From Flavobacteriales bacterium BRH_c54 (GTDB lineage Bacteria > Bacteroidota > Bacteroidia > Flavobacteriales_E > Vicingaceae), in the NCBI GenBank assembly GCA_000961845.1, contig LADZ01000012.1, positions 1 to 64,000 on the forward strand: 64,000 nucleotides of DNA, in the 5' to 3' direction. Both the position numbers and the translations under genes were made by a program. The first letter of the stretch is position 1, and each line of letters begins with the position of its first letter. This document shows positions 1 through 64,000 of the stretch, one piece after another. The notes below the pieces were generated by a model. It saw nothing but the letters and a program-made list of their open reading frames with translations. It was not told the origin of the DNA and did no database searches.

Positions 1-2480
1 GAATCAATAGCAACATACATTACCTGATAGCTTCCGGTATCAGCATAAGTATATACTGGATTAGCAGCAGTATCTATTCCTATTCCATCGCCAAAATCCC
101 AATAGTGATTGGGAGGTATAGGAGCTCCGGTGGAAGAGAAATTAACAGTGTATGGGGCTTCACATAATGTTATATCTGAAGGAACATTTGCATCAGCGAT
201 AACTCCTTGAAAATCTAAGCCGATTTTGATAGCTCCAAAATTGCAATTAGTTGACCCATTGGTACTCGAATAAGCTCCAGGTGACGTAGGAAAATTGCTA
301 TTTCCACAAGCAGCACAAACCCCTTCGTAAATAGTTCCTCTTTTGTCAAATCTACTTGTTCCTCCATCAACATGTTCAGTAGCAGACAGGCTACCAAAAT
401 AAGTTCCGTACAATAAATTTTGAGCATCTCTATCTAATACCATAAAATAAAAGTCGCTACCATCAGTAGAAGATTGAATGGCATTTGTTGTAATAGGCAT
501 ATTAAAGGTGTTGCCACCAGCTGCACTAGAACTATTAACAGTGCCACCCCATCCACCGATATAAATATTATCGCAATTGTCTACTAAAAATGCCGTTAAA
601 GAAATATTTATTCTAGAGCTATTTATACTTCCAAATACAGTACTAAAATTAGTTACTGTTAAATTATTATTCATTTTGTGGATAAACTGATTTGCTCCAA
701 CATTATTATAAGTATTAGGAGTTACAGGATAGTTTCCATTTGTTTGTCCAACTACATATACATCTTGGTCTTGATCTAATTCTATGATGTAAGATTGGTC
801 ATAAGAGTTTGTTCCAACATAAGTAAGTGCTGATATAGCTCCATTGGCATTATTAAATTTAGCAATGAACCCATCTACCGAACCTGAATAAGAGGAGCCA
901 ACAACTCCTGATGTAGTTGCTAAATTACTACTTGTTGTTCCACCACAAATAAAAGCAGCATTATTTACATTATCGATTCTAATTGAATAAGCAGCATCTC
1001 CTCCGGAACCACCAATATATGTTGACCAAGATAACGTAGTTAAATTAGCAGATAATTTTGCAACAACACCATCATAACCGCCAAATAATGTCTGGCTATA
1101 TGAGCCTGCTGTTGTTGGAAAATTGGAAGAAATGGTAGAGGATGCAATATAAATATCATTATTATTATCGAGCACTACTTCTCCTCTTGCATGGTCGGCA
1201 TAATTATATCTTAAACTGGTATTTAAGGAAAACCCATCATTGGAAGAACCTCCAATATATGTACTGCCTATTAATGCAGTGCCTGTATTATTAAGTTTAG
1301 TAACAAAAATATCTGTGCCATTACCATAGGTAATACCATCTTGTGTAGTATTTGCTCCTCCATTAAAAGTTTGATCGAAAGCATTAGCCGTAGTAGGAAA
1401 GTTGGTAGAGGATGTAACTCCTAAGATAACTAAATTACTGTCAGCATCAGCTATTAAACTATGAGGTTGATCTGCATTATTCCCACCAAGGTAGGTAGAA
1501 TAAACTATGGCTGTTCCTGTGGGGTTAAATTTAGTAATTACAGCATCTATATTTCCTCCAAAGGTAATGTCATAAGCTCCAGAAGAAATAGGATAACCAG
1601 CACCAAAGGCAATGCTTCCACCATAAAAATTTCCATTATCATCATAAGTTGCTGTAAAACCCCAGTTGTCAGCTGAAGAACCTGTTAATGTAGAAAAAAT
1701 CCATGTAGGATCAATAATTAAATCATAACCCAAATCGTAGCCATTTGGTAGATGAAACGCTACTTTTTTATTTTCTAATGTGAATGAACATTCCACATTT
1801 ACTTTTTTTCCATTAATGTTTTGGAAGGCAATAGGAGCCAATTCTTTCACAACACCTGTAGATAGGGTAATCTCTAAAATACCATTCTTTATCTGGATAT
1901 TATTTACATTTTGATATTCTATTAAGATGTCTTTTGGGTTACCTCCTTGCTTGACAATAAAGTCATATTTTAAATAATTGTTTGTACTGTAAATATCTAT
2001 ATCAATATTGTTATAGGTGTTGAGATAAGTTATTTTTTCATAAGAAGATACTCCCGAATACCAGTTTTCAGGATTATTTCCTTTCAGGTAATTTTTGTAA
2101 TAAGGTAATTTATTTTCAGATATAACTCTATGGGATAGGTTTGCTCCTAAAAACTCCATACTGTAAGCATGTTTTTTGATTTTAAAAGGTTTATTACCAT
2201 AAACTTCTCTCAGTTGAGGTTGATGTCTTACTTCATCTAATCGCTTAAGATCTTCTGCGGAATATAAATCGAAGGTAAATTTATTTTTTTCAAAATAGAT
2301 ATCGCCAATATGTAATTTACAATGATATTTTACTTTTTCATCTAATTGACCAATATTTTCTGTAAAATGGTAATCTGCATCTTGTTTTTCGTGAGCGGTA
2401 GCTAAAAAAGAAAATATTAAAAAAGAGATTATTAAAATAAACTTTTTAAGGGCTATGTGTTTTTTACTATTTTTCATCAT
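1..2480 (-). CDS. Giant secreted SBBP-repeat/PKD protein (3' end beyond window)
   Basis: The frame is open from the start codon at 2480 to the left edge, about 826 codons, so the C-terminus is not in the window. A lysine-rich start is followed by a hydrophobic stretch ending in FLATAHEK, a signal peptide. The next region has the FTENIGQLDEKVKYH motif typical of the domain (DUF7948) that heads Bacteroidota SBBP proteins. From about residue 260 there are repeated blade-like units of the type GNNADQPHSLIADADSN and GGSGGDAAYSIRIDNVNN (SBBP repeats, probably a beta-propeller). A PKD domain with HYWDFGDG lies at the window edge. Such proteins usually end in a T9SS sorting domain, but that part is not visible here. 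The likely role is a cell-surface or secreted adhesive protein; the ligand is unknown. ATG-ATG at 2480 and 2477 are equally good starts. A promoter lies at 2586-2617. Confidence 0.9.
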   Translation of the reverse strand, partial: MMKNSKKHIALKKFILIISFLIFSFLATAHEKQDADYHFTENIGQLDEKVKYHCKLHIGDIYFEKNKFTFDLYSAEDLKRLDEVRHQPQLREVYGNKPFKIKKHAYSMEFLGANLSHRVISENKLPYYKNYLKGNNPENWYSGVSSYEKITYLNTYNNIDIDIYSTNNYLKYDFIVKQGGNPKDILIEYQNVNNIQIKNGILEITLSTGVVKELAPIAFQNINGKKVNVECSFTLENKKVAFHLPNGYDLGYDLIIDPTWIFSTLTGSSADNWGFTATYDDNGNFYGGSIAFGAGYPISSGAYDITFGGNIDAVITKFNPTGTAIVYSTYLGGNNADQPHSLIADADSNLVILGVTSSTNFPTTANAFDQTFNGGANTTQDGITYGNGTDIFVTKLNNTGTALIGSTYIGGSSNDGFSLNTSLRYNYADHARGEVVLDNNNDIYIASSTISSNFPTTAGSYSQTLFGGYDGVVAKLSANLTTLSWSTYIGGSGGDAAYSIRIDNVNNAAFICGGTTSSNLATTSGVVGSSYSGSVDGFIAKFNNANGAISALTYVGTNSYDQSYIIELDQDQDVYVVGQTNGNYPVTPNTYNNVGANQFIHKMNNNLTVTNFSTVFGSINSSRINISLTAFLVDNCDNIYIGGWGGTVNSSSAAGGNTFNMPITTNAIQSSTDGSDFYFMVLDRDAQNLLYGTYFGSLSATEHVDGGTSRFDKRGTIYEGVCAACGNSNFPTSPGAYSSTNGSTNCNFGAIKIGLDFQGVIADANVPSDITLCEAPYTVNFSSTGAPIPPNHYWDFGDGIGIDTAANPVYTYADTGSYQVMYVAID

Positions 2481-2847
2481 CAGCGATAATTAAATGAATA
2501 TAATTTATTGGGGTTTTAAAGTTCATTTTTTTCATTAGCATAAAAAAAACTATAAATTCCACATAATAAATATTTTAAATCAAACCAAAAATACATTAAT
2601 TTTTGAAAGTTTGTCAATTTACTTAGGAATAATTTTTTTAGACACTTTATTGTTAGTTTCTTATACACAGATAATTATAGTAAATAGTTTACAGACTATC
2701 TCTATAGAGTTATACAAAGGTGGTAGGTTATATTGTGTTGTGATTAAAAAAGGGTTTTATTAAAAAATTAATCTACTTAGAAGCATATAAACATCATGAA
2801 GTGTGTTCTACACATATGCAGTTAAAAAACTAGAACAATAAGAAAAA
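2481..2847. other. 367-bp AT-rich intergenic region
   Basis: I see no gene here. The left part is the leader and promoter of the SBBP protein on the minus strand. The right part lies downstream of the CoA-binding gene and holds only weak short inverted repeats (for example gtgt/acac around 2801-2812) without a convincing T-run, so I do not call a terminator. Confidence 0.6.
2586..2617 (-). promoter_or_regulatory. Bacteroidota-type promoter for the SBBP protein
   Basis: On the minus strand TTG (2617-2615) is followed after 21 bp by TATTTTTG (2593-2586). This matches the Bacteroidota -33 TTG and -7 TAnnTTTG pattern. It would give a leader of about 100 nt before the start at 2480. Confidence 0.5.
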
Positions 2848-3210
2848 TTAATACTTATCGATAGATAATAATACCAATGTACAAGCTTCTTCAGTAGCTA
2901 TGCCTTTTTCTTCGGCTAATTTTTTAAGCTCAGGATTTTCCGTGCCGGGATTAAAAATAATACGTTTCGGGTGAATTTGATTCACTACATAATCGTAATA
3001 TTCTTTTTGTCGTGCCGGACCAACATATAAGGTAACAGTATCAATATCAGTTGGGGTAGGAGAATTAGTTAATATCTCATGTCCTTCAATTTCACCTTTT
3101 TTAATCCCAACCGGTACTACTTCATGTCCGTGTTGAGCCAATTTAGCAGTGGCTTTGTATGCATATCTTTCGGGGTTTGGAGTTGCTCCTAATATCAATG
3201 TCTTTTTCAT
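2848..3210 (-). CDS. CoA-binding domain protein (YccU-type)
   Basis: A 120-residue single-domain protein. It begins MKKTLILGATPNPERYAYKA, a Rossmann-like nucleotide-binding start with the GATPNPERYA loop characteristic of the CoA_binding_2/YccU family. The end has the conserved FNPGTENPEL and EACTLVLL segments. The family is cytosolic, binds CoA in structural-genomics structures and has no established reaction. The length is normal for the family. It stands alone on the minus strand, separated from gpmI by a repeat-like 200-bp spacer. Confidence 0.85.
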   Translation of the reverse strand: MKKTLILGATPNPERYAYKATAKLAQHGHEVVPVGIKKGEIEGHEILTNSPTPTDIDTVTLYVGPARQKEYYDYVVNQIHPKRIIFNPGTENPELKKLAEEKGIATEEACTLVLLSIDKY

Positions 3211-3280
3211 TTTATTAGTTTAATGATTACACCATAAAAGTACGAATTATCCTGCTGCCAAAAATGTAAAAAAGCTTAAA

Positions 3281-3354
3281 AATTAAACCACATAGACACA
3301 TAGTTTTTATAGTTTATTGAGCTAAGGAATTTCTATATTACTATGTGGTTAATT
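3281..3354. repeat. Palindromic intergenic element with ACCACATAG arms
   Basis: The left arm aattaaaccacatag (3281-3295) is answered by ctatgtggttaatt (3341-3354), an inverted repeat with one bulged A. The left arm continues with acacatag. A close relative of the left arm is at 57396-57419. This looks like a small dispersed extragenic element; it encodes nothing. Confidence 0.5.
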
Positions 3355-3387
3355 GCTTAAAAAAGTAAAGGTCTAAAAAAATGAGCT

Positions 3388-3395
3388 TAACTTTG
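3388..3395 (+). promoter_or_regulatory. -7 promoter element of gpmI
   Basis: TAACTTTG matches TAnnTTTG and lies 22 bp before the gpmI start. I could not assign a good -33 element. Confidence 0.45.
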
Positions 3396-3417
3396 TAGTT
3401 CTTAATATTTTCTAGAA

Positions 3418-4941
3418 ATGAACATGAAAAAAGTAGCTTTATTAATTTTGGATGGCTGGGGTTTGGGAGACAAGACCAAATCAGACGCCATTTACAATGC
3501 CAATACCCCATTTTTTGATGCTTGCTTGGCAAAATATCCCAATGCAAAACTAAAAACCTTTGGTGGTTTTGTAGGGTTGCCTGAAGGACAAATGGGTAAC
3601 TCTGAAGTAGGGCATCTTAATATAGGAGCAGGAAGAGTAGTGTATCAAGATTTTGCTAAAATTAATAAAGCTGTAGAAGATAAAACCATTGATAAAAATC
3701 CTACTTTATTAGCCGCTTTTGAATACGCAAAGAAAAATAATGTAAGTGTTCATTTTATGGGGTTGGTTTCCGATGGAGGAATTCATTCGCATCAAAAACA
3801 TTTGTACCGCTTATGCGAGATGGCTCATCATCATCAAATTAAAAATGCCTTTGTGCATGCGTTTACCGATGGTAGAGATTGTGACCCCAAAAGTGGATTG
3901 GGTTTTATAGAGCAACTTCAAGAAAAAATTCAACATACCAATGTAAAGTTAGCTTCGGTAATTGGCAGGTATTATGCTATGGATAGGGATAACCGTTGGG
4001 AACGTGTACAAAAAGCATATAATTTATTGGTTAAAGGCGAAGGAAAAACAACGCAGAATGTATTACAAAGCATTCAAGAAAGTTATATTAATAATGTTAC
4101 CGATGAGTTTATAGAACCTACCGTTGTGGTGGATGAAACAGGAAAACCTTTAGGAACTATTCAGCCGGATGATGTGGTGATTTGCTTTAACTTTAGAACC
4201 GATCGTTGTAGAGAAATTACTATTGCACTAACGCAAGAAGACAAACATGAATGGAACATGAACACGCTTCCGCTGTATTATGTTACCATGACCAATTACG
4301 ATAAGACGTTTAAAAATGTGCATGTTGTTTATGATAAAGATAATTTAAGTAATACCTTGGGAGAAGTGCTATCTACTCATAATAAAACACAAATTCGTAT
4401 TGCCGAAACAGAAAAATATCCCCACGTAACCTTCTTTTTTTCAGGAGGGAGAGAGCTTCCTTTTATTGGTGAAAAGAGAATTTTAATCAACTCGCCAAAA
4501 GTAGCCACTTACGATTTACAACCTGAAATGAGTGCCGAAGAAGTTACTCAAGCCATTCTTAATGAAATTAATAATGACCCTGTGGATTTTATTTGTTTAA
4601 ACTTTGCCAACCCTGATATGGTGGGACATACAGGTGTTTACGAAGCTATTGTACAAGCGGTGGAGAAAGTGGATAGCTGTGTCGAACGTATTGTAAATAC
4701 AGGAATAGAAAAGGGATATTCATTTATCATTATTGCTGATCATGGTAATGCTGACGTTGCTATTAATGCTGATGGTTCTCCAAATACGGCTCATTCCACT
4801 AATTTGGTGCCTTGCATTTTAATAGATGATGATTACAAAACTATTGCTGATGGGAAATTAGCAGATATTGCCCCCACTATTTTAAAATTGATGGATATTG
4901 CTTTGCCAGTAGAAATGGATGGAGAGGTCTTGGTATCTTGA
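3418..4941 (+). CDS. gpmI: 2,3-bisphosphoglycerate-independent phosphoglycerate mutase
   Basis: This enzyme interconverts 3- and 2-phosphoglycerate in glycolysis and gluconeogenesis, in the cytosol, with two divalent metal ions. At 507 residues it has the usual length for the family. Visible hallmarks are LILDGWG at residues 9-15 (metal-binding Asp12), the phosphoserine loop GQMGNSEVGH with Ser62, FTDGRDCDP near 150, DRDNRWER near 180, and the metal-binding ADHGNAD and AHSTNLVP segments near 440-465. ATG at 3418 or at 3424 is possible, and both keep the family N-terminus. The gene is monocistronic and converges on paaI. The -7 element at 3388-3395 is the probable promoter. Confidence 0.98.
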   Translation: MNMKKVALLILDGWGLGDKTKSDAIYNANTPFFDACLAKYPNAKLKTFGGFVGLPEGQMGNSEVGHLNIGAGRVVYQDFAKINKAVEDKTIDKNPTLLAAFEYAKKNNVSVHFMGLVSDGGIHSHQKHLYRLCEMAHHHQIKNAFVHAFTDGRDCDPKSGLGFIEQLQEKIQHTNVKLASVIGRYYAMDRDNRWERVQKAYNLLVKGEGKTTQNVLQSIQESYINNVTDEFIEPTVVVDETGKPLGTIQPDDVVICFNFRTDRCREITIALTQEDKHEWNMNTLPLYYVTMTNYDKTFKNVHVVYDKDNLSNTLGEVLSTHNKTQIRIAETEKYPHVTFFFSGGRELPFIGEKRILINSPKVATYDLQPEMSAEEVTQAILNEINNDPVDFICLNFANPDMVGHTGVYEAIVQAVEKVDSCVERIVNTGIEKGYSFIIIADHGNADVAINADGSPNTAHSTNLVPCILIDDDYKTIADGKLADIAPTILKLMDIALPVEMDGEVLVS

Positions 4942-5004
4942 GGTTCAATGTTTAAAGTTTGAGGTTTCATAAAACGATAATGTTTCTACCTCTAAACTCA
5001 TAAA

Positions 5005-5418
5005 CTAAACTTTCCATTCTTTTCCTGTTCTATAAACAGTACCTTTAAAAGCTCCAACCAACATACCATGTTGGTTAGTTACCGGAATGTTGTAAATGCC
5101 TATTTTGTTAGATAAATTTATCTCTGTAGCTTCAGCAAATAAGGTGTCGCCAACATTTACCGGATTAGGATAAGAAATAGAACATTCCAACGCCACACTT
5201 AATCTGCCATAAGCATTAGAAGCAAAAGCTAATGCACTATCGGCTAATGAAAAAGTTACGCCACCGTGTATAATGCCAAATCCATTGCACATCTCCGGTC
5301 TTACCGTCATTTTTAGTTGACAATATCCTTCTTTTGACTCAATGACTTCGATACCCAACCATTGGCTAAAAGCATCAGTTTCCATCATTTTATCTACTAT
5401 TTTGTGTGTTTGTCCCAT
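5005..5418 (-). CDS. paaI: PaaI-type hotdog thioesterase
   Basis: A 137-residue hotdog-fold protein with the PaaI core CNGFGIIHGGVTFSLADSAL (residues 44-63). The HGG turn and the Asp in LADSALAF form the acyl-CoA thioesterase site. PaaI hydrolyses stalled phenylacetyl-CoA-type intermediates in the phenylacetate pathway. It is the last gene of a minus-strand paaG-paaH-paaI operon; its start is 2 bp past the paaH stop codon, so it is probably translationally coupled. The family alone would also allow a general acyl-CoA thioesterase; the neighbours support PaaI. Confidence 0.88.
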   Translation of the reverse strand: MGQTHKIVDKMMETDAFSQWLGIEVIESKEGYCQLKMTVRPEMCNGFGIIHGGVTFSLADSALAFASNAYGRLSVALECSISYPNPVNVGDTLFAEATEINLSNKIGIYNIPVTNQHGMLVGAFKGTVYRTGKEWKV

Positions 5419-5420
5419 AA

Positions 5421-6587
5421 TTAAAAGAAATTTTTGTTTTCTCTTACCATTCTTCTTAACAATACACTTGGTCGGTAGCGATCTTCTCCGTATTCGTTAA
5501 ATAATGTTTCTAATTGTTGGAGCACATTTTTCAACCCAATTTCATCTGCCCATTTTAATAAACCTTTAGGATAATTTACACCTTTGGTCATCGCTAAATC
5601 AATATCTTCTTTAGAAGCGATGTTTAGGAATAAAGCATCAACAGCTTCGTTAATCAGCATTACTAAAATTCGGTTGAAAATAACAGTGCCTAATGCTTTG
5701 TCTTTGTTGGGTGCTGACATATTAGCCTCATCAGCATAATTGTAATAACCTCTACCCGATTTTCTTCCGTACCAACCTGCTTCTGAGTGTCGTTTTTGCG
5801 TAAAGGATGGTTTGTATCTCGGGTCGTAATAAAACGCTTCAAAAACGGTTTCTGTAACCGTATAATTAATGTCGTTACCAATATAATCCATTAGCGTAAA
5901 AGGACCCATTCTAAAACCACCCATTTCGGTCATAGCCCAATCTATGGTTGCAAAATCGGCTACTCCTTCTTCATAAATTCGTAATGCTTCGCCATAAAAC
6001 GGACGAGCTACACGGTTAACAATAAAACCAGGAGTATCTTTGGCTAGCACAGTTACTTTTCCCCAACTGTCAATTAATGTTCGGGCGGTTTTTTTGGTAG
6101 CTTCGGAAGTTTGTACTGCAGGAATAATTTCTACCAAGGGCATTAATGGTGCAGGATTAAAAAAGTGGATGCCAATTACTCTTTCCGGCTTTTTACAAGC
6201 TGCTGCAATGGAAGCAATAGAAAGTGAAGAAGTGTTACTTGCCAAAATACAATTGGGAGAAGTAATGCTTTCCAACTGAGCAAACACTTTCTTTTTTACC
6301 TCTAAATTTTCAATGATGGCTTCAATAATCAAATCACATTCGGCTAAATCTTTAGTTGAGGTAGAAAAAGTTATTCTTCCCATAATATTATCTGCCGTAG
6401 CCTGATTGATTTTTTCTTTTTGCACTAAACGAGATAAAATGTTTTTTAATCCTGTTGAAGCTTTCACTAAAGCCTCTTCATTTAAATCTACCAGAGTAAC
6501 TTGATGTTTGTTGGTTGCTGCAATTTGCACAATTCCGGAACCCATAGAGCCTGCTCCTAGTACGCCTACTTTATTTATTTCATTCAT
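5421..6587 (-). CDS. paaH: 3-hydroxyacyl-CoA dehydrogenase (PaaH type)
   Basis: An NAD-dependent dehydrogenase that oxidises 3-hydroxyacyl-CoA (3-hydroxyadipyl-CoA in phenylacetate breakdown). The N-terminal Rossmann fold has VGVLGAGSMGSGI (residues 8-19). The middle has the signature IGIHFFNPAPLMPLVEII with the catalytic His, and NTSS before it. The C-terminal half carries two 3HCDH_C-like helical domains, the second starting around residue 285, which gives 388 residues as in PaaH rather than about 285 as in Hbd. It lies between paaG (44 bp upstream) and paaI (2 bp downstream). General beta-oxidation use is possible as well. Confidence 0.88.
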   Translation of the reverse strand: MNEINKVGVLGAGSMGSGIVQIAATNKHQVTLVDLNEEALVKASTGLKNILSRLVQKEKINQATADNIMGRITFSTSTKDLAECDLIIEAIIENLEVKKKVFAQLESITSPNCILASNTSSLSIASIAAACKKPERVIGIHFFNPAPLMPLVEIIPAVQTSEATKKTARTLIDSWGKVTVLAKDTPGFIVNRVARPFYGEALRIYEEGVADFATIDWAMTEMGGFRMGPFTLMDYIGNDINYTVTETVFEAFYYDPRYKPSFTQKRHSEAGWYGRKSGRGYYNYADEANMSAPNKDKALGTVIFNRILVMLINEAVDALFLNIASKEDIDLAMTKGVNYPKGLLKWADEIGLKNVLQQLETLFNEYGEDRYRPSVLLRRMVRENKNFF

Positions 6588-6631
6588 AAGTTATATCTTT
6601 TTTCTTCATTCCTAATGTTTGCTTTTGTTAA

Positions 6632-7408
6632 TTAATTCCCTTTGAAGATTGGTTTACGTTTTTCTAAAAATGCATTTACACCTTCTTGGTAATCGTACGT
6701 CTGTCCGGCTTCATTTTGTAACTCACCTTCTCTGGCTAATTGTTGTGTTAAGTTGTTATTAAACGATTCATTTAATAATCTTTTAGTTAAACCAATTCCT
6801 TTGGTAGGCATTTGAGCTAAGGTTTGAGCTATTCTTAGGGCTTCTTCTTGTAAAGCTTCATCGGCAACAGCTTTATAAATCATACCCATTTTTTCAGCAT
6901 CTTCAGCTATAACCTTATCTCCTAAAAACATTAAAGCAGCAGCTTTTTGCAGACCAATTAATCTGGGTAGGTAGTACGTTCCTCCACTATCGGGGATTAA
7001 CCCAATTTTACTAAATGCCTGTATAAAACTTGCTGATTTTGCTGCAAGGGTAATATCGCAAGCCAATGCAATGTTGGCTCCAGCACCCGCTGCAACACCA
7101 TTTACGCCACAAACAATAGGTTTCTCAATTTTTCTTAATCGATCTATTATTGGATTGTAATGTTCTTCTACAATTTTGGGTAATTCGGTTTGATTAGGAT
7201 CTATGGCTTCTGCTAAATCTTGTCCGGCACAAAATGCTTTACCTTCAGCAGTAATGTAAATGGCTCTTACTTCGGGTTTTTTTTCACATTCGTCTAAAGC
7301 AGCTTGTAAATCAAAAGCCATTTGGCGAACAAAACTGTTGAATTTATCGGGTCTGTTAAGGATGATAATGCCTACTCCATTATCAATTTTAAAGTTGATG
7401 TTGCTCAT
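6632..7408 (-). CDS. paaG: Enoyl-CoA hydratase/isomerase (PaaG type)
   Basis: A 258-residue crotonase-fold enzyme. The oxyanion-hole segments are AFCAGQDLAEA (near residue 58) and GVAAGAGANIALACDI (near 104). GLIPDSGGTYYLPRLIG (near 136) carries Asp rather than the paired Glu of classic hydratases, as in PaaG, the ring-1,2-epoxyphenylacetyl-CoA isomerase. It is the first gene of the paaG-H-I operon. The ring-epoxidase (paaABCDE), paaZ, paaK and paaJ genes are not in the window, so the assignment to phenylacetate degradation rests on family resemblance and gene order. Confidence 0.85.
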   Translation of the reverse strand: MSNINFKIDNGVGIIILNRPDKFNSFVRQMAFDLQAALDECEKKPEVRAIYITAEGKAFCAGQDLAEAIDPNQTELPKIVEEHYNPIIDRLRKIEKPIVCGVNGVAAGAGANIALACDITLAAKSASFIQAFSKIGLIPDSGGTYYLPRLIGLQKAAALMFLGDKVIAEDAEKMGMIYKAVADEALQEEALRIAQTLAQMPTKGIGLTKRLLNESFNNNLTQQLAREGELQNEAGQTYDYQEGVNAFLEKRKPIFKGN

Positions 7409-7466
7409 AGTTTTTCCATTATTTTTTTATAGTTGAACAACAAAAATAGCATTTTGTGTCCATCTA

Positions 7467-7498
7467 TTGTTATTCAAGTATTAGGTTTATTACATTTG
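7467..7498 (+). promoter_or_regulatory. Promoter of yicC-gmk-nadD
   Basis: TTG (7467-7469), a 21-bp spacer and TACATTTG (7491-7498) fit the Bacteroidota consensus and lie 20 bp before the yicC start. On the opposite strand TATTTTTG (7448-7441) is a candidate -7 element for paaG, making this a divergent promoter region. Confidence 0.5.
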
Positions 7499-7517
7499 CA
7501 ACTTAAAATTATCATAG

Positions 7518-8390
7518 ATGATTAAATCAATGACAGGATTTGGGAAATCCGCTACCAGTATCAACCAAAAGAAAATCAGCATAGAAATTCGTTCGCTTAA
7601 TAGCAAACAAGCTGATATTTCTATAAGAATTCCGGCTGTTTACAAAGAAAAAGAATTAGAACTTAGAGCTAAAATTAATCAGCATCTTGAGAGAGGAAAA
7701 ATTGAATTTAGTTTATATGTTGAGCAAACTACTGCCACACCAAATTACCAAATTAACGAAAGTTTATTTAAAAACTATTATAATGAGCTAAAGCGTTTGT
7801 CTGACGAGTTGGGCGAGCAATCTGATTTAATAAAAATTGTTGCAGGAATGCCTGATGTTTTTCAGAAAGAAGAAAAACAAGCCTTAGACGAGTCGGAGTG
7901 GCAGACCATAGTAGAATTGACTACAAAAGCCTTGCAAGATATTGATGCTTACAGAACGGATGAAGGCAATACGCTTCAAAAAGAAATGGAATTGAGAATT
8001 AATAATATTCAACAGCTGTTGAATAAAGTGGAATTGTACGAAAAAGAAAGAATAATTACTGTTAGAGAAAGGATTACAGCACATTTAGAAGAAATTGTTA
8101 ATGGTAATCAGATAGATAAAGACAGGTTAGGGCAAGAGTTGGTTTTTTATATTGAAAAGTTCGATGTTTCAGAAGAAAAGCAACGATTACAATCTCACCT
8201 CGATTATTTTATGGACACTATGAATGATAAGGATTCCCAAGGAAAAAAGTTGGGTTTTATCAGTCAGGAAATGGGTAGAGAAATTAATACGTTAGGGTCA
8301 AAAGCAAATCATTCCGAATTACAAAAAATTGTGGTGGAGATGAAAGATGAGTTAGAAAAGATTAAAGAACAGATATTAAATATTTTATAA
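7518..8390 (+). CDS. YicC family endoribonuclease-like protein
   Basis: A 290-residue protein beginning MIKSMTGFGKS, the YicC_N signature, with EIRSLNSKQADISIRIP following. The C-terminal domain (about residues 205-290, DUF1732) ends with the conserved QGKKLGFISQEMGREINTLGSKA block. E. coli YicC has been reported to take part in RNA turnover; the function here is inferred from the family. It lies just upstream of gmk (5-bp gap), the arrangement common in many bacteria, so the two are co-transcribed. Confidence 0.9.
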   Translation: MIKSMTGFGKSATSINQKKISIEIRSLNSKQADISIRIPAVYKEKELELRAKINQHLERGKIEFSLYVEQTTATPNYQINESLFKNYYNELKRLSDELGEQSDLIKIVAGMPDVFQKEEKQALDESEWQTIVELTTKALQDIDAYRTDEGNTLQKEMELRINNIQQLLNKVELYEKERIITVRERITAHLEEIVNGNQIDKDRLGQELVFYIEKFDVSEEKQRLQSHLDYFMDTMNDKDSQGKKLGFISQEMGREINTLGSKANHSELQKIVVEMKDELEKIKEQILNIL

Positions 8391-8395
8391 GAATT

Positions 8396-8965
8396 ATGAG
8401 TAAAAACAAATGCATTATCATTTGTGCTCCATCAGGAGCAGGAAAAACTTCAATTACCAAATACCTATTGGCACAAGACTTAAATTTAAAATTTTCGATT
8501 TCGGCATGCAATAGAGAAAAAAGAGAGAATGAAACTAACGGAGTGGATTATTACTTTTTGAGTACAGAGGAATTTCAAAACAAAATAGACAATAACGAGT
8601 TTGTAGAATGGGAAGAAGTTTATCAAGATCAATATTATGGGACTTTAAAATCTGAAATTACCAGAATTTGGGAAGAAGGACATAATGTAATTTTTGATGT
8701 GGATGTAGAAGGTGGTTTGAGTTTAAGTAAATATTTTGGAGAGAATGCACTAACCATTTTCATTCAGGCACCAAGTATAGAAGAATTAGAAAAAAGGCTA
8801 AGAAGCAGAGGAAGTGAAACAGAAGAAAAAATCCAAAAAAGACTGAAAAAGGCAACTCAAGAAATGAGTTACTCTAAGTGGTTCGATGTAATTATTGTAA
8901 ATGATGACTTACAAAAAGCCCAGAAAGAAACACTTAATATTGTAAACTCTTTTTTAACAAAATGA
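8396..8965 (+). CDS. gmk: Guanylate kinase
   Basis: This cytosolic enzyme phosphorylates GMP to GDP with ATP. The P-loop APSGAGKTS is at residues 11-19. The GMP-binding region follows with FSISACNREKRENETNGVDYYF, where the usual TTR is replaced by SACNR, and with WEEVYQDQYYGT. The lid and C-terminal part contain FIQAPSIEELEKRLRSRG. At 189 residues the length is normal. It forms an operon with yicC upstream and probably nadD 98 bp downstream. Confidence 0.96.
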   Translation: MSKNKCIIICAPSGAGKTSITKYLLAQDLNLKFSISACNREKRENETNGVDYYFLSTEEFQNKIDNNEFVEWEEVYQDQYYGTLKSEITRIWEEGHNVIFDVDVEGGLSLSKYFGENALTIFIQAPSIEELEKRLRSRGSETEEKIQKRLKKATQEMSYSKWFDVIIVNDDLQKAQKETLNIVNSFLTK

Positions 8966-9063
8966 TAGAGGGATGAAACGACCTTGAAAAAAAAATTCTT
9001 ATATAAGAAAATGATTAATAATAGGGAGTTACATCTGACAGATGAAAACAATAGATAAAACAG

Positions 9064-9675
9064 ATGAAAGTAGGTCTATATTTTGGAACATATAATCCCA
9101 TTCATGTCGGACATTTGATAATTGCTAATTACATGGCAGATTATACCGATTTAGATGAAGTTTGGTTTGTTGTATCTCCTCAAAATCCATTAAAATTAAG
9201 TAATTCTTTATTGGCAGATTATCATCGTTTGGCTATGGTAAGAGTGGCTATAGAAAACAATAATCATTTAAAAGATTGCGATATTGAGTTTAATATGCCT
9301 AAACCATCTTATACTTCAGATACGTTGATTTATTTGCATGAGAAATATCCGAGCCATGAATTTTCGTTAATTATGGGGGAGGATAATTTAAGGACTTTTC
9401 ATAAATGGAAAAACCATGAAGAAATTATCACGAATCATCATATTTATGTTTATCCGAGAGCGTTGACAGAGCAAGAAAGAGAAGAATCTGAATTGAAAAC
9501 CAACCAACAACAGCATAATTTTTTCAATCACCCCAATGTACATTTTTGTGATGCTCCGGTAATGAAAGTATCTTCCAGCTTTATTAGAAAAGCAGTAAAA
9601 GATAAAAAAGATGTTCGTTATTTACTTACTGAACCGGTTTACAAGTATTTAACCGAGATGAATTTTTATAAGTAG
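9064..9675 (+). CDS. nadD: Nicotinate-nucleotide adenylyltransferase
   Basis: Transfers AMP from ATP to nicotinate mononucleotide in NAD synthesis. The nucleotidyltransferase start FGTYNPIHVGHLIIANYM (residues 7-24) contains the HxGH motif; IMGEDNLRTFHKWKN and the C-terminal SSSFIRKAV (the ISSTxIR position) are also present. 203 residues is typical. The start at 9064 is preceded by an out-of-frame ATG at 9042 that opens a 17-codon ORF ending at 9095, overlapping the nadD start. The two ATGs sit in a short direct repeat of cagatgaaa. The gene converges on the haem protein with a 3-bp gap. Confidence 0.95.
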   Translation: MKVGLYFGTYNPIHVGHLIIANYMADYTDLDEVWFVVSPQNPLKLSNSLLADYHRLAMVRVAIENNNHLKDCDIEFNMPKPSYTSDTLIYLHEKYPSHEFSLIMGEDNLRTFHKWKNHEEIITNHHIYVYPRALTEQEREESELKTNQQQHNFFNHPNVHFCDAPVMKVSSSFIRKAVKDKKDVRYLLTEPVYKYLTEMNFYK

Positions 9676-9678
9676 CAA

Positions 9679-10509
9679 TTAACTTGGCAAACTTGCTCCT
9701 TCAAAATACTCGTTAAATAAGTGCAAATGTCTTAAAATGTCCAATTGAGTTAAATCACAAGTAGTCATGTCCTCACAATTCATTAATAGCTCAATTTTTT
9801 CTTTTAAAGGAAAAATATAGTGATGAAGTTGCTCGTGAGCTTCACCAGTCATGTTGCATTTAGACACTAACGTTTCAAACTCTATCATAAGTTGTTGTCC
9901 TCTAGCAACAAACAGAATAATTCTTTCTTCTTCCATTGGTTGAGCAATAATGGCTATCATGTTATTAATACCGTCAATAGTTTCAACATTAGCAATCCAT
10001 TTTTTGCCATTATCTAAGCTAAGATTACTTTTAGGTTCTTCTTCTGCAGTAGCTTCACCTTCTTCAAAATAACTTAAGGTTTCTTTAAACCAATTGATTA
10101 GTAATTCTCTTTGTTGGTCGGATAATTTAGCATCACCATGAGTAATAGTGTAAGATGTTAAAGGCATTTCTTTTTCCTCTAATTCTTCAACAGCTTCTTT
10201 TAGTTTTTTTAGTTTACGTTTATGTTCAAACGTTTCCCATTCAGAAAAATTAAGTTCTTCTCTTGCTTCATTAATATGGTCTTTTAGCCACCAAGAAACA
10301 GGAGCAACATTGCTATACCAAGGGTATTGGGTAGTGTTAGAATGACAATCGTAGCACGATGTTTTAATAATTTGAGTCACCTCTTCAGGAGCTCCAACGG
10401 CATATAAAAAATCATTTTCAGCAATAATTTCAGGATTGGTTTTGTCAATTCTGAAAAACTGTATAATTACGAAAATTGCAAACAATGCAAGACCAATTTT
10501 TTTTAGCAT
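9679..10509 (-). CDS. Membrane-anchored haem_bd-domain cytochrome with extra helical C-terminal domain
   Basis: The chosen start ATG at 10509 (MLKKIGLALF) gives 276 residues; an upstream TTG at 10533 lies within the promoter and is rejected. One N-terminal membrane segment (about residues 4-19) is followed by a c-type haem site CYDCH (Cys52, Cys55, His56) and YPWYSNVAPVSWWLKDHI, which identify the haem_bd family common in Bacteroidota. The family domain covers roughly residues 30-150. The remaining 125 residues are mostly helical, with no motif I recognise, and make the protein about twice the usual length. It probably sits in the periplasm as an electron carrier; the partner is unknown. Confidence 0.85.
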   Translation of the reverse strand: MLKKIGLALFAIFVIIQFFRIDKTNPEIIAENDFLYAVGAPEEVTQIIKTSCYDCHSNTTQYPWYSNVAPVSWWLKDHINEAREELNFSEWETFEHKRKLKKLKEAVEELEEKEMPLTSYTITHGDAKLSDQQRELLINWFKETLSYFEEGEATAEEEPKSNLSLDNGKKWIANVETIDGINNMIAIIAQPMEEERIILFVARGQQLMIEFETLVSKCNMTGEAHEQLHHYIFPLKEKIELLMNCEDMTTCDLTQLDILRHLHLFNEYFEGASLPS

Positions 10510-10530
10510 AACAATTTGTTTTAGTTTGAA

Positions 10531-10588
10531 CAAAGATAATATTTTACTTGTTTTATAAGTATGATTACACTCATTTAAATTATTTTTG
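10531..10588. promoter_or_regulatory. Divergent -7 elements for the haem protein and the GNAT gene
   Basis: TATCTTTG on the minus strand (10538-10531) lies 21 bp before the haem-protein start. TATTTTTG on the plus strand (10581-10588) lies 27 bp before the GNAT start. Neither has a clear -33 partner at normal distance. Confidence 0.4.
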
Positions 10589-10615
10589 TTTAGAAAAAGC
10601 TAATTAAACCTGCAA

Positions 10616-11038
10616 ATGAACAATCTCGAGTTTTCTGAAGAAAAGAAATTAAATCAGTTAGATTTATTAAGCCTCTATAATGATGCGAATTGGTTGGCTT
10701 ATACCAATAGCCCCGACTTATTGCAGCAAGCAGTTAGTAATTCGCTTTATGTACTTACTGTTTGGGAAAACCATAAATTAGTTGGGTTAATTCGCTTGGT
10801 GGGTGATGGGTTGACCATTGTTTATATTCAGGATATTTTGGTAATGAAATCACATAAAAGAAGAAAAATTGGGAGTTTATTGTTACAGAAAGCCTTGGAG
10901 AAATTTAAAAATGTTCGTCAAAAAGTATTGTTGACTGATGATAATAAAGAAACAAGAGGTTTTTATGAAGCACTTGGCTTTTCTTCTTGCGATAAAGGCG
11001 ATTTAGTTGCTTTCGTTAAATTGGAAAATAAAAAGTAA
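10616..11038 (+). CDS. GNAT family N-acetyltransferase
   Basis: A 140-residue single GNAT domain. Beta-strand residues LVGLIRLVGDG and the acetyl-CoA-binding segment ILVMKSHKRRKIGSLLLQKA (R/QxxGxG/A-type loop read as RRKIGS) are visible, and the end has TRGFYEALGFSSC, the conserved FYxxxGF turn. The substrate cannot be predicted. It lies immediately upstream of a glycosyltransferase gene, possibly in one operon. Confidence 0.85.
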   Translation: MNNLEFSEEKKLNQLDLLSLYNDANWLAYTNSPDLLQQAVSNSLYVLTVWENHKLVGLIRLVGDGLTIVYIQDILVMKSHKRRKIGSLLLQKALEKFKNVRQKVLLTDDNKETRGFYEALGFSSCDKGDLVAFVKLENKK

Positions 11039-11061
11039 TTATCAATAATCAAAAAAAAATA

Positions 11062-12123
11062 TTGATTTGCCCTTTAGATTGGGGTTTAGGACATGCTGCT
11101 AGGTGTGTTCCAATCATTAATACGTTAATTGATTTAGGGCATAAAGTAATTATTGCTGCCGACAATGCTCCATTAAGTTTTTTAAAAACTACTTTTCCTC
11201 AGTTACAATTTGTACAGTTGCCCGGTTATACCATTCGTTATACAACTAATGGATGCATGAATTTTAAAATGCTTTCGCAAATGCCGGGTTTTTTAAAAAG
11301 CATTAAAAAAGAGCATCAATTGTTACAAACCATAATAGATGAGAATCAAATAGACTTGGTGATATCTGACAACCGCTACGGACTTTGGACTAAAAAAATT
11401 CCAACGGTATTTATTACACATCAGTTGCTTATTCAGGCTTCTTTCGGAAAAAGATGGCTTAATAAAATAAACCACTATTTTATACAGGAATATAACGAAT
11501 GTTGGGTTCCCGATATCGAAAATGAAAATAATTTAAGTGGTAATTTATCGCACACCAAAAAACTAAATACGATACCTACTTTTTTTATAGAACCATTGTC
11601 AAGATTTTCAGAAAAAGGGTTGTTTTCAGAACAAAAATATGATGCTTTTGTTGTTATTTCCGGTCCAGAACCACAAAGAACTGTTTTTGAGAGTTTAGTA
11701 GTCAAACAAGCTGAAAAAACAGCATTAAAATTAGTTTTGGTAAGAGGGTTACCATCAGAAAATATAATCCCGGAATATTTACATTCGGAAAATATAGAAG
11801 TGCATAACCACTTACCAACAGAATTGTTTTTAGAAAAAATAGGACAAAGTAAATTGGTTATTTCCAGAGCAGGATATTCCACCATAATGGATCTAGCTGT
11901 TTTGGGTAAAAAAGCAGTTTTAGTACCTACTCCCGGACAAACAGAGCAAGAATATTTAGCAAGATATCATTTTGAAAAGCAACATTATTTCACACAAACC
12001 CAGCAAGAATTTGATTTAGAAGAAGCTATTAATAAAGCTACTAATTTTACGGGAATTCAAATCCAACATCAATTTGATTTAAGTAGATTTTTGGAAGAGA
12101 GAATTTTAGCGTTGAAAGCTTGA
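11062..12123 (+). CDS. Glycosyltransferase (MurG/GT-B-like), start probably non-ATG upstream
   Basis: The protein has the N-terminal motif ILICPLDWGLGHAARCVPII seen in a Bacteroidota GT-B family, a middle HQLLIQASFGKRW, and a C-terminal donor-binding region SRAGYSTIMDLAVLGKKAVLVPTPGQTEQEYLA resembling MurG. The TTG at 11062 gives 353 residues but cuts the first beta-strand. Homologues begin about seven residues earlier (KKILIxPLxWGLGHAxR). The frame is open upstream only to the stop at 11029-11031, and in that stretch there is no ATG, GTG or TTG: candidates are ATT at 11038 (overlapping the GNAT stop TAA) or ATC at 11041. Donor and acceptor are unknown. The 3' end overlaps hemH by 18 bp in convergent orientation. 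Confidence 0.85.
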   Translation: MICPLDWGLGHAARCVPIINTLIDLGHKVIIAADNAPLSFLKTTFPQLQFVQLPGYTIRYTTNGCMNFKMLSQMPGFLKSIKKEHQLLQTIIDENQIDLVISDNRYGLWTKKIPTVFITHQLLIQASFGKRWLNKINHYFIQEYNECWVPDIENENNLSGNLSHTKKLNTIPTFFIEPLSRFSEKGLFSEQKYDAFVVISGPEPQRTVFESLVVKQAEKTALKLVLVRGLPSENIIPEYLHSENIEVHNHLPTELFLEKIGQSKLVISRAGYSTIMDLAVLGKKAVLVPTPGQTEQEYLARYHFEKQHYFTQTQQEFDLEEAINKATNFTGIQIQHQFDLSRFLEERILALKA

Positions 12124-13140
12124 TAAAGTGATTTCTTTAAGCGCTTCAATCCATTTTGGATTATCGTTAAGGCTTTCAACCAGTTGCCATTTTTCTCCAC
12201 CGTTTTCATGGAAAATTTCTTTAAATTCTTCACCTACTTCAATAGTAGTTTCTAAACAATCAGCAATAAAAGAGGGAGAAAAGCAAAGCACATTTTTTAC
12301 GCCCGATTTTGCCAAATCTTCTGTAACCAAGTCGGAGTAAGGTTTTAGCCAAGGGTCTCTGGCGCGCGTTTCCAAACGAGATTGAAATGCCACTTCATAC
12401 TCATCATCTTTCAGCCCCATTTTAGTGGCAATTAATCGAGAGGTTTCATAACATTGTGCCCTGTAACACAAACGGTTATTGTTAGAATATTTCGAACAAC
12501 ATTTGTTGTTTAATTGGCAATAACCTTTTTCAGAATCTTTTAGAATATGTCTTTCAGGAATGCCGTGGTAGCTAAATAATACTTTTTGATAATCCCCTGT
12601 TTTCCAATAGTTATTACCATTTTCAGCAAAAGCTTCAATAAACTTTTCGTTGCTTAAGAAGTTTTCAATAAATGTAACCTTGGGCTGGTAATTTGCTTTA
12701 GTTAATTCTTCTTTCACTTTTTCGATACTTGATTTAGTGGAAGAAGAAGCATATTGCGGATAAAGAGGGATAACTACTAAATCAGTAATTCCATCTTTTT
12801 TTATTTCTTTTAGTACACTTTTTATCGATGGATTTTGATAACGCATAGCTAAATAAACAGCAGCATCATTACCTACTTCTTGCTGTAATAATTCACGCAC
12901 TTTTTTTCCGTAAACTAGTAGCGGAGAGCCTTCTTTTGTCCATAATTGTTTGTAAATCTTAGCCGATTTAGGAGCTCTAAAAGTAGCAATGATTACATTT
13001 ACCAGAAACCAACGGGTTAAATATGGCAAATCAATTACATATTTATCCATTAAAAATTCACGTAGGTACTTTCTTACATCAGTAGTTTCGTAGCTGTTTG
13101 GCGTGCCTAAATTAACTAGTAAAATCCCTTTTTTGCTCAT
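12106..13140 (-). CDS. hemH: Ferrochelatase
   Basis: Inserts ferrous iron into protoporphyrin IX, the last step of protohaem synthesis, usually at the inner face of the membrane. The start ATG at 13140 gives MSKKGILLVNLGTPNSY, the family N-terminus; the TTG 9 bp earlier lies within a TAATTTTG sequence (13154-13147) that could itself be a -7 element, so a leaderless message is possible. The catalytic HGIPERH motif lies near residue 192. Directly after it is a cysteine-rich insert (GYCQLNNKCCSKY, then RLCYRAQCYE) of the kind proposed to hold a [2Fe-2S] cluster in some bacterial ferrochelatases. SFIADCLETTIE near 290 is also typical. Confidence 0.95.
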   Translation of the reverse strand: MSKKGILLVNLGTPNSYETTDVRKYLREFLMDKYVIDLPYLTRWFLVNVIIATFRAPKSAKIYKQLWTKEGSPLLVYGKKVRELLQQEVGNDAAVYLAMRYQNPSIKSVLKEIKKDGITDLVVIPLYPQYASSSTKSSIEKVKEELTKANYQPKVTFIENFLSNEKFIEAFAENGNNYWKTGDYQKVLFSYHGIPERHILKDSEKGYCQLNNKCCSKYSNNNRLCYRAQCYETSRLIATKMGLKDDEYEVAFQSRLETRARDPWLKPYSDLVTEDLAKSGVKNVLCFSPSFIADCLETTIEVGEEFKEIFHENGGEKWQLVESLNDNPKWIEALKEITLSSFQR

Positions 13141-13227
13141 AGCCGACAAAATTAAGGATTAAATCACTTTGGTTATTGACATCAAAAATATTTTTTAAAA
13201 TAGGGCATGTTTTTATTTAAAATATAT

Positions 13228-13235
13228 TATTTTTG
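13228..13235 (+). promoter_or_regulatory. Possible -7 element upstream of the secreted protein
   Basis: TATTTTTG on the plus strand matches TAnnTTTG. It would leave a leader of about 145 nt before the start at 13387. There is no clear -33 element, so this is tentative. Confidence 0.3.
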
Positions 13236-13386
13236 TTTCGCAGTTAAGTAGTTATACTTATAACATTAAAAGTTTATTTTGTTATAAATACTATAATTGC
13301 ATAAAAATATTTTGAAAATCGCAAATTAGGACTTAATATTGCCTTTTAATTATTTTATATAGCTATAAAAGAATAACACATTGAAA

Positions 13387-14175
13387 ATGAAAAGAAATAT
13401 ATTTACATTCATCCTTGCTTTCTTTACTGTAATTAGCAGTTATGCTGGAGTAATTGTTTTAGAAGGACATTATCAAGGCAAAAACCTGTATGTGCAAAAT
13501 CCTTTTGCCGGAACAGGAGTTGGTTTCTGTACGTTTGAGGTAACCATAAATGGAGATGTAACAACAGATGAAGTAAACTCAAGTGCTTTTGAAATTGATT
13601 TTACTGCATTTCAGTTGAAAGTTGGCGACCCTGTAATTGTAAAAATTAAACATAAAGATGATTGTAAACCAAAAGTATTAAATCCTGAGGTGCTTAAACC
13701 TAAAAGTACTTTTGAAATTGTTAACATGAATATTTCTAAAGAAGGAAATTTTGAGTGGACAACTTCAAACGAAACAGGAAAGTTAACTTTTGTGGTAGAG
13801 CAATTTAGATGGAACAAATGGATTAAAGTAGGAGAAGTTGATGGTGTTGGAACTTCTACAGAAAATAAATATGAATTTAAAATTGAGCCTCATTCAGGTG
13901 AAAATAAATTTAGAGTTAAGCAAATAGATTATTCAGGTAAACCAAGATATTCTCAAGCTGCTCGTTATGTTTCCACTAAAGGTGAAATTACCTTTAGCCC
14001 AATAAAAGTAAAAGACATTATTACTTTTACTGATGAGACGTTGTTTGAAGTTTATGATAGCTATGCTAACATTGTTAAAAAGGGATATGGTAATTCTATT
14101 GATGTTACTAACCTTAAAAAAGGAATTTATTATTTGAATTATGATAACAAGAGTGAGACTTTTGTGAAGAAATAA
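13387..14175 (+). CDS. Secreted protein with T9SS-like C-terminal domain
   Basis: The start ATG at 13387 (MKRNIFTFILAFFTVISSYAG) gives a clear signal peptide; the TTG 6 bp earlier is not needed. About 262 residues, no transmembrane segment after the signal. The middle (about residues 125-200) resembles a fibronectin-III/Ig-like sandwich (FVVEQFRWNKWIKVGEVDG to FRVKQIDYSGKPRYS). The last 60 residues (FEVYDSYANIVKKGYGNSID, then LKKGIYYLNYDNK) match the pattern of a type A T9SS sorting domain. No enzyme motif is visible. A strong terminator follows. Confidence 0.75.
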   Translation: MKRNIFTFILAFFTVISSYAGVIVLEGHYQGKNLYVQNPFAGTGVGFCTFEVTINGDVTTDEVNSSAFEIDFTAFQLKVGDPVIVKIKHKDDCKPKVLNPEVLKPKSTFEIVNMNISKEGNFEWTTSNETGKLTFVVEQFRWNKWIKVGEVDGVGTSTENKYEFKIEPHSGENKFRVKQIDYSGKPRYSQAARYVSTKGEITFSPIKVKDIITFTDETLFEVYDSYANIVKKGYGNSIDVTNLKKGIYYLNYDNKSETFVKK

Positions 14176-14195
14176 CATAAATAATTATTAATATT

Positions 14196-14229
14196 AAAAA
14201 ATCCTCGCTAATTTTAGTGAGGATTTTTT
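14196..14229 (+). terminator. Rho-independent terminator
   Basis: The stem aaaaaatcctcgcta (14196-14210) pairs with 14215-14229 around an ATTT loop, with one G-T pair, and runs into a T-tract. It ends the secreted-protein transcript and sits just ahead of the epimerase gene. Confidence 0.85.
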
Positions 14230-14243
14230 TTTGAAATAAAAGT

Positions 14244-14648
14244 ATGATACAAAAAATTGAACATATAGGTATTGCTGTAAAAGATATTAAAAAGGCAACA
14301 AAAACATATACCAAGCTTTTTAATCAGTCGCCATACAAAACTGAAGCAGTAGAAAGCGAAAATGTAATTACTACTTTTTTCAAAACGGGAGAAAACAAAA
14401 TTGAGTTACTAGAAGCAACTTCTGAAGAAAGTGCTATCTATAAGTTTATAGAGAAGAAAGGTGAAGGTATTCATCATATTGCTTTTGATGTGGATGATAT
14501 CTATGCAGAAATGGAGCGTTTATCTAAAGAAGGATTTATTGTTTTAAACGAACAACCAAAAAAAGGAGCTGACAATAAATTGGTATGCTTTCTGCATCCT
14601 AAATCGGTAAATGGAGTATTGATAGAACTTTGTCAAGAGATTAAATAA
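14244..14648 (+). CDS. mce: Methylmalonyl-CoA epimerase
   Basis: Interconverts (2S)- and (2R)-methylmalonyl-CoA in propionate metabolism, feeding the cobalamin-dependent mutase. The 134-residue protein is a single vicinal-oxygen-chelate domain pair. It shows IEHIGIAVKDI (metal-binding His at residue 6), the middle GEGIHHIAFDVDDI with a second metal His, and the terminal GVLIELCQE with the metal Glu. The length is right for the family. The mutase genes are not in the window. The start lies only 14 bp after the preceding terminator, so its promoter must overlap that structure or lie upstream of it. Confidence 0.93.
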   Translation: MIQKIEHIGIAVKDIKKATKTYTKLFNQSPYKTEAVESENVITTFFKTGENKIELLEATSEESAIYKFIEKKGEGIHHIAFDVDDIYAEMERLSKEGFIVLNEQPKKGADNKLVCFLHPKSVNGVLIELCQEIK

Positions 14649-14697
14649 TTATATTTATAAACTAGTAACTTAACAAAAATTAACAAAAATTAAATAA

Positions 14698-14734
14698 TAA
14701 ATGTATATACATTTAATGTTATTACATACATTTG
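14698..14734 (+). promoter_or_regulatory. yceI promoter with 18-bp perfect palindrome (candidate operator)
   Basis: TACATTTG (14727-14734) is a consensus -7 element 26 bp before the yceI start. The interval 14698-14715 is a perfect 18-bp palindrome (half-site taaatgtat) sitting where the -33 element should be. A bound dimer there would block RNA polymerase, or act as an activator site. Confidence 0.55.
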
Positions 14735-14760
14735 CAGTATAAATTTAAAAATTAGAAATC

Positions 14761-15348
14761 ATGAAAAAAATTATTTTAAGTATGGCGGTAGTAGCTGCAT
14801 CAGTATTATCGCTAAAAGCCCATGGAGACGACAGTCATTTACACATTAAAAAAGATTTAAGTACTGTAGAATGGGTAGGTAAAAAAGTTACCGGACAACA
14901 CAATGGTACAATTGAAATTAAAGAAGGAACAGTAAAGGTTGAAGATAATAAAATTGTAGGTGGTGAAGTAATTATTGATATGACTTCAATAGTAGTTTCA
15001 GATTTAGAAGGAGAAATGAAAGGCAAATTAGAAGGGCATTTAAATTCTGCTGATTTTTTTGATACTAAAAACCACGGAGAGGCAATTTTAAAAATTATTT
15101 CTACTAAACAAAAAAAAGGTAATACTTATATTGTTAAAGCAGATTTAACTATTAAAGGAATTACTAAACCGATAGAATTTCCTGCTACTATTGATATAAA
15201 AGATGGTAAAGTTGCTGCTTATGCAGAAGTTAAAGTAGATAGAACTTTATATGATATTAAATATGGTTCAGGAAAGTTTTTTGAAGGTTTAGGAGACAAA
15301 ATGATTGATGACTTTTTTACTGTAAAGTTTAAAGTTGCAGCTAAATAA
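14761..15348 (+). CDS. YceI family periplasmic protein
   Basis: A 195-residue protein with a signal peptide (residues 1 to about 20, MKKIILSMAVVAASVLSLKA). It has the YceI lipocalin-like fold: DLSTVEWVGKKVTGQHNGTI, then SADFFDTKNHGEAILKI, and VKADLTIKGITKPIEFPATI. The end is also family-typical: VDRTLYDIKYGSG and FTVKFKVAAK. YceI proteins bind long polyisoprenoid or amphiphilic ligands in the periplasm; the true substrate is not settled. It is a single gene with its own promoter and a bidirectional terminator shared with rdgB. A histidine-rich start after the signal (HGDDSHLHIK) is notable and could bind metal. Confidence 0.92.
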   Translation: MKKIILSMAVVAASVLSLKAHGDDSHLHIKKDLSTVEWVGKKVTGQHNGTIEIKEGTVKVEDNKIVGGEVIIDMTSIVVSDLEGEMKGKLEGHLNSADFFDTKNHGEAILKIISTKQKKGNTYIVKADLTIKGITKPIEFPATIDIKDGKVAAYAEVKVDRTLYDIKYGSGKFFEGLGDKMIDDFFTVKFKVAAK

Positions 15349-15377
15349 TTAGTTGTAAGTTCAGTTGAATATTTTTT

Positions 15378-15406
15378 AAAAAGAGCATGATTTTCATGCT
15401 CTTTTT
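15378..15406. terminator. Bidirectional terminator between yceI and rdgB
   Basis: A perfect 12-bp stem (aaaaagagcatg at 15378-15389 with 15395-15406) has a 5-nt loop and T/A tracts on both sides. It serves the convergent genes yceI and rdgB. Confidence 0.85.
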
Positions 15407-15988
15407 TTATTTTTTTGAATTTAAGAAGTGAATTAGTTTTTTTACAGCACGACCTCTATGGCTTATGTTGTTTTTTTCAGACAATGGCATTTCTGCAAAA
15501 GTGATTTCATAGCCATTTGGTTTAAAAATTGGGTCGTAACCAAAACCATCTTTCCCGTGTTTTTCTTTGGTGATTTTACCTTCAATAATTCCTTCAAAAG
15601 TAGTTATTTTGCTATTAATTACTAATGCAACAACTGTTTTGAAATGAGCAGTTCTATCTGAATAGTGTGTTAATTTTTGGAGCACTTTATCCATGTTTTT
15701 ATCGGCATTTTTTTCTTCTCCTGCATACCTTGCTGAGTAAACTCCAGGCTCACCATTTAGTGATTTAATTTCTAATCCGGTATCATCAGCAAAACAATTA
15801 TATCCGTATTTTTCGTAAACATATTTTGCTTTCAAAATAGCATTTCCTTCGATGGTGTCAGCAGTTTCAGGAATATCTTCGTAACAACCAATATCTTTTA
15901 AACTTAATAATTTAATGGAGTTGGTTAATAAAGCATTTATTTCTTTAATTTTATTTTCGTTATTTGTAGCAAAAACCAATTCTATCAT
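15407..15988 (-). CDS. rdgB: RdgB/HAM1 non-canonical purine NTP pyrophosphatase
   Basis: Hydrolyses dITP, ITP and XTP to monophosphates and so keeps them out of DNA and RNA. The N-terminal signature LVFATNNENKIKEI (residues 4-17), the active-site segment CFADDTGLEIKSLNGEPGVY with catalytic Asp, and the C-terminal GKDGFGYDPIF and ISHRGRAVKKL are all present. 193 residues is normal. The start lies only 7 bp from the proposed start of the divergent wecE-like gene, so each gene's promoter must lie inside the other's coding sequence. Confidence 0.96.
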   Translation of the reverse strand: MIELVFATNNENKIKEINALLTNSIKLLSLKDIGCYEDIPETADTIEGNAILKAKYVYEKYGYNCFADDTGLEIKSLNGEPGVYSARYAGEEKNADKNMDKVLQKLTHYSDRTAHFKTVVALVINSKITTFEGIIEGKITKEKHGKDGFGYDPIFKPNGYEITFAEMPLSEKNNISHRGRAVKKLIHFLNSKK

Positions 15989-15995
15989 AACTATT

Positions 15996-17123
15996 TTGAA
16001 AATTCCGTTTAATATACCATTTGTTTCAGGAGACGAAGTTACTTACATAAATGAAGTAATTGCAAATAAAAGTTTTTCTTATCCAGGCGTTTTTTCAAAA
16101 AAATGTGAGTTGGAATTATCAAAAATTACAGGTTGCAAAACAGTAAGGTTAACAGCAAGCTGTACTTCTGCTTTAGAATTAGCAGCTCTAGCTATAGACA
16201 TTAATGAAGGAGATGAAGTAATTGTGCCCTCTTTTACATTTGTTTCTTCTGCAAATGCCTTTGTTTTAAGAGGAGCAAAATTGGTATTAGTAGATATTCA
16301 CCCCGAAACCATGTGTTTGGATGAAAGTTTACTAGAACAAGCGATTACATCAAGAACTAAAGCTATAGTTTTAGTGCATTATGCCGGATTAACCAAAAAT
16401 ATTGAAGAGGTTAGAGAATTATGTAATAAACATGCTATTTATTTAATTGAAGATGCTGCTCAAAGTATGGATTCTTACTATAATAATCAGCATTTAGGAA
16501 CTTTTGGTGATATAGGTTGTATTAGTTTTCATGACACTAAAAATATTCAGTGTGGAGAAGGAGGAGCTATATTGATAAATAATAAAACTTTAATTGAGAA
16601 AATTGATGTTATTATAGAAAAAGGGACTGATAGAAAAGCGTTTTTAGCAGGAGAGGTAAATGAATATACATGGAAAACATTAGGTTCTAGTTATGGACTA
16701 AGTGAGATTAATGTAGCTTTTTTGTTGGCTCAACTAAAGGCATTAAAAAAGGTAACTAAAAAACGAAAATCTTTATATGGATTATATCAAGAAGCATTAA
16801 ATCCTTTAAAACTTTCAGGGTTGATAGATTTTCCGGAAACAGTTAATAAACATAATGCTCATATTTTTTTTATAAAACTTAAAGATAAGCAGCAACGAAA
16901 TGAATTAGAAAGCTATTTATTGAATAGTGGTATTGCAGCATATACACATTATTCTCCTTTGCATTTAAGTGATAAAGGTAAGAACTATCCTTATTTTTGT
17001 TTTAAAAGAGATTATAGTAAAATAGAAAGTGATAGGTTGCTGAGACTGCCTTTGTTTTTCGACTTGGAACCAGACAAAATAAAAATGTGTGGAGCATTAA
17101 TTAATCAATATTTTAAAAAATAG
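15996..17123 (+). CDS. wecE: dTDP-4-amino-4,6-dideoxygalactose transaminase (WecE/RffA family)
   Basis: A PLP-dependent sugar aminotransferase expected to convert dTDP-4-keto-6-deoxyglucose to dTDP-Fuc4N. I place the start at TTG 15996, giving KIPFNIPFVSGDEVTYI as in E. coli WecE (IPFNAPPVVGTEL). A longer reading from ATG 15915 would lie within antisense rdgB and adds residues with no family match. Hallmarks are LTASCTSALELAAL, EVIVPSFTFVSSANAFVLRG, EDAAQS and the PLP lysine in SFHDTKN (K182). The gene is the first of the polysaccharide locus. The cognate acetyltransferase (WecD/RffC) and dTDP-glucose genes are not in the window. Confidence 0.9.
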   Translation: MKIPFNIPFVSGDEVTYINEVIANKSFSYPGVFSKKCELELSKITGCKTVRLTASCTSALELAALAIDINEGDEVIVPSFTFVSSANAFVLRGAKLVLVDIHPETMCLDESLLEQAITSRTKAIVLVHYAGLTKNIEEVRELCNKHAIYLIEDAAQSMDSYYNNQHLGTFGDIGCISFHDTKNIQCGEGGAILINNKTLIEKIDVIIEKGTDRKAFLAGEVNEYTWKTLGSSYGLSEINVAFLLAQLKALKKVTKKRKSLYGLYQEALNPLKLSGLIDFPETVNKHNAHIFFIKLKDKQQRNELESYLLNSGIAAYTHYSPLHLSDKGKNYPYFCFKRDYSKIESDRLLRLPLFFDLEPDKIKMCGALINQYFKK

Positions 17124-18485
17124 ATGTTATCTGAAGACAATATAAAATATATCGATTTACATTTAGGTCTTTATGACATTTGTCTAGCAGTTCTATTTTT
17201 TGCGGTGATTTATATCATAGCTTATTATTATAAAAGAATTAAGATTGATAATAATCCGGAATATAAATATTTCATACTTGGCTTAACAGCAAAAGTAGTT
17301 GGTGGATTTATGTTTGCATTATTAACTGTATATTTTATGCCTGGAGATAGTTTAATGTATTATCAGGCATCTATTGATATTTTTAAATTTTTTGCAAAAA
17401 ACCCACCCGAGGGAATTGAAATGATTTTTAAAAGTTACGAGGCAATAGATTTATCATCAAAAGGAGTTAATTATTACACATTAGATTTTATCAATGGAAA
17501 TGATATTTGGCTTCTTGTTAAAATACTTTTCTTCATTAACTTTTTAAGTCTTTTTTCCTATGGTAGCACAACAATAATTTTTGCTTCATTATCATTTATT
17601 GGACTTTGGAAAGCTTATTCTAATCTTTGTAAAATTTATCCGAAATATACCAAGCACTTACTGATAGGGTTTTTCTTTATTCCTTCTATTGTTTTTTGGG
17701 GGTCAGGTGTATTGAAAGATACTATTACATTAAGTTGTATGGGTTGGTTAATTTATGCATTTTCTAATATTTTCATTTTTAAAAGAAGGGTACTTTTTAG
17801 TATACTAATTACTATTATTTCTTCGTATTTTATCATAGTGTTAAAGCCTTATATTTTATATGTTTTACTTCCATGTTTATTGATTTGGGGGCAAACAAAT
17901 TTAAAAAACTTAATTAAAGGAAGTTTTATAAGGATTATATTAATTCCCATGATTGTATTAACAATATCAGTTAGCACTTTTTTTGTATTGCAGAATATTT
18001 CTATTGGAGCTGGAAAGTATGACATTAATAAATTAGAACAAACTTTAGAAGGATTTCAGTCTTGGCATGGTTATTTGGCTGAAACTCAGGATCAATCCGG
18101 ATATACATTAGGAGAAATGGAATTTACCCCTTTAGGGTATTTAAAAGTAGCTCCTGCCGCTTTTAATGTTACTTTTTTTAGACCTTACTTATGGGAAATT
18201 AGGAATGTACCAACCTTAATTGGTGCTTTAGAAAGTTTCTTAATATTATTGTTTGTTGTTTATTTACTATTAAAGTACAGATTTCAGTTTTTTAGAATCA
18301 TGTTTAAAAATAAAGACATATTGTTTATGATGATTTTTGCTGCAATTTTTGGGATAGTAGTAGGCGTTAGCTCATATAATTTTGGAGCTTTATCCAGATA
18401 CAAAATGCCAGCACAACTGTTATTTGTAACGGCACTGCTGTTAATATATAATATAGCAAAAGATGAAAGAAAAATGTTAAAATGA
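17124..18485 (+). CDS. Multispanning membrane protein, candidate polysaccharide polymerase (Wzy-like)
   Basis: A 453-residue protein with about 9-11 predicted membrane segments (for example residues 15-35, 50-70, 130-160, 175-195, 225-265 and a C-terminal pair). A large hydrophilic loop of some 60 residues separates two groups of helices, around residues 290-350 (SIGAGKYDINKLEQ and following). This layout is common to O-antigen polymerases, whose sequences are too diverse to identify by eye. It starts directly after the wecE stop codon, so the two are co-transcribed. There is no other polymerase candidate in the locus, which supports but does not prove the call. Confidence 0.55.
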   Translation: MLSEDNIKYIDLHLGLYDICLAVLFFAVIYIIAYYYKRIKIDNNPEYKYFILGLTAKVVGGFMFALLTVYFMPGDSLMYYQASIDIFKFFAKNPPEGIEMIFKSYEAIDLSSKGVNYYTLDFINGNDIWLLVKILFFINFLSLFSYGSTTIIFASLSFIGLWKAYSNLCKIYPKYTKHLLIGFFFIPSIVFWGSGVLKDTITLSCMGWLIYAFSNIFIFKRRVLFSILITIISSYFIIVLKPYILYVLLPCLLIWGQTNLKNLIKGSFIRIILIPMIVLTISVSTFFVLQNISIGAGKYDINKLEQTLEGFQSWHGYLAETQDQSGYTLGEMEFTPLGYLKVAPAAFNVTFFRPYLWEIRNVPTLIGALESFLILLFVVYLLLKYRFQFFRIMFKNKDILFMMIFAAIFGIVVGVSSYNFGALSRYKMPAQLLFVTALLLIYNIAKDERKMLK

Positions 18486-18487
18486 AC

Positions 18488-19558
18488 TTAATGCTTTATT
18501 AAAGAAATTAAAAAATCTTTGTGAGCATTAACAGAATAGTTGTCTTCTATAGTTTTTCTTCCATTTCTTCCTAATTCTTCTCGTAGCTCTTTTGATTCAA
18601 TTAAGGCACTTAATTTACTTATCCATTCGTTTTTGTTAGAGGCTAAAAAACCATTTTTTCCATCCTCGATAATTTCGGTGTTAACACCAACTGGAGACAT
18701 AATAGTTGGAATTTCTAAAGCCATATATTGAAGCCCTTTGAAACCGCACTTTCCCTTAGCCCACTCGTTATCAGGTAAAGGCATTATGCCAATATCAATT
18801 TGAGATAAATCTTCAATTTCTGATGATTGTTTCCATTCAACAAATTTCAATTTAAATTTACTGCTAATAATGGGTTGATTGGAAATCATAATAATTTTTA
18901 CGTTCGAATAAGTTTGAGTAATATGTTCTAAAACATCACTTATTAACTCTAAATGTTTGTTGGTGGTAGAAGATCCTGTCCAACCTATTTTAATAGTGTC
19001 GGATATTGTTTTTTTACTAGGATAATGGTAATTTGTGTCTATAGTAGTAGGAATAACATAAACATTAGCGTTAAATTGTTTCGCATAATTACTTAAAAAA
19101 GTATTTCCGGCTATAATGGTTTTTGAATAAGCAATTATAGATTTTGTTTTATCGGGAAACTTTAACCAACTTAAGTTTTGATTGGCATTCGAAACGTCTT
19201 TTAACCAAATAGCATCATCGAAATCAAAAATTATTTCTTTCTTAAAAAGTTTACTATATATCCATTCAAAATAAGCGGGACCTACCATTGCAGCTTCTCT
19301 ATGGATAAATATTTTATCGTATTGATGTATTTTTAAAAGGAGCAAATGTCTATTTAACAATCCTTTTAAAATACCTAATGTTTTTTTTAATAAAAATCCT
19401 TTTTGATAGAAAATTTTCCATGTTGCTTCATCTAAAAAAGATAAGGTGTCATAGTCGATATTTTCATCTTTAAAAAAAGAGAAATATTGCTCAAATCTAA
19501 ATCGTTGACTTGGAGCAGAGTTCGTTGGGTAAGGTGTTAGAAATAGGATTTTGGCCAT
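18488..19558 (-). CDS. Glycosyltransferase family 4 protein
   Basis: A 356-residue GT-B enzyme. It begins AKILFLTPYPTNSAPSQRFR and includes FIHREAAMVGPAYFEW, the linker IKIGWTGSSTTNKHLELIS and a C-terminal donor site region GIMPLPDNEWAKGKCGFKGL with LEIPTIMSPVGVNTEII. This arrangement is common in Bacteroidota polysaccharide loci. Donor and acceptor cannot be read from the sequence. It is the last gene of a minus-strand group of four that runs from the amidotransferase at 22965 to here, and it converges on the membrane protein with a 2-bp gap. Confidence 0.85.
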   Translation of the reverse strand: MAKILFLTPYPTNSAPSQRFRFEQYFSFFKDENIDYDTLSFLDEATWKIFYQKGFLLKKTLGILKGLLNRHLLLLKIHQYDKIFIHREAAMVGPAYFEWIYSKLFKKEIIFDFDDAIWLKDVSNANQNLSWLKFPDKTKSIIAYSKTIIAGNTFLSNYAKQFNANVYVIPTTIDTNYHYPSKKTISDTIKIGWTGSSTTNKHLELISDVLEHITQTYSNVKIIMISNQPIISSKFKLKFVEWKQSSEIEDLSQIDIGIMPLPDNEWAKGKCGFKGLQYMALEIPTIMSPVGVNTEIIEDGKNGFLASNKNEWISKLSALIESKELREELGRNGRKTIEDNYSVNAHKDFLISLIKH

Positions 19559-19606
19559 ATTGATTCTAAGCTAAGGTTGAAAATTTTTACAAAATACTAT
19601 ATTTTA

Positions 19607-20731
19607 TTACTTGTCGAAAGAATTAAATTTATTTTTTAAACGTAAAAAAGGAGATTCTAAATATCGATAGCTTATTTTACTTATAACTATTGTTATAATT
19701 AGTGCTAAAGATGTTTCCAATAGTAATACTTGCCATAGGCTTGTATTGAAAGAAAACATCTTTGTTAAATTAATAGATATTAATATTCCAATGAAATGAA
19801 GACAATATAATCCATATGTTATTTTACCTAATTTAGAAATGTATTTTAAATTAGATAATTTATAAAAAGAGTTTTGAGCATAATTTTGCTCAAGAATTAC
19901 AAATAGGAAGATTATTGAAACTATTAAACGCTCGAAAATTCTAATTTCAAATGATGAATATAATAATTCTGACCTAAAAAAATACACAATTATAGTAAAG
20001 ATATAAATAAATGCAATATACATTTTATTCAGTTGTTGAATCTTCAATTTAAAAGAATTAAATTCTAAAATTAGCCATGCTCCAAATGCACCAACGGCCA
20101 TATCTCCTATGCAGGAAAGTGTATGTAGTTCGTGTAATAAATAATCATCATTAAACGCTCTAAAGAGTAAGCTTAATAAAATTATTAAAGAAAAGGGAAT
20201 CCAGAATTTCTTAATTGGAAATACAAAAAGTATTAAAGGCCAAATTAGGTAAAACTGTTCTTCAATTGCTATACTCCATAAAATACCCAAAACAGATGAG
20301 TCAGGCGGCCCATTTCGTATAAAATCAAAATTATTTAGAAAAGTTAAGTAGTATATTGGGTTTGCGGTCTCATTAGGAGTTTGTCCAAAAATTAATTTAA
20401 TTTGAGGGAAGATTAAAAAACCGAAACCTACACAGAAAAAAAATAGTGGCCAAATTCTTAAAACACGCCTGATTAAGAATAATTTAATGTTTATTTGAGC
20501 ATTAATTTTTTTCTCTTTTATTAATAAGTAAGTTATTAGAAATCCACTTAAAACAAAAAAGAAATTAACTCCTAAATTTCCTTCCCCAAAAACATCGAAT
20601 TTAATAAAATCATATATAGGTAATGATTTTAAATAATCAGAGTTTGTGTGAAAGCTATGAAAAAAAAATACTGATAAAAAACTAAAAAATCTTAGTCCAT
20701 CTAAATTCTCGAAATATTCAGTTTTTTTCAT
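19607..20731 (-). CDS. Acyltransferase family 3 (OafA/YrhL-type) O-acyltransferase
   Basis: A 374-residue integral membrane protein with about ten membrane segments. It begins TEYFENLDGLRFFSFLSVFFFHS with the family His, then has GEGNLGVNFFFVLSGFLITYLL and RRVLRIWPLFF, and further LWSIAIEEQFYLIWP. These are the acyltransferase-3 signatures. Members transfer acetyl or other acyl groups to surface sugars from the cytoplasmic side. Second in the minus-strand group, it probably decorates the polysaccharide built by the neighbouring enzymes. Confidence 0.92.
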   Translation of the reverse strand: MKKTEYFENLDGLRFFSFLSVFFFHSFHTNSDYLKSLPIYDFIKFDVFGEGNLGVNFFFVLSGFLITYLLIKEKKINAQINIKLFLIRRVLRIWPLFFFCVGFGFLIFPQIKLIFGQTPNETANPIYYLTFLNNFDFIRNGPPDSSVLGILWSIAIEEQFYLIWPLILFVFPIKKFWIPFSLIILLSLLFRAFNDDYLLHELHTLSCIGDMAVGAFGAWLILEFNSFKLKIQQLNKMYIAFIYIFTIIVYFFRSELLYSSFEIRIFERLIVSIIFLFVILEQNYAQNSFYKLSNLKYISKLGKITYGLYCLHFIGILISINLTKMFSFNTSLWQVLLLETSLALIITIVISKISYRYLESPFLRLKNKFNSFDK

Positions 20732-20789
20732 CTATTTAATTGAAAATATAAAGTTGAGGTTAGTTAATTCTTTCAACAAAAGAATTAAT

Positions 20790-21785
20790 TTAGTTTTCAA
20801 CCCAAAAAGGAGGTAGTTTTTCAGTAATTTCTATGTTTTCAAATTTTGAACTTTCTCTAGCTCCGGCATCTTTTGCCCATGTGGCCATTTTTTGAATGCC
20901 TGTTTCTAATGAGGTAAACTTATCTATTCCAAAAATTGTTTTGGCTTTTTGATGGTCTGCGTGTGCATGAACTACTTCGTTTCTAGGGTCTAAATGCATT
21001 ATAGGCTGATTAATTCCCATAGCATTTTGTATGGTTTCTGCTAATTGTAAAATAGTATATTCTTGGTCTGCACCAATGTTAAAAATTTCGTTTTCGGTTG
21101 CTTTAATGTTTACACAGTTGGCAATATATGGAGCTACATCATCAATATAACTAAAAGCTCTTGTTTGGAGTCCATCACCAAAAACTGATAATGATTTACC
21201 TTGCATTAATTGATTCATAAAAATTCCAATCACATTTCTATATTTATCTCCAATGTTTTGATATTCTCCATAAACATTGTGTGGACGAAAAATGGTATAG
21301 TTTAGTCCAAACATTTCGTGGGCAGTTTTTAGATCTAATTCCACAGCATATTTTGCAACGCCATAAGGATCTTCTGGTTGTGGGTGCATGTCTTCTCGCA
21401 TCGGAGGTGTTAAAGCTCCATATACAGCTATTGAAGAAGTAAAAACAAAACGTTCAACTTTGTGTTTGATAGCTTCATTAATTAAATTAATGCTGCCAAT
21501 TAAATTATTATTGTAATTGAAACGTCTGATAAAGTGACTTAACCCTTCGGCTGCATAAGCTGCTAAATGATAAACATAATCAAATTTATAATCAATAAAT
21601 AATTGTGATATTAGGTTTTCATCGGTAACAGAACCTTTAATAAAAATAGCTTCATTATTTACAAAATCTTCAAAACCACCACTTAAGTCATCAAGGACTA
21701 TAACCTTGTGTCCTAATTTAATTAAATGATTGGTGACATGAGTTCCAATAAAACCTGCTCCTCCGGTAACTAATGATGTTGGCAT
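20790..21785 (-). CDS. NAD-dependent epimerase/dehydratase (SDR)
   Basis: A 331-residue extended SDR. The NAD site is VTGGAGFIGTHV (residues 6-17). The catalytic SSIAVYG region and PYGVAKYAVE supply Ser, Tyr and Lys. The C-terminal domain contains FNIGADQEYTILQLAETI. It resembles UDP-glucose/UDP-GlcNAc 4-epimerases and related nucleotide-sugar enzymes, but the substrate is uncertain. It lies between the amidotransferase and the O-acyltransferase on the minus strand with gaps of 70 and 58 bp, as one operon. A second, distinct epimerase (galE) is at 34174. Confidence 0.88.
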   Translation of the reverse strand: MPTSLVTGGAGFIGTHVTNHLIKLGHKVIVLDDLSGGFEDFVNNEAIFIKGSVTDENLISQLFIDYKFDYVYHLAAYAAEGLSHFIRRFNYNNNLIGSINLINEAIKHKVERFVFTSSIAVYGALTPPMREDMHPQPEDPYGVAKYAVELDLKTAHEMFGLNYTIFRPHNVYGEYQNIGDKYRNVIGIFMNQLMQGKSLSVFGDGLQTRAFSYIDDVAPYIANCVNIKATENEIFNIGADQEYTILQLAETIQNAMGINQPIMHLDPRNEVVHAHADHQKAKTIFGIDKFTSLETGIQKMATWAKDAGARESSKFENIEITEKLPPFWVEN

Positions 21786-21855
21786 AGTTGTTTATAAATC
21801 TAATATGTTTGACAAAAATAAACAAAACAGAAAAACTAATGCGGTAATTTTAAAG

Positions 21856-22965
21856 TTAGAAGAATTTACGATAAGCATTATAAATAAATTCTAGCAATTT
21901 TTTGTTGTTGGGATAATCATTATGGGTTTTAGGAGGAGTATCCATTATAGCATCAAACTCAGTAATTGAAAGTTCTAATTTTTTACATAAATATTCTTTG
22001 TCTTCATTTACTAAATTTATATCATAAGATTTACCCTTTAGTTCTTCCAAAGCCTCTTCTCTGGTTATTTCACCAGAGCAAATTAAAGAAGAAGAGGTTG
22101 ATTTACGGTAGTCAATATTAAATTTTTCAGGAAGTATATAAGATTGTACAAAACGTGTGTATCTTGATTCGTAATGTTTACCACCGTAGTATTTCCAATT
22201 TAATTCATTTTCAAGTAAAGCAACAGCTTCTTTTTTGGAGTATGGAAGGTAGTTAAGAAAATAAATGATTTTAATTCCTTTAAAAAATTTGTAATACATT
22301 TCTTTTAGAAAACCGAAAGTTGGAAAAGTTTTTAAAGGTTTATTTCCAAATTGTTTTTGGATAGCATACAGGTATTTTTCATCTTTAGCGTCATAATGCC
22401 AACTTTTGGGTAAAATACCTTCGGTAGCAAAGTTTCCTCCACTAAGTATGTATTTAATATTATGTTTTGCAGCTACTTTGTGAAGTACGGCTAATATAGC
22501 AATGTCTGTAGGAGTTTCTATTTCAGGCACTGAAGCTCTTAAGAAAGATAGTTGTAGATCTTTAAATTCTTCCCAATCTAATACATGAGTGTGTAAGTCT
22601 ATATCGAGTTTGTGGAGTATTTTTTCTATATTACTTACAGCTAATTCTGAATTCCATCCATTATCTAGGTGGACTGCAAGTGGTTTTAAACCTAGTGCTT
22701 TCGCCTTGTAAGCAACGTAACAACTATCAATACCACCACTAATACCTACTACACAATCATACTTTAGGTTTTTACCTGCAGACTTAATTTTTTCAATAAT
22801 TTCATTAAGCTGTTGGTCGCTTGATGTTCCTTGGAACATCTGCTTTGCAGTATGTTCTAAAAAATTTGTACAGTGATTGCAAAATCCATTTTCATCAAAT
22901 GTAATTTCAGAGTCGGAAGTATCCATTACACATCTGTTACATTGTTGGTAAATGTCTTTTTTCAT
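21856..22965 (-). CDS. N-acetyl sugar amidotransferase (WbpG/PseA family)
   Basis: A 369-residue PP-loop ATP pyrophosphatase-type enzyme that converts the N-acetyl group of a nucleotide sugar to an acetamidino group. The N-terminal zinc-like cysteines are CNRCVMDTSDSEI and CNHC (residues 9-32). The PP-loop GISGGIDSCYVAYKA lies near residue 74, with LAVHLDNGWNSELAVSNIE after it. The end has TRFVQSYILPEKFNIDYRK and SSLICSGEITREEALEEL. In Pseudomonas WbpG needs HisH2/HisF2 as ammonia donor, and none is in view here. A close paralogue forms the C-terminal half of the fusion protein at 24441. A -7 element TACCTTTG lies at 23010-23003. Confidence 0.9.
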   Translation of the reverse strand: MKKDIYQQCNRCVMDTSDSEITFDENGFCNHCTNFLEHTAKQMFQGTSSDQQLNEIIEKIKSAGKNLKYDCVVGISGGIDSCYVAYKAKALGLKPLAVHLDNGWNSELAVSNIEKILHKLDIDLHTHVLDWEEFKDLQLSFLRASVPEIETPTDIAILAVLHKVAAKHNIKYILSGGNFATEGILPKSWHYDAKDEKYLYAIQKQFGNKPLKTFPTFGFLKEMYYKFFKGIKIIYFLNYLPYSKKEAVALLENELNWKYYGGKHYESRYTRFVQSYILPEKFNIDYRKSTSSSLICSGEITREEALEELKGKSYDINLVNEDKEYLCKKLELSITEFDAIMDTPPKTHNDYPNNKKLLEFIYNAYRKFF

Positions 22966-23109
22966 AAATAAAAGGTACTAATTTTTAGTTTTGAATAAGT
23001 TACAAAGGTATATTTTAATCAGATATATTTTGATATATAGCGGTAAAAAGCAATTAAATTATCATTCAATTTAGTTATTTTAGCCTATTGTTATTTATAC
23101 ATTGACTAA

Positions 23110-24444
23110 ATGCTTGGGAGAAACCTTATTAATTCTGTACTTACTCAAATTCCTGTTTTTATATTGGGAATTGTTAGTGGAGTATTTTCTACAAGAATTT
23201 TGGGTGAAGAAGCAAAAGGAATTTTTTCTTTATTTCAGGCAAATTATCTGTTATTTCTACTAATTTTTTCCTTTGGAATTCAAACAGGAGTAGTTTACTT
23301 CGTGTCAAGTAAAAAATATACAGAGCAAGTTGTTGCAGGAATTTCATCGGCAATTTTTTTGGTAAGTTCGAGTATTTTATTAGGACTATTATTTACTACT
23401 TATTACCTTGATATCAGTTCATTTTATTTGCCTGAAAATTATAATACAATACCTTATCTTATTTCGCTGTTTGTCCTTTTTTTTCTATCTTTTTTTAATA
23501 ATTTAATTACTTCCTTTTTTCAAGCTCGTTCTAAGTTTAATATCATTAATAGAGTTTCTATTATTAATAGTGTAATTAATGCGGCTTTATTTCCAATATT
23601 ATATTTTTATCTGCAAGAAAAACAAATTACAGTAGTTGAGAAATTTAATTACGTTTTAGTTGCTACATTGATATTATTACTATTAAACAGTATCATTTGG
23701 TTTTATTTGTATATGAGACAAATAACTATTATTCCTCAATTTAATGCCGCTATTGTAAATAAAGTTAAAGGTTTTGTAACTTATAGCTTATTAATTTATA
23801 TCGGAATGTTTGTTAATTTTTTTAATTATAGATTGGATTTGTGGATAGTTAATCATTATTTAGACGAAAAACAGTTAAGTTATTATTCGTTAGCAGCTAA
23901 TATTGTTCAAATTATTTTATACTTATCGGTAACTATTGCGTCAGTTATTCTTCCAAAGTTGTCAAATAGTGATAATGATAAGAGATTGATATTATTTGCA
24001 CAAATCAGCAGGTTTAGTTTTTCATTCTTTTTTTTATTGGTTGTTATAGCTTTTTCAACATCTTATTTTATCATCCCCTTAATGTATGGAGAAGAATTTA
24101 CTCCAACTATAATTCCTTTTCAAATTTTGTCTATAGGTATTTTGTTTTCTTGTATAACACAACTGTTTTCTATGTTATTGGTTTCTTCAAATAAAAATAT
24201 TTTTAACATTATTGCCTGTTCAATAGGTTTGATATTTACAGTTGTTTTTGACATCTATCTTATCCCTAAATTTAACATTAATGGAGCGGCCATTGCTACT
24301 TTAATAAGTTATTTTGCCATCTTTATAATTACCTATATCTTTGTTATAACTAAAACTACTATAAAAACAAATAATCTACTTATTCCGACTAAACAAGATG
24401 TTGTCTACTTATACGGTTTAGTAATGAAAAGCTATAAAAAATGA
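23110..24444 (+). CDS. Wzx-type oligosaccharide flippase (MOP superfamily)
   Basis: A 444-residue membrane protein with about 12-14 segments. The start MLGRNLINSVLTQIPVFILG and the segment GVFSTRILGEEAKGIFSLFQ match the polysaccharide biosynthesis protein (Wzx/RfbX) family. The later FNYRLDLWIVNHYLDEKQLSYYSLA and GAAIATLISYF also fit. It would move lipid-linked repeat units across the inner membrane to the periplasmic polymerase. Its 3' end overlaps the start of the next gene by ATGA, so they are translationally coupled. It stands divergent to the amidotransferase operon. Confidence 0.9.
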   Translation: MLGRNLINSVLTQIPVFILGIVSGVFSTRILGEEAKGIFSLFQANYLLFLLIFSFGIQTGVVYFVSSKKYTEQVVAGISSAIFLVSSSILLGLLFTTYYLDISSFYLPENYNTIPYLISLFVLFFLSFFNNLITSFFQARSKFNIINRVSIINSVINAALFPILYFYLQEKQITVVEKFNYVLVATLILLLLNSIIWFYLYMRQITIIPQFNAAIVNKVKGFVTYSLLIYIGMFVNFFNYRLDLWIVNHYLDEKQLSYYSLAANIVQIILYLSVTIASVILPKLSNSDNDKRLILFAQISRFSFSFFFLLVVIAFSTSYFIIPLMYGEEFTPTIIPFQILSIGILFSCITQLFSMLLVSSNKNIFNIIACSIGLIFTVVFDIYLIPKFNINGAAIATLISYFAIFIITYIFVITKTTIKTNNLLIPTKQDVVYLYGLVMKSYKK

Positions 24445-26654
24445 AAGTTGCCATAATAGAAACAGAACATTTTCAGTATGGGTTAACTCAGTCAGAGTTG
24501 TTTGAAGGAGAGGAAAAGTTTTTTTTTGTTACTAAAGTAATGTATGATAAAATGCATGAATATAATTCAGCACTTTGTAATGGTAAGTTTCATATTATTT
24601 CCGGATTAGACGAAGAATACGATAAAGTAATTGATGTTTGCAAGGAAGAAAACATAGAAGTTCTTTTATTAAGTCCGATATTTAAAGGGTTTAAAGGAGC
24701 GTTGAAAATTGCCGAAAATTTAACTTGCCAAAAAGTAATTACTATCCATAACCTTAATTTTTGGCTCAATGCTCGTTTTAGAACTCATAAATATTATAAA
24801 GAGAGAAAATTAAAACAAAAAATAGTTGCCAATTTCGATTATATTGCGGTTGAAGATTTTATGTTTAATTATATCAGAAATAATGATAAGTCTCTTTTTA
24901 AAAAGCATAAATTTTTATATATACCATTTACCATTTTTCATAAACGTGAAGGAAAAAAGTTTCATAAAGAAAATAATCGTTTAAAAATTGTTTTAACAGG
25001 AAGCATCCATAAAGAAAGAAGGAGATATGAGGATGTTATTGAGACCATTCATTATTTTGCAAAAAACCGAGCTAACATTACTTTTTCTTTTGCAGGAAGA
25101 CCCTTAGAAGATTATGGAAAATGGGTAGTAAGTGAATTAGATAAAGCAAATAAAATACACCCCGGAATAGCTGAATATTTTCCAATAGAAGGATTAATAA
25201 CGCCTGATATGTTTCTAAAAGAAATGGAAACGTCAGATTTGGTACTCTCAACAAGTACGACAGAATTTAAAGCCTTAGGAACTACAGAGTATATAGGAAA
25301 AACTAAGCCAACAGCAGCCATACATGATATGATGAGTTTTGAATTACCCGGTTTACTCCCTGCTCATCTTATTGTTCCGGAAAACTTAAAAGGTTCTGTA
25401 TTCAATTATGCTGGAGCAGATGCATTAAAAGGAATTTTACAAAACTTACTTGATAAACCTGAATTGTTAAAAGATTGGAAAAAGCAAGCAACCATTAACT
25501 CTACTTATTTTACTGCAGCTGAAATTAGAAAAAATTTACCTTTTTTCTATACTCAGTGTAAACGTTGTGTTATGGATAATGCTAACGATCCTAATATTTG
25601 GTTTGATAAAGAAGGGAACTGCAATTATTGTAATGATGATTATACTTATATACAAAGTGAGAGTAATGTTAATATTAAAAAACCAGAAAGTTTAACTCGT
25701 TTAATTACAAAAATTAAAGAAGATGGAGCAACTAAAAAATATGATTGTGTTGTTGGAGTTAGCGGGGGGTTAGATAGTGCTTATTTAGTATATAAGCTGG
25801 TAAAATTAGGAGTTAGACCAATAGCTGTTCATTTTGATAATGGATGGAATAGTGAAGCAGCCACACAAAACATTGAAACGCTTTTAAAAAAGTTAAATGT
25901 TGATTTATATACTTATGTGTGCGACTGGGAAGAATTTAAAGATTTACAAATGTCATTTTTAAAGGCTGGAGTTGTAGACATTGAGTTGGTTACAGATCAT
26001 GCTATTTCTGCTACGATGTATGATGCTGCAAAAAAATTTAATACAAAATATATTTTTCAAGGTCATAACCAAAGTTCTGAATTCATTTTACCTGAAGCTT
26101 GGATACACTGGAAAAATGATGCGTTGAATATTAAATCTATACATAAAAAATATGGGTCGGTTAGTCTGAAAACATTGCCATTACTAACTTTTTTCAAAGA
26201 ATATTATCATTTAAAGTATAGAAAAACTAATTACATTTATTTGTTGGACTACATTGATTATAATAAAAAAGAAGCTGAATTAATTTTGAAAGAAGAGTTT
26301 GGATGGAAAAATTATGGAGCTAAACATAATGAATCTATTTTTACAAGATTTTATCAGAACTATATTTTACCTAAGAAATTTAATATTGACAAACGTAAAG
26401 CTCATTTGTCGTCATTGATATGTTCTAATCAAATTACTAGAGAAGAGGCTTTGGAAGAGTTAAAAACAAGATGTTGGGAAACAGATGAAACCAAACAAGA
26501 TAAAGCTTATGTATTAAAAAAATTAGGTGTTTCAGAAACAATATTTGATGCTTGGATGGAAGAAACACCAGTATCTCATCTTGATTTTGCAAGTTATCTG
26601 ACAAGACATAACCAAATAATTACAGCCCTGAAAAAATTAATAGGTAAAAGATGA
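24441..26654 (+). CDS. Fusion: glycosyltransferase-like domain + N-acetyl sugar amidotransferase
   Basis: One uninterrupted 737-residue frame with two enzymes. Residues 1 to about 365 look like a GT-B glycosyltransferase: KVAIIETEHFQYGLTQSELF, then LKIVLTGSIHKERRRYEDVI opening the second half, and DLVLSTSTTEFKALGTTEYI as donor-site region. From residue 371 the sequence restarts as an amidotransferase: CKRCVMDNANDPNI and CNYC, PP-loop GVSGGLDSAYLVYKL near 439, IAVHFDNGWNSEAATQNIE, and TRFYQNYILPKKFNIDKRK. The second half is clearly paralogous to the protein at 21856 (shared NGWNSE, REEALEEL and WEEFKDLQ). A fused enzyme would make an amidino sugar and transfer it, or act on the same glycan. 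The glycosyltransferase half has no obvious catalytic motif I can name. Confidence 0.85.
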   Translation: MKVAIIETEHFQYGLTQSELFEGEEKFFFVTKVMYDKMHEYNSALCNGKFHIISGLDEEYDKVIDVCKEENIEVLLLSPIFKGFKGALKIAENLTCQKVITIHNLNFWLNARFRTHKYYKERKLKQKIVANFDYIAVEDFMFNYIRNNDKSLFKKHKFLYIPFTIFHKREGKKFHKENNRLKIVLTGSIHKERRRYEDVIETIHYFAKNRANITFSFAGRPLEDYGKWVVSELDKANKIHPGIAEYFPIEGLITPDMFLKEMETSDLVLSTSTTEFKALGTTEYIGKTKPTAAIHDMMSFELPGLLPAHLIVPENLKGSVFNYAGADALKGILQNLLDKPELLKDWKKQATINSTYFTAAEIRKNLPFFYTQCKRCVMDNANDPNIWFDKEGNCNYCNDDYTYIQSESNVNIKKPESLTRLITKIKEDGATKKYDCVVGVSGGLDSAYLVYKLVKLGVRPIAVHFDNGWNSEAATQNIETLLKKLNVDLYTYVCDWEEFKDLQMSFLKAGVVDIELVTDHAISATMYDAAKKFNTKYIFQGHNQSSEFILPEAWIHWKNDALNIKSIHKKYGSVSLKTLPLLTFFKEYYHLKYRKTNYIYLLDYIDYNKKEAELILKEEFGWKNYGAKHNESIFTRFYQNYILPKKFNIDKRKAHLSSLICSNQITREEALEELKTRCWETDETKQDKAYVLKKLGVSETIFDAWMEETPVSHLDFASYLTRHNQIITALKKLIGKR

Positions 26655-26742
26655 AATTCACATGTGCCAAAATATCACTCAAACAAGAGAATAATCTCCT
26701 AAGAAGTTCTCTAGGGTTAATTTAATAAGATAAAGAATATAC

Positions 26743-27816
26743 ATGAAGTTAGAAAACCAAACTCTATTAGTTATTTCAAATGAACCTTGGGGAGATATTT
26801 GGTATTCTAAACATAATTGGGCTTATGAATTGTCTAAAAAAAACAAAGTGTTTTTTATAAACCCACCAATTAAATGGAAAATTAGTAATTTGTGGAGTTT
26901 TAAAATCTGTATAGACGATTATAGTGAATCGCTTCAGGTATTAGGTTATCAAAATATATTACCTTTTACACGATTTAGTTTAATCTATAAATTAAACAAT
27001 TTTATTGTTTCAAAAAAAATTAAAAAATGGCTGTTGAACAACAACTATAAAAGATACATTTTTTGGACTTTTGATCCTTATCGATTTTCTAACCCTCAAT
27101 TCTTTTCTCCTTTATTTTCTATTTATTTTAGAGTAGATAAATATAGGGTTCAAAAAGAAAAAATACTTTTGAAAAACATTGATAAATTAGTAGTTACATC
27201 AAAAGAGTTGTTGAAGGATATAATATTTAAAGGGAGTGTGTTAGAATTGTCTCATGGTATTTCATCAGAAGAATTTGTTCCAACTAATACTATAAATTAT
27301 GAGAAAGGTTATTTTTTATATGTTGGAAATATTGACCATCGGTTAAATATAAAATTAATTGATAGAATACTTCAAGAGTTCCCTAATGAAAGATTTGTAT
27401 TTATCGGAAAAATGTATAACTTGTTTACTGAATTATCTCAAGACATTTTTTATAAGAACAAATACAAGAATCTAATAATTCATGGGGTAGAACATTTTAA
27501 AAATTTAAAAAATTATATATACTATTCAAAAGCTTGTTTAGTGCCAATGGATTTAAAAATTCATGGAAATGCAGTACACCACCATAAAACGTTACAATAT
27601 TTAGCTTTAGGGAAACCTATAATTTCTCCAATTTTTAATGATGTTATTAATAAAGAAGAATATATTATAAGCTATAAAAATGATGACGAGGCAATTGAAA
27701 AAATAAAACAATTATCTCATGTAGAAACGAATGAAAAGGTAGTCCAACGAATTCAATTTGCAAAACAATTTACTTACGAAAAACTGATTGAAAAAGTAGA
27801 GCAATTTTTAACATGA
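26743..27816 (+). CDS. Glycosyltransferase (tandem paralogue A)
   Basis: A 357-residue GT-B-like protein. It shares with its downstream neighbour the start MKLENQ, NEPWGD(I/V)WYSKHNWAYELS, YIFWTFDPYRFSNP, IYFRVDKY, KNIDKLVV, ELSHGISSEEF, YVGNIDHRLN and the end TYEKLIEKVEQFLT. This indicates a recent tandem duplication with divergence mainly in the acceptor-binding N-terminal half. The resemblance is to the glycosyltransferase-1 group found in teichuronic/exopolysaccharide loci (TuaH-like). An 88-bp gap precedes it, and the next gene overlaps its stop by 4 bp. Confidence 0.82.
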   Translation: MKLENQTLLVISNEPWGDIWYSKHNWAYELSKKNKVFFINPPIKWKISNLWSFKICIDDYSESLQVLGYQNILPFTRFSLIYKLNNFIVSKKIKKWLLNNNYKRYIFWTFDPYRFSNPQFFSPLFSIYFRVDKYRVQKEKILLKNIDKLVVTSKELLKDIIFKGSVLELSHGISSEEFVPTNTINYEKGYFLYVGNIDHRLNIKLIDRILQEFPNERFVFIGKMYNLFTELSQDIFYKNKYKNLIIHGVEHFKNLKNYIYYSKACLVPMDLKIHGNAVHHHKTLQYLALGKPIISPIFNDVINKEEYIISYKNDDEAIEKIKQLSHVETNEKVVQRIQFAKQFTYEKLIEKVEQFLT

Positions 27817-28898
27817 AATTAGAAAATCAAAATATATTAATCGTGTCCAATGAACCTTGGGGAGATGTTTGGTACTCTAAACATAATTGGGCGTATGAGT
27901 TGTCTAAGAAAAATAGGGTTGTGTTTATTAATCCCCCTAAACCATGGGTTTTTAAAAATTTATTTTCAACTAAAATAAGTACATCTAATTATTCATCAAC
28001 ACTAACAATATTAAATTATACCAATAGACTTCCTCTTACCCGATTTGAATTTTTATTCAATATAAACGAACTTCTTATTAGTCAAACTATAAAAAAATGG
28101 CTAAAGAAGAATGTTGTATCAGATTATATTTTTTGGACTTTTGACCCTTATCGATTTTCTAATCCTAAACAATTTCAGCCTAAATTAACAATCTATTTTA
28201 GAGTTGATAAATATATTAATGACAGAGAAAAAACACTTTTGAAAAACATAGATAAATTAGTTGTTGTTTCAAAAGAGTTATTAAAAGATATTGAGTTTAA
28301 TGGAGCTATTCTAGAGTTGTCTCATGGAATTTCTGAGGAAGAGTTTATAAATGATAGCACCATTGATTACGAAAAAGATTTTTTATTATATATTGGAAAT
28401 ATTGACCATCGATTAGATGTTGAATTAATTGATAAAATGCTTGTAGAGTTTCCGGAAGAAATGTTTTTATTTATTGGAAAAATAGGAGATGCGAAAAACG
28501 ATTTATTTCATGAGGTTTTTTTTAGAAATAAGCATAAAAATTTAATATTGCATGGAGCCGAACATTTTAAAACACTTAAAAATTATATAGCACAAGCAAA
28601 AGTTTGTATAGCTCCGATGTTTTTAGAGGTTAATGGTAATAATATTAATCATCATAAATTATTACAGTATTTAGCATTGGGAAGACCAGTTTTAGCCCCA
28701 CAGTTTATCGATTATCAAAACAACACGTTGGTTTATTCTTATAAGAATCATGAGGAAGGAGTTCAACAACTCAATAAAATTTTAAATGAAGAAGAGAATC
28801 AATTTGTTATTAAAGAACGAATTACTTTTGCCAAACAATTTACTTATAATAATTTAATAAAAAAACTAGAACAATTTTTAACTGAATCAGCCAACTAA
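27813..28898 (+). CDS. Glycosyltransferase (tandem paralogue B)
   Basis: A 361-residue protein, the second copy of the duplicated pair. Its start overlaps the first copy's stop as ATGA. The shared landmarks are WTFDPYRFSNP, LSHGISEEEF, NIDHRLD and YLALGRPVL (YLALGKPII in copy A). Differences concentrate in residues 45-110 and 240-300. Two successive linkages using similar acceptors or donors would explain keeping both. It is followed by a TAATG junction into the next glycosyltransferase, so the three are tightly coupled. Confidence 0.82.
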   Translation: MKLENQNILIVSNEPWGDVWYSKHNWAYELSKKNRVVFINPPKPWVFKNLFSTKISTSNYSSTLTILNYTNRLPLTRFEFLFNINELLISQTIKKWLKKNVVSDYIFWTFDPYRFSNPKQFQPKLTIYFRVDKYINDREKTLLKNIDKLVVVSKELLKDIEFNGAILELSHGISEEEFINDSTIDYEKDFLLYIGNIDHRLDVELIDKMLVEFPEEMFLFIGKIGDAKNDLFHEVFFRNKHKNLILHGAEHFKTLKNYIAQAKVCIAPMFLEVNGNNINHHKLLQYLALGRPVLAPQFIDYQNNTLVYSYKNHEEGVQQLNKILNEEENQFVIKERITFAKQFTYNNLIKKLEQFLTESAN

Positions 28899-30007
28899 TG
28901 CATATTGTTTTTGTCATATCTAACGAATCTAGTGTTCCATATTTTAAGTGGTTTGCTGAAAAAGCAGCACAACAAAAAGAGCATAAATTCTCTTTTGTAA
29001 CCCTTTATACCGAAAAACCAAAGATGATTGAAGATGTGGGTAAATATGGTTGGGATTGCTATTGGTATAAATTTGATCACCATAAAAGAAAAAGAGGGAT
29101 GGTTCGCGCCTTTTTTCAATTGTATAGTTTGTTTAAAAAACTAAAGCCTGATGTGGTACACACGCATTTATTTGATGATTCTTTTCCGGGCTTGATGGCA
29201 GCTCGTTTGGCAGGAGTTAAGAAAAGAGTGGTAACTAAACAAGATACAACTTTCCATTATTTTTATGCTCCAAAATGGGTTTTTGCAGATAGAATCAATA
29301 ATAAAAATGCAACTCATTTGGTGCCCGTTTCTAAAGAAGCAGAAAAATTTATTATTGAGAAAGAAAATGCTCCAAAAGAGAAAATTACCATGATTCATCA
29401 CGGAATCCCACCTGAGATTTTTACTCAACAATCGGAAATGTATAAAAAAGAAATCATAGAAAAGTATCAATTAGCAGGTAAAAAAATTATTGGAACAGTA
29501 GCTCGTTTAATTGAATGGAAAGGTTATCGCTACATAGTAGAAGCAATTCCGGAAGTTATAAAAAAGAATCCTAACACAGTTTTCTTATTTGTTGGTCAGG
29601 GCGATCAAAAAGAGGAACTACAACAATTAGCTAAAAAACTGAATGTGATTCAATATATTGTATTTACAGGTTGGGTAGATAGAGAATATATTCCCTCTTT
29701 ATACGCACTATTAGATGTTTATGCTCATGCTGCTAACTACGAACCTTTTGGTTTTGTAATACCGGAAGCCATGATGAATGCTGCTCCTGTAGTTTCTACT
29801 CCTACCGGCTCTGCTTTGGATGCTATTCAACATAAACAAAATGGATATTTAGTTAACTATAAAGATGCGGCTTCTATGGCAGAAGGCATTAATTATACAT
29901 TAGAGTATGGTGCTGATTTTAAGGAAAAAGGACAAAAAACAGCCCTAGAAATGTATAACTTTGAGCGAATGTGGAACTCATACATTAATTTATATATAAA
30001 AACATAA
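28898..30007 (+). CDS. Glycosyltransferase family 4 protein
   Basis: A 369-residue GT4 enzyme. It has the acceptor-half segment KLKPDVVHTHLFDDSFPG, the linker KKIIGTVARLIEWKGYRYIV at the start of the donor half, FVGQGDQKEELQ, and the donor site EPFGFVIPEAMMNAAPVVST with the EX7E pair. These are typical family features. The start ATG overlaps the previous stop (TAATG). It transfers an unknown sugar in assembly of the repeat unit. Confidence 0.92.
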   Translation: MHIVFVISNESSVPYFKWFAEKAAQQKEHKFSFVTLYTEKPKMIEDVGKYGWDCYWYKFDHHKRKRGMVRAFFQLYSLFKKLKPDVVHTHLFDDSFPGLMAARLAGVKKRVVTKQDTTFHYFYAPKWVFADRINNKNATHLVPVSKEAEKFIIEKENAPKEKITMIHHGIPPEIFTQQSEMYKKEIIEKYQLAGKKIIGTVARLIEWKGYRYIVEAIPEVIKKNPNTVFLFVGQGDQKEELQQLAKKLNVIQYIVFTGWVDREYIPSLYALLDVYAHAANYEPFGFVIPEAMMNAAPVVSTPTGSALDAIQHKQNGYLVNYKDAASMAEGINYTLEYGADFKEKGQKTALEMYNFERMWNSYINLYIKT

Positions 30008-30014
30008 TTATATA

Positions 30015-30227
30015 ATGGGATTACATTTAAAAAGAGAAAAAGAACGTGTTTTATTGTTGAGTTTAATATATAGATTTTCAAAACTATTAGCTATATTAAA
30101 ACCTAAAACAAGGTTTAATTTATACCTTACCTTAGAATGGATATTTGATAGATTAGCTCACGAAGAATCTTTTAATTACTTTTCTTATGAAAATCATCCA
30201 TTGCGATACCACACCCATGGATTTTAG
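30015..30227 (+). pseudogene. Short ORF resembling the N-terminus of a class I methyltransferase
   Basis: A 70-residue ORF between two solid genes. LYLTLEWIFDRLAHEESFNY followed by HPLRYHTHGF recalls, from memory, the start of Bacteroidota class I SAM methyltransferases, but the reading stops before any SAM-binding motif, and the next 40 bp continue it in no frame. I read it as a degraded or truncated remnant. A real small protein is possible, since its ATG is 7 bp after the previous stop and its frame is clean. Confidence 0.4.
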
Positions 30228-30269
30228 GTTTGGAGTAATGAAAGTTTGGTGTGAAATATATGATAAATA

Positions 30270-31148
30270 ATGAAGCAATTAATAAAGAAAATTTATAATT
30301 CAATTCCATTTAAGAGACAAATTTTTTCATTGATAAAATGGATGGGTTTACCTGAAAAGATATATAAACATCTCCACTTTAAAGGCATTTTTACTGTTAA
30401 GGTAGATGCTAATCATCAATTTAAAATGTACCATTTAGGCGCATCAGAAGAAAATGAGTTGTTTTGGGGAGGAATTGATAACGGTTGGGAAAAAACATCA
30501 CTAAAACTATGGAGAAAGTTATGTGTAGATGCTAATGTGGTAATGGATATTGGAGCAAATACAGGATTGTATTCATTGGTTACAAAAGCGTTGAACCCAA
30601 CAGCTAAGGTTTATACTTTTGAGCCGCTCCCCAAAGTCTTAGAATATTTGAATTATAATGTTGAAATAAATAATTATGACATTACAGTTGTTCCAAAAGC
30701 TGCTTCTAATTTTAATGGAACTGCAAAGGTATTTTTAATGGAAGGTCATGATTTTTGTACCTCTGTTACAGTAAATAAATCGCTTTTATCTGAAACAACT
30801 CCACAAAAAGAATTAGAAATAGAATGTATTACCTTAGTTGACTTTATAGATAAAAATAATATAGAACGAATTGATTTGATGAAAATTGATGTAGAAACGC
30901 ATGAACCTGAAGTATTAGAAGGAATGGGAGAATATCTCGATAAATTTAAATCAGATTTTTTAATAGAAATTTGGGATGAGGCATGTGCCGTTAAGCTCAA
31001 TGCACTTTTTAAAGGTAAAGGATATATCTATTTCGATATTGATGATAAAAATGATGTAGTTACTCAAAAAGATGAAATTAGTGTTTCATCTTTTTGGAAT
31101 TACTTAATTTGCAAACCTGAAACAGCTAAAAAAATAGGTTTAATCTGA
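30270..31148 (+). CDS. FkbM family methyltransferase
   Basis: A 292-residue protein. The SAM-binding site VVMDIGANTGLYSLVTKAL is near residue 90, then KVYTFEPLPKVLEYLNYNVE, and the terminal FkbM block RIDLMKIDVETHEPEVLEGM near 205. FkbM enzymes O-methylate sugars and polyketides. The target here is probably a hydroxyl of the polysaccharide. Its stop TGA overlaps the CTG proposed as start of the next gene. Confidence 0.92.
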   Translation: MKQLIKKIYNSIPFKRQIFSLIKWMGLPEKIYKHLHFKGIFTVKVDANHQFKMYHLGASEENELFWGGIDNGWEKTSLKLWRKLCVDANVVMDIGANTGLYSLVTKALNPTAKVYTFEPLPKVLEYLNYNVEINNYDITVVPKAASNFNGTAKVFLMEGHDFCTSVTVNKSLLSETTPQKELEIECITLVDFIDKNNIERIDLMKIDVETHEPEVLEGMGEYLDKFKSDFLIEIWDEACAVKLNALFKGKGYIYFDIDDKNDVVTQKDEISVSSFWNYLICKPETAKKIGLI

Positions 31149-32023
31149 AAACATTAGTCTCTATTATTATCCCTTGCTACAATGCAGAAAAATACATTGC
31201 AGAAACCATCGATTCGGTGATTAATCAGTCTTATTCTAACTGGGAAATTATCATTGTTAATGATGGATCAACGGATAATTCTGCTACAATTTTAAATCAA
31301 TTTTCAGAAAAAGATAATAGAATTCAATTAATTAATAAGTCTAATTCAGGAGTATCTGATACTCGTAACAGAGGATTAGAAGTAGCAAAAGGCGAATTGG
31401 TTACTTTTTTAGATGCAGACGATGTTTGGCACGCAACTAATTTAGAAAAAAAGGTAAAATTTCTTATATTAACAGATTATGATGTAGTATATTCCTATTG
31501 TCAAATGATTGATGAACAATCTAAACCGATAAATAGAATTTTAAAAGGAGAAAATAATTTAAAAATATCGGATTTATTGAGTCTAAAAGCTAACTATAAT
31601 ACAGCACCTTCAGGAATAGTATTTAAAAAAGAAGTTTTACATAAAATAGGCGGTTTTGATGTTAATTTATCTAATAATGCTGATCAGGATATATTAATTC
31701 AAGCGTTAGCTAGTAGATTTAAATTTGGTGTTATTTCTGAAGTATTGTGGAATTATAGAATTCATCCTGAAAACATGTCAAAAAACGTAGATTTACTCGA
31801 AAAAGACAGTATTTATCTATTCAGAAAATGCGAAAAACAACAACTTTTTCATTCCTATTGGTTTAAGCAACAATGTTTTTCTAATTTATATCTTATTTTA
31901 GCCGGTAGTTGGTGGAAAAACGGTAATAACAAGCTTCGAGGTTTGTATTTTTTATTGTTAGCAATTGTAACCTATCCTGCATCAATTGCATTAATTTTCA
32001 AGAAAATAGTTAATGAAAAATAG
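31145..32023 (+). CDS. Glycosyltransferase family 2 protein, probable CTG start
   Basis: An inverting GT-A enzyme. The family N-terminus KTLVSIIIPCYNAEKYIAETI is encoded just after a CTG at 31145, which overlaps the FkbM stop as CTGA, the same geometry as ATGA overlaps elsewhere in this locus. The first standard start in frame is GTG 31217 (24 codons later), which would delete the nucleotide-binding first strand SIIIPCYN, so I reject it. Further motifs are VNDGSTDNSATIL, GVSDTRNRGLEVAKGELVTFLDADDVW with the DXD-like metal site, and GGFDVNLSNNADQDILIQ. 292 residues with the long start. Confidence 0.85.
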   Translation: MKTLVSIIIPCYNAEKYIAETIDSVINQSYSNWEIIIVNDGSTDNSATILNQFSEKDNRIQLINKSNSGVSDTRNRGLEVAKGELVTFLDADDVWHATNLEKKVKFLILTDYDVVYSYCQMIDEQSKPINRILKGENNLKISDLLSLKANYNTAPSGIVFKKEVLHKIGGFDVNLSNNADQDILIQALASRFKFGVISEVLWNYRIHPENMSKNVDLLEKDSIYLFRKCEKQQLFHSYWFKQQCFSNLYLILAGSWWKNGNNKLRGLYFLLLAIVTYPASIALIFKKIVNEK

Positions 32024-33218
32024 AGAAAACATATTAGTTATTACATCTTGGAGTTATAATGATGCGCTGATTCAAACTTATACTTTGCCTTATTTAAATA
32101 TTATTGCGAATCATCTACCCAATGAGGCTAGGATTTTTCTTACAACGCTTGAAAAAAATAATCAACCCATAAACAATAATCACACTAAAATTAAGAATAT
32201 ACTTATTGATTATCATCCATTAAGTTTAAAGGGGTTAATGATGTGGATGGGACTTATTTTTAAGTTGTTGAAGACTATTAGAAAAGAAAAGATCGATGTG
32301 ATACATTGTTGGTGTACACCTGCCGGTATGATAGGATATATTTTGTCTTTACTTACAGGAAGGCCGCTTATAATTGATAGTTATGAACCACATGCAGAAA
32401 CTATGGTAGAAAATGGTGTGTGGAAAAAAAATGGGTTGGTTTATCACCTACTTTTTTTCTTTGAGAAAAGATTAACTAAAAGAGCCAAGTATTTAATAGC
32501 AACAACGGAAGGAATGAAAAGCTATACAAAAGAAAAATATCATTTTTATGGCAATAATATATTTGTTAAACCAGCCTGTGTTAATCTAACTTTGTTTTCT
32601 GAAGCTAATTTAAAAAATAACATATTAGTGGAAGAATTAAAACTTCAGGACAAAATTGTTGGTGTGTATGCAGGGAAGTTTGGAGGTATTTATTTAGCAG
32701 AAGATATATTTGATTTTTTAAAAGTTGCAGAAAATTATTGGGGAGATAAATTTAGAGCACTAATATTATCCGCTCATACTAAACTAGAAATTGAAAACTA
32801 TGCCTCTAAAAGCGAGGTTAATCCCAAAACAATTATACATCGATTTGTGGCTCATCATGAAATTCCGAATTATATTGGGTTGGGAGATTTTGGTATTACA
32901 CCTGTTAAACCTATTCCTACAAAACGTTATTGTACACCCATTAAAGATGGAGAGTATTGGGCATTAGGACTTCCTGTTGTAATTACTAAAGATATTTCTG
33001 ATGATTCCGACATTATTAAAAATAATAAAATAGGAAGTGTGATAGAAGAATTGAATGAAGCAGCTTATTTAAAAGCTATTAAAGAAATAGATAATTTATT
33101 AAGTAAGAATTCTAGAGAAGAAATTTACCACAAAATAAGACCTATTGCAGAGAAATACCGGAATTTTAAAATAGCAGAGAAAATTTATGCAGCGATTTAT
33201 AATGATTTCAAACATTAA
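32013..33218 (+). CDS. Glycosyltransferase family 4 protein
   Basis: A 401-residue GT-B protein starting MKNRENILVITSWSYNDALI. It shows DVIHCWCTPAGMIGYILSLL and YEPHAETMVENGVWK in the first half, and IVGVYAGKFGGIYLAEDIFD and GDFGITPVKPIPTKRYCTPI in the second. The family donor-site Glu/Gly pattern is weaker (KDGEYWALGLPVVIT). The start overlaps the GT2 gene by 11 bp, so it is coupled. It is the last plus-strand sugar transferase before the convergent methyltransferase. Confidence 0.83.
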   Translation: MKNRENILVITSWSYNDALIQTYTLPYLNIIANHLPNEARIFLTTLEKNNQPINNNHTKIKNILIDYHPLSLKGLMMWMGLIFKLLKTIRKEKIDVIHCWCTPAGMIGYILSLLTGRPLIIDSYEPHAETMVENGVWKKNGLVYHLLFFFEKRLTKRAKYLIATTEGMKSYTKEKYHFYGNNIFVKPACVNLTLFSEANLKNNILVEELKLQDKIVGVYAGKFGGIYLAEDIFDFLKVAENYWGDKFRALILSAHTKLEIENYASKSEVNPKTIIHRFVAHHEIPNYIGLGDFGITPVKPIPTKRYCTPIKDGEYWALGLPVVITKDISDDSDIIKNNKIGSVIEELNEAAYLKAIKEIDNLLSKNSREEIYHKIRPIAEKYRNFKIAEKIYAAIYNDFKH

Positions 33219-34081
33219 ACTTTTACATACCAAACCTTTAAAGAATTGCCTATTTCGAAAAAATTGAGTAGTCCATTTATAAAAGATTTAAGATGTCGTT
33301 TATACCCTGTTTCTAATTGTTCACGTAAGGCTTCATCAGAAGCAACACTTTCGGTAGATTCATTATTTTTTCTTTTCAAACTTTTTTTTATTCGGGCTAA
33401 ACTGATACCTGTTGTAGTAATCTTTAACTTTTCAAATCCATTTTGAGTTAGTAATAAGTTTATGGTTTTTGGAGTGTAGTAACATAAATGCTCGGGATAT
33501 TCAATAATTTCATAGTCTCCTTTAAGAAGATATCTTTCTAAGGCATTAAAATTAGGAGTAGTAATATATACTACACCTCCTTTTCTAAGTAAACGATAAA
33601 ACTGTTGTATTTCTTCTACTGGATTATTAATATGTTCAATAACTTCGCTAGAAATAATTACATCAAACAGCTCATTTTCAAAAGAATCATCACTAAGTTT
33701 TCCTTTCAAGGTGTTTATACCTTTATTTTTTAAGTAGGTTAATTGATTATCAGTAAATTCTGTACCGTAAACTTCCCAACCTCTTTTTTTAGCTTCAATT
33801 AAAAACAATCCCGGTCCACAACCGACATCCAACATCTTGTTGGTTTTTCTAAATTTTTCAAAACCATCTAAAACTTCATTAATTCTAATGGTAGTAATTG
33901 CCGAATCTGCACCGTAACCTATTGGATAATTGTTGTAATGGTTATAAATTTCTTCATCAGTAGGTATTTTAGAGCAAAAGACAAAACCACTCGACTTGCT
34001 TTTTACTAAGTAATTTTTCTCATATCCTTTTAGTGGATATAAGTCTTCTGTTTGGGTTATAAGGCATTTTGTATGTTGCAA
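33215..34081 (-). CDS. Class I SAM-dependent methyltransferase with degenerate zinc-ribbon
   Basis: A Methyltransf_23-type protein. SAM motif I is MLDVGCGPGLFLIEAKKRGW and FDVIISSEVIEHINNP follows; the end is a helical region. I start it at TTG 34081 (MQHTKCLITQ), giving 288 residues. The in-frame ATG at 34174 adds 31 residues with no family match and lies upstream of a TATTTTTG -7 element (34120-34113). Homologues usually begin with a CxxC...CxxC zinc ribbon. Here only one Cys remains at the first pair, and the second reads KSKSSGFVF where KCxxCGFVF is expected, so the ribbon has lost its metal site. Probably sugar methylation in the locus. Confidence 0.82.
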   Translation of the reverse strand: MQHTKCLITQTEDLYPLKGYEKNYLVKSKSSGFVFCSKIPTDEEIYNHYNNYPIGYGADSAITTIRINEVLDGFEKFRKTNKMLDVGCGPGLFLIEAKKRGWEVYGTEFTDNQLTYLKNKGINTLKGKLSDDSFENELFDVIISSEVIEHINNPVEEIQQFYRLLRKGGVVYITTPNFNALERYLLKGDYEIIEYPEHLCYYTPKTINLLLTQNGFEKLKITTTGISLARIKKSLKRKNNESTESVASDEALREQLETGYKRHLKSFINGLLNFFEIGNSLKVWYVKV

Positions 34082-34173
34082 AGTGTTATTTTGATAGAAT
34101 ATGTTACTTTTACAAAAATAAGTATTACCAAGTGAACTCAAACTAGTATATCTTATAAAAAAGAAAATTAACA

Positions 34174-35199
34174 ATGAAAATACTCATCACAGGCGGGGCA
34201 GGTTATATTGGCTCGCATACCATTATAGAGATATTAGAAAATACCGATTGGGAAGTAATTTCGGTAGATAATTATGCGAACTCTTCTGAAGCTACTTATA
34301 AACGAATAAAAGAAATTACCAATAAGCAGTTTCAATATTATAATGTGGATTTAAAAGATGTTGAAGCCACCAAAAAAGTGTTTGAGGCAAATCCTGATAT
34401 CTCAGGAATTATCCATTTTGCTGCTTTTAAGGCTGTGCCTGAATCGGTAGCAAAACCATTAACTTATTACGATAACAACATCAATTCATTAATTAATATT
34501 TTATCTTGTCAAAAAGAATTTAATGTCCCAAACTTAATTTTTTCATCTTCTTGTTCTGTATATGGCAATGTAAATGAATTACCTGTAACCGAAGAAACTC
34601 TTTTGGAAAAAGCCGAATCTCCTTATGCTTATACCAAACAAATAGGAGAAAGAATAGTGGATGATTTTATTATAGTAAATAATAATTATAAAGCTATTTC
34701 ACTCAGGTATTTTAATCCGGTAGGAGCTCATAAAAGTGGTTTAAATGGGGAGTTGCCGCTTACTACACCTAATAATTTAGTGCCTTATATTACTCAAACA
34801 GCTATTGGTAAATTAAAACAGCTAACCATTTTTGGTGGAGACTATCCTACTGCTGACGGGACTTGTATTAGAGATTATATACATGTAAGCGACATCGCTT
34901 CGGCACATGTGTTGGCATTGCAAAAACTAATTGAGAATAAAGATTTTCAAAATCATAACATTATTAATTTAGGAACTGGAAAAGGAGTGAGTGTGTTAGA
35001 AGCGGTAAAAGCGTTTGAAAAAGTTAGTGGTAAAAAATTAAATTATGTTATAGGAAAAAGAAGAGAAGGAGATGTTCAGGCTATTTATGCTAATAACCAA
35101 AAAGCTCAACAATTATTAGGTTGGAAACCTATTTACAACATCGAAGATATGATGCTTTCTGCTTGGAAATGGGAACAAAATTTACAGAATAATTTATAG
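34174..35199 (+). CDS. galE: UDP-glucose 4-epimerase
   Basis: Interconverts UDP-glucose and UDP-galactose. 341 residues, the usual GalE length. The NAD site is ITGGAGYIGSHT (residues 4-15); SSSCSVYG and PYAYTKQIGE give the catalytic Ser, Tyr and Lys; LRYFNPVGAHKSGLNGE and GTCIRDYIHVSDIASAHV are GalE-specific blocks. It supplies a sugar donor to the polysaccharide locus and general metabolism. It is divergent from the methyltransferase, with about 90 bp between the starts. Confidence 0.96.
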   Translation: MKILITGGAGYIGSHTIIEILENTDWEVISVDNYANSSEATYKRIKEITNKQFQYYNVDLKDVEATKKVFEANPDISGIIHFAAFKAVPESVAKPLTYYDNNINSLINILSCQKEFNVPNLIFSSSCSVYGNVNELPVTEETLLEKAESPYAYTKQIGERIVDDFIIVNNNYKAISLRYFNPVGAHKSGLNGELPLTTPNNLVPYITQTAIGKLKQLTIFGGDYPTADGTCIRDYIHVSDIASAHVLALQKLIENKDFQNHNIINLGTGKGVSVLEAVKAFEKVSGKKLNYVIGKRREGDVQAIYANNQKAQQLLGWKPIYNIEDMMLSAWKWEQNLQNNL

Positions 35200-35201
35200 T
35201 C

Positions 35202-36101
35202 ATGTTGGTATTAAATAAAATGAAGTATTATTTGTTGGTAATTGCTATAATGTTAAGCAATTTTTTAATTGCTCAGGACTATATTGTTATTAATGGTGAT
35301 GATACCGTTTATTGTAAGATAGAAAGTGTTGGAACACAAAAAATATTTTTTTCCATTCCAACTGATAGCGTACCGTATAATTCATCATTATTGTTGTCAC
35401 AAGTCAATTCATATTATTTTAATCATTCTTTTGAACAACAGGATACTGTGGCAATAGTAAAAAAAATAAAAAAAGAAAGAGTAAAAATAGCAAGGAAATC
35501 AGCTCCACTTTTTCGGTTTTCGGCTAGTTATGGGTTGGGTTATTTTGATTATCAAAACACAAAAGAAAATGCTTATACAAAAGAACTTAAGAGTGGCTAT
35601 AATGCTACTTTTGAAGCACATTATTTTCCCGAAGGGTTTAATTATGGCTTGGGCATTAAAGCCTCAAATTTTACTAGTAAACATCAAGCAGATAATATGT
35701 CAATTGTAGATGAAGTTGGCAATACTTTAATAGGGCAATTGAGTGATGATATTACTATGAATTACCTTGCAGGTTCTTTTGTTTTAAGATGGTTACAGAA
35801 AGATTTTACAAGTGGAGTGTATCTCGACTTTTCTTTTGGAAAAACATTTTATATCAATAACAATATAACACTAACAGAAAAATTTAAAACTGAAGCAAAT
35901 GGTTATACCTTTAACGTTGCTGCCGGGTATGATTACAAACTATGGCGAAATTTAGCTATAGGTTTAAATGTAGTATATAACAGAACATATATTAATGAGA
36001 TAGAAATAAACGGAGAAACATTTAAAATTGATGAAGAATATAAAGAAAGTCAGATATCTCGTTACCATTTTGTTCTTGGAATAAGGTATTTATTCAAATA
36101 A
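35202..36101 (+). CDS. Secreted or outer-membrane protein, unknown function
   Basis: A 299-residue protein with a signal peptide. ATG 35202 or ATG 35220 (MKYYLLVIAIMLSNFLIAQ) can start it; the second gives a cleaner signal. The first 90 mature residues (DYIVINGDDTVYCKIESV and following) resemble a domain found ahead of Bacteroidota barrels. From about residue 105 alternating aromatic strands (SASYGLGYFDYQ, YGLGIKASNFTS, FTSGVYLDFSFGKTFY) and the final Phe (FVLGIRYLF-K) suggest an eight-to-ten-strand outer-membrane beta-barrel. No enzymatic motif. It starts 2 bp after galE and ends before a terminator. Confidence 0.7.
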   Translation: MLVLNKMKYYLLVIAIMLSNFLIAQDYIVINGDDTVYCKIESVGTQKIFFSIPTDSVPYNSSLLLSQVNSYYFNHSFEQQDTVAIVKKIKKERVKIARKSAPLFRFSASYGLGYFDYQNTKENAYTKELKSGYNATFEAHYFPEGFNYGLGIKASNFTSKHQADNMSIVDEVGNTLIGQLSDDITMNYLAGSFVLRWLQKDFTSGVYLDFSFGKTFYINNNITLTEKFKTEANGYTFNVAAGYDYKLWRNLAIGLNVVYNRTYINEIEINGETFKIDEEYKESQISRYHFVLGIRYLFK

Positions 36102-36109
36102 TGCTTAAT

Positions 36110-36140
36110 AAAAAGCTTAAAAAATCAGCTTTTTATTTTT
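36110..36140 (+). terminator. Terminator after the barrel protein gene
   Basis: Stem aaaaagct (36110-36117) pairs with 36127-36134 and is followed by further T's. The loop is 9 nt. Closes the galE unit. Confidence 0.7.
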
Positions 36141-36168
36141 CCTTAACAATTACCGCCCTTCAAAAGAA

Positions 36169-36196
36169 TTTGTAAAGGTTCTAAATAGTAACTTTG
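36169..36196 (+). promoter_or_regulatory. Promoter of korAB
   Basis: TTTG (36169-36172) and TAACTTTG (36189-36196) are separated by 16 bp and lie 18 bp before the korA start. The spacing is a little short for the Bacteroidota consensus. Confidence 0.5.
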
Positions 36197-36214
36197 TAAT
36201 GTAAAAATGTTATT

Positions 36215-38047
36215 ATGACAAAAAATATAGAAGAACTGGAAGAGGTAGTAATTAAGTTTGCTGGCGATTCTGGTGATGGAATGCAACTTACAGGATCGCA
36301 GTTTAGTAACACAACAGCTTTTATAGGTAATGATTTATCTACTTTCCCTGATTTTCCTGCAGAAATTAGAGCTCCACAAGGTACTGTAGCTGGAGTAAGT
36401 GGGTTTAAAATACAATTTGGTAGTACATCAGTTTTTTCTCCGGGAGATGAAGCAGATGTGTTAGTAGCTATGAACCCAGCAGCATTAAAGGCTAACTTAA
36501 CATCCATAAAAGATGGAGGAACCATTATAATAGATAGCGATAGTTTTAAAATTAAAGATTTTGAGAAAGCACAATTTACTTCTAATCCTTTAGAAGATGG
36601 TACGTTGGATGGATATAATTTAATTCAAGCACCTATAACTAACTTAACAAAAGAAAGTGTTGCTCAATTTGATATAGAAAACAAAAGTAGAACCAGAAGT
36701 AAAAATATGTTTGCTTTGGGGATAGTTTATTGGCTGTTTAACAGGCCATTAGATATTACTGAAAACTTTTTAGATGCTAAGTTTTCTAAAAATCCTGAGT
36801 TAGCCAAAGCGAATAAGGCTGCATTAAAAGCAGGGTATAATTTTGCTATTACAGTAGAATTATTGCCATCGAATTATACTATAAAACCAGCTGCATTACC
36901 AAAAGGAAAATATAGAAGTATTACCGGAAATATAGCTACAGCTTGGGGATTATTAGCTGCTGCAGAAGCAACAAAATTAAAATTATTTTTAGGTACTTAC
37001 CCAATTACACCTGCTTCTGATATTTTACATGAACTATCAAAGTATAAAAACTTTGATGTTATTTCTTTTCAAGCTGAAGATGAAATCGCGGGTATTTGCT
37101 CTGCTATAGGAGCAAGTTTTGCCGGAAATTTAGCAGTCACATCGACTTCAGGTCCTGGATTAGCTTTAAAAGGTGAAGCGATAGGCTTAGCAATGATGAC
37201 AGAACTTCCTATTGTAATTATTGATGTTCAGCGAGGAGGTCCTTCTACAGGGTTACCAACAAAAACTGAACAATCAGATTTAATGCAAGCAGTTTATGGA
37301 AGAAATGGAGAAAGCCCTGTAATTGTTATTGCAGCTAGCACGCCCTCAAACTGTTTTGATTTTGCATACCAAGCAGCAAAATTGGCTTTAGAACACATGA
37401 CACCGGTTATTTTATTAACGGATGGATTTATTGCTAATGGTGCTGAACCATGGAGAATTAAGAAATTGGCTGATATGCCTTCAATTACGCTGAATATGGC
37501 AACTAAAAAAGAAGGATGGAGCCCATATTTAAGAGATGAGAAAAAACTTGCCAGACAATGGGCTATACCAGGGACAAAAGAACTAGAACATCGAATTGGC
37601 GGGTTAGAAAAACAAGATATTTCTGGAAATGTTTCTTATGAACCTGAAAATCATGAAAAGATGGTAACCCTTAGAGCTGATAAAGTGAAAAGAGTAGCTA
37701 ATTTTATTCCTGAGCTTAGTGTTCAAGGAGTTTCAGAAGGAGACTTATTAATTGTTGGTTGGGGAGGAACTTATGGAAGTATTCTTACAGCTTTTAGTGA
37801 ATTAATTAAAGAATATAAAAACGTTGGTTTTGCACATTTCAATTATATCAATCCACTTCCAAAAAATACTAATAAAGTTTTTTCTAAATACAAAACTATA
37901 TTGGTTTGTGAATTAAACTCAGGTCAATTTATACGTTTACTTAAAGGAGAATTGTCGCAGTTCAATTACCAACAATATAATAAGGTACAAGGATTACCTT
38001 TTTCTAAAAAAGAACTAATTAACGAATTTACAAAATATTTAAAATAA
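36215..38047 (+). CDS. korA: 2-oxoacid:ferredoxin oxidoreductase, alpha subunit (fused gamma-alpha)
   Basis: Oxidatively decarboxylates 2-oxoglutarate (or another 2-oxoacid) to acyl-CoA with ferredoxin. The 610-residue chain starts with the gamma domain (VVIKFAGDSGDGMQLTGSQF, residues 10-29; GDSGDGM) and continues with the alpha domain from about 210 (FLGTYPITPASDILHEL; AEDEIAGICSAIGASFAG; TSTSGPGLALKGEA). The C-terminal part has LLIVGWGGTYGSIL. This fused layout is typical of Bacteroidota KorA. It forms a two-gene operon with korB, 8 bp apart. Confidence 0.95.
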   Translation: MTKNIEELEEVVIKFAGDSGDGMQLTGSQFSNTTAFIGNDLSTFPDFPAEIRAPQGTVAGVSGFKIQFGSTSVFSPGDEADVLVAMNPAALKANLTSIKDGGTIIIDSDSFKIKDFEKAQFTSNPLEDGTLDGYNLIQAPITNLTKESVAQFDIENKSRTRSKNMFALGIVYWLFNRPLDITENFLDAKFSKNPELAKANKAALKAGYNFAITVELLPSNYTIKPAALPKGKYRSITGNIATAWGLLAAAEATKLKLFLGTYPITPASDILHELSKYKNFDVISFQAEDEIAGICSAIGASFAGNLAVTSTSGPGLALKGEAIGLAMMTELPIVIIDVQRGGPSTGLPTKTEQSDLMQAVYGRNGESPVIVIAASTPSNCFDFAYQAAKLALEHMTPVILLTDGFIANGAEPWRIKKLADMPSITLNMATKKEGWSPYLRDEKKLARQWAIPGTKELEHRIGGLEKQDISGNVSYEPENHEKMVTLRADKVKRVANFIPELSVQGVSEGDLLIVGWGGTYGSILTAFSELIKEYKNVGFAHFNYINPLPKNTNKVFSKYKTILVCELNSGQFIRLLKGELSQFNYQQYNKVQGLPFSKKELINEFTKYLK

Positions 38048-38055
38048 CTATTTTA

Positions 38056-39078
38056 ATGGAACACTTAGTTAAAGATCAACAACTTACTTTTAAAGATTTT
38101 TCTACAGATCAAGATGTTAGATGGTGTCCGGGTTGCGGAGATTATGCTATCTTGAGTGCTATGCAAAAAGCGCTACCTCAAATAGGAAAAGAGAAAAAAG
38201 ATATCGTTTTCATTTCTGGAATTGGATGTTCATCTCGTTTTCCTTATTATGTAGAAACGTATGGTTTCCATTCTATTCATGGTAGAGCGCCTGCTATTGC
38301 TACGGGTGTTAAGTTGGCAAACCCAGATTTAAGTGTTTGGCAAATTACAGGGGATGGAGATGCTTTAGCGATAGGCGGAAATCATTTTGTTCATGTATTA
38401 AGAAGAAATGTAGATATTAACATGATTCTTTTTAATAATGAAATTTATGGATTAACCAAAGGACAATTTTCTCCAACGTCAAAAACTGGTATTCAAACTA
38501 AATCATCTCCACATGGAACGGTTGACAAAGCATTTAATCCAGGAAAATTAGCTATAGGTGCCGGAGCAACTTTTTTTGCAAGAGTAGTGGATGTTGACCC
38601 GAAAAAAATGGTGGATGTTTTTGTTGAAGCAGAAAAGCATAGAGGAACTTCTTTAGTGGAAATCCTTCAAAATTGTGTTATTTTTAATGACAAGGTTTTT
38701 TCGGCTATTACAGATAAAGAAGGAAAATTTGATAATCAGCTTTGGTTAGAACATGGTAAACCAATGATATTTGGGAAAGAAAACAACAAAGGTATTCGTT
38801 TAAATGGGTTAAAATTAGAAGTGGTTACTATTGGTGAAAATGGAATTACTGAAAATGATATTTTAATACACGATGCTCATTGTGAAGATGAAACACTTCA
38901 TAATATGTTAGTTAATATGGTTTTGCCTGAAATGCCTGTTGCTTTTGGGGTTATAAGAAGTGTTAAAGCATCTACTTTTAATGATAAGTTATGGGAGCAA
39001 ATTAGCCATGAAAAAACGAAAGCTAAATTTTCTTCTATTGACGAGGTGGTTAATAGCGGAGTAACTTGGGAGATATAA
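38056..39078 (+). CDS. korB: 2-oxoacid:ferredoxin oxidoreductase, beta subunit
   Basis: Carries thiamine diphosphate and an iron-sulfur centre in the KorAB complex. Cys residues WCPGCGDYAILSAM are near residue 23; the ThDP-binding GDGDALAIGGNHFVHVLRRN lies near residue 98 with LFNNEIYGLTKGQFSPTS after it, and the HGRAPAIATGVK segment is typical. 340 residues, standard length. The gene is the second of korAB and is closed by a 28-bp perfect terminator stem. Confidence 0.96.
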   Translation: MEHLVKDQQLTFKDFSTDQDVRWCPGCGDYAILSAMQKALPQIGKEKKDIVFISGIGCSSRFPYYVETYGFHSIHGRAPAIATGVKLANPDLSVWQITGDGDALAIGGNHFVHVLRRNVDINMILFNNEIYGLTKGQFSPTSKTGIQTKSSPHGTVDKAFNPGKLAIGAGATFFARVVDVDPKKMVDVFVEAEKHRGTSLVEILQNCVIFNDKVFSAITDKEGKFDNQLWLEHGKPMIFGKENNKGIRLNGLKLEVVTIGENGITENDILIHDAHCEDETLHNMLVNMVLPEMPVAFGVIRSVKASTFNDKLWEQISHEKTKAKFSSIDEVVNSGVTWEI

Positions 39079-39089
39079 AACTGTTGTTA

Positions 39090-39150
39090 AATTATACAAA
39101 AAAGAAAAGCGATTGAGGATTACTCAATCGCTTTTCTTTTTTGTATAATT
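39090..39150. terminator. Bidirectional terminator, 28-bp perfect stem
   Basis: 39090-39117 is a perfect inverted repeat of 39123-39150 with a 5-nt loop (gatta). The core gaaaagcgattgag is flanked by A/T tracts that read as T-runs on each strand. It terminates korB (+) and the 1392-residue T9SS protein (-). The perfect stem is unusually long. Confidence 0.9.
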
Positions 39151-39157
39151 ATTTTTA

Positions 39158-42100
39158 TTATCTTAATAAATTAACATGTCCCATCATTTCATGACGTCTG
39201 TTTACAAATAACTCTTTGGTTTCTATTCTCCATACATAAGTTCCTACAGGAGCAGGAGCACCCATGTAAGTTCCATCCCAACCTTCTTCTATGTTGTCTG
39301 TTTCAAATATTTTTTCTCCCCACCTGTCAAAAATGTACATTTTGAATTGAGATAAGTCAATACCTTCTCCATAAGCTCTAAAAGTTTCATTTAAGTTATC
39401 AGAGTCTGGAGTGAATGAGTTAGGCACATAAAATAAGAAGATATCAGTAATAGTTACAACTCTCATAGTAGAGTCTACACAACCATCTTCATTTGTTACT
39501 GTAAGCCACACATTATAAACACCAGGCATTCCTGCTGGGAATAAGTGTACCGGGTTTGTAAATGTTGAAGAATCTGGGGCTACGTCAGTATTAAAATCCC
39601 ATAAATAACTCAAATTACCTTCTCCTGTAGATTGGTTGGTAAAAGTAATTTCAGGGAATAAGAAAGTTGTTTCTTCCGGGGTAGCATAAAAATCTGCATG
39701 AGGATAATTTTTTGGACAAACATAATTTGTTATTGTTGTATCTAAAACACATCCATTAATGGTAGTAACAGTTACTGTCAAATCTCTACAAACAGGAGTG
39801 TTAAAAGTGTTGGTAATTATATTTCCAGATAATGTTGAACCATCACTAAAATCCCAAATAGTATTATCAACAAGGTTGTTTGGAGTAGAAGTATTACTAA
39901 ATTCTACTGTAATAGGGTAACAACTATCAGGTTTGTTTCTGGCAATGTCCAATATAGGTACATCATACCAAAAAACTTGATATTCAACTGTATCAGGAGG
40001 TGTAGTACAATTGTCTGTAATAACCACATAATAATCAGTTGGAGAAGCTCCGGGAGTAACATTCATAGTAGTTCCATTGCCTAATAATACCCCACCTTCA
40101 TACCAATTGTAGTTATATCCAACTCCTGAACCACCTGTGGCACTTACATCTAAAGTAGTACTAAAGCCTTCACATACAGTATCAGTATATTGGGTTGATG
40201 ATCCTATAATGTTAGGAAATAATGAGATACATACTTGTTGTGTGTCGGATAAACAACCATTAATATCGGTTGCAAAAACCTCATAACAACTAGGCGAAAC
40301 AATTGGATTAACATTATGAGGTCCGTTACCTGGAATATTTGTGTTAGTAGTATTATCTGTCCATGTAAGCGTATGAGTTCCTGTACCACCTATAGATGTT
40401 GCACTAATTTGTTTAGCACCATTTATACAAATAGTATCATCAGTAGTAATGTTATCTATAAACATTTGGTCTGGTTCGTAAATATAAATGGTTGTATCAG
40501 TTGTACATCCACTTGTATCTGTAGAAGTAATTATATAGGTTCCCGCTGGAATATTTACTAGGGAATCACTTCCAGAGGACATGTTCGGTGTGGTTTGTAA
40601 AATAGTATTTGTAGCACTATCAGTATAGGTAATGGTTTGAACCTCACTTCCTACTAAATAATATGGTGTAACCACTATTTTACCATCATTACCACCATAA
40701 CAAGTAACATCTGTTGTTGAAACTTGTGGTATTTGACAACATTGAACAGTTATTGTAATAGAATCAGTATCGATACAACCTCCATTAATATTTGTTACTG
40801 TAACATAGTATGTTGTAGGTAGCGTTGGCGATAATGTTGGATTTTGTAATGTAGTATCGTTTATACCAAAATTAGGTGTCCATTCATACGTAAAGTCATT
40901 TGGATCTGGAGTAGTTGGACACCAATTAAACCTTGTTATTGGTCTATTAGTTGAGGTAGTAGGCGTGCCGGTATAAGGACATGCTGCAGTTCCGTCACTT
41001 CTGTAGTAAATAGTTGAGGTAAATGCTGTGGTTGTCCATGGTGTAATAGAGTTATTGGTAAAACTAGTAGCCAAATTATTATAACAAATTTCTACTACTA
41101 AATTAGACGTTCCATCCCATTCATAAGCAATATCTAATGGGTGAGTATTCCACCCTACATTCACCACATGGTTTACAGGGTTTAATACTTGTGTTAAACC
41201 AGTTTCCCAAGTGGTTAAATTGGTTATTTGAGTACATTTCATAGAAATCTGGAAACTATTGTACAAGTTTGTTCCATTTATTTGGGTTACTTGCCAAGCA
41301 ATTTCATTTATTTTCCCCCCCATAAAACCCATTGCATTTAGCTCAGCAGCAGTAAATAAAAATTGGTGTTTGGCATTTCTATACCAATTACCATAAGGAG
41401 CAGGGTAAGATGTAGAAGAGTTTGATCCTGTTTGTGTTCCTATAGAGATTTGTGTTGCAGGAGATGAACAAGTATTTGTTATACTTGGTCCACAAGTAGC
41501 TGGTATACCACCACCTAAATCTAAGTTTACTAAAACAGTACTATCACATTCAATAGTAGAGTCTGGAGTTAAGATATTAATATCGGGAGCAACTACTGGA
41601 GCTACAGTAATAGTAATAGAATCTTTTTTAGTACATCCTCCAGGGTTGGTAACATCTACGTAATAAGTATAGGTTCCGGGCACAGTAATATTAGCTTCTG
41701 GATTTGAAATAGCAGGATTGTTAAGGTAATTAGTTGGGTACCAATTGTAAATATATCCTGGATTTGCAGGTTGAACATTTGCATTTAATTGAATTGGTTC
41801 AAACAAACATGATGTTGTTGAACTTTGTGAAACTGTCATAGTAAAATCGGGAACAACGGTAACGGTAACTGTATCTTTATTATTACAGCCACCGGAAAGG
41901 TTACTTGTAACCTCATAAGTTGTAGTAACACTTGGAGTTGCAATAGGGTTTGAACAAGGATTACATGAAAAGTTAGTACCTACTATAATCGGGTCTCCAG
42001 CTATAGAGGTCCAATTAAATGTTTGTCCTCCATTTGCTGATAATTGTGCAGACTGGTTACCACATATTGTGGTATCTTTAAGAGCAACAGTACTATTTAT

Positions 42101-43336
42101 TACATCAATAACAATTACCTGAGAAGCAGAGCCTACAATAGGACATGCTCCATCAATAACAGTCATAGTTCCATTTATAAAATTTGGAGAACCAGGAGGT
42201 ACTGTCCAACAAACGGTAATTGTTAAAGGATTAGTACCAACTAATGTATAAGTTGCACCAGGTAAATTATTTAGAATACTAGAATTAGCAGTATCAATTG
42301 TTAGTACGTCACTTGGGTTTGTATCTGTAAATGTCATTTCAAAACAAGCTGAAGCACCCTCGCAAATCGCTATAGAATTAGGTCCTGTTGAATAAGCATT
42401 ACTACCAGGTAAAAGGGTGATTCCTCCAGCAGGTGGTGCTGGAGTTACATTTGAACAGTTAATAACATAAAATTGATAATCGTGTACAACAGAACCTGTA
42501 AGGTTTCCATTAGCATCAAATGATTCAATCAAAAAAGCGATAACAAAATTACCAGTTGTAGGCTGATTGAATGTAATACAGCCTGTAAGTGGGTCAAGTG
42601 TAAAGTTTTGAAGAGGAGCATTTGTATTATAAGGAGGGTTGAAAGTTACAGGGGTACCACTACTAGTAGGAGTAATCATAGAATAATAAACACTATCACC
42701 GTCTGGATCCGTTGCTCCTAAACAATAATTAACAGGTTGCCCGGCACAAACATAAGGGATTGGTGCTGCATTTACTGTCGGAGAACTACCACAAACTTGT
42801 GTTTGAGAATTTATGGTCGTACAAAAATTCATGGAATTACTTGAATTTCCTGACACGTTAGTAGCATTGTCTCTACAACAAAGGTTGAAACAAATAGACC
42901 AACTATCACAAGCAGCAGGAAAGGTTATTAAAGCTTCGTAAGTGTACATTAAAACACCTTGAACTCCTCCAGAAGGATTAGGTGGACAATTACTTAATTG
43001 AGAAGCACAAGTCTGTGTTACATCTTCACGCACCCCAACCTGATTAAAAGTTACGGAAGCAGGATTGGGTAACCCACAATTGTTAGTGATTGTAACATAC
43101 GAGCTGCTCTGTGTTGAAGGTAAAGTACTAGGACATTTAACAAACAACTCCATTGTAAGTAAATATTGATTAGGCGTACCAGTACAAGTATATGTTAAAT
43201 TACCTCCTGGTATATGAGATGCATAAGCACTAAAACCAAGAGATAATGTTACTATTAATACTGATAATAAATTTTTCATATTAGGTTTCATAAATTTCAT
43301 GTTGTTAATCTTGAGAAATTCTGATGTTATCATCAT
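39158..43336 (-). CDS. Giant T9SS-secreted protein with PKD/Ig-like domains and type B CTD
   Basis: A 1392-residue secreted protein. The ATG at 43336 is kept; internal ATGs up to MKNLLSVL (about residue 20) are alternatives. The signal peptide ends SAYASHIPGGNL. A cysteine-rich first domain (about 40-300) is shared with the neighbour at 43519. A later region near residues 620-800 (CSSPATQISIG to RFNWCPT) looks like an inserted jelly-roll domain. Repeated Ig-like units (DTTICGNQSAQLSANGG, DSITITVA) follow, then a PKD domain with FPEITFTNQSTGEG near 1215. The last 90 residues (FVPNSFTPDSDNLNETF, FDRWGEKIFETD, GTYVWRIE) are the gliding-motility-associated C-terminal sorting domain. Probably an adhesin or matrix protein; ligand unknown. 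Candidate -7 element TAATTTTG at 43366-43359. Confidence 0.93.
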   Translation of the reverse strand: MMITSEFLKINNMKFMKPNMKNLLSVLIVTLSLGFSAYASHIPGGNLTYTCTGTPNQYLLTMELFVKCPSTLPSTQSSSYVTITNNCGLPNPASVTFNQVGVREDVTQTCASQLSNCPPNPSGGVQGVLMYTYEALITFPAACDSWSICFNLCCRDNATNVSGNSSNSMNFCTTINSQTQVCGSSPTVNAAPIPYVCAGQPVNYCLGATDPDGDSVYYSMITPTSSGTPVTFNPPYNTNAPLQNFTLDPLTGCITFNQPTTGNFVIAFLIESFDANGNLTGSVVHDYQFYVINCSNVTPAPPAGGITLLPGSNAYSTGPNSIAICEGASACFEMTFTDTNPSDVLTIDTANSSILNNLPGATYTLVGTNPLTITVCWTVPPGSPNFINGTMTVIDGACPIVGSASQVIVIDVINSTVALKDTTICGNQSAQLSANGGQTFNWTSIAGDPIIVGTNFSCNPCSNPIATPSVTTTYEVTSNLSGGCNNKDTVTVTVVPDFTMTVSQSSTTSCLFEPIQLNANVQPANPGYIYNWYPTNYLNNPAISNPEANITVPGTYTYYVDVTNPGGCTKKDSITITVAPVVAPDINILTPDSTIECDSTVLVNLDLGGGIPATCGPSITNTCSSPATQISIGTQTGSNSSTSYPAPYGNWYRNAKHQFLFTAAELNAMGFMGGKINEIAWQVTQINGTNLYNSFQISMKCTQITNLTTWETGLTQVLNPVNHVVNVGWNTHPLDIAYEWDGTSNLVVEICYNNLATSFTNNSITPWTTTAFTSTIYYRSDGTAACPYTGTPTTSTNRPITRFNWCPTTPDPNDFTYEWTPNFGINDTTLQNPTLSPTLPTTYYVTVTNINGGCIDTDSITITVQCCQIPQVSTTDVTCYGGNDGKIVVTPYYLVGSEVQTITYTDSATNTILQTTPNMSSGSDSLVNIPAGTYIITSTDTSGCTTDTTIYIYEPDQMFIDNITTDDTICINGAKQISATSIGGTGTHTLTWTDNTTNTNIPGNGPHNVNPIVSPSCYEVFATDINGCLSDTQQVCISLFPNIIGSSTQYTDTVCEGFSTTLDVSATGGSGVGYNYNWYEGGVLLGNGTTMNVTPGASPTDYYVVITDNCTTPPDTVEYQVFWYDVPILDIARNKPDSCYPITVEFSNTSTPNNLVDNTIWDFSDGSTLSGNIITNTFNTPVCRDLTVTVTTINGCVLDTTITNYVCPKNYPHADFYATPEETTFLFPEITFTNQSTGEGNLSYLWDFNTDVAPDSSTFTNPVHLFPAGMPGVYNVWLTVTNEDGCVDSTMRVVTITDIFLFYVPNSFTPDSDNLNETFRAYGEGIDLSQFKMYIFDRWGEKIFETDNIEEGWDGTYMGAPAPVGTYVWRIETKELFVNRRHEMMGHVNLLR

Positions 43337-43450
43337 TCTTTTATTAAGATATGATTACCAAAATTACTAATTATTCAACTCAAAGACGTAACATTTTAGA
43401 TTAAGTTGCCTTTTATAGGGATAAAATTTAACAAAATGTTATAATAAAAT

Positions 43451-43506
43451 TAATTAAAAGCAAAAACCCATTTTATGAAAATAAAATGGGTTTTTGCTTT
43501 TAATTA
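43451..43506 (-). terminator. Terminator, 26-bp perfect stem
   Basis: 43451-43476 is an exact inverted repeat of 43481-43506 with a GAAA loop (TTTC on the minus-strand transcript). The core caaaaacccatttta is followed by T-rich sequence on the minus strand. It ends the transcript of the 850-residue protein and separates it from its paralogue. Confidence 0.88.
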
Positions 43507-43518
43507 TGGAAAGTGTTA

Positions 43519-46071
43519 TTAGTTTCTAAGAATAGTAATTGTACCTTTATATAATTCTATACTATCATCATGTTTTTTAATTTCTAATATGAAATAGTAC
43601 GTTCCATCACTAATGCCATCACCATTCCATTCATTTTTGTAGTTTTCTTTTTCATAAATTTTAGTTCCCCATCTATTGAAAACTTGTAAGTTATTATTAA
43701 AATATTCTAAGTTTTTGAATACTAAGAAATCATTATGTCCATCACCATTAGGAGTAAATATATTAGGAATAATAATATCAGAAAGTATTAAATATTCTAA
43801 AGAAACACCATCCTGACAACCTTCTGCAGTTGTAATCAAAAGACTAACATTCATGAACCCTTGTGTAGTATAAATATGAGTTGGGTTTTGGATAGTACTT
43901 CCATTGCCATCACCAAAATTCCATTGCCAACTTATAGGATTTCCTGAAGACAAGTCGGTAAATGTAATTGGCATACCAGGCTGACCCTGAGTTGGTGGAT
44001 CAATTGAGAATGCTGCTGTTGGCACAGGATATCCATGTACAGTCGCATAAGCAGTGTCATTACATCCAAAATTATCTGTAACTATAACACTTACACCACC
44101 TATGGTCGCACTCGTTGTTGAGTTAGTATCATTGTTGAACCACATATAATCATTAAATGAAGGAAAAACAGAAAGGGTAGTAAAATCTCCTGGACAAACA
44201 GTATCGTTTCCAAGTATTGTTGCTTGAGGATCTGAATTAGTTACTGTTACTGCAGGAGAAGTTCCTGTACAGCCATTAGAATCAGTTACCGTTACAGTAT
44301 ATGTTCCTGTTCCGGTTGTAATATTTGAAGTATTTTGTCCACCAGGGTTCCATGTATAATTAGTATAGTTTCCTGACACTCCTAATGTTGTTAATTCATT
44401 ATTACAATAAAAATCATCACCTGTAATAGTCGGTGTTGGAGATGGAGCTTGACTTACAACAAAAGTATCTGTCATTGTACAAACTAAAGTATCAACAGAA
44501 ACGATATAAGTACCGGGAACTGTAATGGTAGCAAATTGACCAACACAACAAGCAGGAGACCAAGTATAATTAGTATATCCAGCACCTGCATCAATAACAA
44601 CAGATCCTCCGGCACAAATAGCAGTATCGGAAATTTGAGGACCTACTGCATTTAATACGGTAATAGTTACAGTATCTGTTAAGTTACAAAGACCAGGTAC
44701 AGAATCACTAGTTACAACATAAGTGGTAGTTTGGCTCGGAGTAATAATAGGGTTTACACAAGAATCACAACTTATATTTGTCCCAACATTTATAGGGTCT
44801 CCAGCTATAGATGTCCAAACAGGATTGGTAGCATTGGCTACTTGTAATTGGTGGGTATTTCCCGTACAGATAGTTTGATCTGCTCCTGCATAAACTCCTG
44901 TACCAATATTAAATGTAACGGAGAAAGAGGTTTGTCCTGCAATTGGACAGAATTGATCTCTAGCAATAAAGTTTACAACAGAACCTGAAAACCCTCCCGT
45001 AGCTACCCAACAAAAGGTTCCTGTTTTAGGATTAGTACCAGTTTGAGTAAATGTTGCTCCAGGAAGTATGGTTGTTCCGTTAGTGGTAATATATAAAGAA
45101 TCATTAGGATCGGCATCGTTGAATACAACATCAAAACATACGTTATCACCTATACATAAATCAATAGTGTTGTTATTAATATTCGCAGAACCTGATACAT
45201 TAGTAATAACAGGAGGTGGTGTAGGAGCTTGATTAGAACAACTTAACACAATAACTTGGAAATCATGATTAACATAACCAGTCATATTACCAAAAGCATC
45301 AAAAGATTGAATCTGAATGTTTACCACAAAATTTCCCGTAGTTGGTTGATTAAAAGTTAAACAACCTGTAGTTGGATCCCATGTAGAATTTTGAAGAGGA
45401 CTATTAATAGAATATGGAGATGGATGTGTAATAACAGCACCTGCTCCTCCTTGTGGAGCTACTAAAACATAATATAAGCTATCACCTTCAAGGTCAGTTG
45501 AGGTTACACAATAAGTTGAAGTTTGTCCTGCACAATAGTAAGGAATAGGTTGTGCTGTTACTACAGATGAGTTGTTACATGGAGCAGTTACGGTGTTTAG
45601 TTGAGATTGAACATAAACATTATTTCCTGAACCACCATTTGTATTGGTAGAAGCATCTCTGCAACATAAGTCAAAACTTATACCCCAAGAGTTACAATTT
45701 GCAGGAAAAGTTATTGTTGCTTGATAAGTGTACATCCACGTACCAGGGTTAGTTGAGGGTCCTCCTGAACAACTACTTAATTGCCCTGGGCAAATTTGGT
45801 TAATATCAACAGCTTGTCCTACTTGAGTAAAAGTGGGTGCTATAGGATTGGTTAATCCACAAGTATTAGTGATATTGAAATAGGAAGCGGCCATTGTTGC
45901 TGGATGCGTACCTGGACAAGTTCTAAATAACGTTAACGTAAAGGTATATTCTAAAGGGTTGTTTGGATTACAAGTCCATGTTATGTTTGCTCCTGGAATG
46001 TGAGATGCGTAAGCATTGTTAGTTATAAAAAAAGCCGAAAATAAACTTAATATTAAAAGAATTTTTTTCAT
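43519..46071 (-). CDS. T9SS-secreted PKD/Ig-like protein with type B CTD (paralogue of 39158 gene)
   Basis: An 850-residue secreted protein. The signal peptide runs to about residue 22 (NAYASHIPGANI). The first ~300 residues align with the protein at 39158: HIPGxNxTxTC, CPGTHPATMAASYFNITNTC, QVGQAVDINQICPGQLSSC, QPIPYYCAGQTSTYC, GCLTFNQPTTGNFVV. Short Ig-like repeats follow (DTAICAGGSVVIDAGAGY, CPGDFTTLSVFPSF), then a PKD domain (WQWNFGDGNGSTIQ) near residue 705. The final 85 residues (NIFTPNGDGHNDFLVF, FNRWGTKIYEKENY, GTYYFILEI) form the T9SS sorting domain. Its own promoter (46179-46186) and terminator indicate independent expression. Confidence 0.93.
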   Translation of the reverse strand: MKKILLILSLFSAFFITNNAYASHIPGANITWTCNPNNPLEYTFTLTLFRTCPGTHPATMAASYFNITNTCGLTNPIAPTFTQVGQAVDINQICPGQLSSCSGGPSTNPGTWMYTYQATITFPANCNSWGISFDLCCRDASTNTNGGSGNNVYVQSQLNTVTAPCNNSSVVTAQPIPYYCAGQTSTYCVTSTDLEGDSLYYVLVAPQGGAGAVITHPSPYSINSPLQNSTWDPTTGCLTFNQPTTGNFVVNIQIQSFDAFGNMTGYVNHDFQVIVLSCSNQAPTPPPVITNVSGSANINNNTIDLCIGDNVCFDVVFNDADPNDSLYITTNGTTILPGATFTQTGTNPKTGTFCWVATGGFSGSVVNFIARDQFCPIAGQTSFSVTFNIGTGVYAGADQTICTGNTHQLQVANATNPVWTSIAGDPINVGTNISCDSCVNPIITPSQTTTYVVTSDSVPGLCNLTDTVTITVLNAVGPQISDTAICAGGSVVIDAGAGYTNYTWSPACCVGQFATITVPGTYIVSVDTLVCTMTDTFVVSQAPSPTPTITGDDFYCNNELTTLGVSGNYTNYTWNPGGQNTSNITTGTGTYTVTVTDSNGCTGTSPAVTVTNSDPQATILGNDTVCPGDFTTLSVFPSFNDYMWFNNDTNSTTSATIGGVSVIVTDNFGCNDTAYATVHGYPVPTAAFSIDPPTQGQPGMPITFTDLSSGNPISWQWNFGDGNGSTIQNPTHIYTTQGFMNVSLLITTAEGCQDGVSLEYLILSDIIIPNIFTPNGDGHNDFLVFKNLEYFNNNLQVFNRWGTKIYEKENYKNEWNGDGISDGTYYFILEIKKHDDSIELYKGTITILRN

Positions 46072-46178
46072 TTGTATAGTTTTAGAGTTTATGTTATTTT
46101 ATTAACCAAAATTTATATTTTTAACAGAGACGCTCTTTTTTTTGTATTGGTTGCGTGAATATAAAATTTTTTTAGCGA

Positions 46179-46186
46179 CAAAAATA
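46179..46186 (-). promoter_or_regulatory. -7 element for the 850-residue T9SS protein
   Basis: TATTTTTG on the minus strand (46186-46179) matches TAnnTTTG and lies 107 bp before the start codon. No -33 element was assigned. Confidence 0.4.
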
Positions 46187-46274
46187 GTAGATAATTTATT
46201 AGTATTGGATTATTTTATGAAATTAGTAAAATTACTAGGTGATATTTTATTGATTATCAGTTGTTAGTTAAATA

Positions 46275-46306
46275 AAAAAAATCCGAAGACAACTTCGGAT
46301 TTTTTT
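46275..46306 (-). terminator. Terminator of nrdJ
   Basis: A perfect 14-bp stem (46275-46288 with 46293-46306) has an acaa loop and T-runs. It lies 26 bp after the nrdJ stop on the minus strand. Confidence 0.88.
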
Positions 46307-46331
46307 ATGAATGAGAAAATAATTCTATTTA

Positions 46332-48956
46332 TTAACCACATTTAGAATGACCACAGCTTTTACAGTTTAAGCATCCTTCTTCATAAACTAAAGATGGCTC
46401 TTTACAGCTTGGGCAAGTGTTTTCTGCTGGTTTTGTTCCATCTGGAATGAATTTTTTAAGTGATCTAACTACACCTTTTTTCCAAGTGTTTAAGGTTTCT
46501 TCACTTAAGTGTAAATTATCAACCATATCAACCACAAAGCTTAATGGCATTCCGTGACGTAATACACCTGAAATTAATTTAGCATAGTTCCAATATTCTT
46601 CATTAAAGGTTCTTGATAGTCCTTCAATCGTAGTTTTGTAACCATGGCTATCTTCATATTGGAAATCGTATCTGGTTTTACCATCTTCAGATTTGCTTTT
46701 AATTACCCATCCTTTTTTTACTTGAGATAAAATAGAGAATGATTCTCTTGATGCCCCTGTAAAAATTTCATAAGGTCTTCCGTCTAGTAACCCAATTACA
46801 GCAATCCATTTTTCATTTTCGTTGTTAAATTGAATAATTTCTGCTTCTAATTTTTCCGGACGTTTTGGAGCATTTGTTTCTAAAAACTGATTGATGATTT
46901 CTTCTTTTTCAGATTTTTTATCATTAGAAATCAATACACCACTTCTAGAACCATCTCTGTAAACAGTAATTCCTTTACAACCACTTTCCCATCCTGTTAG
47001 GTAAATTTGACTTACCATATCTTCTGGCACATCATTAGGAACATTAACGGTTACGCTAATGGAGTGATCTATCCATTTTTGAACAGCTCCTTGTAAACGA
47101 ACTTTTTCAACCCAATCAACATCGTTTGCTGTTGCTCCGTGGTAAGGAGATTTAGCAATAATTTTGTTTAGTTCTTCCTCTTCCATTTTAGATACTTCAT
47201 CAGCATTGTATCCATTTACTTCTAACCAAGTAACAAATTTGTGGTGAAAAACGTGGAATTCTTCCCAAGAATCGCCAACTTCATCAACAAAGTCAACTTT
47301 AACTTTTTTATCGTTAGGGTTTACTTTTCTTCTTCTTTTGTAAGAAACCATAAATACAGGTTCAATTCCTGAAGATGTTTGTGTCATTAAACTTGTTGTT
47401 CCTGTTGGAGCTATAGTTAATAAAGCGATGTTTCTTCTTCCGAATTTAATCATATCATTATAAAGAGCAGGATCTGCATCTTTAATACGATTAATCATTG
47501 GATTTTTTTCCTCTCTGATGCTGTCATAAATAGGGAAAGCACCTCTTTCCTTAGCCATTTCAACTGAAGCACGATAAGCTGATAAGGCAAACTTTTTGTG
47601 TACATCAGTAGAAAATTCTGTAGCTTCTTTTGTGCCGTATTTTAATCCTAAAGCAGCTAACATATCTCCTTCAGCAGTAATACCAACACCTGTTCTTCTT
47701 CCTTGAATAGATTTGGTTTTAATTTTTTGCCAAAGGTTTAATTCTGTTCTTTTTACTTCAGGACTTTCAGGGTCAGCTTCAATTTTCTCAATTATTCTGT
47801 TAACTTTTTCAATTTCTAAATCAACAATATCATCCATTATACGTTGTGCAATTTGTGTATGTTTATTGAATTTTTCGTAGTTAAAAGTTGCCTGTTCTGT
47901 AAATGGATTTTCTACATAACTATATAAATTAACGGCTAATAATCTACAGCTATCATAAGGACATAATGGAATTTCTCCACATGGGTTGGTAGAAACGGTT
48001 CTAAAACCTAAGTCAGCATAACTATCAGGAATAGATTCATTGATTACCGTATCCCAAAATAAAATTCCTGGTTCTGCAGATTTCCATGCATTGTGTATGA
48101 TTTTATCCCATACTTCTTTTGCATTTATTGTTTTTGTGTATAAAGGATTATCTGAATGAATTGGATATTGTTGTTTGTATTCTGAGTTACTTTTTACGGC
48201 TCTCATAAATTCATCATCTATTCTAACAGAAACATTTGCCCCAGTTACTTTAGTTCCATCCATTTTTGCATCAATAAAATGTTGTGCATCCGGATGTTTA
48301 ATGGATATAGAAAGCATTAAAGCACCTCTTCTTCCATCTTGAGCTACTTCTCTGGTAGAATTAGAATATCTTTCCATAAAAGGAACAACTCCTGTAGATG
48401 TTAACGCACTGTTTTTAACAGGACTTCCTTTTGGACGAATGTGAGATAAATCATGACCAACACCACCTCTTCTTTTCATTAATTGAACTTGTTCTTCATC
48501 AATTTTCATAACACCACCATACGAATCAGAATTTCCCTCGTTACCAATAACAAAACAGTTAGATAATGAACCTATTTGAAAGTCATTACCAATACCTGTC
48601 ATTGGTCCACCTTGAGGAACGATGTACTTAAACCCCTTTAAAACATCGTAAATCTCATCTTCAGTATAAGGATTAGCGTACTTGCTTTCTATACGAGCAA
48701 TTTCTCTTGCTAATCTTCTGTGCATTTGATCAGGATTCGACTCATATATATTACCTTCAGAATCTTTTAAGGCATATTTATTAAGCCATACATTAGCAGC
48801 TAGCTCATCACCATTAAAATATTTTGCTGCTTCAGCTAATGCTTCCTCGTGTGAATAGGTCTTCATACCGTTTTCTTCATTTTTTTCGATTTCGTTCACT
48901 AAAATTTCATCGTTTGTTTTTGTAGTTTCGTCTACATTAATTACTGTTTTCTCCAT
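46332..48956 (-). CDS. nrdJ: Cobalamin-dependent (class II) ribonucleotide reductase
   Basis: Reduces ribonucleotides to deoxyribonucleotides using an adenosylcobalamin-generated thiyl radical. 874 residues in one chain. Active-site segments are GGVGHDLSHIRPKGSPVKNS, TNPCGEIPLCPYDSCRLLAV, GRRNIALLTIAPTGTTSLM and SSGIEPVFMVSYKRRRKV. The N-terminal 60 residues are acidic and precede the ATP-cone-less core. The end has a CPSC...CLNCKSCGHSKC cysteine cluster, a zinc/redox site typical of the long class II form. Oxygen-independent, so it works in low oxygen and needs cobalamin. A terminator follows. No cobalamin riboswitch or NrdR box was recognised upstream. Confidence 0.95.
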   Translation of the reverse strand: MEKTVINVDETTKTNDEILVNEIEKNEENGMKTYSHEEALAEAAKYFNGDELAANVWLNKYALKDSEGNIYESNPDQMHRRLAREIARIESKYANPYTEDEIYDVLKGFKYIVPQGGPMTGIGNDFQIGSLSNCFVIGNEGNSDSYGGVMKIDEEQVQLMKRRGGVGHDLSHIRPKGSPVKNSALTSTGVVPFMERYSNSTREVAQDGRRGALMLSISIKHPDAQHFIDAKMDGTKVTGANVSVRIDDEFMRAVKSNSEYKQQYPIHSDNPLYTKTINAKEVWDKIIHNAWKSAEPGILFWDTVINESIPDSYADLGFRTVSTNPCGEIPLCPYDSCRLLAVNLYSYVENPFTEQATFNYEKFNKHTQIAQRIMDDIVDLEIEKVNRIIEKIEADPESPEVKRTELNLWQKIKTKSIQGRRTGVGITAEGDMLAALGLKYGTKEATEFSTDVHKKFALSAYRASVEMAKERGAFPIYDSIREEKNPMINRIKDADPALYNDMIKFGRRNIALLTIAPTGTTSLMTQTSSGIEPVFMVSYKRRRKVNPNDKKVKVDFVDEVGDSWEEFHVFHHKFVTWLEVNGYNADEVSKMEEEELNKIIAKSPYHGATANDVDWVEKVRLQGAVQKWIDHSISVTVNVPNDVPEDMVSQIYLTGWESGCKGITVYRDGSRSGVLISNDKKSEKEEIINQFLETNAPKRPEKLEAEIIQFNNENEKWIAVIGLLDGRPYEIFTGASRESFSILSQVKKGWVIKSKSEDGKTRYDFQYEDSHGYKTTIEGLSRTFNEEYWNYAKLISGVLRHGMPLSFVVDMVDNLHLSEETLNTWKKGVVRSLKKFIPDGTKPAENTCPSCKEPSLVYEEGCLNCKSCGHSKCG

Positions 48957-49327
48957 TCTGATAAGGGGTTTTAAGGGTTATTAAATTCATGCACTTTTCA
49001 TCAAAAAACGCTTGTGCAATTTAGAAAGAGTATTGGCATTTTTTAGCATCTTTTGGAGCATTTTTTTATCAACACTAAGATAAGTTTTAATCTGTGGGGA
49101 CTTCAACTTGTTTTTGGATTTTTTATTAACAACTACATCTTAATAGCGGAATTTTTTATATATGAATTTTAGTAATTAACAGACAAAATATTGACGTTTA
49201 ACGATGAATACTGACGCAGCGATAGTAATTAGAAGAAGAAAATAAATTTTATCTATTTTGAAAAACTTAATTTTGATTTTTATAAAAGGCATTTTATCTT
49301 TAGTAAATCGCATAAACCATTTCTTCA
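48957..49327. other. 371-bp divergent intergenic region (nrdJ / ispH)
   Basis: No gene is seen. On the plus strand TAATTTTG (49268-49275) is a candidate -7 element 52 bp before ispH. Next to nrdJ there is an imperfect hairpin (taaatt-cat-gcac at 48982-48994 against gtgcaattta at 49014-49023) and a tract with repeated gcatttttt units (49034-49066). I see no cobalamin riboswitch or NrdR box. Confidence 0.5.
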
Positions 49328-50563
49328 ATGAAAAAATTTGACATTCCTATATATTATAAAAGCTCATTTATTTCTGCTATTAAAAATTTACGTAAAGATG
49401 CCGATCCACGAAAAAAAGATTTTTCCCCTACGTTATTAGATTTTGGTTCGGTGCAGTTCCTTATTGCCCGTCATTTTGGGTTTTGTTACGGGGTAGAAAA
49501 TGCCATAGAAATTGCCTACAAAGCAGTGGATGAAAATCCGGGAAAAAGAATTTTTTTGTTGAGCCAGATGATTCATAATCCTATAGTCAACCAAGATTTA
49601 CAAGAAAAAGGCATTCAGTTTATTATGGATACGGAAGGTAATCAATTGGTTGAATGGGAAACACTTAATAGTAATGATATTATTCTTATTCCTGCTTTTG
49701 GGACTACCATAGAGATTGAAGAAAAAATTAATGCCATTGGATTACAAACCGAAAAATACAATACTACTTGCCCTTTTGTGGAGAAGGTTTGGAAACAATC
49801 AGAAAAATTAGGCAAAACCAACCACACTATTATTATTCACGGAAAACATAAGCACGAAGAAACGAGAGCTACTTTTTCGCATAGCTACCAAAACGCTCCT
49901 TCCATTATTATTAAGGATATGAATGATGCTGCATTTATTGCTAAGGTAATTTTAGGCGAAATTCCTGCTGACGATTTTTATGAAAAGTTTAAAGGAAGAC
50001 TTTCTGAAGGTTTTGATGTAGAAAAACATTTTGAAAAAATAGGTGTAGTAAACCAAACTACTATGTTGGCAGCAGAAACACAAGCCATTGCAGATTATTT
50101 TAAACAAGTGATGTTGCAAAAATATGGTGAAGCAACTATTAAAAATCATTTTGCAGATACCAGAGATACCCTGTGTTATGCTACTAACGATAACCAACAA
50201 GCAACTTATGCTTTGTTAAAAGAAACAGCCGATTTTGCTATAGTGGTTGGAGGTTATAATAGCTCTAATACTTCGCACATAGTGGAGCTGTGTGAGGAAA
50301 AATTGCCTACTTATTTTATTAGTTCAGCTAATGAAATAGAAAGCCAACACACCATACATCATTTTAATTATAATGCAAAGCAATTAGAAACTACCAATAA
50401 CTTTATTCCTGAAAAACAACCTGTAAAAATTATATTGACCAGTGGAGCATCTTGTCCCGATACCTTAGTAGATGCTGTATTGGATAAGTTACTTTCTTAT
50501 TTTAACAATACAAAAACGAAAGAAGAAGTATTGGCTGTGCAGGGGGTAAAAGATAAAACCTAG
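49328..50563 (+). CDS. ispH: 4-hydroxy-3-methylbut-2-enyl diphosphate reductase (long form)
   Basis: Last step of the MEP pathway, producing IPP and DMAPP with a [4Fe-4S] cluster. The three cluster cysteines are in HFGFCYGVENAIEIA (residues 51-65), NTTCPFVEKVW near 140 and TSGASCPDTLVDAVL near 375. HGKHKHEETRAT holds the substrate His. The chain of 411 residues is the longer Bacteroidota type, with about 50 extra residues at the front and an insertion (residues 195-235). It ends 4 bp into the convergent pabB. Confidence 0.95.
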   Translation: MKKFDIPIYYKSSFISAIKNLRKDADPRKKDFSPTLLDFGSVQFLIARHFGFCYGVENAIEIAYKAVDENPGKRIFLLSQMIHNPIVNQDLQEKGIQFIMDTEGNQLVEWETLNSNDIILIPAFGTTIEIEEKINAIGLQTEKYNTTCPFVEKVWKQSEKLGKTNHTIIIHGKHKHEETRATFSHSYQNAPSIIIKDMNDAAFIAKVILGEIPADDFYEKFKGRLSEGFDVEKHFEKIGVVNQTTMLAAETQAIADYFKQVMLQKYGEATIKNHFADTRDTLCYATNDNQQATYALLKETADFAIVVGGYNSSNTSHIVELCEEKLPTYFISSANEIESQHTIHHFNYNAKQLETTNNFIPEKQPVKIILTSGASCPDTLVDAVLDKLLSYFNNTKTKEEVLAVQGVKDKT

Positions 50564-51789
50564 CCTTTTAATACTTCTATCATAGCTTTGGCTTTAAGTA
50601 AACATTCTTCGTATTCTTTTTCAGGAATTGATAAAGCAGTTATTGCTCCCCCAACCATAAAGGATAAATATTTTCGGCTATCATTATAAGTGATGCTACG
50701 AATTACCACATTAAAGTCAATATTTTTTTCGGGAGTGATGTAGCCTACCGTTCCAGAGTAGATACCTCTTTTGGTGGTTTCATATTTTTCTATCAGCTGC
50801 ATGGCACTAATTTTTGGAGCTCCTGTCATAGAACCCATCGGAAAAAGTGCTTGTATGATTTCTTTAAAAGAAGTGTTTTCTTCTACTATTGCTCTAACGG
50901 TAGAAATCATTTGGTGTACCTGCGGAAAGGTATAGATACCACAAAGTTCATCTACTTTTACGGAATTTTTTTGCGCAATTTTAGATAAATCATTACGTAC
51001 CAAATCTACTATCATTATGTTTTCGCTACGTTCTTTTTGGTCGTTAAAAAGGGCTTTTTTTAGCTGCTCATCTTCTTGCTGGTCTTTACCTCTTTTTATG
51101 GTGCCTTTTATAGGTTGAGAAATGATGTCATTTTCTGTTTTTTGAATAAATCGTTCGGGAGAAGCACAAAGTAAATATTTGTCATCTTGTTTTACAAAAC
51201 AAGAGAAAGGCGTAGGTGACTTTTTATTTAATAAGAAATAATAGTCAATAGGGTTAATTTGTATGTCTTCAGCATAAAATTCCTGACAAAAATTTACTTC
51301 ATAAATATCGCCTAACTGAATGTGGTTTTTTAGTGCTGATACTTTATCTAAATAGTCTGCTTTAGTAATTCTGGATTTAACGGTAATGGGTTGTTTTGTT
51401 TCATCATTAGCTAATTTATAAGTTGAAATGTTGTTGAGTATTTCATTGATTTCATCACTAGAGTAATTTTCTTTATTATAATGTAGTTGACTATTATCTC
51501 CTTCTAATACAAATAATAATTGTGGAGTAAAAAAATGTTTCTCAGGAAACTGAATACCATCAGGGTGATTGGAGCTTAATTTTTCAATCTGATTTTTATA
51601 ATCGTAGCTGATAAAGCCAAATTGCCAACTGTTTTCGTCACACTCGTTGTTATCGGAAATAGCAATAAAACTTTTGGTTGAGGGATGATTGCTGTTAAGA
51701 AAAACAACATTTTTTACATCGCTAAAATAGTGCAATAGTTGTTGCTGAAAAATAATTGTATTGGGTATTTTAATGTCTAAACAGTTCAC
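50560..51789 (-). CDS. pabB: Anthranilate/aminodeoxychorismate synthase component I family
   Basis: A chorismate-utilising enzyme of 409 residues. The chorismate-binding half has LGDIYEVNFCQEF, SPTPFSCFVKQDD, SQPIKGTIKRG, IMIVDLVRNDLSKIA and GSMTGAPKISAMQLIEKYE. The N-terminal part is short and weakly conserved. Length and the missing full N-terminal Trp-binding domain fit PabB (p-aminobenzoate for folate) rather than TrpE. The glutamine amidotransferase PabA is not in the window. The toxin gene ends 4 bp upstream of its start, so read-through from there is possible. Confidence 0.85.
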   Translation of the reverse strand: MNCLDIKIPNTIIFQQQLLHYFSDVKNVVFLNSNHPSTKSFIAISDNNECDENSWQFGFISYDYKNQIEKLSSNHPDGIQFPEKHFFTPQLLFVLEGDNSQLHYNKENYSSDEINEILNNISTYKLANDETKQPITVKSRITKADYLDKVSALKNHIQLGDIYEVNFCQEFYAEDIQINPIDYYFLLNKKSPTPFSCFVKQDDKYLLCASPERFIQKTENDIISQPIKGTIKRGKDQQEDEQLKKALFNDQKERSENIMIVDLVRNDLSKIAQKNSVKVDELCGIYTFPQVHQMISTVRAIVEENTSFKEIIQALFPMGSMTGAPKISAMQLIEKYETTKRGIYSGTVGYITPEKNIDFNVVIRSITYNDSRKYLSFMVGGAITALSIPEKEYEECLLKAKAMIEVLKG

Positions 51790-51793
51790 TTAC

Positions 51794-52060
51794 TTACGGA
51801 AACAAGTTGTAAATGTCATTTCTTTTAACAAATCTTGCTAAGATTACAGTACTATCTTCATAATAAAAGCCTAAACGGTAATCGCCTATTCTAATTCGGT
51901 AAGCTGTGGGGTGACCTTTCATTTTTTTAAGATTTTTAATGTCTTCTATTTTTTTAACCTCGCTAATATTGTTAATTACAGCAATAATTTTATCAATAAG
52001 CTTTTGGTCTTTGATTTTCTTTACATCTTTAGTAATAGCTTTAGAATAAATTATTTTCAT
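51794..52060 (-). CDS. RelE/ParE-family toxin
   Basis: An 88-residue RelE/ParE superfamily member. It begins MKIIYSKAITKDVKKIKDQK. The C-terminal core is AYRIRIGDYRLGFYYED and ILARFVKRNDIYN, the conserved fold edge of these ribosome-dependent mRNA endonucleases (or gyrase inhibitors). It sits 18 bp after the antitoxin and is co-transcribed. The target cannot be decided from sequence alone. Basic residues are retained, so it looks functional. Confidence 0.85.
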   Translation of the reverse strand: MKIIYSKAITKDVKKIKDQKLIDKIIAVINNISEVKKIEDIKNLKKMKGHPTAYRIRIGDYRLGFYYEDSTVILARFVKRNDIYNLFP

Positions 52061-52078
52061 TTGACTTTAAGTATAAGT

Positions 52079-52333
52079 TTACTTTTCATTCAACGCTTTA
52101 AAAAACTCGTCTTTACTCACAGTATCGTCAACATCTACTTGTTGCATTAACATTAGCAAGCCTAAATCTTCTTTTTCTTCTATACTGAGATTTTTATAAC
52201 GTTGTTTTTCTTTTTGTTGAACAAACCAACTTACTGCCTGTTCCATTAAGCCTTTAACACTCATGTCTTCTAGTGCCGCAATAATTTTAAGCTTAGTTAA
52301 AGTGGTTTCGTCTATGTCGATGTTTTTTCTCAT
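52079..52333 (-). CDS. Ribbon-helix-helix-like antitoxin
   Basis: An 84-residue protein. The N-terminal stretch MRKNIDIDETTLTKLKIIAA followed by LEDMSVKGLMEQAV looks like a beta-strand and two helices (RHH, DNA-binding). The acidic C-terminal part (SIEEKEDLGLLMLMQQ and following) would wrap the toxin. It precedes the RelE/ParE toxin, the usual antitoxin-first order. A 24-bp perfect palindrome sits in its promoter, as expected for autorepression. Confidence 0.82.
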   Translation of the reverse strand: MRKNIDIDETTLTKLKIIAALEDMSVKGLMEQAVSWFVQQKEKQRYKNLSIEEKEDLGLLMLMQQVDVDDTVSKDEFFKALNEK

Positions 52334-52352
52334 AAATTATGAATTTAATACA

Positions 52353-52383
52353 CAAATATACATAATATATATTATGTATACAA
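52353..52383 (-). promoter_or_regulatory. Toxin-antitoxin promoter with 24-bp palindromic operator
   Basis: On the minus strand TTG (52383-52381), 20 bp, and TATATTTG (52360-52353) form a consensus promoter. 52357-52380 is a perfect 24-bp palindrome (half-site tatacataatat), so the operator fills the spacer between the elements and overlaps the -7 box. The start codon is 20 bp downstream. Confidence 0.7.
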
Positions 52384-52440
52384 TATATACTTTGCATTTT
52401 TTTAAGATTGGTATTAGCTAAATTTAAAGTGAATGGTTAT

Positions 52441-53343
52441 TCATTTTCTTTTCAATTGCTCGTCAATTATTGCCAACCCTTCTTCAAAAGAGCAAGGGTT
52501 ATAACCTAGTTCATTAATGGCTTTATCTAAAATAAACCCTGTTTTTGGAGGTCTTTTAGCAGCTTGATTTAAAGAACTTGATTTTATGGGTTGTACATTA
52601 CTTTTGTCGTAGCCATAGAAATTTGCTACACGATACACTAATTCAATGATGCTCATTAAGTCTTTACCTGAAAGATGAAAAACTCCCGTAGCTTGTTTTT
52701 CCGCGATGAGCCAACAACCCATTGCTAAATCTTCTGCTAATGTTGGCGAACGAAATTGGTCATCTACAATAGTAAGTGGATCACCTTTTTCTAGGGCTTG
52801 TTTTGCCCAAAGCACAATGTTAGAACGGCTCATGTTTTCTGCTACTCCATAAACAATTATAGTACGGACTATGCTCCATTTAGTGTTGGCTTGTTGTACT
52901 AATTTTTCGGCTGCCAGTTTAGATTTTCCGTAATAACTCAGTGGATTAGCTTGATCGGTTTCTTTGTAAGGGCCATTTTTTCCATCAAAAATAAAATCGG
53001 TTGATAAATGAATAAGATGTGCTTGATGTTTTTCAGCATATTTTATTAGATATTCCACCGCAGTAACATTCAATTCCCAACATTCTTTTTGTAGCGATTC
53101 GCAGCTATCCACATTGGTCATGGCAGCAGTATTGATTATGGTATCTGGTTTAAAAGTATTAAAAATAGCAGCTACTTCAAGTTCATTTGTAATATCTAAA
53201 CTTTGGTATTGATAACCGTTTGTATTGTTTATTCTGTTTGCTCCTTTAGAAGTTGCCAGCAGCGTAATTCCTTCTTTATTAGCTAATAAAGTAACTAATT
53301 TCTGTCCTAAAAGTCCGTTACTACCGGTTATTAAAATTTTCAT
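52441..53343 (-). CDS. rfbD: dTDP-4-dehydrorhamnose reductase-like SDR (RfbD/RmlD)
   Basis: A 300-residue protein. The NAD(P) site is ITGSNGLLGQKLVTLL (residues 4-19). Further RmlD blocks are KPDTIINTAAMTNVDSCE, YLIKYAEKHQAHLIHLSTDFIFDG, and YYGKSKLAAEKLV with Tyr and Lys. DDQFRSPTLAEDLA follows. RmlD makes dTDP-L-rhamnose from the 4-keto sugar. RmlA, B and C are not in the window and the gene is alone here, so the reaction is a family prediction; other SDR reductases of this group also exist in Bacteroidota. Confidence 0.82.
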   Translation of the reverse strand: MKILITGSNGLLGQKLVTLLANKEGITLLATSKGANRINNTNGYQYQSLDITNELEVAAIFNTFKPDTIINTAAMTNVDSCESLQKECWELNVTAVEYLIKYAEKHQAHLIHLSTDFIFDGKNGPYKETDQANPLSYYGKSKLAAEKLVQQANTKWSIVRTIIVYGVAENMSRSNIVLWAKQALEKGDPLTIVDDQFRSPTLAEDLAMGCWLIAEKQATGVFHLSGKDLMSIIELVYRVANFYGYDKSNVQPIKSSSLNQAAKRPPKTGFILDKAINELGYNPCSFEEGLAIIDEQLKRK

Positions 53344-53371
53344 ATGTAGATATTTATTGTTTTTTATATGT

Positions 53372-53440
53372 CATATGGAATAGCCTTATCTTAATTGGTG
53401 TTTGTTTGTAACAAACAAGTTGTTAGTGGCTATTTCATAT
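53372..53440. repeat. Structured palindromic spacer
   Basis: The arm atatggaatagcc (53373-53385) pairs with ggctatttcatat (53428-53440) with one G-T pair. Inside it lies a second perfect hairpin (ttgtttg/caaacaa around 53401-53417). It fills the gap between the HHH gene and rfbD, both on the minus strand. It could be a terminator-like or extragenic repeat element. Confidence 0.45.
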
Positions 53441-53447
53441 AAGTTTT

Positions 53448-55577
53448 TTAAAAAGTAAATCTCAATTGAATTTTCACGTCCGAACGATGATTTCCTTGAA
53501 TTTCTTCTAGTCCGCTACCAATGGCATCAACATTTTCGAAATAAGTAAGAGCATACCTCAACCACAAATCTATCCCTTTTCTAAATTGATACCTTGTAGT
53601 AAGATACGTTCTAACCCCTCTATTATAATATGCCGGAATAGAAAAAGAATACAATACATCGTTTTCATAAGCATAAATTCTACTGTTATAAGAGTCGGTA
53701 TCAAAAAGTCCGTATCGGAATGAGAATGAAAGTGGACTGCTTTTGGCTTTGTAAATGATATCCTGATAAACCAAATAACCAGTTTCAAATGGGGATTCTT
53801 GTAAATCGTAATTAATTAATTCTACTCTTCCTTTAAGCCTGATAGATTCAGTAATTTGATAGGAGTAATTGAAACGATAATTGGTTTGTGTTTCATCTAC
53901 TAAATAATCTATATCATCTAAATCTACCTGAGTGCTTTTATCTCTCAAACGTTGTCTTATTCTTACATACATTTCCATTTTTCGTGATGGCCGGTAATTC
54001 AGTTGCGTAATGTATTGATGTCCTTTAGAAGGAGCGTCAATTCCGAAACGCAGCCATCCAAAACTAAACTGATCGTAATAGGCTGTTAGCGAAAAGTTTT
54101 TCCCCATTTTGGCGATAATACCAGTGTATAATCCTTTTTCGTTTTCATTTACAGAGTTCTCTCCAATGGCAGCACTGGAAATAGGCTGAAAATCTCTATC
54201 AAAATCTCTGTATAAAACAGCTAAAGAAAGTTTCGGGTCGAGCATTACAATTGCACCTGATGTAATCGCTTTTCCAGCATCAATGCTTTGACTTATTTCT
54301 CCAAAGAAGTTAAAATTTTTATAAATCCAATTGTAATCTAAGCCCATTTTGGCTTGTTCGCTTTCTTGGTTTCTAAATTGACTATAAGGCTGTAAAGTTC
54401 TTTCAAATTTTGCATCTATTTTGCTGAAAATCCCTGTAGCTCCAATATTTAAGCTTCTAGTTTTATAAGCAATGTGTCCGCCTATTTGTTGTTGTGTAAT
54501 GGCATCTTGATCCTCTAGTTCGTTCAGAGTTCTATGAAAGCCTGTTTGTTGTAGTGAGGAAATAGATAAGCCTTCCTGATTGATGGCTTCAATTTCTTCT
54601 TGTGCTAACCCTGAAGTATCTTGAATAATTACGTTTCCATCTACTTTTTTGTAAGAATAAAACCCTGTTATTTCAAACTTTCCGAGTTCATAGGTTAATC
54701 CTCCGCCTCTTAAAAATAAAGTTTCATCAACGGAAGCGTAAGGTTTAAGTCCAATAGCATTTCTCTTAATCATTAAAATGTCAGCACCTTTGCCAAAAGC
54801 TCTTCCCGACCAAAAGGTTAATCCTTGTCCGAATTGTGCTTGGTAATCGCCCAAAGCAATTTGCTTAAATTTTCCTCTGTCTCTTAAGAATAAGTGTGCT
54901 GAATAAAAATCAAAACCATTTTTTTGTGTTCCTGTAAAAAATTCTTCACCGGGGTCTTTTTCAGCTGTAATTCCTATGCTAACATGGTTACCGTATTTAT
55001 AACGATAACGAGTAAAAATCCGCTCATTAGAACCTAAATAACGTGAGTTAGGGCTTGCTGCCAAAGCTGAATCGGTAGTTGTACTATAGCCTTTTTTCTC
55101 TTCCAACACTTTTTCAACTCTCACAAAATATTGGTTGGTACCGTTTTTCAGAAGTTCTTTAAAAGTAAGTTGAGCAGTATTGATATCAGCACTTACCTTT
55201 ACAAAGGGTAATATTAATTTAATGCTTTCTAAATCAAAACCTTCAATAGTTTGTAACTCTTCTAAAGTCATTAATTTGCCATTTTTTTCTATGTGGACAA
55301 GCAGGTTATTAATTTGAATATCATTAAGTAAATTAAGAGAACTTAGCTCATCAAAATCAGCTCTGTTGAGGTTGAGCGGTTTATCGTAATAAAATGAAAG
55401 TTGATCAAAAATAGTGGTATAATCAGCATCGGGATTTTCATCAGTTTCTGACAAATACTCTACTCGTGTTTCTATAATTTGATTTTTTTCATCCTCACGA
55501 TTTTGTGCCAGCGTTTGGTTCAAGCAAAAAATAAGAAAAAACAAAAAGAATAGTATGTTTTTTAAGTTCTTCAACAT
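53448..55577 (-). CDS. Outer-membrane helix-hairpin-helix domain protein
   Basis: A 709-residue secreted protein. Signal peptide residues 1-24 (FCLNQTLAQ). Residues 67-127 look like two helix-hairpin-helix motifs (PLNLNRADFDELSSLNLLND and LMTLEELQTIEGFDLESIKL), the ComEA-type DNA-binding fold. Residues 150-709 are a long series of alternating aromatic strands (IGITAEKDPGEEF, FEITGFYSYKKVDG, MEMYVRIRQRLRD, KIQLRFTF), consistent with a large outer-membrane beta-barrel ending in Phe. Such proteins are widespread but uncharacterised in Bacteroidota. It starts 1 bp from the stop of the PorV-like gene, so the two are coupled. Confidence 0.75.
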   Translation of the reverse strand: MLKNLKNILFFLFFLIFCLNQTLAQNREDEKNQIIETRVEYLSETDENPDADYTTIFDQLSFYYDKPLNLNRADFDELSSLNLLNDIQINNLLVHIEKNGKLMTLEELQTIEGFDLESIKLILPFVKVSADINTAQLTFKELLKNGTNQYFVRVEKVLEEKKGYSTTTDSALAASPNSRYLGSNERIFTRYRYKYGNHVSIGITAEKDPGEEFFTGTQKNGFDFYSAHLFLRDRGKFKQIALGDYQAQFGQGLTFWSGRAFGKGADILMIKRNAIGLKPYASVDETLFLRGGGLTYELGKFEITGFYSYKKVDGNVIIQDTSGLAQEEIEAINQEGLSISSLQQTGFHRTLNELEDQDAITQQQIGGHIAYKTRSLNIGATGIFSKIDAKFERTLQPYSQFRNQESEQAKMGLDYNWIYKNFNFFGEISQSIDAGKAITSGAIVMLDPKLSLAVLYRDFDRDFQPISSAAIGENSVNENEKGLYTGIIAKMGKNFSLTAYYDQFSFGWLRFGIDAPSKGHQYITQLNYRPSRKMEMYVRIRQRLRDKSTQVDLDDIDYLVDETQTNYRFNYSYQITESIRLKGRVELINYDLQESPFETGYLVYQDIIYKAKSSPLSFSFRYGLFDTDSYNSRIYAYENDVLYSFSIPAYYNRGVRTYLTTRYQFRKGIDLWLRYALTYFENVDAIGSGLEEIQGNHRSDVKIQLRFTF

Positions 55578-56435
55578 TTAAAAATCTGTTTTTACTTTGT
55601 TAGAAGATTTCGAGTCAGATTTTTTGTATATCAGCGAAATTCCGGGAGTCATCCCCAATGTTTGGTGGAAAGAGGAAGAAGCTTCCAGAATAAAGTTTTT
55701 CATAATTAAACCAAAACCAAAAGCACTAGAAGTTGGGTTGTTAGAAATACCACCTCTTATATATAGAATATCTATTATACGGTATTCAATTCCGAATTTC
55801 ACAACAGGATCAAAATCAATGTCTTTTTCTGTTTCTAAAGCAAAAATCAATTTATCAGAAAAACGATAATCTAAACCTAACTTCATTACTGTGGGAATAC
55901 GTTCGTTGTCGTATTCGGCTAATTTGCTTCTGGTAGGATTGTAAATGTGAGCTCCTAATGTAATCTCGTTACTTAATTTCCCAATAAGTCCAACTGCTCC
56001 GGTAACACTATTTTTACTACCAAACTCTTGTGTTAAGCTGGTTCTTAAATAGTTCATTTGCACACCAACGGCAAATTTTTGGCTAAAGCGTAACCCATAC
56101 GATAAACCTGCTCGGGTTTCCATAAATTCGGTAAAGCCAAAAGAAGCTACACTTACTCCAAAAGCTCCTGTTTTGGTAGGCAAAACAAAAGCTCCAGCTT
56201 TGTAACTGGTTTCTTTTAGTAAAAATCTGTTTTCGTAATACAATCCGGCACTTAAATCTTCAACAAAACCTAATCCTGCTTGGTTGTTGTTGGTTGACCA
56301 CAAATCGGAAAGTGTAGTGGTAATTCCGCCCATAGCTGTAGAACGTGCTCCAATAGGGTCGTTTATTACTTGAGCAGTAGCATTGTTAATACTTGCAAAG
56401 CATAAAAGTGCGGTTATCAGTAAAAATTTATTCAT
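55578..56435 (-). CDS. PorV/PorQ-like outer-membrane beta-barrel protein
   Basis: Start ATG 56435 (MNKFLLITALLCFASINNAT) gives a clear signal peptide and 285 residues; an earlier in-frame start would overlap the PLDc_N gene and is rejected. After the signal comes VINDPIGARSTAMGGITTTL, typical of the PorV/PorQ/UPF0164 family (ARSxAMGG motif), then alternating strands and the end YKKSDSKSSN. PorV and PorQ serve the T9SS attachment machinery, but the family has other members, and this one's partner is unknown. It lies between the PLDc_N gene and the HHH barrel as one operon. Confidence 0.78.
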   Translation of the reverse strand: MNKFLLITALLCFASINNATAQVINDPIGARSTAMGGITTTLSDLWSTNNNQAGLGFVEDLSAGLYYENRFLLKETSYKAGAFVLPTKTGAFGVSVASFGFTEFMETRAGLSYGLRFSQKFAVGVQMNYLRTSLTQEFGSKNSVTGAVGLIGKLSNEITLGAHIYNPTRSKLAEYDNERIPTVMKLGLDYRFSDKLIFALETEKDIDFDPVVKFGIEYRIIDILYIRGGISNNPTSSAFGFGLIMKNFILEASSSFHQTLGMTPGISLIYKKSDSKSSNKVKTDF

Positions 56436-56643
56436 TAGCAGCTTTTTCTTTTTTCTTACTAAGAATGTAAATAATAGGTAAAATGCCAACGGTATTAAAA
56501 ATGGCGATACAAACAAACCACACTAAATCGTTGTTTCTGGCAGATTTCCATAAGCCTATTAATTTCCAAATGGCATCCCAAATGGCAACAATAACAATTA
56601 ATGTAATGATTAAAGGATTGGTAAGTAGTTCAAGGTTTTCCAT
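56428..56643 (-). CDS. PLDc_N-type small membrane protein
   Basis: A 71-residue protein with two membrane segments (about 11-29 and 41-61). IWDAIWKLIGLWKSARN and FNTVGILPIIYIL match the phospholipase-D N-terminal (PLDc_N) family of small inner-membrane proteins. It ends with a KKKEKAA tail. The 3' end overlaps the PorV-like start by 8 bp. It is first in the operon that includes that gene and the HHH barrel, but may be driven from paaY, which ends 11 bp upstream. Confidence 0.8.
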   Translation of the reverse strand: MENLELLTNPLIITLIVIVAIWDAIWKLIGLWKSARNNDLVWFVCIAIFNTVGILPIIYILSKKKEKAANE

Positions 56644-56654
56644 AGTTGTAGTTA

Positions 56655-57257
56655 TTAAGGGTTAGTTTTAATTTTATTCCAGGTTTCGTACATTTTTTCT
56701 TGTTGAGGTCGGTTAGCTTCTTCTTCGGTAAGCGGTTCGCAAGGTTTTAAAGTAGCATACGCTTCTTTCGGTAATGCTTGATAAAGTTGAGTTCCTTTGG
56801 TTTTCCAAGCCATCATTTCATCACTTACTTTTTTAATGATTTTAGCGGGGTTTCCTACCACTAAACTTCTTCTTTCAATTTCCATTTTGGCGGGAACAAA
56901 ACACAATGCACCAATAATGCATTCATCTTCAATCATTACATCATCCATTACTACGCTGTTCATGCCTACCAAGCAATTTTTGCCTATGGTTGCTCCGTGG
57001 ATAATGGCTCCATGACCGATATGAGCTCCTTCATGAAGCGTAACGGTTGTTCCCGGAAACATGTGTATAGTGCAGTTTTCTTGCACATTACAACCATCTT
57101 TAATGATTATTTTTCCCCAATCGCCACGAATGGCAGCTCCCGGACCAACATATACATCTGCTCCGATAATTACATTGCCTGTTACTGCTGCCTGAGGATG
57201 CACAAAAGCCGTTGGATGAATCACAGGCTTAAAACCATTAAACTCGTAAATAGCCAT
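56655..57257 (-). CDS. paaY: PaaY-type hexapeptide-repeat protein (gamma-carbonic-anhydrase fold)
   Basis: A 200-residue left-handed beta-helix. IYEFNGFKPVIHPTAFVHP, VYVGPGAAIRGDWGKIIIK, NVQENCTIH, EGAHIGHGAIIHGATIG and CLVGMNSVVMDD align by eye with E. coli PaaY, including its C-terminal tail (KTKGTQLYQALPKE). The metal histidines are in GHIGHGAIIHG-type positions (HIGHG, IIHG). PaaY has been described as a thioesterase-like or gamma-CA-fold member of the phenylacetate set. It is 49 kb from paaGHI in this window, heading the run that continues into the PLDc_N and PorV-like genes. Confidence 0.88.
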   Translation of the reverse strand: MAIYEFNGFKPVIHPTAFVHPQAAVTGNVIIGADVYVGPGAAIRGDWGKIIIKDGCNVQENCTIHMFPGTTVTLHEGAHIGHGAIIHGATIGKNCLVGMNSVVMDDVMIEDECIIGALCFVPAKMEIERRSLVVGNPAKIIKKVSDEMMAWKTKGTQLYQALPKEAYATLKPCEPLTEEEANRPQQEKMYETWNKIKTNP

Positions 57258-57395
57258 TTATCGTTTTTTTATAACTGTAAATGTAAATAAAAGGAATCTT
57301 TTATGGAAGAAGCAAGGTTATTTTTTTGTTATGGATGTTTTTTTGGAAAACAACAACTAATACCACTCACTTGGTACAGCCGAGCAAGTGTACAG

Positions 57396-57419
57396 AAATT
57401 TAACCACATAGATACGTAG
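57396..57419. repeat. Second copy of the ACCACATAG dispersed element
   Basis: aaatttaaccacatagatac (57396-57415), followed by gtag, matches the left arm at 3281-3303 (aattaaaccacatagacaca) apart from three or four bases. Its right arm is decayed: downstream only a weak ctatgaattttt sequence at about 57493 remains. The rest of this 234-bp gap (57258-57491) contains a small hairpin gtttcca/tggaaac at 57462-57480 and a cacttg/caagtg pair at 57369-57390, and no gene. Confidence 0.45.
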
Positions 57420-57491
57420 TGTTAAACACCAAAATAGATTAATCATAGTTTCATATAGCTTGTTTCCATTTTATGGAAACACTTTGTGTTG

Positions 57492-58568
57492 CTATGAATT
57501 TTTATTTTCATCTTTTTTGCTAACATCCTTAAGCAAATCGTATTTTTTTTGTTTGCTTTTCCATCTGTCTAGCGCATATTTTTGCATGTCGTCAACCCTG
57601 TCTTTTTCGTCAATAATTTCAAAACCTAATAATGATTCTATAATATCTTCAAGGGTAGTTATGCCGTCCATTCCGCCATAATTATCAATAACTAATGAGA
57701 TGTGTTCACGTTTGGCTAACATTTCATCCCAAGCCTTAAATAGGGTGGTAGATTTGGGAAATGTTATTATTTCTCTTTTAATGTCTTTCAATTTTAAGTC
57801 AAACTGGTCTTCAGCTAATTTTTCAAATACTACTGTTCTTAACACATAACCACTTATATTATCTTTATTAGTTTGATATATTGGGATTCTTGAAAAATGT
57901 AAAAACTCCTTGTTTTTTAAGAATTCTTGTAGCGTCATTTCTTCGTTGGCAATAACTACTACCACTCTTGGAGTCATGATTTCAGAGACTTTTATGCTTT
58001 TTAGTTTAATTAAGTTCTGAATGATTTTATTTTCTTTATCTGCAAAAATGCCTTCTTGAGTTCCTATGCTTGCCAATGCTGAAATTTCTTCTCTACTTGT
58101 AGTTAATTCTACTTTACTTCGCGCTAATACCCTTGTAAGTAAAGAAGATATGATAACAAGCGGATAAGTTAGAATGATAGAAGCATTAATTAGTTTTGAA
58201 ACAACTCCTACAAGCTCTTTGCTGTAATTAGCTCCTAATGTTTTAGGAATAATTTCGGTAAAAACTAAAATTAAAATGGTTAATACCGCTGAAACAATTC
58301 CAAAATAAGCATCTCCAAAAACAATCGTAGCTTGTGCTCCCACACCCGCAGCTCCTACAGTATGGGCAACAGTATTAAGAGAAAGTATGGCAGAGAGTGG
58401 TTTGTCAATGTCTTCTTTTAATTTAATCATGCTCTCGGCACTTCTATCTCCATTTTCAAGTTTTGATTTTAAGTAAGATATGGGAACAGATAATAATACT
58501 GCTTCCATTATGGAACACAAAAAGGAAATAAAGAGTGCTATGAATAGATAAATGAATAAAAGCGTCAT
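57492..58568 (-). CDS. CNNM/DUF21 hemolysin-family protein, lacking CorC_HlyC domain
   Basis: A 358-residue membrane protein. Four hydrophobic segments in the first ~150 residues form the DUF21/CNNM transmembrane domain. A CBS pair follows (SIKVSEIMTPRVVVV, DNISGYVLRTVVFEKL and YGGMDGITTLEDIIESLLG). Full-length CorC/HlyC proteins are about 420 residues and end with a CorC_HlyC domain; this one stops right after the CBS pair with a lysine-rich tail (KKYDLLKDVSKKDENKNS). Likely a divalent-cation (Mg/Co) transporter or sensor in the inner membrane. Confidence 0.85.
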   Translation of the reverse strand: MTLLFIYLFIALFISFLCSIMEAVLLSVPISYLKSKLENGDRSAESMIKLKEDIDKPLSAILSLNTVAHTVGAAGVGAQATIVFGDAYFGIVSAVLTILILVFTEIIPKTLGANYSKELVGVVSKLINASIILTYPLVIISSLLTRVLARSKVELTTSREEISALASIGTQEGIFADKENKIIQNLIKLKSIKVSEIMTPRVVVVIANEEMTLQEFLKNKEFLHFSRIPIYQTNKDNISGYVLRTVVFEKLAEDQFDLKLKDIKREIITFPKSTTLFKAWDEMLAKREHISLVIDNYGGMDGITTLEDIIESLLGFEIIDEKDRVDDMQKYALDRWKSKQKKYDLLKDVSKKDENKNS

Positions 58569-58605
58569 TTTTAAGATTGGGTTTTAGTTATTTTTAAATA
58601 CAGCT

Positions 58606-59187
58606 TTATTTCTTGCTAATTGCCTGCTGGAAACAACTTCGGCAAAGTGGTTCGTAAGTGTCGGTTTCTCCCAACTGAACCAACTTATCGCTAGCATTTA
58701 TTCTGTGAGAATGATTAGCTAATTCTCCGCAATGCATACAAATAGCATGTACTTTGGTAATGTATTCGGCACAAGCCATAATTTGAGGCATTGGCCCAAA
58801 GGGTTTTCCTTTAAAATCCATATCTAATCCGGCAACAATAACCCGAATACCACTATTGGCCAATTGGTTACAAACTGCTACCAAGCCATCATCAAAAAAC
58901 TGGGCTTCATCAATACCAACCACTTCCACATTATTGGCTAAAATAATAATATTGGAAGAAGAAGGAACAGGAGTAGAGTGAATTTCGTTGGCATCATGCG
59001 AAACCACTTTTTCTTCATCGTAGCGTGTATCTATTTCGGGTTTAAAAATCTCTACATTTTGCTTGGCAAACTTAGCACGCTTCATTCTACGGATAAGTTC
59101 CTCAGTTTTTCCTGAAAACATAGAACCACAGATAACTTCTATCCAGCCTTTCCTTTTTGATGAGTGTATGGTATTTTCTAAAAACAT
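58606..59187 (-). CDS. tdk: Thymidine kinase
   Basis: Phosphorylates thymidine in nucleotide salvage. 193 residues, type II TK. The P-loop [10 protein letters not shown] is at residues 21-30. [14 protein letters not shown] (catalytic Glu) and [14 protein letters not shown] follow. Zinc cysteines are CMHCGELA and CRSCF. The start at 59187 gives [19 protein letters not shown]. The gene is divergent from the coiled-coil gene, with a 9-bp inverted repeat (tactatttt/aaaatagta, 59221-59246) in the gap. Confidence 0.96.
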
Positions 59188-59271
59188 ATATTTAATAAGT
59201 TGTAAAACTAATCGTTTTTTTACTATTTTTATAGTTCAAAATAGTAGATTAATAAATTTTTTTTGTTGTAT

Positions 59272-59940
59272 ATGGAAGTAAAGAAAATTCGCCAGGAACT
59301 TAATGAGTTAATAAAAAATATTGTGGAACATTCCGAAAGTTTTCCTGCAAATAGACCTATTCCATCATTAGAGGTAAGTGCGGTTATTTCTAAAGTAAAT
59401 AAAATGCAAGAACGATTAGCTGTGTTGAAATATTTATTAGAAATTCATGAAAATCAACAAAAAATTATCCCTTCACAAGAGTCAACAACTACTCAAGAAG
59501 AAGAATTGGTAGCACCGGAAAGTGTTGTTTCAGAAATAACTATTACCGAACAAGTTGCCGAGCCGGAAGCTCCTGTTATTGAAATTTCTGAAATAATTCA
59601 GCAAGAAGAACAAAAAGAACCACAAGAAAAAATGGGAGACAAAATGATTAGCGCTACGGAAGATTTAAAAGCTAATCAAGAAATTGCCCAAAAATTAAGC
59701 AGAACGCCAATTAAAAGTTTAAAAGAAGCTTTTTCTTTAAATGATAGGTATTTGTATGCTAATGAGTTGTTTGATAAAAACATGGAAGCGTTTAATAATT
59801 TAATTAAAACTATTGATGAATCTAGCAACATTAATGAAGCTCAGGAAAAACTCATTACTGCCAAAAATCAATATAATTGGGATGAAGAAAATAATTTTTA
59901 CATGGAGTTTAGCATATTGGTAGAAAGAAGGTTCAGCTAA
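59272..59940 (+). CDS. Conserved hypothetical protein, coiled-coil
   Basis: Start ATG 59272 (MEVKKIRQEL); TTG nine bases earlier is possible. About 222 residues. Residues 1-60 form a helical coiled-coil; 65-125 are an acidic, low-complexity linker (EEELVAPESVVSEITI and EEQKEPQE). The last 75 residues (SLNDRYLYANELFDKNMEAF and NEAQEKLITAKNQYNWD) resemble a C-terminal domain shared by many uncharacterised Bacteroidota proteins. No enzyme motif, no signal peptide. It sits next to tdk and upstream of the M28 gene (15-bp gap). Function unknown. Confidence 0.75.
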   Translation: MEVKKIRQELNELIKNIVEHSESFPANRPIPSLEVSAVISKVNKMQERLAVLKYLLEIHENQQKIIPSQESTTTQEEELVAPESVVSEITITEQVAEPEAPVIEISEIIQQEEQKEPQEKMGDKMISATEDLKANQEIAQKLSRTPIKSLKEAFSLNDRYLYANELFDKNMEAFNNLIKTIDESSNINEAQEKLITAKNQYNWDEENNFYMEFSILVERRFS

Positions 59941-59955
59941 TAAAATAGTGAAGTG

Positions 59956-61212
59956 ATGCTGAAAAATAGTTTATTTTTTTTGGGATTTTTTTTAGTTGTA
60001 ATTTCCGCTAAAAGTCAGGATGTAGAGTATGCTAAAAAGATCTTAGATACCTTGTCATCATCTTATTTTGAAGGTAGAGGTGCAGTAAACAACGGAGAAA
60101 AAAAAGCAGCAGATTTTATTGCTGAAGAATATAAAAAACACGGATTAAAATCATTTAAAGAAAGTTTTTTACAGCATTTTAATTATAACATCAACACTTT
60201 TTCTGGTAAGTTGGAGGTAGTTATAGATGGCGAAAAACTTATTCTCGGAAAAGATTATATTGTTGGAGCCGCATCAAGCAAATTGCAAGGCGAATTTGAT
60301 TTAGTGCATTATAATTCTACCAATTTACCCACTAAAAAAGAGTTGCAAAAGCTAACCAAGAGAGGTTTTTTCCTCAACAAAATAATTGTTATTGATGATG
60401 AAGGGATAGAAAAGGATAATGAAGTTCTAATAGCATTAAAAATAAATGTTTTTAATGCCATTGGGATAATTTTATTGGAAAATAAGCTAACTCAATCCAT
60501 AGCAACTTCTTATGAAAAATATGCTGTGCTTCACATTCTGAGAGAAGTCGTAGATCGAAATGCTCGAAAAATAGCAGTAAATATCAATCAGCAATTAATC
60601 AGCAATTTTAAATCACAAAATGTAATTGGTTATATAGAGGGAACGGATTTTCCTGATTCAATTATTGCAGTTTCCGCTCATTATGATCATTTAGGAAGAA
60701 TGGGTGATGAGGTTTATTTTCCGGGAGCCAACGATAATGCAGCCGGAGTGGCTATGTTGCTCAATTTTGCTAAATATTTTAGTGAAAAACTCCCTAAAAA
60801 AACCATGTTTTTTATGGCGTTTGGAGCTGAGGAATCTGGTATTATAGGGTCTCGCTATTTTGTGGAAAATCCAACTTTTGAATTAAAAAGAGTAAACTTC
60901 CTTATTAATTTGGATGTGATTGGAACAGGAATAGATGGCATAATGGTAGTAAATGGAGCTGATTTGCCACAAGCATTTGCTTTGTTGGAATCGTGCAACG
61001 AAAAAAAATATGTTCCTGAAATTAAAAAACGTAAAAATGCACCTAATAGCGATCATTTTTGGTTCGCTCAAAAAGGAATTCCCGCCTTTTTCATCTACGG
61101 ATTAGGTGGTGGAACTGCCTATCATGATGTTGATGATACTTCCGATAAGTTGAAATTGGAAAAATACAATGATGTTTTTTTATTAATCAGAGATTTTATT
61201 TTAAAATTATAA
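59956..61212 (+). CDS. M28 family metallopeptidase
   Basis: Start ATG 59956 (MLKNSLFFLGFF), a signal peptide (cleavage about residue 21, AKSQD). 418 residues. A PA-like insertion around residues 80-200 precedes the catalytic core. The zinc site is SAHYDHLGRMG (His, Asp), GANDNAAGVAMLL, GAEESGIIGSRYF and PNSDHFWFAQKGIPAFFIYG with a later HDVDD. M28 aminopeptidases of this type work in the periplasm or outside the cell. Weak neighbour link to the coiled-coil gene upstream. Confidence 0.93.
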   Translation: MLKNSLFFLGFFLVVISAKSQDVEYAKKILDTLSSSYFEGRGAVNNGEKKAADFIAEEYKKHGLKSFKESFLQHFNYNINTFSGKLEVVIDGEKLILGKDYIVGAASSKLQGEFDLVHYNSTNLPTKKELQKLTKRGFFLNKIIVIDDEGIEKDNEVLIALKINVFNAIGIILLENKLTQSIATSYEKYAVLHILREVVDRNARKIAVNINQQLISNFKSQNVIGYIEGTDFPDSIIAVSAHYDHLGRMGDEVYFPGANDNAAGVAMLLNFAKYFSEKLPKKTMFFMAFGAEESGIIGSRYFVENPTFELKRVNFLINLDVIGTGIDGIMVVNGADLPQAFALLESCNEKKYVPEIKKRKNAPNSDHFWFAQKGIPAFFIYGLGGGTAYHDVDDTSDKLKLEKYNDVFLLIRDFILKL

Positions 61213-61362
61213 TAATATACTGCTTCCAATTTTTATCTTTTGCATTATTCTCAACATTATTAATTCTTTACTTATTATTAAAATAAGTCATTTGCCGTAT
61301 AAATTATTATTCTAGAATTATATATGTTTGCCTAAAATATTTAAAAATTAAAATTATTTATT

Positions 61363-61866
61363 ATGACACATCTAAATTTAAGACTTTCATCAATCAGGTT
61401 AAGTAAATTGGCGTTGTTATTGGTGTTGTTTTTCTCTACAAGTTTAATGGTAAATGCTCAAAAACTAATTTCTAGTGATGAGTTAACACCAAATTTATTA
61501 AAAGAAACGTTTGAAAATGCTTTTATTGAAGTGTTGGAAGTAAAAGAAACTTACGTAAAAGTAAAAGACGTTTATTCTGTATTTTTAGATATAGATCCTA
61601 AAAAAAGATATGTAACGCTTTCGGGAGTTTACCAAGTGGTAGAGGGAGCTAAAAAACAAGAAGTTTATGAATTGATGAATAAGATCAATACAGAAGTAGC
61701 TTTGATAAAAATATTCTACAATGAAAATACCAATACGGTATCTTATTATTACTATTTTTATACTGAAGGAGGATTTACTCAAAAATCATTGGTTTACGCA
61801 TTAAAATTATATAAAGATGCCATTACGCTTAGTCTTCAGAAAGATACAGAAAAGTTGATAAAATAA
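61363..61866 (+). CDS. Small secreted protein, unknown function
   Basis: A 167-residue protein with a signal peptide (LALLLVLFFSTSLMVNAQK, cleavage near residue 35). The mature part (110-130 residues) alternates strands and helices (VLDIDPKKRYVTLSGVYQVV read with NTNTVSYYYYFYTEGG). No family recognised. The 150-bp upstream gap has TATGTTTG (61323-61330) as -7 element; a -33 partner is not clear. A strong terminator follows. Confidence 0.6.
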   Translation: MTHLNLRLSSIRLSKLALLLVLFFSTSLMVNAQKLISSDELTPNLLKETFENAFIEVLEVKETYVKVKDVYSVFLDIDPKKRYVTLSGVYQVVEGAKKQEVYELMNKINTEVALIKIFYNENTNTVSYYYYFYTEGGFTQKSLVYALKLYKDAITLSLQKDTEKLIK

Positions 61867-61884
61867 ATAAGCTTTTAGCTTTAC

Positions 61885-61926
61885 ACAAAAAAGCACAGTC
61901 TAAATTTTTAGACTGTGCTTTTTTGT
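61885..61926 (+). terminator. Terminator after the small secreted protein gene
   Basis: A 19-bp perfect stem (61885-61903 with 61908-61926) has an ATTT loop. The core gcacagtctaa is flanked by A and T runs, so it can work in both directions. Confidence 0.88.
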
Positions 61927-61983
61927 TTAACTTGTTTTTTTATTCATTACAGTTTAATTTCATAGCTTTGAATTTTAGAATAT

Positions 61984-62436
61984 ATGACTACAACAAGTAA
62001 AATACTAATAGGAAGGCAAGATGTTGCTGATTTTCCTCTGCTTAATATATCGCAATTACCAATTAAAATAGATACAGGAGCATATACATCCAGTTTACAT
62101 TGTCATAACATTGTTGAATTTGAAGAAAATGGAAAAAAGAAAATAAAATGTAATCTTTTAGATCCTGAACATGAAAATTATCACGAAAAAGAAATTACAT
62201 TTGCCGCCTTTACAAAAAAAAAGGTTAAAAGTTCTAATGGTCAGGTAGAAGAACGATATAAAATAACAACGGAAATTGTTCTTTTTAATCAAACTTTTCC
62301 AATAGAGTTTACACTTTCAGAAAGAGGAAGTATGCGATTTAGTGTATTAATAGGAAGAAAGTTTTTAACCAATAGGTTTATTGTAGATACATCAATGAAA
62401 AATTTATCATTAAAAAATAAGATCATAAAAATTTAA
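61984..62436 (+). CDS. Retropepsin-like aspartic protease (RimB/PF05618 type)
   Basis: A 150-residue single-domain protein. KIDTGAYTSSLHC (residues 28-40, catalytic Asp30 in DTGA) is the signature of the ATP-dependent-zinc-protease/RimB family, now seen as retropepsin-like. SSNGQVEERYKITTEIVL and FSVLIGRKFLTNRFIVDTS complete the fold. Partner of RimK in many genomes: RimK adds glutamates to ribosomal protein S6 and the protease may trim the product. The gene is 34 bp before rimK and probably co-transcribed. Confidence 0.85.
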   Translation: MTTTSKILIGRQDVADFPLLNISQLPIKIDTGAYTSSLHCHNIVEFEENGKKKIKCNLLDPEHENYHEKEITFAAFTKKKVKSSNGQVEERYKITTEIVLFNQTFPIEFTLSERGSMRFSVLIGRKFLTNRFIVDTSMKNLSLKNKIIKI

Positions 62437-62469
62437 AAAGAAGATACAAATTAAACGCATTCGAAATCT

Positions 62470-63342
62470 ATGAAAATTATCGTTTTATCCCGAAATCCTA
62501 ATCTTTACTCTACAAAACGCCTGGTTGAAGCAGGAGAAAAAAGAAAACACGAAATGATAGTAGTTGATCACACCAAATGTGATTTGATTATTGAGAAAAA
62601 AAAGCCACAAATTTACTATAAGGGTAAACCCCTTACAGATGTAGATGCTGTAATTCCTAGAATTGGAGCTTCTGTAACATTTTACGGTACAGCCGTTGTT
62701 CGTCAGTTTGAAATGATGAAAGTATTTACAGCAACAGAATCACAAGCATTAGTTCGTTCTAGAGATAAATTAAGAAGTTTACAAATTCTTTCGAGAGCTG
62801 GATTAGGATTGCCAAAAACTGCTTTTACCAACTATTCTAAAGATGTAAAGTCTATTATTAAAAATGTTGGAGGAGCACCACTGGTAATTAAATTGTTAGA
62901 AGGAACTCAAGGAGTAGGAGTAGTATTGGCAGAAAACAATAATGCAGCTGAATCGGTTTTAGAAGCATTTAATGGATTAAAAGCTAGAGTAATTGTTCAG
63001 GAATTTATTAAAGAAGCAGGTGGTGCTGATATTAGAGCTTTTGTTGTTGATGGGGTAGTAGTAGGAGCGATGAAAAGACAGGGAAAAGAAGGAGAATTTC
63101 GTTCTAATTTACACAGAGGAGGTACGGCTTCATTATACGATTTAACTGATGATGAGGAAAATGCTGCACTAAAAGCTGCTAAATCCCTTGGTTTAGGTGT
63201 TGCCGGTGTAGATATGTTGCAATCTAAAAAAGGACCATTAATTATGGAGGTAAATTCTTCTCCCGGTTTAGAAGGTATTGAAGGAGCTACCGGAAAGGAT
63301 ATTGCTAAAAGCATTATTAGATATATCGAGAGACATGTTTAA
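62470..63342 (+). CDS. rimK: Ribosomal protein S6--L-glutamate ligase
   Basis: An ATP-grasp enzyme that adds glutamate residues to the C-terminus of S6. It aligns by eye with E. coli RimK over most of the 290 residues: [98 protein letters not shown] and [15 protein letters not shown]. Third of the plus-strand genes after the terminator at 61926; S6 itself is not in the window. Family ligases of similar sequence also add amino acids to other substrates. Confidence 0.92.
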
Positions 63343-63395
63343 GGTTTAAAGTTTCGAGTTCAAATTTGAATTAAAAAAGTAAAGCATTAAGCTAT

Positions 63396-64000
63396 ATGGA
63401 TACAGATGTTTTTCATTTTTTAGGTAAAAAAATTGGCAGAGGAGAAACCGTTCAGCTAAATATTGACATTGCTCGTCTGCATACCCGAACAGCTATTGAA
63501 GTACCAATTATTGTTTCTAGGGGTAAAAGTCCGGGACCGGTTATTTTACTAAATGCAGGAATTCATGGTGATGAGGTAAATGGCGTTGAAATAGTCAGAC
63601 AAATTATTGCCAAAAATTATCATAAACCAACTAACGGAACAGTAATTTGTATTCCGGTTTTAAATGTTTTCGGATTTTTACATCAAACAAGAGAATTTCC
63701 AGATGGACGTGATTTAAACAGGGTTTTCCCCGGTTCTAAAGAAGGTTCTTTAGGAAGTAGATTTGCCTATTTTTTCATGAAAGAAATTGTTCCTAAAATT
63801 GATTATTGTATTGATTATCATACAGGAGCAAGTAAACGATTTAATTATACCCACATTAGAATTGAAGGTGTTGATAAAGAAACGATTGAGCTAGCTCAAG
63901 TTTTTGGAGCACCTTTTATTATGTTGTCTAAAGTATTGCCAAAATCATTAAGAAGTGAAGCGGCAAAGAAAGGCGTTAAGGTTTTATTGTTTGAAGGAGG
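63396..64000 (+). CDS. Succinylglutamate desuccinylase/aspartoacylase-family protein (partial)
   Basis: Cut by the right edge; 201 codons visible. Start ATG 63396 (MDTDVFHFLGKKI), 53 bp after rimK. Zinc ligands His57 and Glu60 in LNAGIHGDEVNG and His142 in DYHTGASKR are placed as in M14-type desuccinylases; DLNRVFPGSKEGSL is another block. Together with rimK and the protease it forms a trio seen in several bacterial lineages. The substrate is not known here. Confidence 0.88.
   Translation, partial: MDTDVFHFLGKKIGRGETVQLNIDIARLHTRTAIEVPIIVSRGKSPGPVILLNAGIHGDEVNGVEIVRQIIAKNYHKPTNGTVICIPVLNVFGFLHQTREFPDGRDLNRVFPGSKEGSLGSRFAYFFMKEIVPKIDYCIDYHTGASKRFNYTHIRIEGVDKETIELAQVFGAPFIMLSKVLPKSLRSEAAKKGVKVLLFEG

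Follow-up and report, generated by a model that had tools for sequence, protein, structure and literature searches.

The window analyzed here is a 64,000-nucleotide stretch of the Flavobacteriales bacterium BRH_c54 genome, in which one frame (24441..26654, + strand) was initially annotated as a glycosyltransferase (GT) fused to an N-acetyl-sugar amidotransferase (AT). Is this a genuine two-domain protein and, if so, at what stage of glycan assembly does its AT half act? The annotated frame proved exact to the base; it is open for 737 codons and has no internal stop.

The C-terminal half, residues 370 to 737 (25548..26651, +), is a WbuX/WbpG-type AT domain. Residues 372 to 706 match the NCBIfam model TIGR03573 (WbuX) with 267.5 bits, against a cutoff of 203.2, and the closest Foldseek match of this half is 8wex (E = 2.4e-13). 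That entry is the structure of LpNASAT; the tetracysteine motif CXXC-Xn-[GN]XCXXC and the PP-loop SGGXDS were defined in PMC10607449, which gives WbpG/WbuX enzymes a role in forming acetamidino groups, a reaction that probably cleaves ATP to AMP and PPi. The fused domain has the tetracysteine (Zn) motif as CKRC...GNCNYC (residues 373 to 397; 25557..25631, +) and the PP-loop as SGGLDS (residues 441 to 446; 25761..25778, +), and it keeps the nearly invariant residues of the AT family. With its score above the cutoff and both the cysteine pairs and the PP-loop in place, this half contains the complete WbpG/PseA-type amidotransferase that had been claimed for it. Characterized enzymes of this family (WbpG, WbuX, LfnA, and PseA; TIGR03573; 8WEX) have the fold, the tetracysteine motif, the PP-loop, and HisH/HisF2 genome partners in common with the fused AT. 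However, they are separate proteins, whereas the AT in the window is joined without a linker to a glycosyltransferase. The window also encodes a complete stand-alone AT of 369 amino acids (21856..22965, -), which has the tetracysteine motif and SGGIDS and matches TIGR03573 with 305.3 bits. The identity between this protein and the AT half of the fusion is 49.6%, in keeping with the paralogy first proposed, and the two sit in different clades of the AT tree.

The N-terminal half, residues 1 to 369 (24441..25547, +), had no match in a sequence search of Pfam and NCBIfam. AlphaFold2 modeled this half alone with a pLDDT of 81.6 and a pTM of 0.77. The model has a GT-B fold, and its Foldseek matches in the PDB include PimB', BshA, MshA, and PglA (E values down to 2e-11 and TM scores up to 0.68). 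When the GT family profile was compared with a GT4 set by hhalign, the probability was 97.3% (E = 2.6e-11); a PDB sequence search with the family profile gave no match. The domain search of each half that the initial annotation called for identified the AT half by sequence, whereas the GT-B-like domain was confirmed by its predicted fold and by profile comparison. The GT half also has an EX7E-like motif, EFKALGTTE (residues 275 to 283; 25263..25289, +). E283 is kept in nearly all of the family and E275 only in a close group made up of the fused group and G003. The GT half reaches none of the PF00534, PF13692, and PF13439 cutoffs, and two or three distant family members match weakly. Because the Pfam thresholds are missed and only the second glutamate of EX7E is kept in distant relatives, we call this half GT4-like and do not file it as GT4. 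The retaining GT4/GT-B enzymes PimB', BshA, PglA, and MshA share with it the two-Rossmann GT-B fold, and the EX7E-like motif is present in the close group. Unlike them, the fused GT half falls below every Pfam and NCBIfam threshold and carries a C-terminal amidotransferase.

The two domains meet at F369/Y370 (25545..25550, +). Stand-alone GT orthologues end in ...LPFF or ...LPF followed directly by a stop codon, and this places the boundary at residues 369/370 instead of the approximately 365/371 given earlier. At the join, the last residue of the GT orthologue meets the YxQC of the AT directly, and the sequence ...RKNLPFF-Y[TN]QC is kept across the fused genes. The window gene has no start codon just 5' of the AT motif, so a separate AT made by ordinary initiation is not expected. 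An AT start of its own inside the fused frame was rejected because the nearest ATG, and the sole in-frame start near the join, is codon 378 (M378), which lies in the CxxC region. In the window sequence, T TTT TTC precedes the join, and programmed frameshifting on it was also considered but was dropped because other genera differ there (A TTT TTT in G027 and T TTC TTC in G187).

The full-length fusion is present in five genomes of two families: the window genome, G004 (a Flavobacteriales MAG, UBA2669; 97% identity), G027 (68 to 69%), G187 (66%), and G216 (63%). The join is read through in all five, and both halves are under purifying selection, with dN/dS values of 0.02 to 0.17 in pairs with unsaturated synonymous sites. 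As a draft in 69 contigs, the window genome might contain an assembly or sequencing error that joined two genes. However, the same frame occurs in five separate genome records with many synonymous differences along the gene, which leaves that explanation next to no chance and excludes the hidden gene boundary against which the initial annotation had cautioned. Because it is kept in five genomes, with both halves under purifying selection and no upstream start for the AT alone, 24441..26654 is a true fusion. The same dN/dS values, together with the intact tetracysteine motif, PP-loop, and nearly invariant residues, make it very improbable that the AT half is degenerate or regulatory and has lost amidotransferase function.

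The GT also occurs without a fused AT. In G003, a Vicingaceae MAG that represents a sister species in the genus of the window genome, the GT is 91% identical and has a TAA exactly at the fusion point (CCT TTT TTT TAA), with the ATG of the next gene directly after this stop. In G224, from another family, the GT is 57% identical and also ends at LPF (CCC TTT TGA). Both genes are in synteny with the window cluster. G224 falls outside the fused group in the GT tree and G003 inside it, and the AT tree places stand-alone ATs of G002 and G008 within the fused clade (support, 97). The simplest history is a single fusion event onto a stand-alone GT, after which G003 deleted its AT and G002 and G008 split theirs off again. 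These AT splits and the deletion show that the covalent GT-AT link is dispensable. The GT orthologues of G003 and G224, with no fused AT, indicate that transfer is independent of the AT. The syntenic cluster of G224 comprises a flippase, the GT orthologue, a TuaH-like GT, two GT4-type enzymes, and a polymerase candidate, and G224 has neither a WbuX match nor a HisF2 above the cutoff. The G224 GT thus serves a similar cluster with no machinery for amidination, and the modification looks like a decoration that transfer by the GT half does not require.

We also looked at the corresponding locus of G008 (L039, G008:C7). There, two neighboring GTs are fused into a 738-amino-acid protein (4481-6697, -), and one GT is tandem duplicated in a single frame of 821 amino acids (1111-3576, -). 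Fusion events are frequent at this locus.

In the window, the start of the fusion gene overlaps by 4 bases with the gene for a Wzx-type flippase (23110..24444, +; PF01943; 10 hydrophobic segments). It is followed by two paralogous TuaH-like glycosyltransferases (26743..27816, +, a weak NF047676 match below the cutoff, and 27813..28898, +, also below the NF047676 cutoff), a GT4 glycosyltransferase (28898..30007, +; PF00534, E = 1.2e-34), a GT2 glycosyltransferase (31217..32023, +; PF00535), and a GT4-like glycosyltransferase (32013..33218, +; PF13439). An NAD-dependent sugar epimerase/dehydratase (20790..21785, -; PF01370) adjoins the stand-alone AT. The candidate polymerase of the cluster is a polytopic membrane protein (17124..18485, +) with 10 hydrophobic segments, no Pfam match, and a position that is kept in relatives. 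A HisH/HisF2 pair is encoded outside the window, on another contig of the same genome (G000:C1:16573-17929, -). This HisF2 matches NF038364 (AglZ/HisF2) with 341.6 bits, against a cutoff of 310, and it adjoins a HisH. This HisH/HisF2 pair is the only one in the genome, where no other HisF scored well. There is also a third WbuX (G000:C1:43057-44067, +), so that a single ammonia source seems to serve all three amidotransferases. HisF2 was above the cutoff in 8/8 tested genomes that have an AT (WbuX).

We lean, by a modest degree, toward a bifunctional enzyme that works within a surface-glycan cluster of the Wzx-dependent type and would transfer an N-acetyl sugar and then carry out amidination with ammonia from HisH/HisF2. 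The GT half would add an N-acetylated sugar to the repeat unit carried on undecaprenyl. Next, the AT half would use ATP, via its PP-loop, to activate an N-acetyl carbonyl, and ammonia would replace the carbonyl oxygen, giving a positively charged acetamidino group. The modified residue would most likely be the one just added by its own GT half, and the ammonia would come from the single HisH/HisF2 pair, shared by the fused AT and both stand-alone ATs encoded in the genome. The fused AT would be a module for decoration, attached to a GT that is functional on its own as well. Sequence cannot separate action on the just-transferred residue from action on the donor or on a neighboring residue, and a prediction of the full-length chain (pTM, 0.55) did not confidently place the domains relative to each other.

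Alternatively, the AT might amidinate the nucleotide-activated N-acetyl sugar and pass the product directly to the GT half. PP-loop enzymes commonly use small soluble substrates, and direct passage would account for the fusion and for recurrent GT partners. Furthermore, the fusion partner of one WbuX elsewhere (L050) is a hexapeptide acyltransferase, an enzyme whose substrate could be a nucleotide sugar. However, G003 retains the GT with no AT fused to it, and G224 retains it with no AT or HisF2 in the genome, so this GT would have to take the plain sugar too. When MMP1081, a WbpG homologue of the archaeon M. maripaludis, was deleted, the third sugar was still attached without its acetamidino group and the fourth sugar was lost (PMC2952790). 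LfnA and WbuX are membrane associated, according to the title of King et al. 2008 as cited in PMC11637443. We counted the MMP1081 phenotype and this membrane association for action on the same residue by a system that tolerates transfer of the unmodified sugar. Also, the genome survey described below turned up no WbuX whose fusion partner was an epimerase, dehydratase, or aminotransferase of nucleotide sugars. We consider amidination of the donor unlikely, although far from negligible.

Our survey covered 395 genomes of the class, and WbuX was found in 142 of them (E ≤ 1e-30). Among the matches listed, 17 were in frames of 605 to 1,030 codons. In the fused frames, WbuX is behind at least three distinct GT4 groups and two GT2-type groups, as well as behind the L050 acyltransferase, a full asparagine synthetase, and a 449-amino-acid domain; once it is in front of a methyltransferase. 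The other GT-WbuX fusions are in G020 (767 amino acids), G094, G048, G192, G221, and G130 (796 to 799 amino acids), and G409 and G210 (796 to 813 amino acids), with GT2-type fusions in G255, G317, L136, and G229. All have the GT-then-AT order of the window gene, but their GT halves are from other families and their AT domains are in other clades. Therefore, these fusions arose independently. The AT tree requires at least 13 switches between the fused and the stand-alone state, and well-supported branches force 9 of these. Two of the fused GT-AT pairs also occur as separate adjacent genes, in L165 (GT2x) and L032 (GT4b). The several independent fusions and these split neighboring versions support linkage of amidination to transfer, and the recurrence of the fusion suggests physical coupling of the two steps. 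The initial annotation, which read the fusion as a channeled step that makes and transfers an amidino sugar or as two acts on one glycan, is therefore partly supported: it holds for the link between the steps, while strict channeling and an amidino sugar formed before transfer are possibilities.

A deletion might also have joined adjacent pathway genes by chance, so that each domain acts by itself on a different residue, with equal dosage as the sole gain. The GT-GT fusions of G008 mean that some fusion at this locus may be incidental, fission and loss have been repeated, and enzymes of the same kinds as the fusion partners are also frequent neighbors. However, the architecture has been kept in five genomes of two families. 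GTs are also enriched as partners, accounting for approximately 7/10 N-terminal fusion origins but 17/70 immediate upstream neighbors of stand-alone ATs (one-sided Fisher P = 0.007), which we use as supporting evidence only because the origins are few and their grouping is a judgment. The commonest upstream neighbor, HisF2 (19/70), was fused in 0/10 origins, a difference that was not significant (P = 0.11). An incidental fusion is a minor possibility.

The bifunctional reading can be extended, more tentatively and at somewhat less than an even chance, to a repeatedly evolved transfer-and-amidinate class. In such proteins, the same polypeptide would amidinate the lipid-linked glycan right after sugar addition, and not the nucleotide sugar. 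Acetamidino groups give positive charge to O-antigens and flagellin glycans. If this proposal is true, then amidination would be coupled to glycosylation instead of taking place on the nucleotide sugar. With both predicted activities in one chain and AT-less orthologues available, donor-level and lipid-linked amidination are separable with purified components. These fusions are of value because they recur and because orthologues without an AT allow the timing of amidination to be tested.

The initial annotation had also suggested a new architecture. No description of a GT-WbuX fusion was found in the literature searched, which largely excluded subscription journals; the component domains are known, and the fusion class is apparently undescribed. 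However, it is not unique to this locus. The search across genomes recovered the same fusion in five of them and further independent GT-WbuX fusions, making it part of a recurrent class of Bacteroidota proteins in which WbuX is fused to a partner. For a glycan of another member of the Bacteroidota, Tannerella forsythia, the predicted AsnB-type protein Tanf_01265 has been proposed to form the acetamidino group of pseudaminic acid (PMC6120980). Tanf_01265 is of the asparagine synthetase type, unlike the WbuX-GT fusion of the window.

Several other frames in the survey join WbuX or a related domain to a different partner. In L063 (G080:C119, 1-1927, -), WbuX is behind the 449-amino-acid domain, which has no Pfam match and resembles a polysaccharide deacetylase by eye only; the contig end cuts this frame. 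In L064 (G026:C30, 3242-5182, -), a methyltransferase-like domain is at the C terminus of WbuX. L065 to L068 (in G097, G022, G099, and G073) are proteins of 540 to 680 amino acids whose N-terminal domain is a class II glutaminase; they also have a PP-loop domain that resembles WbuX but is divergent and below the family cutoff, and they are possibly a self-sufficient amidinating or amidating family. L060 (G421:C6:32500-42500, 4515-7592, -) encodes a 1,025-amino-acid protein with a complete asparagine synthetase (TIGR01536, 413 bits) and a complete WbuX. L060 combines a glutaminase and a sugar amidotransferase in one chain and may bypass HisH/HisF2.
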